NCBI RefSeq assembly: GCF_019693215.1
Contig: NZ_CP081183.1
Location: forward strand, 623,226 to 687,225
Source of the DNA: Salinarchaeum sp. IM2453
GTDB lineage: Archaea; Halobacteriota; Halobacteria; Halobacteriales; Salinarchaeaceae
Reading direction: 5' to 3'
DNA: 64,000 nt
Positions 1 to 64,000 of this stretch are shown here, one piece after another (position 1 is the first letter of the stretch; the number at the start of each line of letters is the position of its first letter). A model generated the notes under the pieces. That model did no database searches. It was not told where the DNA came from and saw only the letters and a list, made by a program, of their open reading frames with translations. Both the position numbers and the translations under genes were made by a program.

Positions 1-2331
1 GGCCAATTTGAGCCAGTGAGTTTCAGCGATGTTGACGTGGGGGATCTCGATGGGGATGAGACATATAATGTCACAGTATCCATTGACGATGAAACGGATG
101 CTATTACAGGAGAACTCGGAATACTACCAGAAGAGGAATCGCCGGTGGACATCAAAATAGGTGACCTAAACAATAATCAAGACGGACAAACACAGATCTT
201 CACGTTCAGTAATCTTAACGAAGCTCTAGAGGAAGGTGATGATAACGAAGCTCTAGAGGAAGGTGATGAAATCGTCGTCGATCTCAGTGGTATTCCACAA
301 AGCGAGATTGACTATAGTATACCACCAGGGCAGGGCCCAGATAATGCAGAATTAGTGCGCGATGGACAAAGTGCAGGTGCACAAGTGACCAGCATCATAT
401 ACACGATTGACGAAGAAGAAGGAGATGAGGTTACCATTGAGCTCGACCAAGTAGACGTCACAGACGCAGAAGATGGATACACTGTTCCAGTTGACATTGC
501 TGGAACACTTACAGAAGGAAGCTTCAATGTAATTCAGTTATTCAATGCTGAACTCGATGACAAAGGTTTTGCAAAAGAGGGGATCTATGATGGGGAGAAC
601 CATGTCAGCGATGATTTGTCTGAGTTAGATGGGTCAAGCGACACTGGTGAGCAACTAAATGCCCTATCGACCGAATCAGAGATTGAGGAAGTTGATATTG
701 ACGATGAGTATGCAGGATTTAATCTTGAGGGAACTGGAGAATTAGTAATTGAAGACCGGCTACGAGTGAATGATGTCACCGGAGATGTCCAACTCTATGC
801 TGGGGACAATATTAATATCGAAGATGGGGATATTGAGATAACCGACAAAGTAGAGGGTGACGTCAGGATATATACTGGCGGCGACTTAGATCTCAACGAG
901 AATGACATCGACGTTGAAGATATTGACGAGGATGTTGAAATACGTGCAGAGGGAGATGTTGACGCTGACAATATCGATATCTCAGATGTCGGCGGTTCCG
1001 TTCAGATTACTGCTGGAGAAAATATAGATGTCGATAATAACATCGACATTGAAGATATTGACGAGGATGTTGAAATACGTGCAGAGGGAGATGTTGACGC
1101 TGACAATATCGATATCTCAGATGTCGGCGGTTCCGTTCAGATTACTGCTGGAGAAAATATAGATGTCGATAATAACATCGACATTGAAGATATTGATGGG
1201 GATGTTGAGATAGAAGCTGAAGGTAATATAGATGCTGAGAATATTGATATCTCAACAGGAGACAGTGACGAGATAAGTGGGGATATTCATGTCGGAGCCG
1301 GGAACAATATACATGCTGAAGATATTGATATTTCACCAGGAGACAGTGGTGAGATAGGCGGAGACGTTGAAATACATGCAGAGGGAGATATTAACGCTGA
1401 CAATATCGATATCTCAGATGTAGACGGGTCGGTTCAGATTACTGTTGGTGATATGATAGATACAGATGGTGACATGACGATAGATAATATCGAAGAGAAT
1501 GTTGACATACGAGCTGGGAGCTCCATAGAAGTTGGCGAAGATGGCGGCAGGGGAGACGTTACACTCGGAAGCAACGATCCAATTGACGGAGATATCTCAG
1601 TAACAGCAGGTAAGGACATTCGTGCTGGGGTCGACGTAGGCGAGTTTACTGGAGACCTCGCAATTGGTGCTGATAGTGAAATAGCAACCGGAGATCAGGG
1701 GATCTCAGTTACTCCGGATGAGAAAGATACCGGGACAATCTCAATAGAGGCTGCAGAGATTGGTGGAGAGAAAATAGAAGTTGATGTCGATGAGGATGTG
1801 ACAACAGATGAAGTACTCATAGAGAGTACTGGAGACATCATACCTGAGGAGATTACCGTCAGTGACATCAACGATGATCTCCAAATTCAGGCCAGCGGAG
1901 ACATTGATAGTGATATTGAGATCGAAGGTAATGCGCCAGTTAGAGGTGACGTTTCAATAATAGCAGAAGAGAAAATTACGAATACTGATGGAGACATAAC
2001 GATCGAGGACGTTACTGGCGAAGTAACGATAGTTTCAGAGGATGAAATTGATGCAGATGACATAACAATTGAGGATATTACAGATCAGATAAATCTGTTC
2101 GTGGAGAATGAGTTAATACTCGATGGTGAACTCGAGATTACGGACAGTTCCGATGCCGATCTACATGTGTATATTGGGGTAGGAACCGATGACGACGATA
2201 TTGGCGAGACAGACGTTGCTAACGTATTCTTATACTATGATGACAGCGATGCTGATCCAAAGTACGACGGGTTTGATGATCCTGAGCCGGAAGATCAAAA
2301 CCGTGATGACTTCCCGGTTGCAATCGGCTAA
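1..2331 (+). CDS. Repetitive acidic surface protein, probable beta-solenoid (5' end outside window)
   Basis: The frame is open from base 1, so the gene almost certainly starts upstream; an internal GTG at 16 is not a convincing start. The visible 776 residues are extremely rich in Asp, Glu, Ile, Gly and Asn and contain almost no Cys or Trp. From about residue 250 to 700 short units of about 20-25 residues recur, built on patterns such as GDVEIRAEGDVDADNIDIS and GSVQITAGENID. The spacing and alternating hydrophobic residues are those of a right-handed beta-solenoid, as in large adhesins. No C-terminal membrane anchor, PGF-type sorting signal or basic tail is seen: the chain ends hydrophilic (DFPVAIG). 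It is probably a secreted or surface adhesin-like or matrix protein. No named family is recognised; the fold is inferred from periodicity only. Confidence 0.75.
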   Translation, partial: GQFEPVSFSDVDVGDLDGDETYNVTVSIDDETDAITGELGILPEEESPVDIKIGDLNNNQDGQTQIFTFSNLNEALEEGDDNEALEEGDEIVVDLSGIPQSEIDYSIPPGQGPDNAELVRDGQSAGAQVTSIIYTIDEEEGDEVTIELDQVDVTDAEDGYTVPVDIAGTLTEGSFNVIQLFNAELDDKGFAKEGIYDGENHVSDDLSELDGSSDTGEQLNALSTESEIEEVDIDDEYAGFNLEGTGELVIEDRLRVNDVTGDVQLYAGDNINIEDGDIEITDKVEGDVRIYTGGDLDLNENDIDVEDIDEDVEIRAEGDVDADNIDISDVGGSVQITAGENIDVDNNIDIEDIDEDVEIRAEGDVDADNIDISDVGGSVQITAGENIDVDNNIDIEDIDGDVEIEAEGNIDAENIDISTGDSDEISGDIHVGAGNNIHAEDIDISPGDSGEIGGDVEIHAEGDINADNIDISDVDGSVQITVGDMIDTDGDMTIDNIEENVDIRAGSSIEVGEDGGRGDVTLGSNDPIDGDISVTAGKDIRAGVDVGEFTGDLAIGADSEIATGDQGISVTPDEKDTGTISIEAAEIGGEKIEVDVDEDVTTDEVLIESTGDIIPEEITVSDINDDLQIQASGDIDSDIEIEGNAPVRGDVSIIAEEKITNTDGDITIEDVTGEVTIVSEDEIDADDITIEDITDQINLFVENELILDGELEITDSSDADLHVYIGVGTDDDDIGETDVANVFLYYDDSDADPKYDGFDDPEPEDQNRDDFPVAIG
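217..270 (+). repeat. 27-bp tandem duplication (NEALEEGDD)
   Basis: Bases 217-243 and 244-270 are two copies of a 27-bp unit differing at the last base. They encode NEALEEGDD then NEALEEGDE, and keep the frame of the surface protein gene. Confidence 0.9.
916..1185 (+). repeat. Two perfect 135-bp tandem repeats inside the surface protein gene
   Basis: Bases 916-1050 and 1051-1185 are identical, a 45-codon unit starting EDIDEDVEIRAEGDVD. A degenerate third copy begins at 1186, and weaker copies continue to about 1500. Identity at third codon positions indicates very recent duplication or ongoing homogenisation. Confidence 0.95.
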
Positions 2332-2417
2332 TATTGTATCACGTAGCTACATCCAGGAGAGATTGATTTTGAAAGAGAGAAGGTACAACAAAAGGTTAGT
2401 TTGAAGATACAGCTATG

Positions 2418-2487
2418 CTAATTCAAATGTCGCCTCGGCACTATCAGCATACTGCTCTCCAGTAATTTGCTCTTCAACATCTGTGAC
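2418..2487 (-). pseudogene. C-terminal remnant of a gene split by the IS nest
   Basis: On the minus strand an in-frame stretch VTDVEEQITGEQYADSAEA, then TFELA and a stop (tag, 2418-2420), sits directly beyond the hairpin that ends the mobile DNA. Its composition is that of a haloarchaeal secreted beta-sandwich domain. Joined to the remnant at 4315-4486, which ends GEYEVSIF, it reads on in frame as a plausible last strand of the same domain. Inference: both are halves of one small coding region. Confidence 0.5.
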
Positions 2488-2512
2488 CTCCTCCGCGTCC
2501 TGAAGGACGCGG
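2482..2512 (+). repeat. Solo IS200/IS605-type end hairpin
   Basis: The sequence gacctcctccgcgtcc, loop tgaa, ggacgcgg forms an 8-bp perfect stem with a 4-nt loop (2493-2512). The same design (gacatcctcc, then stem, tgaa loop, stem) recurs at 63370-63396. A weaker version is at 52208-52233. This resembles the structured right ends of haloarchaeal IS1341/IS605-group elements; no tnpB remains beside this copy. Confidence 0.6.
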
Positions 2513-2971
2513 CTTCCCGTACCGCAGCGGTGGGAGATTTGCTGGTTTGCAGACCCATCGGCATGACGCGTCTCTTGGCGGGGCCATGCCGCCGTTACTC
2601 CTATCCCGTGTGGGATTCGGAGTTACCGTGGTTGCGGGAATCCAGCGGTCTGAAGGGGGGATTCCTTCAGACGTAGAGTCCCGAATCCGATATTATCCGT
2701 TTACGACGGCGGCGAACCGCCTCGGTGTATTCATGTAACGGGTCACAGAATATTAAATCTCGGGATTGCAGCATCGCTGTCAGGTGTTCCCCCAGAACGG
2801 ACGCGATTCACCTATGGAAACGCTGCTACCTACACAAACCACCGTTTTCGATAAAATAGTTACGCCGTCTCGGAGGCTGCTGCTCTCCCAGTCGATATGC
2901 GGTCCCAATCGTGATGCGGTGCGGTCGCTGTCTGGCGATAGCAGTCGCTCACGAAGGGCCTCGACCAGCCA

Positions 2972-3000
2972 CTGAGGGCCGCCCGACCGGCGGCCCTCAG
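2972..3000 (-). ncRNA. 12-bp stem-loop 3' of the IS110 transposase; terminator or part of a bridge RNA
   Basis: ctgagggccgcc and ggcggccctcag are perfect reverse complements around a 5-nt loop, starting 10 bp past the transposase stop. In IS110-family elements a structured bridge RNA is made from a non-coding end, downstream of the transposase in the IS1111 group. The hairpin is visible; the function is not. It could also simply be a terminator. Confidence 0.35.
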
Positions 3001-3009
3001 ATCCCTCGT

Positions 3010-4007
3010 CTACGCGCTTACACCAGGTGGGTCGTACACTTCGCCTCGGTCAAGCATGTGGTACATCGACACCAGCATCTTTCGAGCTGTTGCCACGATT
3101 GCTTTCTGTGAGTTCTTCCGACTAGCTAACCGCTCGTAGAACCGACTCAGATACTCGTCGTTACAGGTGTGGACAGCAGTATGAGCGGCCTGAACGAGCA
3201 GCCACCGGACTCTCCCTGAACCACGTTTCGAGAGTTCACCTTCGATCCGCGAGTCGCCGGACTCGCGGATCACCGGGTTCAACCCGACGTAGCTGATGAC
3301 TTCTTTGTCACCGTCAAACCGATCAATCTCGCCTAATTCAGCGTAGATCGTCAACGCCGTATAGTAACTCACACCAGGAATCGTCATCAGCAGCTGGGTC
3401 TCCTCCAGAGACCCAGCGCGTTCTTCGATTGTCTCTTCGAGATTCTGTATCTCATCAGTGAGCGTCTCAATCACTTCGAGGTATGACTCAACACCGATTT
3501 CCATGGCGTCGGGAGCGAGAGTTCCCGCAGGAACTCTCGTCCCTCTTGGGTCAACGGCTTCACATCTTCGCTGATGCCGTGATCAGAGAGGAGGCCGTGA
3601 ACCTTGTTGGCATACTCTGTCCTGTGTTCGACTAACGACTGTCGCCCGCGCACGAGTGCGCGGGCTTCCCTGATTTCGTCGGTCGGAACATAACTCTCAG
3701 GCACGGAGTTCAACCGAACCATCCGCGCGAGTTCTTTGGCGTCAACACGATCAGTTTTCTTATCAGTATCAGCGATCTGGTTCAGTTCCTTCGGGTGAGC
3801 AACAGTCACATCCAAATGCTCCGACAGCGTATCGTGGATGTGGTAGTAATTGCTGGTCGCCTCTATCGCGGCTTGTGCGCCAGCGTACCGCTGTGCAAGG
3901 TCATCGAGGTTCGCGTTCTCGACGCGAACCTCTTCGACGATTTCTCCAGACTCATCCATTACTGCCACCTGTGCGTACCGTTTGTGGACGTCGATTCCGA
4001 GGTACAT
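3010..4007 (-). pseudogene. IS110-family transposase, frameshifted
   Basis: Two overlapping minus-strand frames together give one full-length IS110 transposase. The N-terminal part (3471-4007, start ATG at 4005-4007) holds the RuvC-like DEDD domain: GIDVHK, AIEATSNY, DRVDAKELARM. The C-terminal part (3010-3504) holds the Transposase_20 domain with IPGVSYYTALTIYAELGEID and SKRGSGRVRWLL, which carries the conserved Ser. The frames change within 3471-3504, where the first ends SVLSHTSK and the second continues SYLEVIETLTDEI. No frameshifting mechanism is known for this family, so this is probably an inactivating indel; a sequencing error is possible. Apart from the shift all motifs look intact, so inactivation is recent. 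Confidence 0.85.
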
Positions 4008-4314
4008 GGTTTGTTCACCTGGGACGCCAGTGCGTGAAGCAGAGATTCACCTATTCGGGCTTTCCCGGATGCCGCGCCGCGCGGCATCCGGGCTGTAACG
4101 CCCATGACTCGGCTTCTTTCGCACACGGACCAGTCACTCCCACGTGCTCTGAGGCACGGAATCGCGTTCGGTCTCTTGCGCCCCACATCTTGTTTCACGC
4201 TCTCGGGGAGTAGCAGCGTTTCCATCGAGTCACTCCCGCCCTGTTCGTTCCTCGGTTCCGACTGGTGTCGGAACACTCGTCACTCACGGGAAGGGCGGGA
4301 TTCTCTCGCTGTAT
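4008..4314. other. Gene-free IS-derived sequence upstream of the IS110 transposase
   Basis: About 300 bp with no convincing gene. It includes a strong palindrome near 4060-4092 (ggatgccgcgc / gcgcggcatcc) and the second arm of the 16-bp inverted repeat. A 105-codon minus-strand frame crosses it but has an Arg/Cys-rich composition unlike halophilic proteins, so it is rejected as coding. Confidence 0.5.
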
Positions 4315-4486
4315 GAAGATAGACACCTCGTACTCTCCAGTTGGGTCATCATCGAATGTCTGATACTCACGTGTTGGCATCAAAACTTGGAATCCAGCGT
4401 CTTCCCAAGAATACGTAGGCTCTGAAGTCTCCCACATGGTCCCGTCTGGATCTTCAACACTGAATGTAACGTCTAAGAAATGACAA
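4315..4486 (-). pseudogene. Coding remnant truncated by the IS nest (5' part)
   Basis: The minus strand reads DVTFSVEDPDGTMWETSEP, then TYSWEDAGFQVLMPTREYQ and a tail ending GEYEVSIF, before abrupt transition to IS sequence at about 4314. The acidic, Thr/Ser-rich, beta-type composition matches the secreted proteins next door. No good start codon lies between this frame and the stop of the upstream gene (4489-4491), so the 5' end is missing too. It pairs with the remnant at 2418-2487. Confidence 0.5.
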
Positions 4487-4488
4487 TG

Positions 4489-6771
4489 CTATCCACGAAA
4501 AAGTGAACCCGAGCCAGACTCATCGTCGACGTTGTCATCTGCGGAACCATCCACAGAATCGGAGACAGGGCTATTTTCAGCATCAGCGTCACTGTGAGCA
4601 GTAGAGACAGTGTCAGTTTCAGCGACATCGTTCTGCGATTCCGCTTCGCTATCATCGTCACGGTATATATAAAGTAATCCGATTGCAATGATTCCAAGCG
4701 TGCCACCACCGACAGTGGTTACAAGCAAGATCAATCCAAATGTATTGTCATCGTCGTCTTCGCCATTACGATCAGGTTCTTCTGGGGAAGGATCGGAAGT
4801 ATCATCAGGGGAGGAAGGTTCATCCTCAACTGCCGGTTCAGCGAGTACGAACACAGAAGGTGACGTAAGATCTGTCGTCACTGTTGTCTGGGCATCACTG
4901 GTAGTTAGCGTCTCTGTATCTGTAGTGATGTTGTGTATTGTTTCCTGAGTTCCGTCGTGATGGATCAACTGAAGGGGATCAGACACATTTGCTGTATATT
5001 GATCGAACAAATCAAAGAGTTGGACATCAACAGTTCCGACCTGCTCATTCTCAGCGATTAGTTCCGTGGTCGCCAGTACGGTTCCATCAGGATCAGAAAC
5101 CTGCTCTGGAACGGTTGATAGATTTCCAGCATACAGAGACTGTTCTGTAACGTCCTCACCTGTTGTCACAGAGGCTGCAAGCATTGAGGAGGAGAATGCA
5201 GCGGTACTTTCGTCCGAGACTGAATCGTAGGTGAAGACAGCCCGTTCTGCGTCAGTGATTGTACTTTCTGGTACTGCTGAGTAATTCGAATAGACCGAAT
5301 GCTGTATGTCTTTAGTAGTATCAAGAACGTCAATCGTAGTACTCTCAGTAAGCGTCGTGTCCTGCTTCGTGTAGGTTACTGCAATTGTTGTTGTGCCGGG
5401 ATGTTCAGCAGTGAACGTGCCATCACTAATCGTTCCAACAGAGTCGTTGGCAACGGTATAATCAGTAGTTTCATCGGAGGTGACGTCGTGTGAGGACCCA
5501 TCAGAGTAGACAGCAGTAAGTCCAATCTCATCAGTTGCATCAGGGACCATTGTTTCTGGAGCATCTGAGAAGTAAAGATCAGTCAGGACGGGTTCAACGG
5601 TAACAGTTGTTGACTCAGTTTGTTTTACACCGCCTTCAGAGTACGTGACTGACAGAGTAGCTGTCCCGCCAGCTTGAGCGGTAATGGTAGTTCCATCGAC
5701 AGAGACAATGCTTGGATCGCTAGTTTCGATGGATGTTGATTCATGAGATGTCACATCAGCATCTTGTGCCTCATCGAAGAGTGCCGTTGCTGAGATCTCT
5801 GCTGTTTGGTCGGGCTTTAGCTCGGAAGGTTTGAGATCAACAGCAAGGTCAGTTGGTGTGCGCTCTTCTACCGTTATGTTGATTGAGTCGGATATTCGAA
5901 TGCCTGTATCAGCATACGAAAACGTTATTTTGGCACTTCCAGCAGATTGTGCATTCAAACTTGACTCCGCAGCTACAATCGCATTCTTGTTATGTGAGGT
6001 AATGTTCGCATTTTCAGTTACTACTTGATGTGAGCCGCTTCTGTATTCGGCGGTAATAGTTACTTCAGGTGAGTCTCCCACAATTGGAGATTTGGTTTGA
6101 ACATCAACTTGGATATCGTCTAGTTTATCAATGACGTGAAGATCAGCAACTGTGCTGTATTCATTGTCATGGCTATCAGTGTATGTAGCACTGATCGTTG
6201 CTTCTCCTGGATCACGGGTTGCTATACGATCTCCATGTAGTTCCGCAACATCTGGGTTTAAGGAATCCAAATTAGCATCTTTGGTGATATCAGTTTCAGA
6301 TCCATCGTCACATACACCTATAACACTTAATTCGACAGAAGTTGCAACGGTAGTTTCGTGTGTTTCTAACTCTATGTATATGTCATCGACTTCTACGAAA
6401 GTGAGATCCTGTTCATACATAGAATTATCACCAACGGTGAACGATTCAATCGCCTGCGGTCCGTCAGAATACTCTTGATAGAATGTGATCTCATCACCGG
6501 TCGAAGCTGGAACAATAAGATCATTGTAACATCCTGAGTCTTCGACTTTTGTCGATGCCTCACCACCTGAGTCGCTAACAGCAACAATTTCGGTTTCCGG
6601 CTCAAGAGGGTCTCCAGATTCGTCTGCTGCGTGACCATAGAAGGTAACTGGATCCTCAGGTGCGTCTGCGCTAACAACAGGGACACCGACGCAAACTAGT
6701 GTGGCGATACAGGCAAAGACGATTGAACACGATACTACAGTTCGTGTAACGGAGGACTGCTGATTGTACAT
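4489..6771 (-). CDS. Secreted membrane-anchored protein with module B and Ig-like (BIG2) repeats
   Basis: Start taken at ATG 6769-6771 (MYNQQSSVTR), which gives a Sec signal peptide with hydrophobic core SIVFACIATLVCVGVPVVSA; an upstream ATG would add 24 unlikely residues. Length about 760 aa. Residues about 40-126 form module B (FYGHAADESGDPLEPETEI to YEQDLTF), also found in the protein at 16958-19873. Four or so bacterial Ig-like 2 repeats follow, with recurring patterns such as GTATLSVTYSEGG and GTTTIAVTYTKQD. Next come a domain resembling the PGF-pre-PGF type, a Pro/Asp/Ser-rich linker, one transmembrane helix (FGLILLVTTVGGGTLGIIAI) and an acidic cytoplasmic tail. It lies 80 bp downstream of the beta-helix gene on the same strand, so co-transcription is likely. 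Ligand unknown. Confidence 0.8.
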   Translation of the reverse strand: MYNQQSSVTRTVVSCSIVFACIATLVCVGVPVVSADAPEDPVTFYGHAADESGDPLEPETEIVAVSDSGGEASTKVEDSGCYNDLIVPASTGDEITFYQEYSDGPQAIESFTVGDNSMYEQDLTFVEVDDIYIELETHETTVATSVELSVIGVCDDGSETDITKDANLDSLNPDVAELHGDRIATRDPGEATISATYTDSHDNEYSTVADLHVIDKLDDIQVDVQTKSPIVGDSPEVTITAEYRSGSHQVVTENANITSHNKNAIVAAESSLNAQSAGSAKITFSYADTGIRISDSINITVEERTPTDLAVDLKPSELKPDQTAEISATALFDEAQDADVTSHESTSIETSDPSIVSVDGTTITAQAGGTATLSVTYSEGGVKQTESTTVTVEPVLTDLYFSDAPETMVPDATDEIGLTAVYSDGSSHDVTSDETTDYTVANDSVGTISDGTFTAEHPGTTTIAVTYTKQDTTLTESTTIDVLDTTKDIQHSVYSNYSAVPESTITDAERAVFTYDSVSDESTAAFSSSMLAASVTTGEDVTEQSLYAGNLSTVPEQVSDPDGTVLATTELIAENEQVGTVDVQLFDLFDQYTANVSDPLQLIHHDGTQETIHNITTDTETLTTSDAQTTVTTDLTSPSVFVLAEPAVEDEPSSPDDTSDPSPEEPDRNGEDDDDNTFGLILLVTTVGGGTLGIIAIGLLYIYRDDDSEAESQNDVAETDTVSTAHSDADAENSPVSDSVDGSADDNVDDESGSGSLFRG

Positions 6772-6851
6772 GTATACTCTTAATAACGTGGTGTTGGTTC
6801 TGGGTGTGAGCGCGTGGGGGGCAAGGCAAGAATCAATTAGCAAACCGATGG

Positions 6852-9611
6852 TTAGCCTCCTGGGTCGGGATCATATACTGGAGTTTGGATAGACCGATCG
6901 ACAGGGGTGGCTCCATCCTCAACATAGATCCAGTACAGGCTATAGCTCGATATCGTTGAATCAGCATACAGGCGCTTCGCAGAGTCAACAGTATAGGCGA
7001 CGACGTCAGTGTCGCCGTACTTTGTATCAGAATCTGAAACCTCAATTCCTGACAAGTCTTGATTGACAGAAACTGTGTTACTACTGCTCACGTCATAATT
7101 GGTACTGACAAGATTCCATCCGTCCTCAAGTGAGACATTTATTGAGGATTCATCATCAGTTGGTTCAGTTGCATATGAGAACCCATATCGAGTGTTGGCA
7201 TCAGACAGATGAAAGTAAAACCCATTATTGAGAGGTTCACCTGTAATAATATCTCCCGTATTGATGGGAAGGTCAACTGACTGATACTCTTCTATAGACG
7301 CATTCCAGGTGACGGTGTGTGGATCTGTCTGATCAAAATATACTGCCGACGGTTGTGGAATTGAGACAGGAACATAGCCAGATTCTGGTGATTGATGCGC
7401 CTCATGTAAGAGAGTAATAGAGTCAACGGGACCAAGATCTGTGTGAGGAATAGTGATATCAACCTCACCAGAGTCGATATCTGCTGCGTCGAATGATTCG
7501 GTCGGATCATCAATAGTAAGGTTTGAGATAGATCCAGAGTCAAGTTCTCCGGTGAATTCTACGCCAGCAATCTCAATGACGATAACTCCGGATGCCGGTC
7601 GAGGTTCTCCAGTATCACGAGGGTCATACGTTATATTCTGACCGGTAAAATTGATAGCTTGTTCTGACTCAGCAACTGGATCACGTTCTATCCCAAGAAA
7701 GTCTATCTCCGGTGATATATTTCCGACATCAACGACGGTGGCAAAGTCATATAGCTCAATCTCACCATCTCCTTTGTTAATTATCGGATCTCCATCCCCT
7801 TCACCAACACCGCCGGGCCCATTCGTTGAGTTCCACCAGTTACCATTCAGACGTAGAGAACGGTCATGTTTCGCTAAAATAGCTTTTTCGTGACTACTGG
7901 CAAAGATGCTATCTACAACTCTAGCAGTTGAAACAGTGTGTAGGGCCTTATGGTTGGAGTCAAATACACTACTACTAATCTGTGAAAATCCCGTATCAAG
8001 ATACAATCCTGTTGAAAAATTTTTGATATTGTTGTCGCTGATATATGAGTCAGCTGTACCTGTAACGGAAACCCCGGTGGTTATCACTTCATTTCTGAGA
8101 GAGACAATATCGTTTGATGAGATGTGTATATCACTATCGTGAATGATATCAATTGCCGGGGCATCAGTAACAGTATCAGACCTAGTCTCAGTGAGGCGTA
8201 CTAAGTTATTATTAAATTCCACGTACGATTCAGACTCAATGTCTACGATGGGCGTATAGCAAGATTGGATGGTACAGTCCTTCACATATAGTTTATTTTT
8301 TATATTCTTTGCAGAGATTACGGGCCCACATTTACTCTCAGAATTGTTGAATCGAAGATTAACCATTTGTATTTCTGGTTCAGTACCAAGAGTTGCGTCT
8401 GCGCCATCGGCTGGAGTGGCTATGTTCACTGCTCCACGTATCAGTGAGTGATTACTAGTGCCGGAAAGAGTGACTGGAGAATCTACTGTCACAGATGAAT
8501 GAAATTCACCTGCATGTATCTGAATTTCATCCTCAGCCGATGCACCATCCACAGCCTCTTGAATACCGAGATATGTCTGATCAGCGTTTTCAACAGGAGC
8601 AACTGCTGTGGTAAGATTCTGGTCGGCATACCACGGAGTCACCTCAATAGGTGTTGCATTAGTAACAGACAATGTCGCTGCGTTGCGATCTGGGGACAAG
8701 GCGTGCTGTGGATTGGTAAGTTCAGCAATGGTGGTAATATCTGGTCCATACTGATGACCCCACCAATTTGGAGCAAGCGTCAACTCTCCAGTTGAGCAGT
8801 CTGGCATATCGACCTCCATATGCGTGGAAGACGAGAATTCATTGTCAGCAATTACGGCAGCATCTATGTCATCTGTCGCTGAGTCAATGACTACCGTCAG
8901 GTCTGTGTCTGTAGCAAACGTATTATCCCGTATCGATATACCGCCGTTATCAGGACGAATATCAGCTATCTCCACAGAAAGCCCTGCTGCAACAGTATTC
9001 CGTTTGAATTCGACATCGACAGCAGAATCAACAACGATGGCGCGCTCACCCTGGTGGCTGAATTGACTGTCGTGAATTGTGAGTTCGTCTACCGACGTGT
9101 ATGCTGCAAAGCCAGTCGAAGGTGTACCGTTGACCACGATATCGGTAAGCGTAATATCAGTCATAGGTTCAGCTTCAGAAGTGGCGATTACTGCATCACT
9201 ATCGACATTCGCATCGTCAGTAGACGTAATCTCAAGTGAAGAAAGTACGACATCAGAACTAGTAATTTCAAACAGCTTCTGTGTCTCTGCCGGAGTGTTG
9301 ATGGTCGTCAGATCATCGGTGGCACTCGTGATCGTTACCGGCTGATCAATGACAATCGGAAGTTCAGGTTCAGCAGCCGGATCATATGATGCATCAATAT
9401 GGATGTCACCACCGTCAGCAACATGATCCAATGCCGAGTGAATATCAGATACCTCAGTCTCCGTTGTAGGATTGTCAGTGACAGTAATGGTTTTACCATC
9501 CGGTGCAGCAGCGGCAGTGCCAGCAACAAACCCTACAAAGAAAACCAAACAAACAACGATAGTGGCACTAATGCGGAAGACATCTGAGTGTTGGTATGGG
9601 AGGGCAGGCAT
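6852..9611 (-). CDS. Secreted parallel beta-helix protein with C-terminal module A
   Basis: 919 aa. A Sec signal peptide (about residues 1-36, core ISATIVVCLVFFVGFVAGTA) is followed by two right-handed beta-helix regions of the NosD/pectate-lyase-like type. These show short Asn/Ser-rich rungs such as DNNIKNFSTGLYLDTGF and paired NWWG/NWWN motifs (PNWWGHQYGPD; GNWWNSTNGPGG) that mark helix ends in many archaeal surface proteins. Residues 744-919 are module A: VSIPQPSAVYF, GFYFHLSDANTRYGF, GWNLVSTNYD, SLYWIYV. It recurs in the protein at 16958-19873. No transmembrane anchor is seen; the chain ends YDPDPGG, so it may be shed or held by a partner. The next gene downstream (4489-6771) carries a membrane anchor. 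No catalytic residues are recognised, so binding or structural roles are as likely as glycan cleavage. Confidence 0.8.
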   Translation of the reverse strand: MPALPYQHSDVFRISATIVVCLVFFVGFVAGTAAAAPDGKTITVTDNPTTETEVSDIHSALDHVADGGDIHIDASYDPAAEPELPIVIDQPVTITSATDDLTTINTPAETQKLFEITSSDVVLSSLEITSTDDANVDSDAVIATSEAEPMTDITLTDIVVNGTPSTGFAAYTSVDELTIHDSQFSHQGERAIVVDSAVDVEFKRNTVAAGLSVEIADIRPDNGGISIRDNTFATDTDLTVVIDSATDDIDAAVIADNEFSSSTHMEVDMPDCSTGELTLAPNWWGHQYGPDITTIAELTNPQHALSPDRNAATLSVTNATPIEVTPWYADQNLTTAVAPVENADQTYLGIQEAVDGASAEDEIQIHAGEFHSSVTVDSPVTLSGTSNHSLIRGAVNIATPADGADATLGTEPEIQMVNLRFNNSESKCGPVISAKNIKNKLYVKDCTIQSCYTPIVDIESESYVEFNNNLVRLTETRSDTVTDAPAIDIIHDSDIHISSNDIVSLRNEVITTGVSVTGTADSYISDNNIKNFSTGLYLDTGFSQISSSVFDSNHKALHTVSTARVVDSIFASSHEKAILAKHDRSLRLNGNWWNSTNGPGGVGEGDGDPIINKGDGEIELYDFATVVDVGNISPEIDFLGIERDPVAESEQAINFTGQNITYDPRDTGEPRPASGVIVIEIAGVEFTGELDSGSISNLTIDDPTESFDAADIDSGEVDITIPHTDLGPVDSITLLHEAHQSPESGYVPVSIPQPSAVYFDQTDPHTVTWNASIEEYQSVDLPINTGDIITGEPLNNGFYFHLSDANTRYGFSYATEPTDDESSINVSLEDGWNLVSTNYDVSSSNTVSVNQDLSGIEVSDSDTKYGDTDVVAYTVDSAKRLYADSTISSYSLYWIYVEDGATPVDRSIQTPVYDPDPGG

Positions 9612-9811
9612 AATTGCTTACATGGAAATTTTCAGTCAGCAGGCGGCAATATGTGTCGATAGTTCAACCTGAGTATTTATTTGCATTGATTTAGCCGCAA
9701 AATTAATTAAATAAAATTAAATAGCGATACTAACACGTGGTAAATTGAACACGTTCAGCGAAAAGAAATCGAACATATTAGTTTTCGGAGTACATAACAG
9801 AATGTACGACT

Positions 9812-10573
9812 GTGTATACCGGTGTGCTATTTGACGCGGAGGTTGTCGAAGCTGTTGCCGGAGGAACACCAACGTGGCTTGCGTTGATTTTCTTACTGTT
9901 TTCGTATTTAGGAAGTATCTATGTTATTGGTCCAGCAATGGTGTATGTCTATTTCCGGGGGGATGACCGATTAACAGCAACATGGCCAGGAATTGTACTT
10001 GGGGGATACGGATTATTCGTTATTTTGAAGGCATTGATTAATATTTCCCGGCCAGATGTGGCGTCACCACTTGCTGATGTTGGATTACCACCGCTGGTCG
10101 ATCAGTTGCATGTCCTTGCCGTGGGATTTGAAACAGGAAGTTTCCCCAGTGGCCATGCCATTGCAACCGTTGTTTTCTATGGACTGCTGATTCTCGATAG
10201 CGACTGGAAAACACAACGTCTTCGATTATTCCTGCTGTTCCCACTGATATTGTTAGTCGGATATAGCCGAGTAACGCTTGGCGTGCATTTCGTTGGAGAT
10301 ATCATTGGCGGATTCTTGATCGGGGCACTGTATCTCGGAGGGATGGTGTACCTGCGCCAGCAGTATCTACAACCTGCGCAAGTAATGTTCAGGGTGGCAT
10401 TCCTGATCGCTATTGGAGCCGCAATTGTTGAACCAGCACCAGATACGATTGGACTTGCCGTAATTGCAGGGGTATCAGTTCCACTTCAGCAGAAACTTGA
10501 TGAGTTCCAGAACACAGAAGCATCACGATATCGGCGTGTGTCACGGTATGTGCGTGACCGGTTGCTTTCCTGA
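9812..10573 (+). CDS. PAP2-family membrane phosphatase (undecaprenyl/phosphatidate type)
   Basis: About 253 aa with several transmembrane helices. The three-part phosphatase signature is complete: KALINISRP (KX6RP), PSGH in GSFPSGHAIATV, and SRVTLGVHFVGD (SRX5HX3D). Members hydrolyse lipid diphosphates or phosphates at the membrane, for example polyprenyl diphosphate carriers. The GTG at 9812 or one at 9824 could be the start. A second PAP2 gene (12647-13372) and a cis-prenyl diphosphate synthase (14324-15232) lie nearby, which favours a role in prenyl carrier recycling; substrate not provable from sequence. Divergent from the beta-helix gene across about 200 bp of A+T-rich DNA. Confidence 0.85.
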   Translation: MYTGVLFDAEVVEAVAGGTPTWLALIFLLFSYLGSIYVIGPAMVYVYFRGDDRLTATWPGIVLGGYGLFVILKALINISRPDVASPLADVGLPPLVDQLHVLAVGFETGSFPSGHAIATVVFYGLLILDSDWKTQRLRLFLLFPLILLVGYSRVTLGVHFVGDIIGGFLIGALYLGGMVYLRQQYLQPAQVMFRVAFLIAIGAAIVEPAPDTIGLAVIAGVSVPLQQKLDEFQNTEASRYRRVSRYVRDRLLS

Positions 10574-10735
10574 CTATTGTAAATACAATCTCGTTGTTCA
10601 GCCTGCAGCGGGATGTTTCAGACCAATTCTTCAGTTACACATGGATGATCTATCTTCAGTGAGAGCTACTATTTTTGCCGCGCTCTGACACCAACTCTTC
10701 AGATCAGTAGCTGAATAGAATTTGTATGTAATCAG

Positions 10736-12052
10736 CTACTGATATGGGTCAAATTCACGGCCAAACAGTACGAAATACACTACCCCAATCATGCCAATAG
10801 CAGAGGCAAGAATAAAGGAAAGTTCCGGGCTGACAAACTCCCAGAGAAAGCCACCAAGTACACCGCTCGGGATAACAATCAGGCCACGAACGAAATAGTA
10901 CGAGCCAGTAACCCGACCACCTGCACCCTGTTCGGCCGGTCCGACAATCAGTGCCTTGTGAGCTGGTAATCCTGCAAAGCGGAGTCCCGAAAACGCAAAC
11001 AACACAAGCAAGATCCAGACGTTTTCCGGGGCAAAAATGAGCAGGATGGGAAAGATTGCATATACGAAAAATCCAAGCCCAACAACAGGCTTGAGCCCGA
11101 CATACTCAGCGAGTTTTGCTGCTGGAGCCATTGTCAACAGCGCCACGAGCATCTCAATACCAAGGAGGACACCGAAAAATGCTGCTGGTGAAAGATCAAT
11201 TGTACCAAGGGCTGGTACCGAAAAGGTAAGCCCAATATCAAGCAGTTGTGTGATGACAAGGATGAAAAACGCGTAGACCATCCCATTGGCAAAGCGGACA
11301 AATGTATCTGCGACAAGTAATGGTCGAAGTTCGTCAGGAAGTGCGCGAATATCACTGATAATCTGCCCAAAGCCTTCGAATTCTTTGCCGATTGAATCTC
11401 GCTTTGCCACATAGAGGTAATGCTGAGCGATTGTTCCAAGCAGTCCAAAGACAATGGCAATTACAAGTACCCATAGAAAGCCGGGTATCAAATCATCAGC
11501 AACAAGCACAGCAACAATCAACGGCGCGAGTAAAAACGCAGTGCGTCGGAATGTTTCAGTGCTAGCAAATCCACGTGCAAGTTCATCCGGGCTGGTGCTT
11601 TGCTTGACAATCGCATAATGGCCGCCGATACCAAATGACTTCCAGCACTGGGCCAAGAAAAGTCCGACAAACACCCAGATCCACGGCTCGAGAGTTAAAC
11701 CTGCAACCACGACAGCTGGGATATACGCGGAGACAAGCCAAACAGCAAACCCAATGGTCGAGATGAATCCAAAAACGGTTAGCGCATATCTCGATCCAAC
11801 GCGATCTGAAACAACGCCACCGTAGTATGGATAGACAGCACCGATGATATTCCCAAGTGTTGCAAAAAGTCCAACCACAAAGCCACCGGCTCCTAAATAC
11901 ACGAGGTACTCCGGCAGGAATCGGTTGGTCATCTGGAAGCCAAGGCTAAACGCAAACATCGCAAGCGAAAGAACCAGCACATCTCGTTCAAGTGAAAGAA
12001 ACCGTCGAAATGCATCGATTGGACCAGAAACCTCGACTTTTTCCTGTGACAT
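10736..12052 (-). CDS. Major facilitator superfamily transporter
   Basis: 438 aa with about 12 hydrophobic segments. The first-loop motif appears as GGVVSDRVGSRYA between helices 2 and 3 (compare GxxxDRxGRR), typical of MFS carriers. The start ATG at 12050-12052 follows a short hydrophilic N-terminus (MSQEKVEVSGPIDAFRRFLS). Two six-helix halves are separated by a polar loop near residue 220 (YVAKRDSIGKEFEGFG). Substrate unknown; no drug- or sugar-specific motif is recognised. It sits tail-to-tail with the upstream PAP2 gene. Confidence 0.85.
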   Translation of the reverse strand: MSQEKVEVSGPIDAFRRFLSLERDVLVLSLAMFAFSLGFQMTNRFLPEYLVYLGAGGFVVGLFATLGNIIGAVYPYYGGVVSDRVGSRYALTVFGFISTIGFAVWLVSAYIPAVVVAGLTLEPWIWVFVGLFLAQCWKSFGIGGHYAIVKQSTSPDELARGFASTETFRRTAFLLAPLIVAVLVADDLIPGFLWVLVIAIVFGLLGTIAQHYLYVAKRDSIGKEFEGFGQIISDIRALPDELRPLLVADTFVRFANGMVYAFFILVITQLLDIGLTFSVPALGTIDLSPAAFFGVLLGIEMLVALLTMAPAAKLAEYVGLKPVVGLGFFVYAIFPILLIFAPENVWILLVLFAFSGLRFAGLPAHKALIVGPAEQGAGGRVTGSYYFVRGLIVIPSGVLGGFLWEFVSPELSFILASAIGMIGVVYFVLFGREFDPYQ

Positions 12053-12258
12053 GTGGATTAGTAGTATAGTGGTGTACCATCTGCTCCCGATGAGTATACA
12101 CGGAAGAGAGCTAATTCCATATTGAGACTCGTCTTACTAGACAGTTATGCTGATTCCAGCGTTTTGTGCAGGAAAACCACACGACACAGTGATATTCAGG
12201 ATCAGGGGAGATGGTGATTTCCGGCTTCCTTTGAGACGAGTGTCGATCCGGTGAGGAT

Positions 12259-12391
12259 TCACAGAGTCGCCGATTCCTTCGTGATTTGCTGGCCAGCGAC
12301 CGCTATCACGTCCTTCCTTTCGAGGCTACGGAGTGCTTCCTCGAGTTCGGAGACGGTAGACTCATTATCAAGTTCCGCTTTGTTGTAGCCA
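12259..12391 (-). pseudogene. Remnant of a small, possibly winged-helix protein
   Basis: The minus strand shows GYNKAELDNESTVSELEEA, then LRSLERKDVIAVAGQQITK and a stop at 12259-12261. No ATG/GTG is present and the upstream frame is closed, so only the C-terminal about 43 residues remain. The pattern (helix, then LxxLExKDVI) resembles the recognition end of a winged helix, but this is weak. It lies in about 590 bp without an intact gene. Confidence 0.4.
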
Positions 12392-12446
12392 GTGTTGCAT
12401 TAATACGAAGTGAATATAAATAACTTCGTACTTTCGCAACGAGCCG

Positions 12447-12538
12447 CTATGCGATCAGGACGACCGAGTCGTCTTCGAAACCGTCCATCGTCTCCTGAAT
12501 CCGTCGCAACTGTTCGTCCACGCCTTCGAGTACTCGCT
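12447..12538 (-). pseudogene. Remnant of a short acidic coiled-coil C-terminus
   Basis: The minus-strand frame reads ERVLEGVDEQLRRIQETMD and GFEDDSVVLIA before a stop at 12447-12449. A different frame just upstream reads FWELIEEPSE, suggesting a frameshifted gene. Composition is clearly halophilic. No family recognised. Together with the remnant at 12259-12391 it marks decayed coding DNA between the MFS and PAP2 genes. Confidence 0.35.
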
Positions 12539-12646
12539 CGGCTCCTCAATCAGTTCCCAGAACGTAATAATAGAAACTTGACCAGTGTAGCCCAACGAGG
12601 ATATTGCGGGTTCAGTCGCCTCACAGGCAATCCGATCAGCGGTGAT

Positions 12647-13372
12647 CTATCGGATCGAAACAACGAATTGAGCAATACGATTGCGGATAGACGGTAACTC
12701 AACGATCTTCCAGCCAACAACTGCTCCAACAGTTCCAGCGAAGGCAATTAGGCTACGGGAGCTTGCCGCTGTAAAGATCACAGCAGCGAGTGCAAAGACA
12801 AGTGCAACAGCAAAGCTACGCTTAGGCTGCTCCCAGAGGAGTACTCGAGCAATGCCAAGATACAGCGCGCCAATCAGGATGGCTGCAATGACATCAGCAA
12901 GATAGTGGACCCCAAGACCGACACGGGAAAACGCGACCATCGCGATCAGCACACCAGCAGTGAGGTCACGCTGCCATGATTTACCAGTTGAGAAAAACAA
13001 TGCCAGTCCACCCCACAGAATTGTCGCTGCCATTGTGTGCCCACTCGGGAAGCTATAGGGGCTAACAGCGACAGCATGCCATTCCTCTGGTGGTCGAGAG
13101 AGTCCAAACAGTGCCTCAAGGAACACAATCAAGCTGAGGCCACCAAAGACGATGGCGATGAATGCGACGGTGTTATCACTTGCAATCCGCGTCAGTTGTT
13201 CAGGGGAGCGGATATTCTGAACACGGGTGAAAAAGTCACCAAGATACAGCGAAGCAAGAACGGCTACAACGAGTAATAATTCGCCAGGAAGCGAGCCGAG
13301 AACAAAGATCCATTCGACAGACTCGGGGACAGCACCCCGAATTGATTCTGTTACGCCGAGATCACGATTCAT
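12647..13372 (-). CDS. PAP2-family membrane phosphatase, second copy (altered first motif)
   Basis: 241 aa, start ATG at 13370-13372 (MNRDLGVTES). Motif 2 is SFPSGHTMAAT and motif 3 SRVGLGVHYLAD, both intact with the two catalytic His. The first motif reads EALFGLSRP, so the usual Lys of KX6RP is Glu. Six or so membrane helices. Context (PAP2 paralogue at 9812-10573, cis-prenyl synthase at 14324-15232) suggests lipid diphosphate dephosphorylation. The Lys normally helps bind phosphate, so activity or specificity may differ. Confidence 0.82.
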   Translation of the reverse strand: MNRDLGVTESIRGAVPESVEWIFVLGSLPGELLLVVAVLASLYLGDFFTRVQNIRSPEQLTRIASDNTVAFIAIVFGGLSLIVFLEALFGLSRPPEEWHAVAVSPYSFPSGHTMAATILWGGLALFFSTGKSWQRDLTAGVLIAMVAFSRVGLGVHYLADVIAAILIGALYLGIARVLLWEQPKRSFAVALVFALAAVIFTAASSRSLIAFAGTVGAVVGWKIVELPSIRNRIAQFVVSIR

Positions 13373-13526
13373 TAGTTCATATCATTGTGTTTCTGGACGG
13401 TTAGACAACGCTGTACAGCGGAAATACGTTTGTGCTCATAAATAAACGTCCGTATTCGCTAATGAAATATAAATACCGGAGCAATGAAGCAGGTAGAACC
13501 CGAATATAAGAGCAATAGAGATTAAT

Positions 13527-14237
13527 ATGGTTTCGCGACGGCAAGTATTAGGAACAATTGGTGGAGCAGCACTGGTCGGGACAGCAGGCTGTGTTGATTT
13601 TGTCACTGGTGAGGGCCTATTCTATGAATCCGCACAGGCAACGGTTAGTGAAGAGGCGCTGAATGAGACCGGATACGCCGAAGACGAAATTGATTCTTTC
13701 GGCATTGATGAGTCAGTTGGTGCATTTGGCATATCCCGGACAGTGGAGATTACCAACTGGCAAGCCGAGTACGAACGGACAGTTGACATAGATGGCATAG
13801 ATTCATTCTTCGAAGCAGGTAGTATTGATGAGATTACTGAAGCTCCATATTCGTTTGTGGCGGTAAGTACACCACAGGTGAGTGTATTCGGACAAGAGCT
13901 AAATCCGGTTGGAAATATGGATGCAGCAGAACTAATTGACAGAGTAGAGGGTCAATACGATGGGATCGCCAATATTGAGGAGCGTGAAGAAGTAGACGCA
14001 ACGGTCCTTGATGAAAATACGACACTGACACGGTTCGAAGCAGAGGCCAGTGTTGCTGGAATTGAAGAATTCCCAATTATTATTGAGATTACAGAAGCAG
14101 TCGAATCGGAAGATGACCTAGTACTAACGGTTGCGACGTATCCTGACTTAGAAGAATTTGGAGAAAATCTGGTTGAGGACAATCCTGGAGCGGAAGAATC
14201 TGCAACGCTACGTGGCGGTGTTGAGCACCCACAGTGA
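13527..14237 (+). CDS. Tat-exported lipoprotein, DUF6517 family
   Basis: 236 aa. The N-terminus MVSRRQVLGTIGG carries twin Arg at positions 4-5, and the lipobox GTAGC places the lipidated Cys at residue 22. The rest (ATVSEEALNETGY, NWQAEYERTVD, FVAVSTPQVSVFGQELNPV, LIDRVEGQYDGI) matches the layout of the haloarchaeal DUF6517 family, whose function is unknown. Predicted to be anchored to the outer face of the membrane after Tat export. Start ATG 13527. About 85 bp separate it from uppS; possible co-transcription. Confidence 0.8.
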   Translation: MVSRRQVLGTIGGAALVGTAGCVDFVTGEGLFYESAQATVSEEALNETGYAEDEIDSFGIDESVGAFGISRTVEITNWQAEYERTVDIDGIDSFFEAGSIDEITEAPYSFVAVSTPQVSVFGQELNPVGNMDAAELIDRVEGQYDGIANIEEREEVDATVLDENTTLTRFEAEASVAGIEEFPIIIEITEAVESEDDLVLTVATYPDLEEFGENLVEDNPGAEESATLRGGVEHPQ

Positions 14238-14323
14238 TACCTATCTGATTGTCATATTTGACGTGTCACCACAGCTGATCAAAATCCATCAGATTCATTA
14301 AATAAACTACCATACTGGAATAT

Positions 14324-15232
14324 GTGATCCGTGATCGAGTCCGTCGAGCATATGAGCGACATCTTGAACGAACGATCACAGACCCTCCACAACATATTGC
14401 TGTGATTCAAGACGGGAACCGCCGATATGCCCGCAAAAAAGGTGCTGAACGGGAGACCAAAGGCCATCACAAAGGGGCCAAGACAACCGAGCAGCTACTG
14501 GATTGGTGTCAGGACTTTACTATTCAGGAGCTAACCTTGTATGCATTCTCAACAGAGAACTTCAATCGGCCACAAGAAGAACGCGAAGAACTGTTTGACC
14601 TCATCGAAGAGAAACTGTACGAGTTTGCTGAAAGCACGATGGTCCATGAAGAGCAAGTGAAAATCGTCGCGTTAGGTGAACGGAGTGAATTACCACAGCG
14701 TGTTCGGGCCGCAATCAGATATGCAGAAACCCAGACACAGGGCTACGATCAGTTTCGATTAAATGTGGCACTGGCATACGGCGGCCGATCAACGTTACTC
14801 GGAGCAACAAAACAAATTGCACGTGATGCAATTGAAGGCAACGTCGATCCAGAAGAAATCGATGTGGAAACAATCAAGGACCACCTGTATGAGGAGCCAA
14901 TCCGGGATGTAGACCTGATTATCAGAACAGGTGGTGAAAAACGGACCAGTAACTTCCTGCCGTGGCATTCCAATGGCAACGAAGCCGCTGTCTACTTCTG
15001 TACACCATACTGGCCATCATTCTCTCGAAGTGACTTCTTACGAGGCCTCCGTACCTATGAGCACCGACAAGAGTCATTCCAGCAATCCAGAGTACAACGT
15101 GCCTTAGCGCTACTGCGAGAACTTGGATCAGCAGAGCTGGAAGAAGCACGAGAAATACTAAGCCGGACGAATACGGATGATCCAGAGTTACAGAGCGCAA
15201 TTGAAAATAACTCTGGAGCAAAAGGCCGTTAG
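14324..15232 (+). CDS. uppS: cis-prenyl diphosphate synthase (undecaprenyl diphosphate synthase family)
   Basis: 302 aa. Family motifs in order: HIAVIQDGNRRYA with the catalytic Asp at about residue 30, STENFNRP, LNVALAYGGR, DLIIRTGGEKRTSNFLPW, and YFCTPYWPSFSRSDFLRGL. The enzyme adds isopentenyl units in cis to an allylic starter (geranylgeranyl diphosphate in archaea) to make the polyprenyl carrier used in N-glycosylation and S-layer glycan assembly. GTG at 14324 gives MIRDRVRRAYERHLER; an overlapping ATG two bases earlier is out of frame. Neighbouring PAP2 phosphatases could release the monophosphate carrier. Confidence 0.93.
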   Translation: MIRDRVRRAYERHLERTITDPPQHIAVIQDGNRRYARKKGAERETKGHHKGAKTTEQLLDWCQDFTIQELTLYAFSTENFNRPQEEREELFDLIEEKLYEFAESTMVHEEQVKIVALGERSELPQRVRAAIRYAETQTQGYDQFRLNVALAYGGRSTLLGATKQIARDAIEGNVDPEEIDVETIKDHLYEEPIRDVDLIIRTGGEKRTSNFLPWHSNGNEAAVYFCTPYWPSFSRSDFLRGLRTYEHRQESFQQSRVQRALALLRELGSAELEEAREILSRTNTDDPELQSAIENNSGAKGR

Positions 15233-15316
15233 GCAGTGGAGATTATGCGAAAAAGGTTATGACAGGGCAGACGGCGAGGACCACATGAAACACTGTCGAT
15301 AGGTTGTTGTGAACTA

Positions 15317-15366
15317 CCCCACCCTACTCGCTCACCGCTGACGCGGGTCGCTTCTTGAGGGTGGGG
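15317..15366 (-). ncRNA. 3'-end stem-loop of the TnpB element (element end and probable omega/guide RNA part)
   Basis: ccccaccct (15317-15325) pairs with agggtgggg (15358-15366) across the end of tnpB. IS1341-type elements carry a structured right end, and their tnpB 3' region is transcribed as the TnpB guide RNA (reported in haloarchaea as sense-overlapping transcripts). Near-copies of the hairpin without tnpB lie at 16822-16876 and, inverted, at 52295-52329. RNA function is inferred. Confidence 0.45.
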
Positions 15367-16580
15367 CTTCCTGTTTCCACGACGCGCTTTGCAGGAACAA
15401 CCGCAGTTCCCGCAGGGAGCGCAGGCTCCACAGGCGTTGATTCGGAGTGTCCCATTCCTAGTTCAGAAAGACCGCGAAAAAGAACATTCAACGCGGCATT
15501 CAAATCTCTATCCGCTTCAAACCCACATGATGGACACGAATGTTCACGTATCCACAGTGGTTTATCTGTCTCCACACCACACTCTGCACACTCTTTGGTC
15601 GTCCCCCTTGGGTCAACCGCAACGAAGTGCGTTCCCTCTCGCTCACACTTGTATTCCAGTAGTTCGGTGAAGGTATTCCACGCCGCAGACGCCGTGTTGC
15701 GGCTGTTGCGCGGCGATTCCAGCATTCCTTTCACGTTGAGGTCTTCAACAGCCACAAGGTCATACTCCCGAGCGTAGTATGCCGAGAGTTTGTGCAGGAA
15801 ATCACGCCGCTTACGCTTGATTTGCTGATGACACTCTGCTACTGTCTGGCGTTGTTTCTCCCAGTTGTTCGACCGATGTTCTTTGCGCGAGAGACTCCGT
15901 TGCTCCCGTTCCAAGCGGTCGCGCTCGTCCGAAAGGTCAAGTGAGCCAACTGCCACACCGTCCGTATCGTGGGCGTACTTCAGAATCCCCACGTCAATGC
16001 CAACCATGTCGTCAGTGTTAATCTCATCCAGTGACGGTTTCTCCGGTTTTTCTTTGTCGTCAACGGCGAGAGAAGCGTACCATTCTCCAGTGGGTTCTTT
16101 CTTGAGTGTGACTTCTTTGATTGTTTCATCGTCGGGGATGTCTCGGTGACACTCTATTGGAATATCCGCAAGTTTCGACAGTGAAAGGACAGTCTGGCCG
16201 TTCTTCTTGTCGAACTCGAAGCCAGACTGAACATACGTGAAACTGCGGAACTCTCTGGGAAGTTTCCAGTTGAGACTGCCGACGCTGTACCCTTTCTTTT
16301 TCAGTTCAGAGAGCGCTTTGATACTGTCTTCAATCCGCATGACAGCAGCTTGTGCGACCGTTGCGTACAGGTCGTTTAATTTATCCCACCAGTCTTTGAG
16401 GGCGGGAAGTTGGTCACGGACTTGTCGTACACGTTGATTGAGTGTTCCCGCCGATTCGGGAATTTTGTCAAACTCTCTGAGCGCGTGGTTGTAGAGTTGC
16501 CTACAGGTATCGCGGTGGTAATCCAACACCTCACGCTGTTGGTCAGTTGGTTTGAGTTGGAATCTGTAGGCGTAGTGCAT
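15324..16580 (-). CDS. tnpB: TnpB, RNA-guided nuclease of an IS1341-type element
   Basis: 418 aa. The RuvC-like triad is intact: Asp in GIDVGILKYA, Glu in VAVEDLNVKGM and Asp in FEADRDLNAALN. A four-Cys zinc finger (CAECG, CPSCG) lies between the last two. The N-terminus MHYAYRFQLKPTDQQ and the WED/REC-like region are complete, so the protein is probably functional. Four bases separate its ATG from the stop of the small DUF2080 gene upstream. No Y1 transposase (TnpA) is present, so mobility would need one in trans. TnpB cleaves DNA at element-specific targets with a guide RNA from its 3' end. Confidence 0.93.
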   Translation of the reverse strand: MHYAYRFQLKPTDQQREVLDYHRDTCRQLYNHALREFDKIPESAGTLNQRVRQVRDQLPALKDWWDKLNDLYATVAQAAVMRIEDSIKALSELKKKGYSVGSLNWKLPREFRSFTYVQSGFEFDKKNGQTVLSLSKLADIPIECHRDIPDDETIKEVTLKKEPTGEWYASLAVDDKEKPEKPSLDEINTDDMVGIDVGILKYAHDTDGVAVGSLDLSDERDRLEREQRSLSRKEHRSNNWEKQRQTVAECHQQIKRKRRDFLHKLSAYYAREYDLVAVEDLNVKGMLESPRNSRNTASAAWNTFTELLEYKCEREGTHFVAVDPRGTTKECAECGVETDKPLWIREHSCPSCGFEADRDLNAALNVLFRGLSELGMGHSESTPVEPALPAGTAVVPAKRVVETGSPTLKKRPASAVSE

Positions 16581-16583
16581 TGG

Positions 16584-16724
16584 TTACTCGGTCGGTTCTG
16601 ATGTACGGACGATTTTCACGTCTGCGCCGCGCCAGCGTTTTGGGACGAGGACGTGTGCGCCGTTGCCGGTGGGTTTCACCTCGCCGTCGATGACTTCGTG
16701 GCCTTCAATTTCGTGTCTATCCAT
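16584..16724 (-). CDS. DUF2080 family transposon-associated small protein
   Basis: 46 aa, too short to be noticed by most gene callers. It begins MDRHEIEGHEVIDGEVKP and ends VKIVRTSEPTE; the middle GNGAHVLVPKRWRG is the most characteristic part. DUF2080 proteins are repeatedly found just upstream of haloarchaeal tnpB genes. They resemble AbrB/SpoVT-type small beta proteins, but no role is established. Start ATG at 16722-16724. Regulation of tnpB or of its RNA is plausible but unproven. Confidence 0.88.
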   Translation of the reverse strand: MDRHEIEGHEVIDGEVKPTGNGAHVLVPKRWRGADVKIVRTSEPTE

Positions 16725-16821
16725 CACCAGAGTTTAGACATTGTTTCAACATAAATCTGCCGGTTCGTGGGGCTGTGGGTTGAGTGGAGAACGTGTCTGA
16801 GGGACGAAGACGGCGGTGTAT

Positions 16822-16876
16822 CCCCTCCCTACTGCGCTACTCGGCCTTCGGCCTGCTTGCTCCTTGAGGAAGGGGG
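16822..16876 (-). repeat. Second IS1341-type end hairpin upstream of the TnpB element
   Basis: cccctccct (16822-16830) can pair with most of aggaaggggg (16867-16876), and the intervening layout (actcgg near the start, ctccttgagg at the end) is a diverged copy of the 15317-15366 hairpin. No coding remnant accompanies it. It may be the end of an older element into which, or next to which, the present one moved. The stretch 16725-16957 holds no gene. Confidence 0.5.
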
Positions 16877-16957
16877 CTTACCGCCTAAAATCAGCTAAAA
16901 AGAGAGCAATGAGCGGGCTATCAAATAAAGAAATCAGGTTTGCGAAAATTCGTGAAC

Positions 16958-19873
16958 TTACTGACGTAAGAGTTCTGAGATACTTAGATTCTCGTCAGTC
17001 TGCTGTTGCTGATAGAATAGGTATATTAGAAATGCGAGAATGACAAGAAGGATGATGAGAACCGGAATCAGCATCCACGTCGAGAAGAATCCATCTTCTT
17101 CTTCCTCGTCAACTTCGTCAGTGTCGTCTTCTTCAACATCAGCAGTAATTGCGAACAGCGAGAAGTCTGGTACCTCGGTGCGAAGCGTAATTACATCATC
17201 TGTCTCCTCAGTTGCAGTGATCTCGAGTGTTTCCCACGTTCCGGCGGTGTCGTTGTATCGAACGACAGACAGATTGTCAACATCACCATTGACATCATCA
17301 ACAGCATCAGTTGAGACATTCATCAGCGTGGAGCCGGATTGGTCAGTCGCAGCATCCGGAACGTCGAGTTGAGACGTAACAATAGTCTCATTGTCTCCAT
17401 CAAATGGTTCACCAACCTCCGGTGGAGTCTGGTTTAACAGTGTCGTTGTAACAGCACCACTGATTTCACCTTGAACACGGAGTTCCTCAAGTGATGTTGC
17501 ACCAGTAAATCCGTAAATGGTCTCATCAGCGTCTGAATCGTATGTTGGATCATTGTTTGTTTCGGCACGTTCTGCCGTCACGTTCTGTGAAATATTGACC
17601 AGATCACGAATATCATCTTCATCATCGAGTACGTCAGGGTTTGACAGAACTCGAAGTGACGCCGTGTCGTCATTGCCCTCGTATGTAGCCTCAATATCAA
17701 CGACGCCTGATCCCACCCCTGTGACTGTTGTATCATCAACCGAAGCAATGTCGTCATCGGCACTGGTGATGGTTGCGTCATCAGTTACGTCGATATCTGT
17801 ATCGTTACTGAGTTGTGCGGTCACGGTAGCTTCAGTTGTCCGGTCGACACGGATTTGATTAGCATCGAGTTCCAGTTCAATCTCCTCAACTGCAGCAACC
17901 ACACTCACCGTCGCCTCTGCAGAATCGTTGGCTGATGCAACAGTAAATATTACATCGCCAATATCATCGACAGCGGTTTCGTATGTAAATGTATTAGAGA
18001 ATGTATCACCAGCGCCAATCGTCACATTCTCTTCAGTAGCTTCGAGTTCATCATCAACAAGGAACTCAATATCCTGTGTTCCTTCAAGATCACCAGTGTT
18101 TTCAATTTCATAGTCAATCTCAATATCATCACCTTCGGTAACTTCGTCTGGTGAACCAGTGATGGAAACCTCAAAGTTCGGATCTGCTAAATCAAACGTG
18201 AGATTACGCTCAAATGTACCATCCTCGTAGTCAATCGGACTTTCTTCTGATGTAGGCCCATCTTCATCGCCAAATCTGAATGAAACCTCATCAGCATCAT
18301 CGGCACTAAGCGTTAACTTGGATGCAAACGCTCCCTCATCCGCATAGAACCCATCTTCATCGACTGTAGTGCTGTTTGATTCCACAATACCGTCGTCATC
18401 AAGAGCAACAGCGTAGATTTCAGTCCCTTCTTCTAATGGTTCATCATCACCATCCAATGCTTGACCATAATAGCCCGTCGGCAGCCCCGGGCTACCATCA
18501 GGACGGTCTGCGGGTTGAATACTAGTTGTTCCGACGGCACCAGAGGAACCAGACCCGTCATTTGCCGAGGAAGCAGTTGACGCAGTACTGGTACTTTGAG
18601 TAGTTGAATCGAAGGATACACTGCCATCATTGACTGACGCAGTGGCTTCATCATTTGCAGTTCTAATTGTTACATTGTACGGAGTATCAACATTATCAAC
18701 ATTGAATTCTGCATTGATAGATGCATCTGGATCTAAGTCTTTGACCAACTGCTGGTCTGTAAAGTCATTATCAATGACTTCAAGTGTCACGATCTGAGTT
18801 CCGCTGGCATCTCCGTCGTTGTTAATTGCTGCTTCGATAGTGTCGCCGTTGTCGTTCACAATCCCATCAATATCATCGATGAAGAACTCAGCAACATCAT
18901 TCTCAAGAACATCATTGAATCGTGCATCGGTGTTATACGAGGGATCATCAATAGTCCGCTCTCCAATTTCGTCATCAGCTTCTAACCAGTATGCTTCAAA
19001 CTCAGCAATTGGTCGATCAGGCTGATTAATCACGCCAAAATCAGCGTCATAAACTGTGAGATCATCATCGTCGAAGTCAATACCACCAAGGTCATCGTTG
19101 ATTGCTGCAGGAGTTTCATCTGGGTCAGAGATATTGTAGTTTGAGCCGACAAAATGCCAGCCTTCACTGATCGTTACCTCCTCATGGCCAGTCGAATCAT
19201 CATCGAATTCAAGCCCAAGTCGGGCATCAGCATCGGCGTCAAAGTACCATCCTTCGTGTAGATCTACCGTCTCAGTTGTGTACTCATCGGTTGGGCCATT
19301 ATCAGATGGCGTAACGTATGCATCTTCAGTCGGATCCCACTGGTAGCTTCCTGTCACGTTCTCTGTGTATAGGTCTGCATTCTGTGGTATCGAAACAGAG
19401 CTGAAGCCATTATCAGTGAGATTTCGCACTTCATGAACAATGCGGGTGCTTGTCGTCGCAACAGTCTCTACGTCATCAGAATTAGATTCATATAGCAGGT
19501 CAACAGACGCATCATCTGGATTACTCAGGTCATCAGGAAACACGCCCACATTGGTCGGATCAATTTCTGTATCAAATGTTCCGTCGGTGATATCATCATC
19601 GTTGATACTTGCAACTACGCTTTGTTCAATTGCAACATGATACTCGCCGTCAGTATTTGTAACACCATCAGCTGATACTGTGACAGTATCATCGTTAACA
19701 ACGCCAATAAAATCAGCATCAATTTCGAATGACTCTACTTCAACATCCGTTGATGACTGTGTTTCTGTCGGAGATGGGGCAGTAATGTTGACTGCACCAG
19801 CAGCGGCAAACAAAACGAGCACTGTCACAACGAGAAGAACGCGAAATGGTCTATGAGCCTGTGTATCTATCAT
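16958..19873 (-). CDS. Mosaic secreted surface protein combining modules A and B, membrane anchored
   Basis: About 971 aa from ATG 19871-19873 (MIDTQAHRPFR); a longer frame would add 19 residues before the signal peptide (core VLLVVTVLVLFAAAGAVNI). Module A (coding 18932-19408) has SSVSIPQNADLYTE, GWYFDADADARLGLEF, EGWHFVGSNYN and YWLEADD, as in the protein at 6852-9611. Module B (18182-18487) has YYGQALDGDDEPLEEGTEI and FERNLTF, as in the protein at 4489-6771. Then follow a CARDB-like domain (ENTGDLEGTQDIEF), a BIG2-like repeat, and a PGF-pre-PGF type domain (VVRYNDTAGTWETLEI to FSLFAI). An acidic linker, a transmembrane helix (MLIPVLIILLVILAFLIYLF) and a short cytoplasmic tail complete it. 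Function unknown. Confidence 0.82.
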   Translation of the reverse strand: MIDTQAHRPFRVLLVVTVLVLFAAAGAVNITAPSPTETQSSTDVEVESFEIDADFIGVVNDDTVTVSADGVTNTDGEYHVAIEQSVVASINDDDITDGTFDTEIDPTNVGVFPDDLSNPDDASVDLLYESNSDDVETVATTSTRIVHEVRNLTDNGFSSVSIPQNADLYTENVTGSYQWDPTEDAYVTPSDNGPTDEYTTETVDLHEGWYFDADADARLGLEFDDDSTGHEEVTISEGWHFVGSNYNISDPDETPAAINDDLGGIDFDDDDLTVYDADFGVINQPDRPIAEFEAYWLEADDEIGERTIDDPSYNTDARFNDVLENDVAEFFIDDIDGIVNDNGDTIEAAINNDGDASGTQIVTLEVIDNDFTDQQLVKDLDPDASINAEFNVDNVDTPYNVTIRTANDEATASVNDGSVSFDSTTQSTSTASTASSANDGSGSSGAVGTTSIQPADRPDGSPGLPTGYYGQALDGDDEPLEEGTEIYAVALDDDGIVESNSTTVDEDGFYADEGAFASKLTLSADDADEVSFRFGDEDGPTSEESPIDYEDGTFERNLTFDLADPNFEVSITGSPDEVTEGDDIEIDYEIENTGDLEGTQDIEFLVDDELEATEENVTIGAGDTFSNTFTYETAVDDIGDVIFTVASANDSAEATVSVVAAVEEIELELDANQIRVDRTTEATVTAQLSNDTDIDVTDDATITSADDDIASVDDTTVTGVGSGVVDIEATYEGNDDTASLRVLSNPDVLDDEDDIRDLVNISQNVTAERAETNNDPTYDSDADETIYGFTGATSLEELRVQGEISGAVTTTLLNQTPPEVGEPFDGDNETIVTSQLDVPDAATDQSGSTLMNVSTDAVDDVNGDVDNLSVVRYNDTAGTWETLEITATEETDDVITLRTEVPDFSLFAITADVEEDDTDEVDEEEEDGFFSTWMLIPVLIILLVILAFLIYLFYQQQQTDENLSISELLRQ

Positions 19874-20345
19874 GGTAGATCGGAGCTGTATGCTCTGAAG
19901 GAATGATCGATCCAACTGGTTTGCCACCAACCGGCCACAACGACAAGATGTGCGCTGGGTCTACCCGCAATGAAACTACAATCTGTAACGGGCCAACTTC
20001 CGAATCAGGTATACTGGGAGATCGGAGAGTAGGAAAACCCGGATGGCAATCATAACTCGTCGATGGGAATCTCTGTGCCGAGAAACCAGACGGTAGCAAG
20101 CCGAATAATGCGGAGGGCAAAGCAGGTCGATCAAAGGCAGAGTACCCCAGAAGCGACGGTGTCATCAATCCTATAGTCATATGCCAACGAGTAACAAAAG
20201 CATAATGGTGAAGGCATACACCACAGAATGGTTGGAAGAAAAGACCATACAACCAAAATAAAGGCCACTTTGCGTGTCGCCTCCGGTCAGCACCCGAAAC
20301 AACTGTTGAAACCAGCAGTATCGAGGATAGCGTGGCTATAGCGCC

Positions 20346-22745
20346 TTACTGCATTACTTTCTCCCACAGGATCAACGTTGGTGGCAAAACAAGGATTGCA
20401 GTCAGGAACGAGTACAGCACACTGATTGACATCAAGATCCCGAACTGGCCAAGAATTGGAATAATCGCCAAGATAAGTGCTGATGCACCACCAAGTGTAG
20501 TCAGCATACTACCAGTCAGTGCACCACCAGTACCACGAAGGGTTGTCATGAGTGCTTCGTAGCTATCATCTTCGTACTCATCGATAAACCGGTGGGTGAT
20601 ATGGACAGAATACGCCACTCCAACCCCGATTGTAATTGAGAGAATTGTTGCGGTCATTGCATTAAGTGGAATCCCAATCAGCGGCATTGTACCAACTAGT
20701 AGCACGACTGTCACGACAATCGGGACAAGGTTAGCCAGTCCGATGGAGGCATACCCTTCGAGGACGTGGTAGATGAACATTAAGAACAGTGCTGTGGCGA
20801 TCAGCGCAATGATCAGTCCCAGTATCGCAGAGTCAAAGATCAGATCACCAATTTGCTGGTAAACGACAATCGTACCGGCCGGAGTTGCTTCATAGGGATA
20901 ATCTGCGGCCATTGACTGGATGTCTTCGACGATTTCTTCGTCATCAGCATCGGCTTCAACATCATACTGGATCGTTGCATACCGATAATCGTCGGTGACA
21001 TATTCGCGGGCATCATCACCGTACTCTGACGCAAAGAGATCATCAAGTAATGGGCGGACGTTTTCATCCGGAGCTCCAGAGTCCGTCGTATCACTTGCTT
21101 CAAGTTTGTTTGCAAACTCGGGATCATCATCAGCGTAGCTGTGCATAACATCAATGATGCTCTGTGAATCCGCCATTCCCTCGTCGTCAGTGATTATCGT
21201 AGAAGGCGGATTCTCTCCAACGCGGTGCAGTTGCTCAAGACTACCATCAGCGTGCATCGGTCCTTTGATATAGAGCTCAACTTGGTCGTCATCACCGGAC
21301 GCAAAGGTGTCTTCGATATAGTTGATAATCTCCGTTGAAGAATACTCACCCGGTGTCATTGGATCAGGGAACTGATAGACATATGCCGGGAGATCCTCCG
21401 GTGGAAGGAAGTCATCATCGTCGAAGGTTGTATCAACCTGCACAGCTGCGATCCCACCACCGACGGTAATTAATCCAACAACGAGTAGCAATGCAATCGG
21501 AGCCTTGCGGCCGATGATTGCTCCTGCTGGCAGAATTTTGCCAAGCAGAGAATCTTCTGAACCAAGTGGCTGGGATCCAAATTCAGGAAGGTTGTATTGT
21601 TCCCGAAGGCGGTCAAGATAGACCTTCATTGCTGGGAAGAATATGCCAAAAATCAGGAACGTAAAGACCACGCCGAAGGCGGCAACCAATCCGAATTCAG
21701 CAATTGGCCCAAGATCACTGATTGCATTGGCACCGAATCCAATCATTGTTGTTCCGGCAACAATGAAAAACGCAACCAGAAGTTGGTCGGTTGCAGCATC
21801 CATACTCTGTCCAATATCTTGATCTTGCACTCGTTCTTCCCGATAGCGGTTAACAGCGTGAATGCCGAAGTCAACGCCAATTGCAAGTAACAATGGGGGA
21901 ATCGCAATCATCATCTCAGAGAATGGGACACCAGCAAGGCCGGTGAATCCAAACGTCCAGATAATGACCATCGCAAGCGATGTAAGACCAAGTAGTAGAT
22001 CAACCGGATCACGGTAGGCAACGATCAAAAACAGCAGGATAAGGACCACAACAACGGGGATTACAAGCCCAAGCGAATCGCCGATAATTGCATCGAACTC
22101 TTCATCGATTAACCCGTCAGAGAGCATCATGTACTCGCCAGGATAGGAATCGCTAACACGATCTGCGTACTGCTGGATTGTATCAGTATCGCCAGAGATA
22201 TCCAGAATAGTCAGTGATGCTGCTGCGGATTGATCTTCAGGATTATAATCTTCATCAAGTAAGTCATCCAGTCCAGTTTCTTCAAGAAGTTCCTCGGTTT
22301 CTCGTTCAACTGTACTATCGGGAGCTGCCTGCAGGACATCGTGTTGCTCCTGTGGCGTTTCAGCGGCTGGATCAATTGACTGGGCAACACCAGGAGCAAC
22401 ACCGGTAACACCCTCAACATCAAGTCCAGGGTGATCATCGATTTGTGCAATGACACGAAGATTTCGCTCAAGTCCATCGGGCGTGAGTACATTCTCATCG
22501 CGATGGATCATCTGAAGGCTGTTTGTATCCTCGCCATAGGGGGCAGTAAACTGATCATCAATATTTTCGCCTGCATCATATGCATCAACACCTTCAGCGA
22601 ATTCCTCAGTTCCTTCCTCTGCTTCAACATTGACAAGACCGACAGCAAAGACACCTGTCAGCGTGAGAAACAGGAGAATAATCAGTCCTGGATAGCGGAC
22701 AATCAGCGTTCCAAGCCTATCAAGGATATCTTCAACAGTACTCAT
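20346..22745 (-). CDS. RND-superfamily exporter, MMPL type
   Basis: 799 aa with two repeats of one helix, a large extracellular domain and five helices. The first repeat keeps the helix-4 motif GVDFGIHAVNRYREE. In the second the equivalent reads GVGVAYSVHITHRF, so the proton-relay Asp is Ala. Such asymmetry suggests that only one half couples to ion flow. It is 55 bp downstream of the COG1361-type protein and on the same strand, so they probably form an operon under the divergent TetR-family regulator. Members export lipids, hopanoids or hydrophobic compounds; cargo here is unknown. C-terminus complete (PPTLILWEKVMQ). Confidence 0.9.
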   Translation of the reverse strand: MSTVEDILDRLGTLIVRYPGLIILLFLTLTGVFAVGLVNVEAEEGTEEFAEGVDAYDAGENIDDQFTAPYGEDTNSLQMIHRDENVLTPDGLERNLRVIAQIDDHPGLDVEGVTGVAPGVAQSIDPAAETPQEQHDVLQAAPDSTVERETEELLEETGLDDLLDEDYNPEDQSAAASLTILDISGDTDTIQQYADRVSDSYPGEYMMLSDGLIDEEFDAIIGDSLGLVIPVVVVLILLFLIVAYRDPVDLLLGLTSLAMVIIWTFGFTGLAGVPFSEMMIAIPPLLLAIGVDFGIHAVNRYREERVQDQDIGQSMDAATDQLLVAFFIVAGTTMIGFGANAISDLGPIAEFGLVAAFGVVFTFLIFGIFFPAMKVYLDRLREQYNLPEFGSQPLGSEDSLLGKILPAGAIIGRKAPIALLLVVGLITVGGGIAAVQVDTTFDDDDFLPPEDLPAYVYQFPDPMTPGEYSSTEIINYIEDTFASGDDDQVELYIKGPMHADGSLEQLHRVGENPPSTIITDDEGMADSQSIIDVMHSYADDDPEFANKLEASDTTDSGAPDENVRPLLDDLFASEYGDDAREYVTDDYRYATIQYDVEADADDEEIVEDIQSMAADYPYEATPAGTIVVYQQIGDLIFDSAILGLIIALIATALFLMFIYHVLEGYASIGLANLVPIVVTVVLLVGTMPLIGIPLNAMTATILSITIGVGVAYSVHITHRFIDEYEDDSYEALMTTLRGTGGALTGSMLTTLGGASALILAIIPILGQFGILMSISVLYSFLTAILVLPPTLILWEKVMQ

Positions 22746-22800
22746 TGTATGGAAACGGCCGATGGATGCTTAGTGATCAGTACTACTGCCAAAGGGGGAT

Positions 22801-25059
22801 TCATGATCCTCGGAGTGATGGGATTGCGTCAAAGTATCGAAGTGCAATTGCGCCACCACCAACGAGAAGGATACCAAAGATCAGGGCAATCTGGATCCAG
22901 TTTCGCTCTTCGGCAGTGACATCAACAGGGACAGTGTACACATCTGAGAGCTGTGTGTCACCATCGCTGTCCTCATACTGGAAGTCAACCTCCGCAGGAT
23001 ATGTCTTCTCAACAGCAGTGCTGGAAGCATCAATCGTGAACTCAACAGTTGCCGTTTCATTAGCAGCAAGACTGTCGATAAACGCTTGATCGTCATCACT
23101 ACTCAGTGGATCTTCCGTGTAGAGCATCGCTTCAATATCTGTGACATCTTCATCAAGTTGGTTTGTCACTTCAAGCGTCAGGGTCTCACTGCCGTCGATT
23201 GGGACGCTGGCATCGATAATCTCGACATTAAACTCATCTCGTTCTGAATCAACATCCAGTGGAGCAAACAGCGGGGAAACTGTATATTGATCCCCATCGG
23301 TGTTTTCGTAATCTGTTTGTAATGAGAGGGCTCGTGGACCGGGTTCAGCGTCGCCGCTAACATCAACGCTTAGCGCAAATGATGTAGACTCACCAGCATC
23401 GAGCGTACCGATGTAGTAATTGTCTGTTTTGACTTCTACATTGTCGACATCTCCAACTGAGAAGTCCTCGATGTCGGTCTCTTCTGGTCGCAGAATGACA
23501 TGAGATAGTTCCTCGTCACCGACATTCGTGATGTTCCCTGTAATAGTGCTGGATTCACCAACATACAGATCTGCTTCCTCAATATCAACTGTAAAGTCCT
23601 GTGATGGAAGTACATCAGCACCGACTGTTGCTGAGGCTGATTCACGGTCAAGACCATCATCAGTTTCGTATTCAACGGTTGCACGAACCGGTAAGTTGTC
23701 ACTTGGCGCGTCACCATCAACCGTTATTGTGACATTGGCAGTGTGCGTGTCTCCTTCAGCCCACTCACCAATTTCGACTTCACTAGCTCCTTCTGGCAAT
23801 TCAGCATCAGGAGATTGCGCCTGAAATCCAACAACCGCATCGGAAATGTCGCCATAATCCTGATTTGTCAGCTCAACTGGGACCGTTCGTGTTTCACCAA
23901 CCCGGAGCGGATCACCACCGTAGTCAGCACTAAAGCGCTGTTCAGAGTCAACACTGACACCGGAAATCACAGCCCGAGATGTCCGGTCAGCACCGTCGTC
24001 TCGGTAGTCAACAGTCACTGCAAAGGTCGCATCATCAATTGGTGTTCCATCATCGGTCGTACCGGACACGGAGACACTGTGTTCCTCATCACTGCTCCAG
24101 TCACCAATGTATTCTTCATCTTGGCCACCGGTGATTGTCACGGCACTACTGAGGGATTGAACCTGGACAGTTGCATCAGAGATACTGTCTCCGGTGTTTT
24201 CAACATCAATATCAACAGTCCCTGTTTCGCCGTATCGGAGTGTCGAGGCATCAATATCGGCATCAAACTGTTGATCGTCATCAATTGGAACTGTTGTGAT
24301 CAGTTCTCGGGATTGCTGTGTGACACCATTTTCGTCCTTGAATTCAACGCTTGTCCGCAGTGGGACATCACCAGCAAGCGTTTCGTCTGTTACTTCAAGA
24401 TCAACCGAGAAGTCATCGGACTCGCCATCTGCAAGTTCATCAAGAGAGCGCTCAGTTGGTGCCAATACATCAACACCACTGATTGCTGGTTCAATATCTA
24501 CAGTAACATCGGATGCTGATTCATATCCCACATTTTCCAGTTCATAATCGATAGTTCCGGGCTCTCCAATCTGGATTTCACCGTCAGCATCACCAGTAAA
24601 GTACGCCTGTTCTTCAACCTGTAGTGTTACATCAACATCGGTTGACTGTCCTTCTTCATAGTACACTGTCATTGTCGTGTCAACAGTAGTATCGTCATTT
24701 CGCTCGTCAGCAAATCGAAGCGAATCATCCGCAACAACAGTGAATGATGTAGAAACAGTCGAGTTACTTGAAATACTGGACGTGATATATTGTTGTTCGG
24801 TTCGAACATCAAGCTCGTCTGGATCATCAGGAGACAACTCTGCACTGATATTCCCAACGGTGTTTGTCACACCGGTAGCCTCCTCCCCTCGGTACTGCAG
24901 GTCAATCGTGACTGTCTGTTCAGCACCGGGGTCAAGTTGAGGTTCTGGAACAAATGCACCAAAATCTTCATCTGTTTCATCGGCTGCCGCTGTTCCAGCA
25001 CCAAGTGCGGGAATTGCAAGCACAAAGAGACCAACGACTACCCAGCGGGTCATTCGCAT
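22801..25059 (-). CDS. COG1361/S-layer-domain surface protein (partner of the RND exporter)
   Basis: 752 aa. Signal peptide MRMTRWVVVGLFVLAIPALG with cleavage near GTAAADE. Five or so repeats of about 100-120 aa follow, each with elements like VGETRTVPVELTNQDYGDIS or VGESSTITGNITNVGDEEL. These are CARDB/COG1361-type beta-sandwich domains. A C-terminal transmembrane helix (IQIALIFGILLVGGGAIALR) anchors it outside the cell. COG1361 proteins are frequently next to MMPL exporters in archaea, and it could serve as the extracellular adaptor. First gene of the operon; its ATG lies 90 bp from that of the TetR gene. Confidence 0.85.
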   Translation of the reverse strand: MRMTRWVVVGLFVLAIPALGAGTAAADETDEDFGAFVPEPQLDPGAEQTVTIDLQYRGEEATGVTNTVGNISAELSPDDPDELDVRTEQQYITSSISSNSTVSTSFTVVADDSLRFADERNDDTTVDTTMTVYYEEGQSTDVDVTLQVEEQAYFTGDADGEIQIGEPGTIDYELENVGYESASDVTVDIEPAISGVDVLAPTERSLDELADGESDDFSVDLEVTDETLAGDVPLRTSVEFKDENGVTQQSRELITTVPIDDDQQFDADIDASTLRYGETGTVDIDVENTGDSISDATVQVQSLSSAVTITGGQDEEYIGDWSSDEEHSVSVSGTTDDGTPIDDATFAVTVDYRDDGADRTSRAVISGVSVDSEQRFSADYGGDPLRVGETRTVPVELTNQDYGDISDAVVGFQAQSPDAELPEGASEVEIGEWAEGDTHTANVTITVDGDAPSDNLPVRATVEYETDDGLDRESASATVGADVLPSQDFTVDIEEADLYVGESSTITGNITNVGDEELSHVILRPEETDIEDFSVGDVDNVEVKTDNYYIGTLDAGESTSFALSVDVSGDAEPGPRALSLQTDYENTDGDQYTVSPLFAPLDVDSERDEFNVEIIDASVPIDGSETLTLEVTNQLDEDVTDIEAMLYTEDPLSSDDDQAFIDSLAANETATVEFTIDASSTAVEKTYPAEVDFQYEDSDGDTQLSDVYTVPVDVTAEERNWIQIALIFGILLVGGGAIALRYFDAIPSLRGS

Positions 25060-25097
25060 TGTTGGTATGTATTATAACAAGTACCTTGATAATGTTT

Positions 25098-25113
25098 TTG
25101 ATTGATCAATCAA
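25098..25113. promoter_or_regulatory. 16-bp perfect palindrome, candidate TetR operator
   Basis: TTGATTGATCAATCAA is a perfect palindrome in the 90-bp gap between the divergent COG1361/RND operon and the TetR-family gene. It sits just upstream of a TATA-like gcttaaagta (25117-25126) that would serve the regulator gene (ATG 25150). A TetR dimer bound here could control both promoters. The palindrome is visible; binding is inference. Confidence 0.6.
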
Positions 25114-25149
25114 CAAAGCTTAAAGTACCCTGATTGGTGATATGGAGAC

Positions 25150-25776
25150 ATGGCAGACGAGGGGGAGCAACCGGAGGATGTCAATGCTCTGTTCTTCGAT
25201 GATCCAGAAGACACACAGCGGAAACTGCTGGCGGCAACGTACCGAGCGTTATGTGAGCACGGATATGCTGATTTGTCTTTGCAGACAATTGGTGATGAGT
25301 TCGGTAAGAGTACGTCACTAATATACTATCACTACGACAGCAAAGACGAGCTTGTGCTCGATACGCTGGACGCAATGCTTGACCAACTTGAGGAAACGCT
25401 CTCAGATCATCCAGATGATCCAGAGGCAGCACTGGAGGTATATCTGGACATGATTGAGCCGGGGAAAACAGAGGAGCCTACCCTTGAACGAGCAATTGTG
25501 GAGCTTCGAGGACAAGCACCAAATAGTGAGCAGTATCAAAAGCGATTCAATCGCGCTGATGCTGTGATCGATCAACGACTCAAACAAGTCGTACAGGCTG
25601 GAATTGAGCAAGGAGTTTTCGTTGATCAAGATCCTGAAGAAACAGGGCGCGTATTGTATACGCTGCTGACGGGGGTCATGGTCCGCAGAGCATCGACAAA
25701 TAACGACGAGTGGGTCACGTCAATTAGCAATGAAGTTCGAAATCGACTGTATGGCGATAAGTCACAAGATAGCTAA
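25150..25776 (+). CDS. TetR/AcrR-family transcriptional regulator
   Basis: 208 aa. The N-terminal helix-turn-helix shows the family pattern: RKLLAATYRALCEHGYADLS, TIGDEFGKSTSLIYYHY and SKDELVLDTLDAML. The helical C-terminal ligand domain (about residues 75-200) is specific to this protein. It is divergently transcribed from the COG1361-RND operon, with a 16-bp palindrome between. By analogy with TetR-exporter pairs it probably represses the exporter operon and itself until a ligand binds. Start ATG 25150. It ends 3 bp before the convergent subtilase gene. Confidence 0.92.
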   Translation: MADEGEQPEDVNALFFDDPEDTQRKLLAATYRALCEHGYADLSLQTIGDEFGKSTSLIYYHYDSKDELVLDTLDAMLDQLEETLSDHPDDPEAALEVYLDMIEPGKTEEPTLERAIVELRGQAPNSEQYQKRFNRADAVIDQRLKQVVQAGIEQGVFVDQDPEETGRVLYTLLTGVMVRRASTNNDEWVTSISNEVRNRLYGDKSQDS

Positions 25777-25779
25777 GCG

Positions 25780-28700
25780 TTAGTTTCGATACCGCAGCCA
25801 CACTGTCGCAATCAAAAGCGCAATCACGGCGGCCGCAACACCGAGTCCAGGAATCCCATCATCTTCGTCGTCAATCTCGTCCGGGCCAAGAACTGTTACC
25901 GTGCCAAATGACTCATCGTTGAGCAGCACATCATACTCGCCTGGCTCATCTAACGTTACACTGAACGTCTCAGACTGTTCATCGTTTGCATCAATAAGGA
26001 CGACATCATCAACAAGTGTAGTATCGCCGACCGCTAGTGTACGTTTGAACGTGCCGTCGCCGTCACCACTATTTGTCAGCTCGACGGTGACATCCAGCGT
26101 GTCACCGGCTTCAATTTCATCATCAAATGAAACATTAGCGGTGATGTTTGCGCTTGCTGCCTCCTCATCGACGATAACTGTGTCAGTGTAGGTATCATTC
26201 GATGTACTGACTGTAAAGCTATATTCACCTTCAGCAAGATCATCTGGAGTCTCATGTGCTAAGGAAACAATCTCGGATTCATTGGGCGCAAGTGTGACCG
26301 GTGCAGTATCGACATGTTCGCCATCAAATTGGTACTCAACGTCATCGGTTCCTGAAACAAGACCCTGATTCTCGATGTTGGCAAACAGATCAAATCGGTC
26401 ACCTGGTTGTATTTCACTAACCGCAAGTACCTCGTTGATATTCATGAACGGTACACCCTCACCATAGACACCGATCGTACTGTATTCATCAACTGCTGCC
26501 GAGACGGTCTGTTGGTCAGTGTCTACAGTTGAGCCCTGAATTACATTCCATGATCCGTTGTCAAACCGGTAAAACTGCAGCGAGTTCTCGTTAACAACGG
26601 TTGTTTCATCCGTATCATACCCAACAGTGATATTAGTTTCAGCTGCAGCGTTATAGCTAGTCAAATTATAGAATGCGCCAATTGGGCCATGGCTATCTAG
26701 TGAATCTGGTTCATCAGCTGGTGTGATCGCTGTCTCTGTCGCACTGAGTGTTACTTGCCGGTCGATGTACTCACCGTCAATAATATTCGAGTCGAATGGT
26801 ACGTCCTCAAACACAAGATCACCGTCCTCTAGGTTACTATCGCCAATTGTCGATGTTTCCGTGCCAGCAGTGAACTGGGCAGCCGTTTCGTCAGCGACGA
26901 CTGTCGAGTCGATAATCTCAACGTCTGTACTTTCGGCGAGGACAATGCCAGTCTCAAGATTATCAAGATCGGCATCAAGTACGTCCGCACCGGATGTGTC
27001 AGTAATCTCAAGCCCGGTATCGCCGTCAGTAACGGAGACATACGACATTTGACCAACAGAACCACCGTCGATAATAATTCCATCACCTGATCCAGAGAGA
27101 TCAACATCCAGATTTTCAGCATCGGAAACTGCCCCTTCAATGATAACACCGCTGTCGTCTACAGTCGCAGTGATATCATTTAGGTCGGTAAATCCGGTAT
27201 CAACGATGACTCCAGTACCGACGTTGTCGTATGTTGCGGTAGTCAGTTGATCACCAGACGTCGCAACGGTACCAACAGACGGACCATCAACAGACAGATC
27301 AGTCGCAGTAACGTCAGATTCGCTCATTGCAATTCCGGTATCAACATCTCCAGAGACAGCAACTGACTCAAGATGTGCACCAACGCCGTCAATATCAATA
27401 CCAGTTGTTTCATCATCAGATGAGCCACTGATATCAATTGTTGCTGTCCCATCATCACCAGTGAGCGTCATCGAACGGTCGATATGAACCGCTGTTGGCT
27501 GACTATCGTCGACGGACTCGTCAAACGTTGTATCAGAATCAAGTGACAGCGTTGTACCACCATCTAAGACATTAATGACCGTTTGCAGTCGTTCTGGATC
27601 AAAGTCATCAGGAACATGCACAGGGTCGGGATGGACATGAGTCGTTGTCGTTGAAAATGAAATAGATTCTGATTCACCTGTACCTGTAAAGGTATGGTTC
27701 AGCGTGGCAGTTCCGAACGCACTCTCGTTAGACGTGACAGAAAGATCAAGTGAATCTCCATCAACATTGATTGCACTATCAATCTCTCCATCATCATGTT
27801 CAATAGTAAATAACTCAGAGTTAATGGCTGCTCCATCGCCGCTTACACCGTCAATCGAAACAGAATATGTATCGACATTTGCAAGATCAAATTCAACAGG
27901 ATAACTCTCTCCGGGGTCAGCACGTGAAGGAGCATCAGTTCTAACGGCTACATCGGTTGTTTCTTCAAGTTCAAAATCGGTCTCATTGATGATTTCTTCA
28001 TCTTCAATATTGATTGATGTAGTCGCAGGAGCCCACCCAAAAGCGCTGGCCGTGATATCTTGTTCACCTGCTGGAACGCTAAGTTCATACTCTCCGTGGG
28101 CGTCTGTAGCTGTGCTGGTACCTTCGGATGATTCAACAGTCGCAGATTCAAGTGGCTCGTCACTACCCCTCACTTCACCGGTCACAATGCCACCATCGAA
28201 GGCTTCAGTTGCCGCTGCAAAGCTATCAACGATCCCATATCCATACTCAGTATCAAGGGAGCCAGTGCCGTCAGGATGATCAGCAGTTGAGGTCAATATT
28301 TCTTCAGTCTCCCTTGGTGCAATTTCGTCCTGAGAATCAAATATTGAGAGCACCAAGGCTGCACTTCCTGCAACATGTGGTGATGCCATACTTGTTCCTG
28401 AAATTCCAGTAAGTTCATCCTCAGTCCCTGCATTTGCACTTAGAACGTTAACGCCGGGAGCTGATAAGTTCGGAACAGTGTACTCATCCGGCCAGTCATC
28501 AGGTGCTTCATCTTTCCATGCACCGTCAGTATCAATCACTTCACCGCTGGAAAAGTTAGGAACATTTTTATCTTGATCAACAGCTCCAGCAGAAAGTACC
28601 GTGTATATGTTTCCGGGAGTTCCGGAAGTTTCTTGCCCATCGTTACCAATTGCTGCAGAAACAATCTGGCCAGCATCACGTGCATTTTCTACGGGCTCAA

Positions 28701-29595
28701 TGAATTCATCATGATAACCCTCTGAGCCGAGACTCATCTGGAGAATATCAATCTCATTGTCACGTTCGGTCGCCCATTCCATACCAGTAATAATCTGAGT
28801 GAAGGTTCCAAACCCATCATCGTCGAGGGCTTTTATCCCATATAGGTCAGCTTCAGGAGCAACGCCAATTGCAGTCCCGGAGGCATCACCACCGGCAACG
28901 GTTCCAGCAACATGAGTTCCATGACCGTCATTGTCTTGTGGTTCAGAGTCGACAGGGTCCCCATTACTGTCAAAGTGGGCCCAGTCTTCGAGTTCAATGT
29001 CTGCATGGTCATCATCAACACCAGTATCAAGGACGGCAACACCGACACCCTCTCCTTGTGTATCATAGGTCTCCCATGTCTCAGGAGCCCTGACCATATC
29101 GAGTCCATATGTCGTTTCAGTATCTTGTGTCGTTGAATGGTCAGTAGTAGTGTTAGACGCTGTCTGTGAACTGCTATTAACAGAGACATTGAAGTTCGGA
29201 TGAACTCGGTCGGCTCCAGAAACATTTGTTAGATCATCCTCTGAGAGTACACTACTGTCATATTCAATTAACATCGCATTAGCAAGCCAGAGAGATTCCT
29301 GAATATCAACATAGGGACTCTCATCTGCTGCATCAGCAAATGTCGCTTGGCTGTCTTCTGCATGTGCTTGCAAGTCAGCTGTCGAAGAAATATCAGCAGT
29401 TTGTGCGCCATCAGAAAACCGAACAACTGCAGTCTCTGTCGTATCATTGTCAGTGTGGGTGGCCGCTGTGTCAGGAACGAGTGGATTTGAATCAACTCCT
29501 CCCCCGCCAGCGGCAACTGGAACAAAGACCAGACCCAAAAGTACCGCCACACCAATGACAAGAAGCATTCGCTGCTGTGTAGCCATAACAGACAT
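25780..29595 (-). CDS. Cell-surface subtilisin-like protease with beta-helix region (subtilase 1)
   Basis: 1271 aa. Signal peptide (core LLVIGVAVLLGLVFVPVAAG), inhibitor-I9-like propeptide (about 55-140), then an S8 peptidase domain. The triad is Asp190 (VAVLDTGVDDDHAD), His225 (DGHGTHVAG) and Ser402 (SGTSMASPH), with the oxyanion Asn318 (AAIGNDG). Next come a carboxypeptidase-regulatory-like domain (GEVRGSDEPLESATVESSEG), a beta-helix region (about 690-1000), a PGF-pre-PGF-like piece (LQFYRFDNGSWNVIQ), CARDB-type domains, and a C-terminal helix (IPGLGVAAAVIALLIATVWL) followed by RYRN. That tail resembles an archaeosortase PGF-CTERM signal with Leu for Phe. All catalytic residues are present. 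It may process or degrade surface proteins. Paralogue at 30147-33914. Confidence 0.9.
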   Translation of the reverse strand: MSVMATQQRMLLVIGVAVLLGLVFVPVAAGGGGVDSNPLVPDTAATHTDNDTTETAVVRFSDGAQTADISSTADLQAHAEDSQATFADAADESPYVDIQESLWLANAMLIEYDSSVLSEDDLTNVSGADRVHPNFNVSVNSSSQTASNTTTDHSTTQDTETTYGLDMVRAPETWETYDTQGEGVGVAVLDTGVDDDHADIELEDWAHFDSNGDPVDSEPQDNDGHGTHVAGTVAGGDASGTAIGVAPEADLYGIKALDDDGFGTFTQIITGMEWATERDNEIDILQMSLGSEGYHDEFIEPVENARDAGQIVSAAIGNDGQETSGTPGNIYTVLSAGAVDQDKNVPNFSSGEVIDTDGAWKDEAPDDWPDEYTVPNLSAPGVNVLSANAGTEDELTGISGTSMASPHVAGSAALVLSIFDSQDEIAPRETEEILTSTADHPDGTGSLDTEYGYGIVDSFAAATEAFDGGIVTGEVRGSDEPLESATVESSEGTSTATDAHGEYELSVPAGEQDITASAFGWAPATTSINIEDEEIINETDFELEETTDVAVRTDAPSRADPGESYPVEFDLANVDTYSVSIDGVSGDGAAINSELFTIEHDDGEIDSAINVDGDSLDLSVTSNESAFGTATLNHTFTGTGESESISFSTTTTHVHPDPVHVPDDFDPERLQTVINVLDGGTTLSLDSDTTFDESVDDSQPTAVHIDRSMTLTGDDGTATIDISGSSDDETTGIDIDGVGAHLESVAVSGDVDTGIAMSESDVTATDLSVDGPSVGTVATSGDQLTTATYDNVGTGVIVDTGFTDLNDITATVDDSGVIIEGAVSDAENLDVDLSGSGDGIIIDGGSVGQMSYVSVTDGDTGLEITDTSGADVLDADLDNLETGIVLAESTDVEIIDSTVVADETAAQFTAGTETSTIGDSNLEDGDLVFEDVPFDSNIIDGEYIDRQVTLSATETAITPADEPDSLDSHGPIGAFYNLTSYNAAAETNITVGYDTDETTVVNENSLQFYRFDNGSWNVIQGSTVDTDQQTVSAAVDEYSTIGVYGEGVPFMNINEVLAVSEIQPGDRFDLFANIENQGLVSGTDDVEYQFDGEHVDTAPVTLAPNESEIVSLAHETPDDLAEGEYSFTVSTSNDTYTDTVIVDEEAASANITANVSFDDEIEAGDTLDVTVELTNSGDGDGTFKRTLAVGDTTLVDDVVLIDANDEQSETFSVTLDEPGEYDVLLNDESFGTVTVLGPDEIDDEDDGIPGLGVAAAVIALLIATVWLRYRN

Positions 29596-29763
29596 AATTT
29601 GATGAGACTAATAAGCGGCATGCCGCAGTTGATCAAGCTGATAATTTCGCCAAAAGGGACAGTAATAGAAAATTAGCAAGCCAGACAGACGACGACATAT
29701 CAGAACCGCCAGAACGCATATGTTACCTCCGGTCAAAGATGAATGTGGAGGTAATGCATACCA

Positions 29764-29961
29764 ATGGTATTTAAGAAAATTACACTCATCGGAATGAGTG
29801 AGGAAAGTTTTGATGACGCTGTTGACAATGCAATCGATGAAGCACAAGAAACAGTTGATAATATCCACTGGGTTGAAGTTGATGAGTTTGGCGTTGAGGT
29901 TGCATCGGTGCCAGACCGACAGTATCAGGCCGAAGTGACGGTCGCGTTTGAAGTCGAATAA
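29764..29961 (+). CDS. Dodecin, flavin-binding storage protein
   Basis: 65 aa, start ATG 29764 (MVFKKITLIG). The chain matches the dodecin family from end to end: GMSEESFDDAVDNAIDEAQ helix, then VDNIHWVEVDEFGVEV. Trp36 and Gln55, the positions that stack and bind flavin in the Halobacterium dodecin, are in place. Twelve subunits form a hollow sphere that binds riboflavin/flavin dimers and protects the cell from flavin photochemistry. It stands alone between the two subtilase genes, divergent from subtilase 1. Confidence 0.95.
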   Translation: MVFKKITLIGMSEESFDDAVDNAIDEAQETVDNIHWVEVDEFGVEVASVPDRQYQAEVTVAFEVE

Positions 29962-30146
29962 TCCAGAGTTGAAAGCTCGGAGGTCTATATTCTCTCAGGA
30001 TACCGATCAACGCATTATAGCGGCAATCGGGGTTTCGACTATCCGGGCTGCCGAGATAAGGAGATTATAAACGTATTTGTCAAAGTAGCAGAGTCAGCTA
30101 CCTCGGGGACAAGCTCCGTGCATCCACCTCAATATTTCTGTGAACA

Positions 30147-33100
30147 TCAAATATTCTCAGTATACCGCCACTCTAAAAGAGCGAACCCAAGAATCACAAG
30201 TAATGTTCCGACAACGAGGAGCAGTAGCTGTGGATATTCATCCAACAACGATTGATCTGATTCAACAGTGAGCGTTCCGACCTGCTGTCCGTTGACGGCT
30301 ATGTCATATTCACCTGGATCCAGTGGCTCACTACTAATTGTTGTTGTCATCACATTATCGGGTTCGACATAACCAACAGTATTGTTGATTTCAGTGTCAT
30401 CTGCAGTGACCGAAATCGGATATGTGCCGGGAAGATCACCAGCATTCTCAAGGGTAACAGATACTTCTGGAGACTGTTCAGATGAAATGGTTGCGTTAAA
30501 GAGTACTGAGTCAGTGAGTGAAATATCAGCACCAGTAGCGTCTGAATCAACAGTATAGCTCCCGTTCCATGTAGTATTCATAGTAGAAATTTGGTATGGG
30601 AACACCCCGGAAGCGTGGTCTTCTGGGTCATGAAGTAAGGCAACTTCAGTATCGGAATGTGGAGCAAGCGAAATATCGGCGGTATCAACGGTTGTGTCGT
30701 TGGCAAAATAGCTGACGGTATCCTCGGCTGAAGCGGCTCCCTCATTTGAAAGCGTGACACTTGCATCAAGTCGGTCATCAGGAGCAATCGTATCCGGAAT
30801 GGTGACCCCAGTTACATTGACATATGGAGCACCATCACCGTAGAGTGCCGCTGTCGTATCTGTGTCAATCGTGACATCCAGCTGTGACTGGTTAAGTGTA
30901 TACGCATTCTCATCGAATGCAGTCCAGTCACCGCCGGCGTGTTCGTACAATGCGACAGTATCAGAAGCAACACCGCGTGTTGCCCACTCATCATACTGTG
31001 TTGTCATCGATAATCTCCCATCTGATGACTGCGGAGATACATTGAACGCACTACCAACAAGACCGTTACCTGCTGGCGGCAGCGAAGTTGATCCATTCAA
31101 TTCGACCACTGTATCGGTGCCATCAAACGTAGTTGTCACGTCCTCGTGTTGGAGTGAAACATCTGTGGCTGACTTTTGACCATCAAAGACGATTGCCGTG
31201 TCGCCGACAGAAACATCGTCAACGGTGATCCCAGTCGCATTTCCACCAAAATCAAACGCTGTTTCTGTGTCTTCGATAGTACCATCGGCAATCTCAAGCT
31301 CGATGGTATCAGTAACATCAACGCCCGTTGTGCTGTCGGTAATCGAAAGCCCAGTTAATATCTCGATAGTACCCCCATCAACAAACACACCTGTGTCTGC
31401 GGTATTGATAGTGAGATTCGCTACCGTCGAGATATCCTCGGTCACGGCCAAGCCTGTCTCAACATCAGTAAGCGTAAGATCAAACACGTCATTATCGTCC
31501 GCAGAACTATCTCCACCGATTTGCGGATCATCAATCGGGCCATCAGTAACCTCAACACCGACAGTCATGTTGGTTACATCGACGTTTGAAATCGTCCCAC
31601 CACCAAGGACAATACCGGTATCGGCATCGCCAGATAGTACAACATTCTCAAGCGAGCTGTCCATTGAGATACCAGCACCAATCCCTTGTTCAGTCGCCGT
31701 TGTATCCTCAACAGCGATAGTTGCCATCCCTCCTTCACCACGTAGTGTGATATCTTTATCAAGAGTAACACCGACGGGTTGCTGATCATCAGCAGTTACA
31801 GAGAATGTCTGATCAGCATCAAGTCCAATTGTTGTTCCCGGAGCAACAAAGTCGACGAGATTCTGTAACTGATCGGGGTCGTCATCTGTTGGAACCGTCA
31901 GTGGATCAGGATGAATAGTTGTTCCAGTTGTTTGTATTGTTGTTGTTTCGTCTAATCCTTCGAACGTATGTGTAACATTGAGTGTCCCGACGAAATCACT
32001 GGGGGGAGTAATTGACACGTTGATTATCTCTTCGACCGAAGCACTGTGGTATGTCTCACTGGGGCTGAGCTCTTGACCGTTAACTTGGATGGCAAAATCG
32101 TCAGTGTCCACGGGATTCCCGGCGAGGTCAGTTGCCTCAAGCTGCGCTGTATAATTATGTACCTGTAGAGTCTCGTGGCTGACAGTATAGTCCTCACCAG
32201 AAGCGAGATAGTCAGGAGCTGGTGACTGCAGTTCAGTCTCAAATGTCTGGGTGTCAAGATGGAAATCAATCTCAATCGGATCGCTATGCTCATCCGGCGT
32301 TATTTCTTTTTCAACCGGTTCCCAGCCGACTAGATCAACAGTAATTGTTTGGGTTTCACCCTCACTTGTTATCGGGAGTGTATATGCCCCGTCAGTATCG
32401 GTTGTCGTCGAATACTCACCAAAGTTAGACTGCACAAGTGCATGTTCTGCAGAGATATTTTCTCCACTGGCATCCGTGAGTGTTACCTCACCAGTAACCT
32501 CGATGTCAGATGTTGCGTAGGCCATTGCCGAGTAGCTATCAACAAGACCGTGTCCATGGCGATGATCGACTTGATTAGGTCCTTCAGGATGAACGGCTGT
32601 TTCAGCAATTGCTTCCTCAGCGGTTGGCACGTCAACCTCATCGTCTGTCAGTAGCAGCGCTGCAATTCCAGCGACATGCGGGGAAGACATGCTTGTGCCG
32701 GATTTTTCAACGAGTCCAGTTCCATCATCAGAGCCTGCCTCCGCACTCAAGATGTCATCACCGGGAGCAACAACATCAGGGACAGTATATTCATCGGGCC
32801 AGTCCGGATCGGGCCAGTCATCTGAAGATTGGTTCCACTGTTCTGCCGTATTAATAACCTCACCGCCAGAGAAGAACGTAATCTCACTATCTTCATCGAC
32901 TGCACCGGTCGAGAATGATTCATACACATTGCCGGGAGAACCAGATCCGTTTTCACCTTCGTTACCAACAGACGCAGACACCATAATGTCATTGTCGGCG
33001 GCTTTTTGGATCGGATCAATGAGGACCTCAGCAGTGGAGTTATCTGTTCCAAAGCTCATCTGCATGACATCAATATCGGCCTCGGAGTCCTCAATCGCCC

Positions 33101-33914
33101 ACTCAATCCCAGCGATGATCTGTGCAAACGTACCACTAGCATCATCACCATCGAGCACTTGTACTCCGTGAAGCTCCGCATCGGGAGCAACACCAATTGC
33201 TGTTCCGTCCACAGGGTCCCCGGCAATGGTCCCGCCAACATGTGTTCCATGGCCATCCTGATCATCCGCATCTTCTGGATTGTCGCTAGTTAGTGTACCA
33301 TTTTCATCAAATGCAGCCCATTCATCAATTTCAATCGCGTCGTGATCGGGATCTAATCCAGTATCCAGAACCGCAACATCGACGCCATCACCGGTCGTAT
33401 CAAAGGTCTCTCGTGTTTCGTGGGCACGTATCATGTCGAGACCATACGTCGAGTCTGCAGCCTGTGTGCCGATTGCCGACGACGTAGTCTTAGAATCAGA
33501 GTTAGCAGAAACAGTGAGTTTCGAATGGTCATAGACATCCTCAACACCGTCGATGGAAGCAATATAGGACTGATTTACAGCTGTGGTGTTGGCACTAACA
33601 ACAGCGCTACTGGTGAGCCAGAAGCTATTCTGGACATCAAGATAGGAGCGATTAGCAGCATACGACTGAAATGACTCCTGCGATTGATCAGCTGCTGCCT
33701 GTAGTGTCTCCGGTGACGTATCATTGTCAAGCAGATCAGTTGTATTAAACGTGACAAGATACGTTGTCTCAGAAGTGGTTGTTGTGCTGGTATTTTGGGC
33801 GTGAGAAATCGCTTGTGCGTCAGGGCCGAGGGCAATGCCAGAATGCACGAAAAGGCCGAATCCAGCGATTACAGCGAAGAATAGAAGAAAAGCAAGCCCG
33901 CGGCGTGCGTACAT
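30147..33914 (-). CDS. Cell-surface subtilisin-like protease with beta-helix region (subtilase 2)
   Basis: 1255 aa, start ATG at 33912-33914 (MYARRGLAFLLFF, signal peptide). The propeptide region (about 50-140) precedes an S8 domain with Asp184 (VAVLDTGLDPDHD), His222 (DGHGTHVGG), Asn318 (ASVGNEG) and Ser408 (SGTSMSSPH). Then come a carboxypeptidase-regulatory-like domain (EVTLTDASGENISAEHALV), beta-helix repeats (about 700-1000), a PGF-pre-PGF-like stretch, beta-sandwich domains, and a terminal helix (LLLLVVGTLLVILGFALL) followed by EWRYTENI. Unlike subtilase 1 there is no PG-type sorting motif, so it is a plain membrane anchor. Order of domains is the same as in the neighbouring paralogue, implying an old local duplication. 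Confidence 0.9.
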   Translation of the reverse strand: MYARRGLAFLLFFAVIAGFGLFVHSGIALGPDAQAISHAQNTSTTTTSETTYLVTFNTTDLLDNDTSPETLQAAADQSQESFQSYAANRSYLDVQNSFWLTSSAVVSANTTAVNQSYIASIDGVEDVYDHSKLTVSANSDSKTTSSAIGTQAADSTYGLDMIRAHETRETFDTTGDGVDVAVLDTGLDPDHDAIEIDEWAAFDENGTLTSDNPEDADDQDGHGTHVGGTIAGDPVDGTAIGVAPDAELHGVQVLDGDDASGTFAQIIAGIEWAIEDSEADIDVMQMSFGTDNSTAEVLIDPIQKAADNDIMVSASVGNEGENGSGSPGNVYESFSTGAVDEDSEITFFSGGEVINTAEQWNQSSDDWPDPDWPDEYTVPDVVAPGDDILSAEAGSDDGTGLVEKSGTSMSSPHVAGIAALLLTDDEVDVPTAEEAIAETAVHPEGPNQVDHRHGHGLVDSYSAMAYATSDIEVTGEVTLTDASGENISAEHALVQSNFGEYSTTTDTDGAYTLPITSEGETQTITVDLVGWEPVEKEITPDEHSDPIEIDFHLDTQTFETELQSPAPDYLASGEDYTVSHETLQVHNYTAQLEATDLAGNPVDTDDFAIQVNGQELSPSETYHSASVEEIINVSITPPSDFVGTLNVTHTFEGLDETTTIQTTGTTIHPDPLTVPTDDDPDQLQNLVDFVAPGTTIGLDADQTFSVTADDQQPVGVTLDKDITLRGEGGMATIAVEDTTATEQGIGAGISMDSSLENVVLSGDADTGIVLGGGTISNVDVTNMTVGVEVTDGPIDDPQIGGDSSADDNDVFDLTLTDVETGLAVTEDISTVANLTINTADTGVFVDGGTIEILTGLSITDSTTGVDVTDTIELEIADGTIEDTETAFDFGGNATGITVDDVSVGDTAIVFDGQKSATDVSLQHEDVTTTFDGTDTVVELNGSTSLPPAGNGLVGSAFNVSPQSSDGRLSMTTQYDEWATRGVASDTVALYEHAGGDWTAFDENAYTLNQSQLDVTIDTDTTAALYGDGAPYVNVTGVTIPDTIAPDDRLDASVTLSNEGAASAEDTVSYFANDTTVDTADISLAPHSDTEVALLHDPEDHASGVFPYQISTMNTTWNGSYTVDSDATGADISLTDSVLFNATISSEQSPEVSVTLENAGDLPGTYPISVTADDTEINNTVGYVEPDNVMTTTISSEPLDPGEYDIAVNGQQVGTLTVESDQSLLDEYPQLLLLVVGTLLVILGFALLEWRYTENI

Positions 33915-34040
33915 GTTCGCTAGATTTTACCCGTAGTAAGATAAGTGACATGGAAGATCATATTGGTACTGAAAATCCAAGCAGATCCGCACAGAGAAAG
34001 TTAGCGAAGACATTTATGAATTGACGACAAACGACGGATA

Positions 34041-35519
34041 ATGAGTACGCAGGCGACACAAACCGACAGTGATACTTATACTGTCGTCATCGGGCTTGAG
34101 GTACACGTTCAACTTGAGACCGATACCAAGATTTTCTGTGGCTGTTCGACGGAGCCAGCAGACGAACCAAACACACATACATGCCCGGTTTGTCTCGGAT
34201 TACCGGGGGCACTGCCGGTACTGAATGAAGCAGCCGTTGAAGCAGCTGTCAAAGTCGGAAAAGCACTCGACTCGAATATTCCTGAAGAAACACGATTCCA
34301 CCGGAAAAACTACTATTATCCAGATCTTCCGAAGAATTTCCAGATTACACAGTACGATAACCCAATCTGTCAGGGTGGGACCCTTGAGATCAGTCATCAG
34401 GACGAGCGTCGAGAGATTGGCATTAGACGTGCCCATCTTGAAGAAGACCCGGGGAGTCTACAACACGTTGGAGGCTCAATTGACACAGCCGATTATACGC
34501 TGGTCAATTATAACCGAGCCGGAACGCCACTGCTAGAGATTGTAACAGAACCAGATTTCCGGGACCCGGAAGAAGTTCGAGCATTCTTAGCGAAACTTGA
34601 AGAAGTGCTTGAGTATCTTGGTGTCTTTGATGCCAGTCGAGATGGCTCACTGCGCGTTGATGCAAATATCTCGCTAATTGAAGGCGATCATAACACGATC
34701 GAGTCAGAGACACTAGAAGAAGCCAACCGAACCGAGGTCAAGAACATCTCCTCGCATAAGGGCGCTGAAAAGGCACTCTCATACGAAGTGACACGACAGA
34801 AAAACGCTCTCTCCCGGGGCCGAGCAATTGATCAAGAAACACGGCACTGGGATGAATCAAAAGGCATCACCGTTTCGATGCGGTCAAAAGAAGAAGAAAA
34901 AGATTATCGGTACTTCGAAGAAGCAAACCTCCCACCGCTACAGGTTTCAGACTGGAAAGACAAGCTTTCAATTCCGGAATTGCCCGATGCCAGGCGAGAG
35001 CGGTTCCAGGAAGAGTATGATATTGACGCCGAATCAGCCGACAAGCTGACAACAACAAAGCAGGTGGCTGATTTTTTCGAAGCAACCGCAGACGAGTTTG
35101 ATCCAGGGCTAGCGGCGACGTGGGTCGCCGATACACTGCTCGGAGAGCTACACTATCGGGACATGATAATTACTGATGTAGATGATCGATTTGATGAGTT
35201 CCGTCGACTCATTGAGTTAGTGGATAACGAGGAGATTACAGAAAAGAATGCCCGTGAGGTTGTTCTGCGAACAATGCTGGATGAGCAAAAAGACCCAGAT
35301 ACAATTGTAGATGAAGAAGGGCTCGGAAAAACAGATGATGATGCCGTCGCAGCGGCTGTGACTGAGGCAGTTAATGAGAACCCACAGGCGGTTGAAGATT
35401 ACCGCAGTGGCGAAGGTGATGCGCTAAACTATCTGGTCGGACAGGTCATGCAAAAGACCGGCGGTAGTGCGGATCCTCAAACTGTCAATCAGTTGCTTCG
35501 TGAAGAACTGGCAGACTAA
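34041..35519 (+). CDS. gatB: Aspartyl/glutamyl-tRNA amidotransferase subunit B
   Basis: 492 aa, start ATG 34041. The N-terminal catalytic-core motifs are clear: GLEVHVQLETDTKIFC, CPVCLGLPGALPVLN with its zinc-binding Cys, and KNYYYPDLPKNFQITQYD. The C-terminal tRNA-binding GatB/YqeY domain runs from about 340 to the end. GatB, with GatA and GatC, amidates Asp-tRNA(Asn) and/or Glu-tRNA. gatA and gatC are not in the window. Haloarchaea are known to form Asn-tRNA this way, which fits the AspRS at 49173-50471. About 125 bp separate it from the divergent subtilase 2 gene. Confidence 0.97.
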   Translation: MSTQATQTDSDTYTVVIGLEVHVQLETDTKIFCGCSTEPADEPNTHTCPVCLGLPGALPVLNEAAVEAAVKVGKALDSNIPEETRFHRKNYYYPDLPKNFQITQYDNPICQGGTLEISHQDERREIGIRRAHLEEDPGSLQHVGGSIDTADYTLVNYNRAGTPLLEIVTEPDFRDPEEVRAFLAKLEEVLEYLGVFDASRDGSLRVDANISLIEGDHNTIESETLEEANRTEVKNISSHKGAEKALSYEVTRQKNALSRGRAIDQETRHWDESKGITVSMRSKEEEKDYRYFEEANLPPLQVSDWKDKLSIPELPDARRERFQEEYDIDAESADKLTTTKQVADFFEATADEFDPGLAATWVADTLLGELHYRDMIITDVDDRFDEFRRLIELVDNEEITEKNAREVVLRTMLDEQKDPDTIVDEEGLGKTDDDAVAAAVTEAVNENPQAVEDYRSGEGDALNYLVGQVMQKTGGSADPQTVNQLLREELAD

Positions 35520-35758
35520 CAGGTATTGGACGTTTAGCAGTTTTTCAGTGATTTGCTTACTATACACCTCCAGTATAATAGCAGTTATAATCTCTTTTTC
35601 ACCCATTTTACTGGCACATATCCAAACATACAGTGATGCGGATCGGTAAATGATGTGGAAAAGAAAATTCGTCGTAAAATTTGCGTGAATAGTTGAGATA
35701 TGTCAGTAGATCACGGATTGTATGAGTACATTAACCAATGAAAATGAACAACCAAGGA

Positions 35759-35768
35759 GGTTATTTAC
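35759..35768 (+). promoter_or_regulatory. Candidate TATA box for the zinc-ribbon gene
   Basis: ggttatttac lies 23 bp upstream of the ATG at 35791, spacing expected for a leaderless haloarchaeal transcript. The same word with similar spacing precedes rpl37ae. Confidence 0.45.
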
Positions 35769-35790
35769 ATCCAGAACGTACCCGTAATTG

Positions 35791-36111
35791 ATGCCACACC
35801 CCTCCGAAACAGACGACGGGACGGATCGTATCTCGACCCTCTATTGTCCCGATTGTACCCATCACAGCCCTTACGATGGTGACTGGCGACTTCAGGGGCG
35901 TGGCGACCGTCTTGCATTTGTCTGTCCAGACTGTGGAACCGTGCTAACAACGATTCCACGGACAGAAGAAGATCCTGTGCTTCCAGAAGAACACAGAGAT
36001 CCCGAAGACGGCTTTGCCCAACTCCTGAAAGAGCCGGTTCGAATTGGGCTAGACGCAGGATCGAACGTACTCGATAAAGTACGACCAGACCGATCAACGC
36101 CCGCAGACTAA
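35791..36111 (+). CDS. Small haloarchaeal zinc-ribbon protein of unknown function
   Basis: About 106 aa, start ATG 35791 (MPHPSETDDGTD). Two CxxC pairs (YCPDCTHH and VCPDCGTV), spaced about 27 residues, form a zinc ribbon. The tail is acidic (TEEDPVLPEEHRDPEDGF) and ends with a short helix (LLKEPVRIGLDAGSNVLDKV). I recognise it only as a conserved haloarchaeal type, not a named family with known function. It is followed after about 180 bp by topA in the same direction. Confidence 0.75.
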   Translation: MPHPSETDDGTDRISTLYCPDCTHHSPYDGDWRLQGRGDRLAFVCPDCGTVLTTIPRTEEDPVLPEEHRDPEDGFAQLLKEPVRIGLDAGSNVLDKVRPDRSTPAD

Positions 36112-36289
36112 CACCGATTGCGGGAGAGCTGTTCGCAGCAGGTGCCGTCACTGGGATATCTGTGTGTATTTTTCATAGGTGTTGACGAACAAATTGCCAA
36201 TCAAATGCTCGTCATAGTCACGCATATGCAAAGCTAGCCCGAAAAGTTGATACACATTTTGCTCGTATCGACCGGCAGGACAGTATCGA

Positions 36290-38797
36290 ATGACGGTGAT
36301 TATTACTGAGAAGAACAATGCGGCGCGTCGGATTGCTGATATCCTGAGTGACGGCTCTTACGAGATTGATGAATCACGTCCCGCGCCAATTTATCGATGG
36401 GATGGAACAGTCTGTGTTGGATTATCAGGACATGTTGTTGGTGTTGATTTTCCAGAAGAATACAGCGACTGGAATGCCGTTGATCCGTCAGCATTAGCCA
36501 GCGCTGAGGTCATCAAAGAACCCACACAGAAGGGAATTGTCGACACCGTCAAGTCACTGGTTGAGGATGCAAGTCGCGTTGTGATCGCAACAGACTACGA
36601 TCGTGAAGGTGAGCTAATCGGAAAAGAAGCATATGAGATTGTTCGCGAAGTCAATGAATCTGCACAGATCGATCGAGTTCGGTTTTCATCGATTACAGCA
36701 CCAGAGGTGACAGAAGCATTCGAAAACCCAGATGAGCTTGATTTTGACTTGGCTGCTGCCGGGGAAGCACGGCAAATTATTGATCTTATCTGGGGGGCTG
36801 CATTAACCCGGTTCTTATCGCTATCAGCCAAGCAGTATGGCGATGACTTCATTTCAGTTGGCCGGGTGCAAAGCCCAACGCTCAAGGTAATTGTTGATCG
36901 AGAGCGGGAGATCGAAGAGTTTGATCCTGAAGACTACTGGGAGTTGTACACTGCGTTACAGGCCAACGATAGCATCTTTGAAGGCCAGTATTTCTACCAC
37001 AACGAAGACGGTAACGAAGCAGAACGTGTCTGGAACGAACAGGCTGCAACGGCAGCACAAGATGCACTACAACAGGCCAAGACACTTGATATCGAGTCGG
37101 TATCACGTCGCCAGCGAACAGATAACCCACCAGCACCGTTTGACACGACAGCTTTCATCCGCGCTGCTGGTAGTCTTGGATATGGAGCCCAGCGGGCGAT
37201 GTCCATCGCCGAGGAGCTGTATACGGCTGGATATATCACCTATCCGCGAACGGACAACACCGTCTATCCAGATGATCTTGACCCAGAAGAGCTGACTGGA
37301 GCGTTCACTGACCATGAGGACTTTGGAAAAGATGCTGCACAGTTACTGGAGAATGCGCCTCTCACGCCAACATCAGGGGATGAGGAAACGACAGACCACC
37401 CGCCAATCCATCCGACAAGCGAGCTTCCAGACAAATCGGATCTCTCTGATGACGAGTGGGAGATTTATGAATTGGTTGTGCGACGGTTCTTCGCAACAGT
37501 TGCCGAACCAGCTACCTGGGCGCATGTCCGGGTGGTAGCAACAACACCAGCACCGGATCCATCCACGCTTCCAGATAACAGCGATACCATCCGTGTCAAG
37601 GCAAACGGCAAGCGGCTCATTGAAGCCGGATATCACGCTGTATATCCATATTTCTCGGCGGATGAGACACACATACCACCTGTTGAAGAAGGGCAGCAAC
37701 TACACATTGACGAGGTTCGACTGGAGGACAAACAAACACAACCACCACGTCGGTACGGTCAATCTCGACTTGTTGAGAAGATGTCTGACCTTGGTATTGG
37801 AACCAAGTCAACGCGACATCATACGATCGACAAGCTGTATGATCGTGGATATGTAGAGAATAATCCGCCACAGCCAACGCAACTGGCAAAAGCCGTTGTT
37901 GAGGCCGCAGAGGAATTTGCAGATCGGATTGTCAGCGAAGAGATGACCCAAGAGCTGGAAGCAGACATGGATCAGATTGCCAAAGGGGAGAAATCGCTGG
38001 ATGAGGTAACTGAGCAATCCCGAGAAATTCTAGAGGAGATCTTCGACGCATTATCCGGTTCAGAAGAAGAGATTGGTGAACTCCTCAGAGAATCACTCAA
38101 AGCTGATCGGACAGTCGGGTCATGTCCAGACTGTGGATCAGATCTCCTGATTCGAAAAAGTCGGTACGGGAGTCACTTTATTGGCTGCGACGGATATCCT
38201 GAGTGTGAGTACACACTGGCATTACCAGAAACGGGTGAGCCATTGATTCTTGATAAGACATGTGACGAACATGGATTACATCATATCAAGATGCTCGCCG
38301 GGAGAAATACATTTGTCCACGGGTGTCCACTCTGTGTTGCTGATGAAGCAGGGGAAGGGGAACACCTCGGGGATTGTCCAAAGTGTGGTGAAGGAACGCT
38401 GGCAATCAAGCAATTGGAAAGCGGATCACGGCTGGTTGGATGTACCGAATATCCTGATTGTGAGTATACACTTCCACTGCCACGGACTGGCAAGATTGTT
38501 ATCACCGATGAGTTCTGTTCAAAGCACGATCTACCAGAATTAGTTGTTGAAGGATCTGGCGAACCATGGGAACTTGGCTGTCCGATCTGTAACTATCGGG
38601 AGTATCAAGCACAAGAGTCTGAATCAGGATCAGATCTTGAAGCACTCGATGGAATTGGACCAAGTACAGCAGAGAAGTTTATCGATGCTGGTGTGTCTTC
38701 GATTGATGAACTGCTTGAGGCTGATCCAGAGGAGCTTGCAGATTCGGTGTCTGGTGTCAGCGCAGATCGGATTCAGAGGTGGCAATCAGAGGCTTGA
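36290..38797 (+). CDS. topA: DNA topoisomerase I (type IA)
   Basis: 835 aa. The TOPRIM domain leads (MTVIITEKNNAARRIADIL; ATDYDREGELIG with the metal-binding Asp/Glu). The active-site Tyr is in YITYPRTDN near residue 320. C-terminal zinc ribbons follow: CPDCGSDLLI, CPLC, CPKCGEGTLA, CPIC. A helix-hairpin-helix element closes the chain (ALDGIGPSTAEKFIDAGVSS), a fusion often seen in archaeal TopA. The enzyme relaxes negatively supercoiled DNA by single-strand passage. Start ATG 36290. Confidence 0.96.
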   Translation: MTVIITEKNNAARRIADILSDGSYEIDESRPAPIYRWDGTVCVGLSGHVVGVDFPEEYSDWNAVDPSALASAEVIKEPTQKGIVDTVKSLVEDASRVVIATDYDREGELIGKEAYEIVREVNESAQIDRVRFSSITAPEVTEAFENPDELDFDLAAAGEARQIIDLIWGAALTRFLSLSAKQYGDDFISVGRVQSPTLKVIVDREREIEEFDPEDYWELYTALQANDSIFEGQYFYHNEDGNEAERVWNEQAATAAQDALQQAKTLDIESVSRRQRTDNPPAPFDTTAFIRAAGSLGYGAQRAMSIAEELYTAGYITYPRTDNTVYPDDLDPEELTGAFTDHEDFGKDAAQLLENAPLTPTSGDEETTDHPPIHPTSELPDKSDLSDDEWEIYELVVRRFFATVAEPATWAHVRVVATTPAPDPSTLPDNSDTIRVKANGKRLIEAGYHAVYPYFSADETHIPPVEEGQQLHIDEVRLEDKQTQPPRRYGQSRLVEKMSDLGIGTKSTRHHTIDKLYDRGYVENNPPQPTQLAKAVVEAAEEFADRIVSEEMTQELEADMDQIAKGEKSLDEVTEQSREILEEIFDALSGSEEEIGELLRESLKADRTVGSCPDCGSDLLIRKSRYGSHFIGCDGYPECEYTLALPETGEPLILDKTCDEHGLHHIKMLAGRNTFVHGCPLCVADEAGEGEHLGDCPKCGEGTLAIKQLESGSRLVGCTEYPDCEYTLPLPRTGKIVITDEFCSKHDLPELVVEGSGEPWELGCPICNYREYQAQESESGSDLEALDGIGPSTAEKFIDAGVSSIDELLEADPEELADSVSGVSADRIQRWQSEA

Positions 38798-38938
38798 TTT
38801 TTGATAATCAAGATTGAGGAGGATAGTTTATTGTACCGGATAGCTGTTGTATTCGGTGGATACAGAGGATGAGAGTGATAAAAGCAGAAAACGAAGAGGA
38901 TCGAAGTAATTATGACTTAATGGGATATTAATTCGGTT

Positions 38939-39655
38939 ATGGCCGCTCCGTGGGAAGACTGGGACCATATCGTAAAAATCGATCCCGACAAGTCGCTCGT
39001 TGAGGGTGAAACTTTTGGCGATATCTGTCAGACAGGCACGGATGCAATTGCAGTCGGCGGAACAACCGGCATGACCCAAGAGAAAATGAAGCGTGTAATC
39101 AGTGCCTGTTCCGAGCATGACGTGCCATTGTATTTGGAGCCATCGACACCTGAGGTAGTCGTTGATTCATCAGATCTTGACGGATATCTCGTGCCAACGG
39201 TATTGAATGCTGGTGACCAATTTTGGGTGACTGGCGCACATAAAGAATGGGCACGGCTGAATCCAGATTTTGACTGGGATCGAATGACGACGGAAGCATA
39301 TATCGTATTGAATCCTGACTCAGCAGTTGCAGAATATACACAGGCGGATTGTGGGATCGGCGTTGATCACGTTGTTGGATACGTGACCATTGCGGAGGAG
39401 TTCTTCAATCAAGAAATCGTGTATATTGAGTATTCTGGAATGCTCGGTGACCCAGAGATTGTAGAAGCTGCTGCTGAGGCAAGTGACTCAGCAACACTAT
39501 TCTACGGCGGTGGAATCTGCGATTATGAAACTGCAGAACAGATGTCACAGTATGCTGATGTAGTCATTGTTGGTGACTTAGCACACGAAAAAGGTGCAGA
39601 TGCGGTGGCTGAAACGGTACGTGGAAGCAAGGCTGGTAAGCAGCAACAACACTGA
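38939..39655 (+). CDS. Geranylgeranylglyceryl phosphate synthase
   Basis: 238 aa TIM barrel of the PcrB/GGGPS family: HIVKIDPDK near the N-terminus, [56 protein letters not shown], and [12 protein letters not shown] (phosphate grip). It makes the first ether bond of archaeal membrane lipids from sn-glycerol-1-phosphate and geranylgeranyl diphosphate. Start ATG 38939. About 140 bp after topA; shared transcription is possible. Confidence 0.96.
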
Positions 39656-39793
39656 TTGCATTTAGCGTCGCTGTTCTGATTTTCTTCGGTCGTTCAAAGT
39701 TAGAGTGTACTTTATAGGATACTAACTGACGAAATACGGAGTATCCGTAGAAGCAAGCACAGATACAGAAAACAAAAAGAAATCGGCTATCGA

Positions 39794-42241
39794 TTATTTA
39801 CCAGCACCGAAGATGTAATCCATCAGAATGTGCTGGAGGAAGGTCTTGTGTTCAGCTTCGTGTGGCTGAACGAGGATCGTAGTACAGTCAACGGAATCAG
39901 CCAGACTGTGGCCAGAGACACCAATAGCTCCTTCGGATTTATCGACACTTGCACTGGTAACAAGCAGATCATGTTGATTTGCTCGTTTGGTCAGTTCGTC
40001 AGAACCATTGTCAGTCTCAATGAGATCACACGTCATTTCAACGGTCAAGATGGATTTGAGCTCACTGTGGTAGCGCTTAAGAGTCTCACGTTCGGAGGCC
40101 TTGAGATCGGTTGGAACAGCCTGCAGAAGATGCAGTGATGCTCCAGTCTCTTCGGCAAACGCATCAGCAATGAGCAACTTCAGTGGGTCATAGAGACCGT
40201 GGGTTGCGACAACAGCGATTTCATCAGCATCCTCGAAGTCACGGTCCTCAACGAGGACAACGTCACATGGTGCGTTATCCATGATCCACTCTGTTTCACT
40301 GCCAAGGAACCGTTCACTAAGGCCACTCTCCTGCCGTTCGATAACCAACAGGTCATAGTCCTCATACGTTGCAAAGTCAACGATTGCCTGCTTGTGATCA
40401 TCGCTGTTAATCGTCCGATGCTGAATCTGTGCATCGAACTGTCGAGAGTAGCCAGCCTCGTTCTCAGCTGTCTCTTGCGTTTGTGGTTGTCCACCAGAGG
40501 TTCGGATATCATCTTGTTCTTGGTTGGGCATCCAGTCTGGACGTTCATCAGGATCTTCAGGAACCCAGTCTGGGAGTCCTTCCTGAATTGTTGGATGTTT
40601 TTCGCCAAAGAGCCGACGAGGTGCATCGTAGAACTCAACGACCGAGACAACAGCTGAGCGGATTCGCCCAAGATCCGTTGCCAGCCGAAGCATCGTATCT
40701 CGTGCGTTTGCGGCAGTTCGATGAGTGACAGCCACAAGAACATCGTATTCTTCACGGTTCTCAAAGAGACGTCGCGTACGTTCCGCGGCAGTTACGTCTG
40801 CCGTCTGCATTTCGTTTCGACCTGGCTCGTCTGGCTCAATCTGGTCACGAGCGTACAGGTAGTAGTAGGCAACTGCTGCACCAACGATCAACACAGCACC
40901 AACAAATTCGATAGTACCAATCTGCGTCAGGACAACTAACCCGCCAAAGATGCCAAACAGCTGCGTCCATGGGTACAGTGGGGATTTGAAAACCGGGTTG
41001 TAATCCTCCATCGCACCCTCGCGGAAGCCAATCAATGCCAAGTTAACCAGAATGAACACAATAATCTGGAACGCACTGCCAGCTTTTGCAACGGTCTCGA
41101 TCGGCAGGAACGCAATCATGAAGAGCATCATACCACCGGTAACACCAACGGCAATTGCTGGCGTATTGAACCGTTCACTAACCTTAGCGAATGCCTGTGG
41201 TGCAAGGTTATCTCGGGCCATTGCAAATGGGAACCGAGATCCAGAAAGCAATCCAGCGTTAGCAGTTGAGGCGAGTGCCATCAACGCAGCGATTGTCACA
41301 GCAATCACGCCGATCCAACCGAGTGTTGCATCAGCAGCAATCGCCATAATTGGACCTTCGCCGGATGCATCGAGTAGACCCTCTGCATATGCTTCTGATG
41401 GATCCATTCCTTCACCTTGTTCAACCAGTGAAGCAACACCGCCGAATTCCTGCTCGATGACTGCGATTGCTACATAAACAATTGCAACGTACATCAGCGT
41501 CGTAATAATGAGCGATCCAATCATCGCTCGTGGAATAATTCGACCGGGATCTTTGACTTCCTCAGCGACAGCTGCAATCTTAATCACACCGGCATACGAA
41601 ATAAAGACCAGTGCAGTCGCAGCAATGAAGTCAAGGCCACCATGGCCAACCATGATAGCTTCACCGGCAATATCGCCGTGAAGATTGCTATCAATACCAA
41701 GTAGCCCATCAGCAACGAACCAACCCATCGTCAGGATCATCAAAGCGACAATGTAGAACTGTAGGCTACCAGCACCAGAGGCACTAACGATGTTAATGCC
41801 GATGAAAACCATTGCAAGAAGCAAGGCAAGAGGAATTACTGGGTCACCAAAAAGAGGAACGCTGATATCCTGAATCTGTGGAAGAACATAGACAAGGTAC
41901 GGGACACCGCCGATCAGTGCAAGTGCACCCTTGAATGATAACATAAACCAGTTACCAATACCGGCGATTGTTCCCATCAGTGGTCCCATACCACGTTCAA
42001 CATAAATATAGGAACCACCGGACTCCGGCATCGCAGTCGCCATTTCGGACGCCGAAAGCGCTGCTGGTAGTACGAGAATCGCGGAAAAGAGGAAGGCCAT
42101 GATAACCGATTCATGGCCGCCCCCAATCGTCATGAACGCAAGTCCGGGCAGAATGAAAATACCGGATCCAACCATTGCACCAATCGCAATGGCTGTTGTT
42201 GCCGGCAGCCCAAGGTCACGTTTCAGATCGCCGCCTGCCAT
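39794..42241 (-). CDS. APC-family amino-acid permease fused to two Usp domains
   Basis: 815 aa. Residues 1 to about 470 form a 12-helix APC transporter; the N-terminal motif is TTAIAIGAMVGSGIFILPG and helix 6 follows VFISYAGVIKIAAVAEEVK. A cytoplasmic region carries two UspA-like domains (EEYDVLVAVTHRTAANARD to ILVQPHE), joined by a linker with QEQDDIRTSGGQPQTQ. Fused Usp domains are common in haloarchaeal permeases and probably sense nucleotide or stress. Start ATG at 42239-42241 (MAGGDLKRDLGL). A paralogue without Usp domains lies at 55352-56779. Substrate is likely a cationic or neutral amino acid, not determinable here. Confidence 0.92.
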   Translation of the reverse strand: MAGGDLKRDLGLPATTAIAIGAMVGSGIFILPGLAFMTIGGGHESVIMAFLFSAILVLPAALSASEMATAMPESGGSYIYVERGMGPLMGTIAGIGNWFMLSFKGALALIGGVPYLVYVLPQIQDISVPLFGDPVIPLALLLAMVFIGINIVSASGAGSLQFYIVALMILTMGWFVADGLLGIDSNLHGDIAGEAIMVGHGGLDFIAATALVFISYAGVIKIAAVAEEVKDPGRIIPRAMIGSLIITTLMYVAIVYVAIAVIEQEFGGVASLVEQGEGMDPSEAYAEGLLDASGEGPIMAIAADATLGWIGVIAVTIAALMALASTANAGLLSGSRFPFAMARDNLAPQAFAKVSERFNTPAIAVGVTGGMMLFMIAFLPIETVAKAGSAFQIIVFILVNLALIGFREGAMEDYNPVFKSPLYPWTQLFGIFGGLVVLTQIGTIEFVGAVLIVGAAVAYYYLYARDQIEPDEPGRNEMQTADVTAAERTRRLFENREEYDVLVAVTHRTAANARDTMLRLATDLGRIRSAVVSVVEFYDAPRRLFGEKHPTIQEGLPDWVPEDPDERPDWMPNQEQDDIRTSGGQPQTQETAENEAGYSRQFDAQIQHRTINSDDHKQAIVDFATYEDYDLLVIERQESGLSERFLGSETEWIMDNAPCDVVLVEDRDFEDADEIAVVATHGLYDPLKLLIADAFAEETGASLHLLQAVPTDLKASERETLKRYHSELKSILTVEMTCDLIETDNGSDELTKRANQHDLLVTSASVDKSEGAIGVSGHSLADSVDCTTILVQPHEAEHKTFLQHILMDYIFGAGK

Positions 42242-42755
42242 CGTACCACCTCCGAATCAGTTCGGGAGTTATTAGAAGAAGGATACGCCGCACTGTTTCC
42301 TGCTGGGGAAACCAATACGGCACCTTCGCTGGTTTCAGGGACTGGTTTACTCACACCCGGAGAGAGTGTGGATTCACCGACCCCGCACGACACGAGTTCA
42401 TCAGTAAGCGTGCATAAAGCGTCGCACGATAAATGCATCGACAATATATTAACTACATTATCATTATTAGGCTTTTGGATTGTACAAAGATTCGACTATC
42501 AATAGGCTAAAATCGGGGAATAATACCATCAGAGGGGTAGAATGACTAGCAAATGTCAGATTGGAATGTGTATTTGACTTACATATGACCATATCCCGAA
42601 GATACAGTCATCGAAGGGCTAAAGTCCATTTTATTGGGTTCCCAACCAGATAGAATCAACTATATGACCAGATATACGTTAAGATATAAAAATTAAACGT
42701 TCCCCACACTAACTGCCGATTAAGGACGACCGTCCCGACAGACCAGTAATAACCC
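42242..42755. other. 514-bp region without a gene
   Basis: The region between the divergent APC-Usp and winged-helix genes is A+T-rich, particularly 42430-42720. Only short, compositionally non-halophilic frames occur. It should hold both promoters; no palindromic operator or RNA structure stands out. Confidence 0.5.
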
Positions 42756-43226
42756 ATGAATGACATCGAGTCTGCGCTAGTTAAGCACATATCAGAGCAT
42801 CCCGGAGTTCACCACAATGAACTCGTGCGCGCGCTCGAGATAACCCCAGATAAGCTGCAACGGGTTAGTCAGAAATTACGCGAGGATGGTATAGTCATCA
42901 TCAACGATTTTCACGGAAAAACGCACTATTTTCCATCGGATTGTGATCCTTGGATGCAGGAGATAATTGCACTGCTACGACGAGAAACGTCACGAGAGAT
43001 TCTCCTGTACTTGCTAGAAGAACGACGATCCTATCCAGCCGAGATGGCAGAAGAGATTGGCGTTGCTAGAAGTACGCTCGAGTGGCATCTTGATCGGCTG
43101 ATTGACGCCAGATTAATTGATAAACTACACGACGGACGACAGGTTGTACTTATCTTGACAGAGAAGGGCCGAGTCAGGAAAGGAATCGAACAAATTGACT
43201 CATCAATCTCGGCTCTGGACGTTTAA
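42756..43226 (+). CDS. Two-domain winged-helix transcription regulator
   Basis: 156 aa. The first winged helix is at residues 1-65 (ALVKHISEHPGVHHNELVRA, DKLQRVSQKLREDGIVI). The second is at about 75-145 (SREILLYLLEERRSYPAEMA, ARSTLEWHLDRLIDARLID, wing DGRQVVLILTEKG). The tandem layout resembles haloarchaeal ArsR/MarR-like regulators with HTH pairs. No ligand domain is present, so it may act by dimerisation only. It is divergent from the APC-Usp permease (about 510 bp away) and could control it; the next sequence downstream is transposon debris. Confidence 0.85.
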   Translation: MNDIESALVKHISEHPGVHHNELVRALEITPDKLQRVSQKLREDGIVIINDFHGKTHYFPSDCDPWMQEIIALLRRETSREILLYLLEERRSYPAEMAEEIGVARSTLEWHLDRLIDARLIDKLHDGRQVVLILTEKGRVRKGIEQIDSSISALDV

Positions 43227-43259
43227 GTAGGGTCGGGATGTAGCAGTCAGCAACGGCTG

Positions 43260-43630
43260 ATGCTACCGATTACGGATTTCCTGTCATGCACTGACCCACT
43301 GGATGAGTTTGAGTCGCTCTCATACCATCAGACACATTACGCCAAAACGTACGTGACAGGGCTTGCTGCGGCCAGCAGCAAGACTGTCACTGGAATCGCA
43401 CGCGAGGTACTCCCTGCTCAGAGTTCCCGTGCACTCAACAAGTTCCTCACTCAGTACGACTGGGACGAGAAAAAACTCAACCACGAACGGTTAGAGGAGT
43501 TGCAAAACCACGGTGAAACACGCTGGTCACAGGATGGCTACATTGTCATCGACGATTCCGTGAGCCAGCGAACCGGGGAGCAACTCCCCGGTGTTGGCGA
43601 GTTCTACAGAGAAGCAGGCAGAGTGTCTCG
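43260..43630 (+). pseudogene. IS701-like transposase, N-terminal fragment
   Basis: About 120 residues (MLPITDFLSCTDPLDEFE; YHQTHYAKTYVTGLAAASSK; VLPAQSSRALNKFLTQYDWD; GYIVIDDSVSQRTGEQLPG) match the start of a DDE transposase, with the first catalytic Asp in VIDDS. At about residue 125 (GEFYREAG) the homology ends, and the frame runs into a hairpin element for another 35 codons. The rest of the transposase is missing. Confidence 0.7.
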
Positions 43631-44043
43631 GGGTCGTTTGGAAATCGGAGATTTCCATGATGACGAGACGCTTTGCGTCTCGAACCACTTGACCCCGAGG
43701 GTGAATGCCGTCACGATATTACACAAATTTAAGGTGTTCGATCTATAATACACTGACAACAACCAGAAAACGACCTCTCAAAGTATAGAAATGAAGCCCT
43801 CATTTCCTTTGCTGGTCGTTGGATAGTTTGGAAATGCGACTCCTCTCAACACCGTCCAGTGGGCGTGAGACGGGAGTTGTCGGGCGGTGGTGGAGCCGCC
43901 GACTCCCACGGACACAACGAGTGTTCGGGTGTTAATTCCAGCTGACTCCTCATGGAGAAAGTCGGGAGGAATTAAATTTGCCTGCGGGTGCGGTGCGGCC
44001 CCAAGACGGTGAAGCCTCGGGGCTTGACACCGAGGTACTTCAC
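43631..44043. mobile_element. MITE-like element with hairpin ends
   Basis: The segment begins near a 7-bp stem hairpin (gagacgctttgcgtctc, about 43659-43675) and ends with a 29-bp structured end at 44015-44043. That end matches the inverse of 62372-62400 with one difference. It contains only short unconvincing frames. It separates an IS701-like fragment from a different, opposite-strand DDE fragment, so it is probably a deletion derivative of an IS200/IS605-type element. Confidence 0.45.
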
Positions 44044-44456
44044 ACCGAGAACAATCGGCGTGTTCTCTGCGATAATCGTGATCGTCGCAAGCTTGTATCC
44101 ACGCTCATCGCTGTCTTTGAGCCCGATACTAAGTCCGGATGCTCGGGGGCCAACAGTTTCTCTTTTCCATCAATGGTCACTCTGATGGGTTCTCTGTCCG
44201 AGTTACGAGCTTGTTTCTCGGACATGAACGGCGAGGCATAGAAATACCACGCAGTGATGTCTATCGCCGCGTGAACCGGTTCCGTGAACCCAGCATCATC
44301 GTACTCCTCATCGGTAAGTTCGTCTAAAATGTTCTCAACGCCCGCTTGGAACGGTTCGAGGACTTCGTCACGGATTCGTTTCCACGCCGGAACCTGCTTC
44401 CCGGTCACGAATTCGTCGAACGTGAGTTGCGAGTCAGGCTTGGCGACCTTCTTCAT
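44044..44456 (-). pseudogene. DDE transposase, N-terminal fragment with frameshift
   Basis: The minus-strand frame MKKVAKPDSQLTFDEFVTGK, ILDELTDEEYDDAGFTEPVH, AAIDITAWYFYASPFMSEK and IDGKEKLLAPEHPDLVSG resembles a haloarchaeal IS4-like/ISH transposase. After LVSG the correct continuation (DERGYKLATITIIAENTPIV) is in another frame, so there is a 1-base shift near 44125. The gene then fuses to the hairpin end at 44043. The C-terminal half with the remaining catalytic residues is gone. Confidence 0.65.
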
Positions 44457-44467
44457 CGACAGTATCC

Positions 44468-44812
44468 TTATCGGATTGGTTTGGGGAAGTCTTCGTTCTC
44501 ACCGGGACAGCCTTCGGTGATATTGGCTTTCTGGTGATGGCATTTGTCGGATTGACTGTGACCTTGGTTTACGGGTTTCTCCTTGAGGAACTGTACGGCT
44601 ACACGCCAGGGAAATACCTGCTCGGACTAGTCGTTATCAAGTCCGACGGCTCAAACTGTACAATCGGCGCGTCAATAGTCCGGAACCTGTTATGGATCGT
44701 TGACGCACTCCCGACATTCAACCTCGTCGCAATGGTATTGATATTGCTGACGGACGACAACCAACGGGTCGGCGACCTCGTTGCAGATACAGTCGTCGTC
44801 AGACAACAGTAA
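44468..44812 (+). pseudogene. RDD-family membrane protein, 5'-truncated
   Basis: The frame from about 44468 reads LSDWFGEVFVLTGTAFGDIG, then FLVMAFVGLTVTLVYGFLLE, GYTPGKYLLGLVVIKSDG and DDNQRVGDLVADTVVV. This is the core of an RDD domain: two membrane helices, the GKYLLGL loop and the terminal QRVGDLVADT. The Arg-containing first helix that names the family is missing, and the sequence meets transposase DNA at about 44460. The gene was probably cut by that insertion. GTG at 44534 could still start a 92-aa product. Confidence 0.65.
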
Positions 44813-44865
44813 TCGGATCGGGATCTGTTTGCCCTGTACTGATCAGATTGACAGTATAAGCCAGA

Positions 44866-45480
44866 TCATTTCGGTGGAAGGGCGTCATCATATTCGCCGT
44901 CAAGGATTTCGGAACAATCAACGGGAATGCTGGTCCACGCGCTCTTCACAACCTCGTACCCGGTCCACCCTTCCGTCCGAATCATCTCCACGGTCGCCTC
45001 GCAGAATTCAGGCTTTGCGATGAGGTTGTTATCAAGCAGGATGTAGAGGAGATACGGTGGCCCCACAACGTCGATGTCGTACCCGTTGTCATCGATGAGA
45101 CGCCGAATTGACCGTCTCGCAGCAGAGTCAAGAATCGATACAATCTGATACGACGAACCGTGTTCGGAAAGTTCCTGCTTGAGCGATTGCTCGCCTGCAT
45201 CTGGTCCATGCGGGCGGGGAACGACAGTGACGCACGACCACGACGACGAATCCGCGTCTAGATGTTCAAGAACACGTTGGCTTCCTTGCTTCAAATAGTG
45301 TTCACGGCTGCCCTCAGGCGGGTATTTGTTCGAGTTGACATGGTTCTGAAGTTCGTGCTTGCAGACGTTTGTCGTTGTGAGGTGAATCGCGTCTTTCAGC
45401 AGTTCCCACTGAGTGGTGTTTGCAACCGCGATTAAGGAACTCGTGTCAGCTAGTATCGGGTAGCGAGCATCACTCGCCAT
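44866..45480 (-). CDS. PIN-domain-like protein, probable toxin of a TA pair
   Basis: 204 aa. The N-terminus has ILADTSSLIAVANT, the first acidic motif of PIN-type RNases, and later SLKQELSEHG and SILDSAARRSIRRLID carry further acidic residues. The C-terminal GPPYLLYILLDNNLI is a hydrophobic helix. Its start (45478-45480) overlaps the end of the upstream small gene, the usual antitoxin-toxin arrangement. Longer than most VapC (about 130 aa), so the fold assignment is moderate. It lies in the accessory island between RDD/transposase debris and the IS607 element. Confidence 0.6.
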   Translation of the reverse strand: MASDARYPILADTSSLIAVANTTQWELLKDAIHLTTTNVCKHELQNHVNSNKYPPEGSREHYLKQGSQRVLEHLDADSSSWSCVTVVPRPHGPDAGEQSLKQELSEHGSSYQIVSILDSAARRSIRRLIDDNGYDIDVVGPPYLLYILLDNNLIAKPEFCEATVEMIRTEGWTGYEVVKSAWTSIPVDCSEILDGEYDDALPPK

Positions 45481-45796
45481 CGCTGCCCATCAAGAATTCA
45501 GACGTGTCTCGTTCCATAGCCGCCTCGAACGACTCTTTCTCCTCTTCCATCCTATCGAGTTTCTCACCGAGAAGGACACGGGCCACGTCCTCACCGATCT
45601 CACCACGACTGTATCGTTCGTACACCGCAATCTTGTCTTGTTCATCTAATGACTGCCGGAGCATTTCGACCAGGCCGACGCGGGCGAGTTCGCTCACGTT
45701 GACGCCACCGATGTGAATCTCATCAAGCAGCTCCGCAGCCTCTTTTTCGGCTCCGGCACGGAACTGAATCGTCTTGTCATAGCTTGATCCGCTCAT
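45470..45796 (-). CDS. Probable antitoxin paired with the PIN-like protein
   Basis: About 108 aa from ATG 45794-45796 (MSGSSYDKTIQFRAGAEKEA); an upstream start would add nine residues. The N-terminus suggests a small DNA-binding fold followed by a helical stretch (VSELARVGLVEMLRQSLDE). The C-terminus (EEEKESFEAAMERDTSEFLM) is an acidic helix typical of segments that wrap a toxin. The stop overlaps the PIN-like gene by 11 bp, so the two are translationally coupled. Confidence 0.6.
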   Translation of the reverse strand: MSGSSYDKTIQFRAGAEKEAAELLDEIHIGGVNVSELARVGLVEMLRQSLDEQDKIAVYERYSRGEIGEDVARVLLGEKLDRMEEEKESFEAAMERDTSEFLMGSDGE

Positions 45797-45902
45797 ATAT
45801 TGGTGTTCGACGTGGAGAGGCATACATGTTATGACGCGTACTTACTTGTCATTACAAGTGGCCAAGAACGTAGCACTACCAGACAGGTCACCGTTCCAAT
45901 TT

Positions 45903-47675
45903 TCAGTAGCTTTCAGTAGTACACCGTAAGAAACGGGTACACTGTTGGACGACTGGGCCACGTCCATCACTACCATCCGCATTCGACTCGGGCAAGGCGA
46001 CAGCGGGCGCTATGACAGCCGACCCACCACCAGTGGTCGCCTCTGCCTGATCGGGTTCGTAGGCAAGAACGCCACGCCCGAATGTGAGCCGCGTGCCAGC
46101 GTCAGAAGCGAGTTCTGACGAGGATCGCAGTCCATCGGACTGCTCACCAGCGGAACGGCCAGCTAGCACGATTTCAGAATCCCCCGTGTAGGAGGACGTG
46201 AAACCGTGGTCTAGCCCGTCCGTCTCGCTGAAGAACACGCGAGCCACGTTCAGCGCCCCGATGTAATCCCGGTCGCCTTCGAACCCACACCGGGTGTTGT
46301 CACACCGGAAGTGTCCGCCCCACCACTGTTCTTTCTGGTGGTCGGGCGATTTGCAGGTGTGGCCGGTTGAGCCACACCGGGGACACGACCGGCTCGTCCC
46401 CTGTGGATAGACTCGTTCAACAGTGAGGCCGGCACACTCTGCCCGGTATTCGATTTTTTCGATGATGTCCCGCCGCGCCCACGATGACAATTCCCACGAC
46501 AACGTGCCTTCGTCGCTCGGCGGGGAGAGCGACCGCAAGTCCTCGTGAACGATGGCGTCTACGTCGTAGGCGAGTGCAAGTGCGAGGACTTGGTTGGCTA
46601 CGTCGTGTGTTAGTTGCTCGCGCTTGTGCTGGATCTTGCTGTTCACTCGCTCGTACTCACTGTGGATATGAGCGAACTCGTCAGTATGCGAGCGACCGTC
46701 ACGGCGCAACGTGGCAAGGCGGTCGTTCAGGCGGGTGCGTTCGCGGTGCAGTCGTCGCATCTTCTCGCGGTCTGTGAACTGGATGAACTGTGGCGTGGAT
46801 CGTTGCTCACCATCGTCTGTGGCCACCACGGCAGTCATGTCTTTTCGCATCCCGGCGTCGAGCGCCAGTACACAGTCTGTGCCGTCAGCCGTCTCCGCGT
46901 GTTCGACTTCGACGGGAAAGGAGAGTTCGTAATAGGTGTCACCGGTCTTTCGACGGGAGGGCTGAAACTCGGGAGCCGAGAGATCGCCGTGAGCGAGGAG
47001 GTCATGAAACGCTTCGTAGCCGTCACGCTCGTACTCTGTCCACGACCAGTCACCTCGTGTCTCCGGCGACAGCGTGTCCGGTGTCTTGAGGCGAATGGTC
47101 AGCGTCTCACTGTCGGCGTCATACTGGTATTTGACGGCTTGGCCGCTGGTTGGGCCGTCGTCCGCAGAGAACGGCAAGACGCCGCTATCGTACTCTGGAC
47201 AGTCCTGCATTTCGAAATACGTGGCAGGATACGTGCCATGACGGTCGTAGTAGCTGTTGAGTTGGTCGATGAGGATGTCCACGTATCCCGACGAGAGGTA
47301 GTCACCGTCATCCCAGAGTTGTTCTTTGATGCGACGACGGTGGATACGTCGGATTTTATGGTCGGGCAACACGCTCTGGATGGACTGAAAGGCGTCTCGG
47401 CGGTCGGCGTGGCTTCGGAGCGTTTCACCGACTTTCTGCAAGATGCACCGTCGAAACCGCGAGGGGAGATACAGGTCGAGTGCTTCGAACGGTTCGTGTT
47501 CATCGAAATATTTCCACGCCTGATGCGATGCGTCAGCAATCCCGTTCACCTGGACTGGAGTCCAGTGGTCTTCGAGGACATGGTTGGCGACACGACGGGT
47601 GAGTGCTGCCAGTCGCTCGAATCGGTTGTCCTCCTCGTCTGGCAAGCGAATTGGGAGTGAAAGGTGGTCACTCAT
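45903..47675 (-). CDS. tnpB: TnpB, RNA-guided nuclease of the IS607-type element
   Basis: 590 aa. The RuvC triad is intact: Asp in VLALDAGMRKDMTAV, Glu in DAIVHEDLRSL, Asp in FEGDRDYIGALN. A zinc finger (CPRCG and CDNTRCG) lies between. About 100 residues beyond the last motif form an Ala/Gly/Ser-rich tail not typical of TnpB, probably reading into element-end sequence. Its ATG overlaps the tnpA stop by 8 bp. Base composition appears higher in G+C than the surroundings, suggesting recent arrival from a G+C-rich relative. Expected to cut targets with a guide RNA from the element 3' end. Confidence 0.9.
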   Translation of the reverse strand: MSDHLSLPIRLPDEEDNRFERLAALTRRVANHVLEDHWTPVQVNGIADASHQAWKYFDEHEPFEALDLYLPSRFRRCILQKVGETLRSHADRRDAFQSIQSVLPDHKIRRIHRRRIKEQLWDDGDYLSSGYVDILIDQLNSYYDRHGTYPATYFEMQDCPEYDSGVLPFSADDGPTSGQAVKYQYDADSETLTIRLKTPDTLSPETRGDWSWTEYERDGYEAFHDLLAHGDLSAPEFQPSRRKTGDTYYELSFPVEVEHAETADGTDCVLALDAGMRKDMTAVVATDDGEQRSTPQFIQFTDREKMRRLHRERTRLNDRLATLRRDGRSHTDEFAHIHSEYERVNSKIQHKREQLTHDVANQVLALALAYDVDAIVHEDLRSLSPPSDEGTLSWELSSWARRDIIEKIEYRAECAGLTVERVYPQGTSRSCPRCGSTGHTCKSPDHQKEQWWGGHFRCDNTRCGFEGDRDYIGALNVARVFFSETDGLDHGFTSSYTGDSEIVLAGRSAGEQSDGLRSSSELASDAGTRLTFGRGVLAYEPDQAEATTGGGSAVIAPAVALPESNADGSDGRGPVVQQCTRFLRCTTESY

Positions 47676-48294
47676 CGGGTTTCACCTCAGATTCGACGGT
47701 GTTGACAACCTGTTTCTTTTTCGAGGAGCGCATCCCGTAGAGTTTGCCGCTGAAGCTGGCGACGAGCTTGATGAGGTCGTCGACGAGTTCTTCCTGTGCT
47801 GATTTGTCCGTCTCGTCTTCGATGACGGTGACGGTGACACCGTAGCAGTCGAAATACCGTTCGAGATACGAGAAGCCAAAGCGAGTAAGTCTATCTTCGT
47901 AGGTGACGAGAATGCGTCCGTAGTCGGCTTCTTGTACGTCATCAAGGAGCGAGTCGAGTCCACGACGGTCTTCGTTGAGGCCACTTCCAACGTCGGTATA
48001 GGTGTTTTCGACGCTCCATCCGTGGTCGTGAGCGTATTCTGTGAGTCGGTCGAGTTGGCGGTCGAGGTCGCCGTTGTCTTTCTGGCCGTGGCTTGAGACG
48101 CGGGCGTAGAGGGCAACACGGTCTGTCGGACGAGTATCGCCAGCAAGTCGGCGAAGTTCTCGATGTGGTATTCGTCGTTCACCGCCGGGTGTTCGGGTGT
48201 AGTTGAGATCGTCGTTGCGACACCAACGTTTGACGGTCTGTGGGTGGACACCGAGTTCGTCCGCGAACTCGCCAATCGAGTACGACCGTGGCAT
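47668..48294 (-). CDS. tnpA: Serine recombinase TnpA of the IS607-type element
   Basis: About 208 aa from ATG 48292-48294 (MPRSYSIGEFADELGVHPQT); the open frame extends 25 residues further but the MerR-like start is canonical. The N-terminal MerR-type HTH (VHPQTVKRWCRNDDLNYTRT) precedes a resolvase domain: YARVSSHGQ with the catalytic Ser, then GSGLNEDRRGL and YEDRLTRFGF. In IS607 elements the DNA-binding domain is N-terminal to the catalytic one, as here. It moves the element through a circular intermediate with little target specificity. Looks functional. Confidence 0.93.
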   Translation of the reverse strand: MPRSYSIGEFADELGVHPQTVKRWCRNDDLNYTRTPGGERRIPHRELRRLAGDTRPTDRVALYARVSSHGQKDNGDLDRQLDRLTEYAHDHGWSVENTYTDVGSGLNEDRRGLDSLLDDVQEADYGRILVTYEDRLTRFGFSYLERYFDCYGVTVTVIEDETDKSAQEELVDDLIKLVASFSGKLYGMRSSKKKQVVNTVESEVKPDE

Positions 48295-48599
48295 CCTGAT
48301 GTTACTGTTTACTACTGGTGAATACTTATAGGTACTGAATTCTGTAACAGTTACACAACCCTCTTTCAAGGGATGCGATATGAGTTAGGAACCGCGCAGA
48401 TGGGTTTAACCCCTTGCAGGCTAAGTCCCCGTCCAAGTCATCAGTGATGGGCGATGGGCTACGGGTTAACCCAGCAATATCCACGGTATACTACCGAGGA
48501 GGTGCTTCGACATGCATCACACGACACATAGTCATCTCGGTCTATAGAGTTGCGCGTTACTTCACGCTTTTGTCAGTTCAAACAATAGGCACCTATAAT
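48295..48599. other. Gene-free DNA between IS607 tnpA and the DoxX-like gene
   Basis: About 300 bp. The left IS607 end must lie in the first part (around 48295-48420). The remainder precedes the DoxX-like gene and contains no convincing coding frame; an in-frame extension of that gene to 48414 has poor composition. No terminator or operator is clear. Confidence 0.4.
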
Positions 48600-49067
48600 A
48601 TGGATGGAACCAGACTGGACGCAATCTGGCGAAGCAGTGGCCGGTTGGACAGTATTGATCAACGGATCACACATTGGATGAGCCAGCGAGGAATAACTGT
48701 ATTACGGGGATCAATTGCGGTTATTTTCATCTGGTTTGGAGGCCTCAAAGTCATCAATGAAAGTCCAGCAACAGGACTTGTCGAACAAACAGTATTCTTT
48801 CTGCCGCCAGAGGTATTTATTCCGATTCTTGGGATATGGGAAGTTGCAATTGGACTCTGTTTCTTGTACAAGCCATTAATTCGAGTCGGGATTGCATTGT
48901 TATTTCTGCAGATGCCTGGGACGTTCCTGCCAATTGTCGTATTGCCGGGAGAGGTCTTCACACAATTCCCGTACGGGCTCACAATGGAAGGGCAGTATAT
49001 CTTCAAAAACCTCGCGATCATTGGGGCAGCATTGGTGATCGGGGCGACGGTTAGGGAAAAAGACTGA
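48600..49067 (+). CDS. DoxX-like integral membrane protein
   Basis: About 155 aa from ATG 48600 (MDGTRLDAIWRSSG). Four hydrophobic helices follow: ITVLRGSIAVIFIWFGGLKV, FIPILGIWEVAIGLCFLY, IRVGIALLFLQMPGTFLPI and FKNLAIIGAALVIGATV. The first helix, with WFGGLKV followed by a short loop, and the GxWE in the second are DoxX/DUF417-like. Such proteins are linked to thiol/redox or quinone chemistry in some bacteria, but no role is known here. The downstream aspS gene is in the same direction. Confidence 0.65.
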   Translation: MDGTRLDAIWRSSGRLDSIDQRITHWMSQRGITVLRGSIAVIFIWFGGLKVINESPATGLVEQTVFFLPPEVFIPILGIWEVAIGLCFLYKPLIRVGIALLFLQMPGTFLPIVVLPGEVFTQFPYGLTMEGQYIFKNLAIIGAALVIGATVREKD

Positions 49068-49172
49068 TGAAGAGACTGAGAGCACAGGTTGAACAGTCCC
49101 GGTTTTGGCTCAGTTATAGAGGAAACAACTGGAAACGGCGACTTTTTACAACAGCGAAGCCCATATTGGAGT

Positions 49173-50471
49173 ATGGACGAGCGTACATATACGGCAGATG
49201 TCGAGCCGGGAACGACGGTAACAGTTGCTGGCTGGGCACATGAGATCCGTGATCTTGGTGGCATTGCATTTCTAATTGTTCGGGACACAACGGGACAAAT
49301 TCAAGTCAAATTCGAAAAAGATGAGATGGACGACGAGCTCGTTGAAACCGGAACCGATGTCACACGGGAGAGTGTTGTGCAGGTTTCAGGGAAAGCTGAG
49401 GAAGAGCCTCGAGCACCGACAGGTGTTGAAGTTGTTCCAGAGGAGGTTGAGGTTATTGCTGAAGCAGACCCAGAGCTACCACTTGACCCGTCTGGGAAGG
49501 TTGACTCTGATCTCTCAACGAGACTCGATAATCGAACGCTTGATACACGAAAACCAGAGGTACAGGCCGTATTTGAAATCCGGTCTGCTGTGCTCGGCGC
49601 AGTTCGAGAGCAGTTCCGCGAACTAAAGTGTACAGAAATCACTACACCGAAGATTGTCGCTACAGGAACAGAAGGTGGTACTGAGCTGTTCCCGATTACA
49701 TACTTCGGTGAGGAAGCGTTCATGAACCAGAGCCCACAACTGTTCAAACAGCTGTGTGCTGGCGGTGGGTTCGAGCGTGTCTTCGAGATTGGTCCAATTT
49801 TCCGTGCGGAAGAACACAACACACCTCGTCACCTGAATGAGGCAACATCGATTGACTTTGAGGGCGCATTCTGTGGCGCAGACGAGGCAATGGATGTCGC
49901 AGAAGAGATTATCATCGCAGCATATGAGGCAGTAGACTCCCAATGCAGTGATGAACTGGAAGCACTGGGCATTGCAGACGAGTTTACCGTACCAGAATCC
50001 GGGTTCCCACGACTAACCTACGAAGAGGCAATTGAGAAGGTAAATGCAACGGGCGAACTCGACGATGTGCTTGTCTGGGGCGATGACCTATCGACAGAAG
50101 CAGAACGTGCACTGGGTGAAGTCGTTGGTGAACACTACTTCATCACAGAATGGCCAAGCGAGATCAAGCCATTCTACATTATGGATGAAAGTGACGATAT
50201 TTCGACCGGCTTCGACATGATGCATCCATCGATGGAACTGGTCTCAGGTGGCCAGCGTGAGCATCGATACGAACAGCTGGTAGAAGGCTTCAGACAACAG
50301 GGACTTGATCCAGAGGAGTTCGATTACTACACGAAGATGTTCAAATACGGCATGCCGCCACATGCTGGGTTTGGTATGGGAGCCGAGCGGTTATTGATGA
50401 CAATGCTTGATCTTGACAACATCCGCGAAGCAGTGCTATTCCCACGAGATCGACAGCGACTGTCACCGTAG
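49173..50471 (+). CDS. aspS: Aspartyl-tRNA synthetase, archaeal type
   Basis: 432 aa from ATG 49173 ([13 protein letters not shown]); a longer frame from 49089 is rejected because the family begins with the anticodon-binding OB fold ([20 protein letters not shown]). The class II core shows motif 2 ([21 protein letters not shown]) and motif 3 ([14 protein letters not shown]). Chain length and the lack of the bacterial insertion identify the archaeal AspRS. Haloarchaeal AspRS is known to be non-discriminating, charging tRNA(Asn) too, with GatCAB correcting the product; gatB is at 34041-35519. Confidence 0.95.
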
Positions 50472-50532
50472 CGACGCCCAAGGCAGGGGAACTGGCAGGA
50501 GAATAATACATTATAACTAAAACACAGTAACT

Positions 50533-51366
50533 ATGGAAGCACATGCAACGGTACCCGGCCACGTAACTGGATTCTTTAGCGTTCATCAGGCATCTCAGCC
50601 AGCAAAGGCCGGGTCACGGGGGGCTGGAATTGCACTTCAGGATGGCGTCACCGTTAGCGCCAAAGAGACGCCATTGGAAAAAGTCAAATTGAACGGACGC
50701 GAGGCAACGATCGAGCCGGTTGAGTACGTGCTTGAAAGGTTTGACTCGACCGTAACAGTTGAGATTGAAACGCAGCTACCAATTGGCTCTGGATTTGGTG
50801 TCTCTGGGGCCGCAGCGTTGGGAACAGCACTTACTGCAGCAACAGTGACAGAGGAATACCAGAGTGAGCAGGAACTGGTTCGACTCTCACATGTAGCTGA
50901 AGTCAAGGCACGGACCGGATTGGGGGATGTCGTAGCTCAGGCACGAGGAGGCGTCCCAGTTCGTATCGAACCGGGAGCAACCGGAATGCTTGACGGCATT
51001 CCTGCAACACAACGGCTTGAATATATCACACTCGGAAACTTGTCAACAGCTGAAATACTGACAGGCGACACAACCACATTGTCACAGGCTGGAGAAAATG
51101 CACTCGATCGATTGCTTGATTCACCGACCATTGAGGAGTTGTTTGAATGCAGCCAAGAGTTTGCACGCGAAGCTGACCTCTATACGCCAACAGTGCAGGA
51201 GGCAATTGAGGCAGTCCATGAGAATGGCGGAACGGCAATGATGTCGATGCTTGGACAGACCGTGATCGCTCTTGATAGGGGGCTCTCAAACGCCGGCTAT
51301 GATCCCGCTGTTACCAAAATTGACCACAGTGGAGCTCGATTGACACAAAAATCGGACGACTTATGA
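50533..51366 (+). CDS. Pantoate kinase (GHMP family)
   Basis: 277 aa. The GHMP ATP-binding loop reads LPIGSGFGVSGAAALGTAL, and the N-terminus ATVPGHVTGFFSVH is typical of archaeal pantoate kinase. RTGLGDVVAQARGG forms a second substrate loop. The enzyme phosphorylates pantoate, the archaeal entry to CoA. It is followed without a gap by the second enzyme of the same route, 4-phosphopantoate-beta-alanine ligase, which makes the assignment firm. Start ATG 50533. Confidence 0.93.
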   Translation: MEAHATVPGHVTGFFSVHQASQPAKAGSRGAGIALQDGVTVSAKETPLEKVKLNGREATIEPVEYVLERFDSTVTVEIETQLPIGSGFGVSGAAALGTALTAATVTEEYQSEQELVRLSHVAEVKARTGLGDVVAQARGGVPVRIEPGATGMLDGIPATQRLEYITLGNLSTAEILTGDTTTLSQAGENALDRLLDSPTIEELFECSQEFAREADLYTPTVQEAIEAVHENGGTAMMSMLGQTVIALDRGLSNAGYDPAVTKIDHSGARLTQKSDDL

Positions 51367-52197
51367 GTGCTGACAGGTGACGTGTCAGGCGTGCACGGGG
51401 AGGATGCAAGCACGAAGAATTCTGCACCGCCAGAAGTAGACAGCGAGGAAGAGATTCCTGAAGACCACCCGCGATATCAGGATTTGATTACGCGGCATCG
51501 AATTGAAGCAGGTGTCGAAAAAGGGATTACACATCTTCAGGGTATGCATGCTGAAGGGCGCGGTAGTGCATTTGATTACTTACTTGGAGAAACAACAATT
51601 CCAACTGCAGATGCAGCCGAAAAAGCCGCTGCTGCACAATTGCTACTAGCTGATCAACCAGTTCTCTCGGTTAATGGGAATGTTGCTGCACTCGTTCCAA
51701 GCGAAATAACCGAGTTGGCAGAGGCGGTCGATGCAGATCTTGAGATAAATCTCTTCAATCGGACCGATGAGCGTCTACAGCGAATTGCGGACCACCTGAA
51801 AGAACATGGAGCCACTGATCTCAAAGGGCTCGATGCCGATGCTAAGATTCCAGAATTAGATCACGGACGGGGATTAGTTGACGAAGATGGTATCTACAGT
51901 GCGGATGTTGTTCTTGTTCCGCTAGAAGATGGGGATCGCGCAGAGGCACTTGACGCAATGGGGAAAACCGAGATTGTTATTGATCTAAATCCACTTTCCC
52001 GCTCACCACAGACAGCAGATATCCCGATTGTTGATAATATCCTCCGAGCAGTGCCAAATATCACAGAACATGCCCAGGACCTTAAGGGTCGCTCCGAGTC
52101 GAATTTACAAGAGATAGTCAATTCCTTCGATCCAGAAAGTCATCTTACAGCAGCAGAAGATCGAATTCGAACCGGAGAATCAAAGCCTGAGAGCTAA
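51367..52197 (+). CDS. 4-phosphopantoate--beta-alanine ligase (archaeal phosphopantothenate synthetase)
   Basis: 276 aa. Conserved blocks: IPEDHPRYQDLITRHRIEAG, GRGSAFDYLLGE, VLSVNGNVAALVPSE, NLFNRTDERLQRIADHLKEH, LDHGRGLVDEDGIY, VDNILRAVPNITE. The family condenses 4-phosphopantoate with beta-alanine, replacing the bacterial PanC/PanK order. The frame starts with GTG at 51367, immediately after the pantoate kinase stop (ttatgagtg). No ATG occurs before residue 60, so a GTG start with translational coupling is likely. Confidence 0.93.
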   Translation: MLTGDVSGVHGEDASTKNSAPPEVDSEEEIPEDHPRYQDLITRHRIEAGVEKGITHLQGMHAEGRGSAFDYLLGETTIPTADAAEKAAAAQLLLADQPVLSVNGNVAALVPSEITELAEAVDADLEINLFNRTDERLQRIADHLKEHGATDLKGLDADAKIPELDHGRGLVDEDGIYSADVVLVPLEDGDRAEALDAMGKTEIVIDLNPLSRSPQTADIPIVDNILRAVPNITEHAQDLKGRSESNLQEIVNSFDPESHLTAAEDRIRTGESKPES

Positions 52198-52207
52198 GAT
52201 CAGCACT

Positions 52208-52333
52208 TGACATCCCTCCCGAAGGAGAATCCAGCAAGCTCTTTTATTGGGCTATTGACGATGTGGCGTCTTTGTTTAGCTAATTTCAGGCGCTAAGCCC
52301 CCGTCCTCAAGGAGCGAGTAGGGCAGGGGTAGT
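52208..52333. repeat. Pair of IS200/IS605-type end hairpins
   Basis: A tgacatccctcccgaaggag hairpin (from 52208) and, 60 bp on, a longer one at 52295-52329 (aagcccccg ... gagtagggcagggg) lie close together. The second is the inverse of the end structures at 15317-15366 and 16822-16876. They may be the two ends of a tiny deletion derivative. The second one codes the tail of the antitoxin-like gene on the opposite strand. Confidence 0.5.
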
Positions 52334-52446
52334 TCACTTCTGTCCACTGCAAGGCGGGTCAGCAGTTCGTCGAACGTCTCATCTGTCCGCTTTACGGCTT
52401 TAAGCTTCCGCTTTGTTTCCTCACTGATTCTAATCGATGTACTCAT
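52276..52446 (-). CDS. VapB-like antitoxin with C-terminus replaced by mobile-element sequence
   Basis: 56 aa from ATG 52444-52446 (MSTSIRISEETKRKLKAVKR). The N-terminal ribbon-helix-helix-like part and DETFDELLTRLAVDR match a common haloarchaeal antitoxin type. The last about 17 residues (PLPYSLLEDGGLAPEIS) are read from the hairpin at 52295-52329, so the original toxin-binding tail is gone. No toxin gene follows. It may still bind DNA as a solitary regulator, or be decaying. Confidence 0.6.
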   Translation of the reverse strand: MSTSIRISEETKRKLKAVKRTDETFDELLTRLAVDRSELPLPYSLLEDGGLAPEIS

Positions 52447-52603
52447 GCCTAATACAATGTATTCGAACATAGTAGGAGTACTGCTGGCCTCCTCAAAACA
52501 GTCGGATCGATTGGCAACTTGCTGGTGCCCTCAGTCGATTATCCATATCCTGATTCGAGGCTCAAAGTCCGCATCGCTAACAAAATCTCGCACAAGTCAT
52601 AAG

Positions 52604-52623
52604 TATTAACAGAAAATATTAAC
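52604..52623 (+). promoter_or_regulatory. Direct repeat TATTAAC upstream of thi4
   Basis: TATTAAC occurs at 52604-52610 and 52617-52623, 13 bp apart start to start, ending 7 bp before the thi4 ATG (52631). One copy could be the TATA element; the pair could also be a regulator site, for example for the ThiR-like protein encoded at 57303-58196. This is a weak inference. Confidence 0.25.
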
Positions 52624-52630
52624 GAGTGGT

Positions 52631-53557
52631 ATGCAAGGATTTGATCAATTCAGTTCCGCCAGTGAGGCACAAGTAACGCAAGCAATCACATCCGAGTGGA
52701 CAGACGAATTCATGGACTTTACAGAAAGTGATGTGATCATTGTCGGAGGAGGCCCATCAGGACTAATGGCCGCCAAAGAGCTCTCGGAGCGCGGGGTCAA
52801 AACAATGGTTGTCGAGAAGAACAACTACCTCGGTGGTGGGTTCTGGCTCGGCGGCTTTTTAATGAATAAAATCACAGTCCGAGAGCCTGCCCAAGAGATT
52901 CTCGATGATCTTGGAGTCGACTATAAGCCCGCAGAAGAGCAAGACGGACTGCATGTGGCTGCAGGGCCACATGCAACATCAGCACTCATCAAGGCTGCCT
53001 GCGATGCTGGAGCGAAGATTCAGAACATGACGGAGTTCACTGATATCGTTATTCGGGATGATCATGAAGTGTCAGGAATCGTCATGAACTGGACACCGAT
53101 TCACTCGTTGCCACGGGAGTTGACATGTGTTGATCCAATCGCAGTTGAAACCGACCTCGTAATCGATGCAACAGGCCATGACGCAATGGTTGTCTCAAAG
53201 TTGCATGAACGAGGAGTTATCGATGCACCGGGTGTTGAGGACGCACAGACAGCTACGGGAATGGACCAAACTGACGAAGGCGAGTACGGTGCTCCTGGCC
53301 ATGATTCCCCGGGACATGGTTCGATGTGGGTGGGTGAATCCGAAGATGCAGTTGTTGAGCACACTAGCGTTGTGCATGATGGGCTGATAGCTACTGGAAT
53401 GGCGACAGCAACAACTCACGGCCTTCCACGAATGGGTCCAACATTCGGATCAATGCTTGTTTCCGGCAAGCGAGCAGCACAGTTAGCACTTGATGAGCTC
53501 GGGGTTGAAGCGAGTCCAGTTGAGATGACAACAGCGCCAGCTCCGGCAGACGACTAA
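52631..53557 (+). CDS. thi4: Thiazole synthase Thi4 (ADP-thiazole/HET-P precursor)
   Basis: 308 aa. The NAD/FAD-type fold begins at [31 protein letters not shown] and the C-terminal [20 protein letters not shown] complete the family pattern. Cys166 in [11 protein letters not shown] occupies the position of the sulfur-donating Cys of the suicide-type enzymes (yeast and Haloferax Thi4). It is therefore probably the Cys-dependent type, not the sulfide-dependent His type of methanogens. It makes the thiazole part of thiamine from NAD and glycine. Start ATG 52631. A ThiR-like regulator lies 4 kb downstream. Confidence 0.95.
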
Positions 53558-53659
53558 CCTGTAGCAGGCGCTTAACTTCTTTCTCTCTCGTGTTATATCG
53601 TGTCCAATTAGCCGAATAGGGAACACAGAAGTACCGAGAGTACGTAGTTAAAGTACACA

Positions 53660-55243
53660 ATGCAGCGTCCAGTTGGCAGTCCCCTTGGCGGTGAAGATAT
53701 CACCATCATCGGTGCCGGATTTGGCGGACTTTCGGCCGCCTGTTATCTTGCCGATGCTGGTGCAGACGTGACGATTCTTGAGCGAAATGAACATACTGGC
53801 GGATACGCAGGGCGAATTGAAAAAGACGGGTTTCGCATTGATACGGGTCCGTCTTGGTATTTAATGCCAGAAGTGTTTGAGCGGTTCTTCGATCACTTTG
53901 GCCGTGAGCCAGACGACTTCTACGAGCTAGAGCGGCTAGATCCGGGATATGAAGTTTACTGGAAAGATGGCGATTATGCCAAAATGCCAATTGATCGAAA
54001 GGGACAGCGAGAACTATTTGAGTCATATGAGGACGGTGCCGGTGAAGTGCTTGATGAGTATCTCGCTGACTCGGCTGAAGCGTATGAGCTTGGGATGGAA
54101 CGGTTTGTGTACCCAAGCCGATCCCGGATCCGAGACATGATTGACCTTGATCTAGTCAAGTCAGCCAGAGCAGTCAACAAACTGAGAACGATGGACGACT
54201 ATGTCCAAGATTATTTCTCACATCCAAAGCTTCGCCAGTTACTAGAGTACAAGCTGGTGTTCCTCGGTGGATCGCCGTACAACACCCCGGCGATATATAC
54301 GCTGATGAGCCACGTCGATATGAACCTCGGTATATATCATCCGACAGGTGGCATTGCCAGTGTTATTGACGGGTTTACTGAACTTGCAGAAGATCTCGGT
54401 GTTACGGTCGAAACCGAAGCAGACGTAACGGCAATCGAACCAGCAGACAAGCCGACTGTACAGAAGCGGTTTACAGTTACAACCGCTGATGGCACAGAAC
54501 GGAAAACGGACTACGTCGTTAGCAACGCAGCGCCACCACATGTGGAAAAAGATCTCCTCCCAGAGAAGTATAACAACCGGGAAAAATACTGGGAATCTCG
54601 TACGTATGCTCCGTCTGCGTACCTGATGTACTTCGGTGTAGAGGGTGAAATCGACGAGTTAGAACATCACGGGCTAGTGCTGCCAGAAGATTGGAGGCCA
54701 CATTTCGACGCCATTTTCGATAACCCGCGCTGGCCAGACAATCCAGCGTACTACGTACACGTTCCATCAAAGACGGACGACACTGTCGCCCCAGATGGAC
54801 ATGAAGTTGTATTCATTCTTGTGCCGCTTGCAGCCGGACTTGATGATGGTGAAGAGATTCGTGAGCAATATCGAGATTTCATCTTGGAGGATCTAGCAGA
54901 ACAGACAGGAGTTGACTTCCGGGATGACATTGTACTTGAAGAGGAAGCATGTGTGTCAGACTTCGCAACACACTTCAATGCACCAAAGGGCACTGCACTG
55001 GCACTGGCACATACGCTTGACCAGACAGGACCACTTCGACCATCACATCGTTCGCCGGATGTTGACGGACTGTACTATGTTGGAGCCTACACAAATCCAG
55101 GGATTGGAATGCCGATGTGTATTCTCAGTGGAGAACACGTAGCACAGGCAGTCGTTGATGATACGCTGAACCAAGATAGCCGGATTCCATCTGTTGTGCC
55201 GACGTCCGTGTGGCGGTCAAAGTTCCCGCGTATTTCAAAGTAG
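53660..55243 (+). CDS. CrtI/CrtD-type carotenoid desaturase
   Basis: 527 aa. The N-terminal FAD-binding motif is IIGAGFGGLSAACYLADAGA with ILERNEHTGGYAGR. The C-terminal family signature is GLYYVGAYTNPGIGMPMCIL. The region PSWYLMPEVFERFFDHFGR is typical of phytoene desaturases. It introduces double bonds on the path to bacterioruberin. Sequence alone does not separate phytoene desaturase (CrtI) from 3,4-desaturase (CrtD). The usual haloarchaeal CrtD partners (lycopene elongase, CruF) are not adjacent, which slightly favours CrtI. Confidence 0.9.
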   Translation: MQRPVGSPLGGEDITIIGAGFGGLSAACYLADAGADVTILERNEHTGGYAGRIEKDGFRIDTGPSWYLMPEVFERFFDHFGREPDDFYELERLDPGYEVYWKDGDYAKMPIDRKGQRELFESYEDGAGEVLDEYLADSAEAYELGMERFVYPSRSRIRDMIDLDLVKSARAVNKLRTMDDYVQDYFSHPKLRQLLEYKLVFLGGSPYNTPAIYTLMSHVDMNLGIYHPTGGIASVIDGFTELAEDLGVTVETEADVTAIEPADKPTVQKRFTVTTADGTERKTDYVVSNAAPPHVEKDLLPEKYNNREKYWESRTYAPSAYLMYFGVEGEIDELEHHGLVLPEDWRPHFDAIFDNPRWPDNPAYYVHVPSKTDDTVAPDGHEVVFILVPLAAGLDDGEEIREQYRDFILEDLAEQTGVDFRDDIVLEEEACVSDFATHFNAPKGTALALAHTLDQTGPLRPSHRSPDVDGLYYVGAYTNPGIGMPMCILSGEHVAQAVVDDTLNQDSRIPSVVPTSVWRSKFPRISK

Positions 55244-55351
55244 CCGCGCTGTTTATTATTCAGAATCGCTGTAGCCAAAAGAGACACTCAGTTCCATGTG
55301 CGAAGTCCAGTATTGAGTATTGATTCTGCAAAAGAGGATATTGTACTAATG

Positions 55352-56779
55352 TTAGTTCATTCGTTCAAGTAGTCCCGGGCTGTCGTGATCCATATTCTTT
55401 CGTGCGTAGACGAAGTACCAGATAACAGCCAAAACGGCGATACCAAGTGCACCAGCAATTGCACTGGTAGGCATCTGTGATAGAACAACGAGACCACCAA
55501 TTGCACCGAAGATTTGTACCCATGGATACAGTGGAGAGGTGAATTCAGGCTCATAGTCAACAACATCACCACGTCGGAAGGCGATGACTGCAAGGTTCAA
55601 CAAAATAAATACAAGAATCTGGAATGCGCTTCCAAACGAAGCAACTGCTTGAATTGGGAAAAACACCATCACGCCGATTACAATACCAGTGAGTAACACA
55701 GCTGGAACAGGCGTGTTGAATCGCTCGCTGACATTGTCAAGTGGGGATGGGAACACACCATCACGAGCCATTGCAAGTGGGAAGCGAGATGCAGCGAGCA
55801 AACCGGCATTTGCCGTGGAAGCAAGCGCCAGCAAGGCGGCAACAATGACTGCTAAAACACCGATCGTACCAAGGAATTCAGCGGCAGCAAATGCAATGAT
55901 TGCACCCTCACCGTCGCTCGACAGTGCTCCTGTAGCATCTGCCTCACCAGGATATACATAATCATCCTGCCATAAGATGTCTTGTGGTGCCTCAATAAGC
56001 GCCTGAACATCAATAACGAGGAATGAAACAAGAACAGTTAGCGCATACATTAACGTCACAATAACAACGGACCCAATCATTGCCTGTGGGATAATTGTTC
56101 CAGGATCTTTGACCTCTTCGGCAACAGCCGCAACCTTCGTCACACCCGCGAACGCAACAAAAATCGTAGCAGTTGCAGCTACAATACCTCCGGTAACAGG
56201 ATCAAAGTCACTGAACCCATAGGCACCGAAATCTGCATCAAATGTACCAGCCCCAATGTAGGCAAACAGAACAAGCATCAAAATCGCAACAAGGGCAAAC
56301 TGGAAGCTTCCAGAACCTTTGGCACTGAAGACATTAATGGCAGTAAACAAAGCGGCTAGTGCCAGTGCAAGGATAATAACAGCATCAATGCTAAGACCGA
56401 GGAATGAAAATGAACCGGCTAATGCACCACTGAGAAGAGCCAAATATGGTACTCCGCCGACAAGAGCAAGTGCGCTTTTTAGAGAGAGCATAAGCCACGT
56501 TCCGACACCGGCAACGGTTCCCATTAGCGGGCCCATCCCCCGTTCAACGAATAGATATGGACCACCATCTTCTGGCATCGCAGTTGCCATTTCTGCGGCA
56601 GAGATTGCAGCAGGAAGAACAAGAACACCAGCAAAAACAAACGCCCAGACGGCAGCCATACCACCGGCTTCACTGTAGGCAATACCGGGGAGGATGAAAA
56701 TCCCCGACCCAACCATTGCACCAATAGCAATCGCCGTCGTAGCGCCTAGCCCAAGATCCCGTTTTAATCCACCAGCCAT
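55352..56779 (-). CDS. APC-family amino-acid permease without Usp domains
   Basis: 475 aa, 12 predicted helices, start ATG at 56777-56779 (MAGGLKRDLGLGATTAIAI). Almost every APC signature is shared with the permease at 39794-42241: GAMVGSGIFILPG, AISAAEMATAMPEDGGPYLF, FAGVTKVAAVAEEVKDPG. The chain stops about 20 residues after the last helix (HDSPGLLERMN), where the paralogue continues into its Usp pair. It imports amino acids or amines; specificity unknown. Confidence 0.92.
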   Translation of the reverse strand: MAGGLKRDLGLGATTAIAIGAMVGSGIFILPGIAYSEAGGMAAVWAFVFAGVLVLPAAISAAEMATAMPEDGGPYLFVERGMGPLMGTVAGVGTWLMLSLKSALALVGGVPYLALLSGALAGSFSFLGLSIDAVIILALALAALFTAINVFSAKGSGSFQFALVAILMLVLFAYIGAGTFDADFGAYGFSDFDPVTGGIVAATATIFVAFAGVTKVAAVAEEVKDPGTIIPQAMIGSVVIVTLMYALTVLVSFLVIDVQALIEAPQDILWQDDYVYPGEADATGALSSDGEGAIIAFAAAEFLGTIGVLAVIVAALLALASTANAGLLAASRFPLAMARDGVFPSPLDNVSERFNTPVPAVLLTGIVIGVMVFFPIQAVASFGSAFQILVFILLNLAVIAFRRGDVVDYEPEFTSPLYPWVQIFGAIGGLVVLSQMPTSAIAGALGIAVLAVIWYFVYARKNMDHDSPGLLERMN

Positions 56780-57302
56780 ACTTTCTCACCATCAGTAAGC
56801 TGCGTTGTTCCTCCAGACTTGGCTAAACGGGACTTGCATGGGTAGAGAGAATGCATCTTCAATCGACAACGACGTCTTGGTTTGACTCTCTGGACAACTG
56901 ATCTGCGTATTAATTTTGATGCATACATTCGCATCGGCACTATGTTTGTGCAGTCGTACTATCAGTGTTATGTTTGATATTGATAGATTTGTAGTAATAT
57001 GAGGTAAAATCTAATATGAATCCCACAATGTGAATAAGATTAATCATATCTAGAAAATGCGGGGGAAAATAAGTGAAATATCAAAATGTTTTATTTTAAC
57101 ATTGGTGCTGAAGTTCGTATCAAAACGTTAGTTTTCTTTCGGTACTGTAACGTATTGTTACCAAAAGTAGGATAATTAGTAAATTTATTTATAGTAAATC
57201 ATAGACGATATTCAAATTACAGAATAATCAGATCCACGATAAATAAATGGCCGGTGCTGATATCGCTCGGGAATTGAGAACAGAACGAGTGTCCAAGAGT
57301 AG
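56780..57302. other. 523-bp A+T-rich region without a gene
   Basis: Between the APC permease start and the ThiR-like stop. The segment 56930-57240 is exceptionally A+T-rich with several runs of A or T. No coding frame, tRNA or clear hairpin is found. It must carry the permease promoter and the terminator of the dcd-ThiR operon. Confidence 0.5.
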
Positions 57303-58196
57303 CTAACAGAGTGGACGAATTGTTTCTGCTACGGTTGGTGGGGTATCTCCAAGAATATAGATGATTGGTTCAACACCGACATCGCCGGTCTGATACACAA
57401 TCGTGGCAGAAGGATTTTTCTCAATTGCTTCTTGAACGGCAACTTCGGCCGACAGTTCAGGGTTAAATTCAACTGCCTCGTGTCCGACATCTCGAAGGTG
57501 TGCAAGGTTTTCTTGTGAGTAAGCGATATTAAGTGCTGCTCTCGCATCACTGCCACCACGCTGTGCAGCAAGCAATACTGTAGCAACGTATTCACTGACA
57601 CCAAATTCCGGTTCAGCAGGGATTGTCGTCTGACCCTTGATATCAAAAATTCGTCCAGGAACCCCGGCGATAGCGCTTACATCGTCGGCATCTGGAAGCG
57701 CAGAGACGAGGTTCGAACCGACATTGGGGATTAATTGTGAGAACCCGGATGTCGTTTCAAGCATCCGTAGACCGCGCCGAAGCGAGGCAAGGGTTTGTTC
57801 CTGAAGACGGAGGCGACTTTCAGGATCATGGATACGTTTTCCATTGTAGTCGGTCAATGCTGGCATGCGCTCTTCGTGGAGTGTCGCCAAGACATCACCC
57901 GATTCAAGTTCTCGGATGAGAATTTCAAGTTCAACAAGCGCCTGGACATTGCTCATTGTATCCGAAGCGAGTCCCTCAGAGATTTCTTCAACGATCTCTT
58001 GCACGTGAGGGTGATCGCGGATTTGTCCGTTTGTGTCGATTTCATTGTGGATATACTTCGAGACGGCACTCTGGCTAATGCCAAGTATATCAGCGATTTC
58101 TTGTTGGGTAAAGTCCTGTTTACTGAGTCGTTCAGCAAGCATTGATCGAACAGTTGGGAGGAATTCGTCAACAACGACTTCCTCGATAAATTGCAT
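57303..58196 (-). CDS. ThiR-like regulator: HTH plus ThiN domain
   Basis: 297 aa. The N-terminal HTH (FTQQEIADILGISQSAVSKY) follows a short helix. A helical linker (about 65-150) precedes a ThiN-type domain (about 125-297) with ISTTSGFSQLIPNVGSN-like, DVSAIAGVPGRI, VSEYVATVLLAAQRGGSDAR and VYQTGDVGVEPIIYI segments. HTH-ThiN proteins are described as archaeal thiamine regulators that bind a thiamine phosphate; other ThiN proteins are thiamine-phosphate synthases. No second HMP kinase domain is present, so regulation is favoured. Its ATG overlaps the dcd stop by one base (TAATG), implying coupling. A thi4 gene lies in the same window. Confidence 0.82.
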   Translation of the reverse strand: MQFIEEVVVDEFLPTVRSMLAERLSKQDFTQQEIADILGISQSAVSKYIHNEIDTNGQIRDHPHVQEIVEEISEGLASDTMSNVQALVELEILIRELESGDVLATLHEERMPALTDYNGKRIHDPESRLRLQEQTLASLRRGLRMLETTSGFSQLIPNVGSNLVSALPDADDVSAIAGVPGRIFDIKGQTTIPAEPEFGVSEYVATVLLAAQRGGSDARAALNIAYSQENLAHLRDVGHEAVEFNPELSAEVAVQEAIEKNPSATIVYQTGDVGVEPIIYILGDTPPTVAETIRPLC

Positions 58197-58783
58197 TACT
58201 GGTCACCTCCGAACTCACGATCACCGCCGATGCGAGAGGCTTGTGGACCGGACTGGTCTTGATATTTTGACCCGCGTTCATCTCCATATGGACGCTCGGC
58301 TTCGGAAGTTAGTTCCGTAAACGTAAGTTGAGAGATTCGCATACCGGGCGTCAGTGCGACGGGAGCAGCACCGAGGTTAGATAATTCAAGTGTGATTTGT
58401 CCTTCATAGCCCGGGTCACAGAGACCAGCAGTCGCATGGACAACGATCGCTAATCGACCAAGGGAGGATCGGCCCTCAACATGTGCAATCAAATCAGCTG
58501 GGATTTCAACACGTTCTCGAGTGGTTCCAAGGACAAAGTCTCCCGGATGGAGTACAAAATCATCGCCATCATCGACAACGGTTTCAGAGACGTATTCATC
58601 AATCTCTTCATCGCTTTCAGGGTGAATACATGGGATATTCGTTCGCTGAAATTCAAGAAACGTGCGCCCAAGTCGAAGGTCAACGCTCGCAGGTTGAATC
58701 TGTAGGTCAGGTTCGTCAAGCGGCTCGATATGAAGTTCCCCATCTTCAAGCCGACGAAGAATGTCCCGGTCAGAGAGGATCAT
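58196..58783 (-). CDS. dcd: dCTP deaminase
   Basis: 195 aa from ATG 58781-58783 ([20 protein letters not shown]); an upstream frame is rejected because the family starts MILSD. Key blocks: [30 protein letters not shown] with the active-site region, and [14 protein letters not shown] with the catalytic Glu. It converts dCTP to dUTP, or to dUMP if bifunctional as in some archaea; sequence does not decide. First gene of a two-gene operon with the ThiR-like regulator. Confidence 0.93.
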
Positions 58784-58938
58784 AATATAACCAACGAGCA
58801 ACAAGACAGTAATAATTTTGTTCTTGCTTTTCCGCATACCAGCGAGACAGATTTTGATTCAAGCAGGTGTGGTGTCGTAAAGATTGGCAGAGATCTGCTG
58901 TCAGAACTGGTATAGGGATCGGTGTGTGAAAATACGAT

Positions 58939-59280
58939 ATGAAACAAGCAATCGTTGCTCGAGAAGACATTGGGATGGGAACTGGGAAACTTGCAGCACA
59001 GGTTGCACATGCATCCTTACAAGCATACGAAGACGCAGATCAGCAACAACAGCGACAGTGGAAGCAGGGCGGACAAAAGAAAGTCGTACTCAAAGGGGAA
59101 GGCGAACAGCAGCTGTTCGAGCTTGCAGAGCAAGCAAAACGGAGCGGTCTCCCAAACGCTATTGTTCGTGATGCAGGACATACGCAGCTAGATCCAGGAA
59201 CGGTAACAGCACTGGCTGTTGGGCCAGCAGCAGAAGCAGATGTAGATAGTGTAACAGGCTCGTTATCGCTATACCGATGA
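58939..59280 (+). CDS. pth2: Peptidyl-tRNA hydrolase, archaeal type 2
   Basis: 113 aa, start ATG 58939 ([20 protein letters not shown]). The family blocks [44 protein letters not shown] and [10 protein letters not shown] are complete. Releases tRNA from stalled peptidyl-tRNA. The stop overlaps the truD start (ATGA), so the two are co-translated. Confidence 0.96.
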
Positions 59281-60602
59281 ATGAATCATATCCATCAGAG
59301 CAAGCCATCGGGATAGAATACTACGTGAGTGAAACAACCGGCGTAGGAGGTAGAATGCGAGCACAGCCGGATGATTTTGCTGTCACAGAAATTGAGAAAT
59401 TTGACACTGAGCCTGCCGGTGCAGATGCAGGCGCATATCCGTATCTCATTATTCGGGCGCAGTTGTACAATCGTGAAACAAACGAGTTTGTACAGGCACT
59501 ATCGAGCCGTTTGGGAATCAGTCGAAAGCGAATTGACTGGGCGGGAACCAAAGACAAACGAGCTGTTAGCACGCAGTTGTTCTCAATCAAAGGCATTGAT
59601 CCGGAAGCAATTACTGAGGTTGAGCTCGGAAGGAGTGTCGAAATTGATATCGTTGGGCGAGCAGGACGAGCACTTGAATTTGGAGATCTCGCTGGGAACC
59701 AGTTTACAATCACAGTGAGTGATCCCGAAAGACCAGAAAACGCGAAAGAGATCACAGACGAACTTGAGACATTTGGAGATGAGACGGTCGGCGTTCCAAA
59801 CTACTTTGGACAACAGCGGTTTGGCAGCATGCGGCCAATTACACATGAAGTAGGGCTGTCGATTCTTCGGGGAGATTGGGAAGATGCTGTGCGAACGTAT
59901 GTTGCTGAGCCAGCAGAGACGGAACCAGAGAAAACCCAGCAGATACGGCAAACTGCAGGATCACACCTTGCTGCCAGTGAACTACAACAAGCGCTTGATG
60001 TGTTACCAAATCGATTAGATTACGAGCGGACACTCGTGCATGCATTGATTGAAGGGAAATCACATAAAGAGGCAATCGAGACACTTCCATGGAATCTGCA
60101 GCGACTGTTTGTGCATGCAGTACAGTCATATATATTCAACCAAATTCTTTCCCGTCGTCTGGAGGAAGGGATCTCGTTTGTAGAGCCAGTGCCAGGAGAT
60201 GTCGTTTGTTTTGCGGATCGGTCAGCACCTGAGGGCGTTGTTATCCCTGATATGGACCGTACACAGACAGTGTCAGAAGCGCGTGTAGAAACTGTCAGCC
60301 GACACTGTAAGCGTCAGCGAGCGTTTATTACTGCACCACTCGTTGGAACAGAGACGGATCTTGGATCTGGGAAGATAGGTGAAATTGAGCGCGATGTGCT
60401 TGAAGCGTTTGACATTGATACCAGATCATTTGCACTACCAGATGACTGGGCTTCAGAAGGGACAAGGCGAGCAATCTTTCTGCCGGTTGAGCCAGAAATT
60501 ACACAAGACCCATTGCAGTTTTCGTTTGCCTTGCCAAAAGGATCCTATGCGACTGTTGTAATGCGGGAGTATCTCAAGACACCGCCAGTAGAACTTGGTT
60601 GA
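59277..60602 (+). CDS. truD: tRNA pseudouridine synthase D (Psi13)
   Basis: 441 aa. The catalytic Asp is in [14 protein letters not shown]; other TruD blocks are [36 protein letters not shown], and [18 protein letters not shown]. The enlarged insertion domain between residues 170 and 330 is normal for archaea. Makes pseudouridine 13 in tRNAs. Overlaps pth2 by four bases. Confidence 0.95.
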
Positions 60603-60867
60603 CTTCCTGCTGTCAGTTGTTCAGGTGCAGGTAGTGCGAATTCGTTATTCAGCTCAGAACGCACACCAAGCCCATCCCATGTGCAATTACGGATCGAATA
60701 GTGAATGAAAAGGTTATATTTTCGATGACAGTTGTTACCATCGGCATATTTTACTTATCCGATTTCAGGCAGAAAGAATATAAAATGTCAAGACAGTGCT
60801 AAACGTACAGATATAGTAACAGATAGCGGCTATTCTGAAGGCTGCTACATATGAACGTGATAAACCT

Positions 60868-61584
60868 ATGGAATGTGAGCAGTGTGCGTCGCCGCTGGAG
60901 AAGCCAGGCGATTACTGTCTGGTCTGTCGAACGGCAAACGCAGATACAGTTGTAATTGACACAACTCGAGAACGCGCAGAATTGACGATCTTGAATGAGG
61001 AAACAAAACTCGGTACAACAACGATACAGACAACTATAGAAGACGGGGAAGATGAGCGACGTGAGCTCAGAAATTTCGCTGGGCGTGTTGCTGATGAAGT
61101 TCATCGAAAGCGTCCAGAGACAGTATACGGTGCTGGAAACCGAACGGTATTACAGGCGATTAACGGGCAAAGCCGATACGAATTGCTTCGTATCGATGAC
61201 GACGACCCCGTCGAAGCAGCGATGAAGCGGCATGGGGACCGCGCACTCGATGTAGTTGAAACTGATCCAGCAGACAAGATCGGCGGATCTCACACAACAG
61301 TCATTGGTGGGCGAAAAGGTCGATCAGCAATTCAAACCGTAGCGAAACATCCCCACGTTAAGAAGGTAATTCCGGGCCCGATTGATGCAGGAGGGACTGG
61401 ATCACAGTCAGGATTGCGAGCAAAAGTGACGCGTGCTGATAACGGAGGAAATGTTCGGTTGCTCTTGCGTGATGGATCGTCGGTACAAGAAAACAGAATT
61501 GTAACAACGGCTCGTGATATTGAGTCAGGAGAACGGGTCCGAGATGACCTCAATGAAGCACTTGTAGAAGCAGGATTGCAGTAA
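60868..61584 (+). CDS. DUF2103 protein with N-terminal zinc ribbon
   Basis: 238 aa, start ATG 60868 (MECEQCASPLEKPGDYCLVC), a four-Cys ribbon. The body carries TVYGAGNRTVLQAINGQSRY and the most conserved segment GGSHTTVIGGRKGRSAIQTV, followed by HPHVKKVIPGPIDAGG. The family is conserved in archaea but has no known reaction; position near ribosomal and RNA-polymerase genes suggests RNA or translation work. A+T-rich upstream DNA (60720-60860) probably holds the promoter. Confidence 0.85.
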   Translation: MECEQCASPLEKPGDYCLVCRTANADTVVIDTTRERAELTILNEETKLGTTTIQTTIEDGEDERRELRNFAGRVADEVHRKRPETVYGAGNRTVLQAINGQSRYELLRIDDDDPVEAAMKRHGDRALDVVETDPADKIGGSHTTVIGGRKGRSAIQTVAKHPHVKKVIPGPIDAGGTGSQSGLRAKVTRADNGGNVRLLLRDGSSVQENRIVTTARDIESGERVRDDLNEALVEAGLQ

Positions 61585-61677
61585 ATTTCTTTTTCTGACA
61601 TATATCACTGTTCTGTGCATATCACGCTAAGTACAAATGGCGAATCAAGAACAGACATTGCAAAAGAAAATACAAAG

Positions 61678-61688
61678 GGTTTATTTAC
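61678..61688 (+). promoter_or_regulatory. Candidate TATA box of the rpl37ae operon
   Basis: gggtttatttac lies about 25 bp upstream of the rpl37ae ATG (61713), consistent with a leaderless or very short-leader transcript. Confidence 0.5.
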
Positions 61689-61712
61689 AGAACGGAGTTA
61701 GAATGCTGTACT

Positions 61713-61985
61713 ATGAGTAAGGGTAAACGTAGTGTAGGAAGCGCAGGTCGATTCGGGGCACGATATGGTCGTGTTGCTCGAAAGCGCGTTTCCGAGATTG
61801 AGTCTGAGATGAACAAAGATCACGTCTGTCCGGAGTGTGGCGCAGAGAAGGTGTCACGCGCTGGAACTGGAATTTGGGAATGTGGAAAATGCGGCTATCG
61901 CTTCGCAGGCGGATGTTATAAACCAGAAACCCCAGCCGGAGAGGCTGTTACCCGTTCAATCCGAACGGCACTTGAGGACGAATGA
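61713..61985 (+). CDS. rpl37ae: Ribosomal protein L37Ae
   Basis: 90 aa. [20 protein letters not shown] and the zinc finger [20 protein letters not shown] ... [10 protein letters not shown] are the full family signature. Component of the large ribosomal subunit. First gene of the operon with rpoP, a Pcc1-like gene and downstream genes. Stop overlaps the rpoP start (ATGA). Confidence 0.97.
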
Positions 61986-62116
61986 GCTACAAATGCGCAC
62001 GCTGTAAACGGGATGTAACGGTTGATGAATATGGCGGTGTTCGATGCCCATACTGCGGACACCGTGTCCTATTGAAGGATCGAAGCCCCGACGTCAAAGA
62101 AGTCGACGTCAAGTAG
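61982..62116 (+). CDS. rpoP: RNA polymerase subunit P (Rpo12)
   Basis: 44 aa, easily missed because of size. [20 protein letters not shown] then [16 protein letters not shown] gives the two CxxC zinc-binding pairs of the Rpb12/RpoP family. Start ATG 61982 overlaps rpl37ae by four bases; the stop (62114-62116) abuts the next ATG directly. Confidence 0.95.
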
Positions 62117-62368
62117 ATGGATCATACAGCCACGATCTCTTGCACTTACGACTCTACTGAAATTGCATCGGTAATTCATGATGCAATTGTTATTGAGACC
62201 AAGACAATCACGGGTGACAGAGCAACGGCAACAATAAGCCAAAACAAAGCAACGGTGGTTATTAAAATTGATGCGAGAGATCCGCGAGCACTTCGGGCAG
62301 CGAAACACACTTGGTTTTCACTACTAAAAGCCGCAGAAAAAACATCTGACGCTGTTTCTGCCGGGTGA
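62117..62368 (+). CDS. Pcc1-like subunit of the KEOPS tRNA-modification complex
   Basis: 83 aa, starting on the base after the rpoP stop. The layout (ISCTYDSTEIASVIHDAI, ATATISQNKATVVIKIDARD, LRAAKHTWFSLLKAAEK) is that of Pcc1 proteins: two beta strands, a long final helix with the Ala/Arg-rich start. KEOPS makes N6-threonylcarbamoyladenosine at position 37 of tRNA. Archaeal Pcc1 genes are often placed after rpl37ae-rpoP, supporting the call. Stop at 62366-62368 is followed at once by a mobile hairpin. Confidence 0.85.
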   Translation: MDHTATISCTYDSTEIASVIHDAIVIETKTITGDRATATISQNKATVVIKIDARDPRALRAAKHTWFSLLKAAEKTSDAVSAG

Positions 62369-62371
62369 CTG

Positions 62372-62400
62372 GTGAAGTACCTCGGGGTCAAGCCCCGAGG
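62372..62400 (+). repeat. Hairpin directly after the Pcc1-like gene, shared with the 44-kb island
   Basis: cctcgggg and ccccgagg form a perfect 8-bp stem with a 5-nt loop (62380-62400). The 29 bp 62372-62400 match the reverse complement of 44015-44043 at 28 positions. The copy at 44 kb marks the edge of a MITE-like element, so this is probably a mobile-element end that now serves as, or mimics, an intra-operon terminator. Confidence 0.6.
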
Positions 62401-62503
62401 CACTCTCGCTGTCTCTCTGTAGACGAAGTGCGGTCATCTTCTTGATTACCGGATGACGTTGGCAATGGGGAGGTTTTTGTGTTTGGCGGACGATTATTTG
62501 TGT

Positions 62504-62884
62504 ATGCAAGGTAGTCTACCGCCTCAGGCACAGGAGAAAGTCGAAGAATTACAGGACCTTCAAGAGACTGCACAGGAAGTCGCTGTTCAGAAGAACGAAG
62601 CAGAAACGCAGCTTCAGGACGCACAGACAGCTCTCAACGAGCTCGAAGGTATTGATGACGATGCGACAATGTATCGTGAAGTAGGCGAGCTGTTCGTTCA
62701 GACGTCATACGACGACGCCAAAGACAGTCTTGAAGACAAGGTTGACACGCTTGAAATCCGCGTCGAAACTCTTGAGAAACAGGAAGAACGGGTCCAGAAC
62801 CAGTTCGAAGAACTACAGGAAGAGCTTGAAGATCTCCTCGGAGGCGGCCTCGGCGGCGGTGCCGGCCCAATGGGCGGATCCTAA
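62504..62884 (+). CDS. pfdB: Prefoldin subunit beta
   Basis: 126 aa from ATG 62504 ([20 protein letters not shown]); a frame open further upstream (17 residues) is unlikely. Two long coiled-coil helices flank the [20 protein letters not shown] beta-hairpin core, the prefoldin-beta pattern; the Gly-rich tail ([14 protein letters not shown]) is usual in haloarchaea. Holds unfolded proteins for the thermosome. Separated from the Pcc1-like gene by 135 bp that carries the hairpin. Confidence 0.95.
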
Positions 62885-63034
62885 CGTAACGGTTCTTCTT
62901 TCTTTTTCAGAACTTAATACCGGATCATAGCAGCAGCTGGAACACGGATGTTTATTACTTCTATGTCCTTAGTTATGTACAGAACAGCCTGCTGACTATT
63001 CCACACAAAACAACATGGCACGTGACAATTACTT

Positions 63035-63268
63035 ATGAGCGAAATTGATGACACACGCGTGGTTGAAACCGCGTCAGATGCAGCGCAGAACGTGATTTTC
63101 TCTCGGTATGAGCGATCAGAGATCAACGATATCGATATTACGATTCATTTTGAGGATGACGTTCTTGAAGTCGATATCTATCTTGATGCAGATCATGGCG
63201 ACCCAGATCAAGTCGCAAATGATGCAGCACTGGCAGCACGATCGGCTGTTGATCGACTGCTTGAGTGA
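63035..63268 (+). CDS. DUF3194 family protein
   Basis: 77 aa, start ATG 63035 (MSEIDDTRVVETASDAAQNV). Followed by SEINDIDITIHFEDDVLEVD and a final helix ending ARSAVDRLLE. This small alpha-beta family usually follows the prefoldin beta gene in archaea, as here, and has no known function. Very acidic. Confidence 0.85.
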   Translation: MSEIDDTRVVETASDAAQNVIFSRYERSEINDIDITIHFEDDVLEVDIYLDADHGDPDQVANDAALAARSAVDRLLE

Positions 63269-63369
63269 GAAAAAGCGTTGGTGAGAAGTACGGCAACAAC
63301 TACAGAACGACAAAAGACGTTCTTGGAACCGAGGCTAAGAGGAATTCTCTGTTTGTCCAGATAAACTTT

Positions 63370-63396
63370 GACATCCTCCCCGCGCTGAAGCGCGAG
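63370..63396 (+). repeat. Solo IS200/IS605-type end hairpin
   Basis: gacatcctccccgcgctgaa followed by gcgcgagg gives a short stem with tgaa loop, followed by a second small palindrome (gaggcgttcgcctc, 63394-63407). Same design as 2482-2512. It lies between two convergent genes and may act as a bidirectional terminator. No tnpB nearby. Confidence 0.55.
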
Positions 63397-63435
63397 GCGT
63401 TCGCCTCGAATCTTCCGTAAAACGGTTGTACGATA

Positions 63436-63828
63436 CTATTTTTCGACCACAGTGACTTCGATGGTTCGTCTTCGTGGACCATCAAAATCAAAGAAAAGGA
63501 TTGATCCCCAAGTGCCAAGTGCCAATGATCCATCCCGAACCGGGACAGTCACGTCAGGTCCAATCAGCGTCGCACGCAGATGAGAATCGGCATTATTGTC
63601 GATAGTATCGTGTTTGTGCCCAGCAGAGGGAACGAGATCGTGTAAGAAAGATTCTGTATCAGTACGTAGGCCTGATTCATTCTCATTAACGGTTACTGCG
63701 GCTGTCGTGTGTGTGACATACACGGAGCAGATACCGTCGGTAACTGACTCTGGGATCGCCGCCGCCACATCATCTGTGATATCAATTGTTTCCATTCGGT
63801 TGGAGGATTCAATTGTCAGTTGCGGCAT
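63436..63828 (-). CDS. YjbQ/UPF0047 family protein
   Basis: 130 aa, start ATG at 63826-63828 (MPQLTIESSNRMETID). Conserved blocks: CSVYVTHTTAAVTVNENESG, AGHKHDTIDNNADSHLRATL, and GTWGSILFFDFDGPRRR. Some family members have shown weak thiamine-phosphate synthase activity; the physiological role is unsettled. Convergent with the DUF3194 gene. Confidence 0.9.
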   Translation of the reverse strand: MPQLTIESSNRMETIDITDDVAAAIPESVTDGICSVYVTHTTAAVTVNENESGLRTDTESFLHDLVPSAGHKHDTIDNNADSHLRATLIGPDVTVPVRDGSLALGTWGSILFFDFDGPRRRTIEVTVVEK

Positions 63829-64000
63829 GGGTTAATATAGACAAAGATAGTCAGAGCACCAACATTTAGCTGTCGATAAAAGAACTGTAGTTAGCAGAGA
63901 TATACCAGCAGTTGAAGTTGGTGGCATCAGAGAGCTATTGCTCTAAGATTGATCTGTCGGCTTTACCATACGAGTCAAAGAAAGCGTCAAGAGAAAACTA
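63829..64000. other. Right-edge segment, no gene seen
   Basis: The last 172 bp are A+T-rich and contain stops in all frames. They should hold the promoter of the yjbQ gene. Confidence 0.5.

Follow-up and report, generated by a model that had tools for sequence, protein, structure and literature searches.

A recurrent gene pair of Halobacteriota, apparently an undescribed means of retaining diverse secreted proteins at the cell surface

To our knowledge, little is known of how archaea, which have no outer membrane, retain particular secreted enzymes and adhesins at their surface, beyond archaeosortase anchoring and S-layers. In cohesin–dockerin systems, a docking module is carried by varied secreted proteins and the cognate module by an anchored protein. 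Substrates of the PGF-CTERM/archaeosortase A system are instead self-anchored, each by its own C-terminal signal. The S-layer of Sulfolobus acidocaldarius has two components: SlaA, which is predicted to be soluble and beta-rich, and the membrane anchor SlaB, whose N-terminal beta-sandwich domains face SlaA and which ends in a C-terminal transmembrane helix (PMC10903991). Here we describe two protein modules, A and B, encoded by neighbouring genes in Halobacteriota, which by analogy appear to work like SlaA/SlaB or cohesin–dockerin while belonging to neither.

The A/B pair resembles SlaA/SlaB in combining an unanchored protein with an anchored partner that bears a predicted beta-sandwich at its N-terminus, and a chain of the SlaA/SlaB assembly, 8qox_B, was a low-significance Foldseek match (E = 6.5e-3) to the model of a fused A–B protein. 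It differs in that it occurs in another phylum, shows no sequence homology to SlaA or SlaB in profile searches of PDB chains, varies in its cargo body, and has B proteins whose final membrane segment is either plain or of the PGF type. As with cohesin and dockerin, varied secreted proteins are tagged (here with A) and the partner module, B, is on an anchored protein; in contrast, cognate A and B genes adjoin one to one, and Pfam scans found no cohesin or dockerin match in any scanned protein. Many B proteins have at their end a PGF-type signal like that of archaeosortase A substrates, but A proteins, unlike those substrates, have no such signal of their own. Archaeosortase A is encoded in the genome that we started from; a search with PF18204 found no PGF-CTERM there, and the anchors in that genome are, by hydropathy, transmembrane segments. 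The C-terminal PGF signal (TIGR04126/PF18204) was recognized in the B proteins of loci L024 and L032. The pair is not described in the open-licence papers that were searched.

The window, the whole stretch of DNA that was analysed, comprises 64,000 nucleotides from Salinarchaeum sp. IM2453. The three open reading frames singled out in an earlier note on this DNA are present where it placed them, all on the minus strand: P0001 (4489–6771), P0002 (6852–9611) and P0003 (16958–19873). P0002, the putative secreted cargo, has a signal peptide, a body resembling a right-handed beta-helix of the NosD type and a C-terminal module A (residues 738–919; 6855–7400, minus strand), which is supported by homologues and by a profile match at 630080–630610 in contig numbering; the profile finds this copy in its own genome with E = 3e-96, the copy itself being inside the model. 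No C-terminal membrane segment was detected in P0002 by hydropathy. Its beta-helix, taken as given in the earlier note, is supported by NosD-type matches, none of which reaches its curated cut-off (PF05048, E = 9.9e-5, 22.3 bits against 23.6; TIGR04247, E = 3.3e-11, 42.4 bits against 300). Module A is preceded by a segment of ∼110 residues (7401–7742, minus strand) that BLASTP finds in other A proteins, alignments of P0002 to L024 and L135 running from residues 612–627 onward.

A gap of 80 bp (6772–6851, minus strand) separates P0002 from the downstream gene for its presumed anchored partner, P0001. In P0001, a signal peptide is directly followed by module B (residues 37–128; 6388–6663, minus strand; alignment and profile match), then by about four Ig-like repeats and a PGF-pre-PGF-like region, these parts being assigned mostly by reading the sequence, and then by a transmembrane segment (residues 678–703; 4663–4740, minus strand; hydropathy and sequence reading) and a 57-residue acidic tail. 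Hydropathy peaks at 2.11 within the last 120 residues. Beside this gene, at 3010–4007 on the minus strand, lies a transposase-like protein spread over two overlapping frames (3010–3504 and 3471–4007), which we take to be a decayed IS110-type element.

P0003 carries both modules in a single chain, consisting of a signal peptide, the pre-A segment, module A (residues 148–316; 18926–19432, minus strand; alignment and profile match), a linker, module B (residues 461–563; 18185–18493, minus strand; alignment, profile match and AlphaFold2), CARDB-like and Ig-like parts, a PGF-pre-PGF domain (residues 847–911; 17141–17335, minus strand) and a C-terminal transmembrane segment (residues 933–954; 17012–17077, minus strand; hydropathy 3.45). 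By hydropathy, a transmembrane segment lies close to the C-terminal end of both B-bearing proteins of the window. The PGF-pre-PGF assignment made in the earlier note stands for P0003, which scores above the TIGR04213 cut-off (30.8 against 28 bits), but no such domain was detected in P0001. The module A of that note is genuine; P0003 residues 39–314 align to residues 641–916 of L021, and the region common to A proteins (P0003 residues 39–318) starts ∼100 residues before the boundary proposed.

BLASTP and profiles bear out the proposal that each module occurs twice, in the adjacent genes and in the fused one. With filtering on, P0002 matches P0003 over module A with E = 5e-12 and P0001 matches P0003 from module B onward with E = 2e-6; switching off filters and composition statistics gave stronger but overstated values. 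Aligned alone, the two copies of A are 32% identical and those of B 40%. One profile for each module finds exactly two copies, and no more, in the 2.66 Mb genome; chance matching of low-complexity acidic sequence was dropped as an explanation on this ground.

The check proposed in the earlier note was that A and B should recur together, adjacent or fused, in other haloarchaea. Seed profiles, made independently for A and B from the two window copies only, were used to search 195 genomes of the order; A was found in 15 genomes, B in 18 and both in 13, as compared with 1.4 expected (p = 1.4e-14). In 13 of 17 A hits, B lay 134–436 bp downstream on the same strand. As to the four remaining hits, one genome (G078) had A on one short contig and B on another, a second (G182) had two long A proteins with neither a B nearby nor a terminal membrane segment, and a third (G087) gave a marginal A hit. 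When enlarged profiles were applied to 392 genomes, A was found in 44 and B in 72, 42 of the 44 A genomes also having B (p = 2e-34); among genomes with strong A hits, B was present in 27 out of 27. In G240 and G273 the A and B genes are convergent, yet remain neighbours.

Wider searches yielded 66 adjacent A-then-B gene pairs, some from genomes that belong to the phylum but not to the order, among which there are presumably methanogens. They also revealed a type II A-like domain (consensus GWNFV...GYWVY) encoded upstream of more distant B domains, which is related to type I by profile–profile comparison (probability 97%, E = 2e-11). Because the proteins that went into the type II profile were picked for an adjoining B, one of them being fused, the adjacency that it shows in haloarchaea, where 45 of 70 hits had B within 5 kb, is partly circular; the other 25 had no recognized B downstream, and 28 of 96 B hits had no recognized A within 5 kb upstream. 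Outside the order this circularity does not apply, and proteins in which the type II profile detects a terminal A-like domain again precede B proteins there. The pair is spread across the phylum, more widely than had been proposed. A narrow A alignment, used in a search for related loci, matched Natronolimnohabitans sp. A-GB9 and Halobellus captivus. A tblastn search of plasmids with a whole A protein gave no match; B domains were found in this way on three named plasmids, on two of them beside a protease or beta-helix gene. The pair on Natrialba magadii plasmid pNMAG02 is annotated as ‘S8 family serine peptidase’ and ‘CARDB domain-containing protein’, and on a Halostagnicola larsenii plasmid one member is labelled a right-handed beta-helix protein and the other hypothetical, indicating that public annotation handles the pair members separately. 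Variant arrangements were also seen: in L184, two tandem A-type proteins upstream of a single B protein and, in L195, a chain with an A-type protein that itself begins with B.

In the 66 pairs, the gap between the A and B genes has a median of 20 bp, and in several cases the genes overlap by 4 bp. The median distance from the end of module A to the C-terminus is 6.5 residues; the module ends within 60 residues of the C-terminus in 47 of 66 pairs and farther away in 19, and some of these 19, several S8 peptidases among them, have 200–400 residues beyond it. Module B begins near residue 34, directly behind a signal-peptide-like segment. C-terminal membrane segments were detected by hydropathy in none of 66 A proteins, as compared with 61 of 66 B proteins; a PGF motif lies close to the end of 22 of the 66 B proteins. 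PGF-CTERM matches also occur among B proteins, and PGF-pre-PGF matches in several of them. The earlier note's view of the unanchored member as a beta-helix subunit therefore holds as to its lack of an anchor, but the cargo is often not a beta-helix: of 44 A-protein bodies scanned, 15 matched Beta_helix and 11 Peptidase_S8, the rest being Ig-like or without assignment, while outside the order PKD and NHL domains were also found. A frameshift splitting one gene was considered and dropped, since nearly every B protein has a signal-peptide-like segment of its own.

Fusions of A and B in one protein are found in P0003 and in three other genomes of one genus (L154–L156, in G165, G155 and G089), and in all four the domain order is the gene order of the pairs. 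By BLASTP, the A region of P0003 has its best matches in L023, L132 and L020 and the B region in L020 and L133, L132 and L133 being overlapping stretches of a single contig. The best matches of the two regions therefore coincide on the same branch, as expected from fusion of an adjacent pair. Those of P0002 and P0001 differ from those of P0003, and the two systems of the window accordingly do not look like recent duplicates.

The distances between A modules and between B modules are correlated (r = 0.72 over 69 pairs, against at most 0.11 when the labels were shuffled 500 times), although species relatedness yields such a correlation too. Comparison of two pairs within one genome removes this confounding. 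In G070 and G050, where the two pairs belong to different subfamilies, the B subfamily tracked the A subfamily in 45 of 45 and 43 of 43 decisive comparisons; six other two-pair genomes offered almost no decisive comparisons, and the power of the test in them was near nil.

Neither module was matched to a named family, in line with the earlier note. For A there is no Pfam hit of note and no NCBIfam model, and a profile search of PDB chain sequences found no relative; AlphaFold2 prediction of module A from four sequences gave a mean pLDDT of 48 and was not used. The same PDB search gave no relevant hit for B, but B falls in a known fold class: AlphaFold2 predicts the B module of P0003 to be all-beta, with confidence mostly ∼90 or above, and Foldseek matched 5-hydroxyisourate hydrolase, CnaB and Ole e 1-type allergens with modest E-values (2.8e-3 and above) for a query that was a longer chain of mostly low confidence. 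We predict from these models that B is a transthyretin-like beta-sandwich, the fold class to which PF13620 and CnaB belong. No family match was significant (PF13620 matched three of 17 B domains, best E = 0.015), and such a family denotes a fold rather than a gene-pair partner.

We think that A and B probably form a two-protein surface-retention system of cargo and anchor. The upstream gene would specify an exported protein with a variable body and module A at or near its end, and the downstream gene a membrane-tethered protein, held by a transmembrane segment or an archaeosortase-type PGF signal, with module B exposed at the N-terminus of the mature form. B would most probably recognize A and keep the otherwise free A protein at the surface; in P0003 a single chain would do both jobs. 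Adjacency, order, module positions, anchor asymmetry, cargo diversity and recurrent fusion are observed, and from them we infer the A–B contact and its retention purpose. Overall, the interpretation in the earlier note, that the separate proteins act as a complex, is supported, the complex itself being likewise inferential. Opinion is evenly balanced on a broader proposal, that A–B docking is an ancient, phylum-wide and unnamed system of Halobacteriota which tethers unrelated secreted proteins, proteases included, through a neighbour-encoded partner with cognate specificity between A and B subfamilies.

Alternatively, A and B could be mobile surface-protein domains, whose genes lie together for operon co-expression and whose products occupy the same layer without binding each other. 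Both proteins do carry common archaeal surface domains (Ig, CARDB and PGF-pre-PGF), some A and B hits stand alone, and no A–B interface was demonstrated, the AlphaFold2 model of the fused region (pTM 0.35) being confident for B alone and uninformative on the interface. However, the fixed order, the position of the modules at facing termini and the anchor asymmetry all argue against independent domains, as do recurrent fusion and the neighbourhood kept after inversion to a convergent arrangement, and we consider this explanation unlikely.

Less probable still is descent by fission from one long A-then-B protein, the halves of which would reassemble with no role in display. The gene order matches the domain order of P0003 and L154–L156, and the 4-bp overlap in several pairs would fit such an origin, but the two-gene form is far commoner, both in haloarchaea and in other genomes of the phylum, and 64 of 66 B proteins have an N-terminal hydrophobic segment of their own. 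We give least credence to module A being a C-terminal export or maturation signal, with B a membrane protein that processes or delivers the cargo rather than a stable receptor: although A is found, like sorting domains, at the C-terminus of unrelated cargos, the B proteins scanned have no recognized enzyme domain, and A lies internally or at the N-terminus in P0003, L025, L026, L132 and L136. If cargo and anchor do dock as we propose, the A/B pair offers a concrete and testable retention mechanism, brings together as functional pairs many proteins whose present annotation is hypothetical, beta-helix, S8 peptidase or CARDB, and might be the source of a display tag suited to high salt.

Other features of the window may be mentioned. 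An acidic protein with near-identical repeats of ∼40 residues (VEIRAEGDVDADNIDISDVGGSVQITAGENIDVDNNIDIEDI) is encoded on the plus strand at 16–2331 and has only a weak DUF7305 match. The G+C content of the whole window, 48.7%, is low for a haloarchaeon. At 20346–25059, on the minus strand, the gene of a transporter-like membrane protein, which we assume to be of the RND/MMPL type, adjoins that of a CARDB/NPCBM-type surface protein, possibly a further surface pair.
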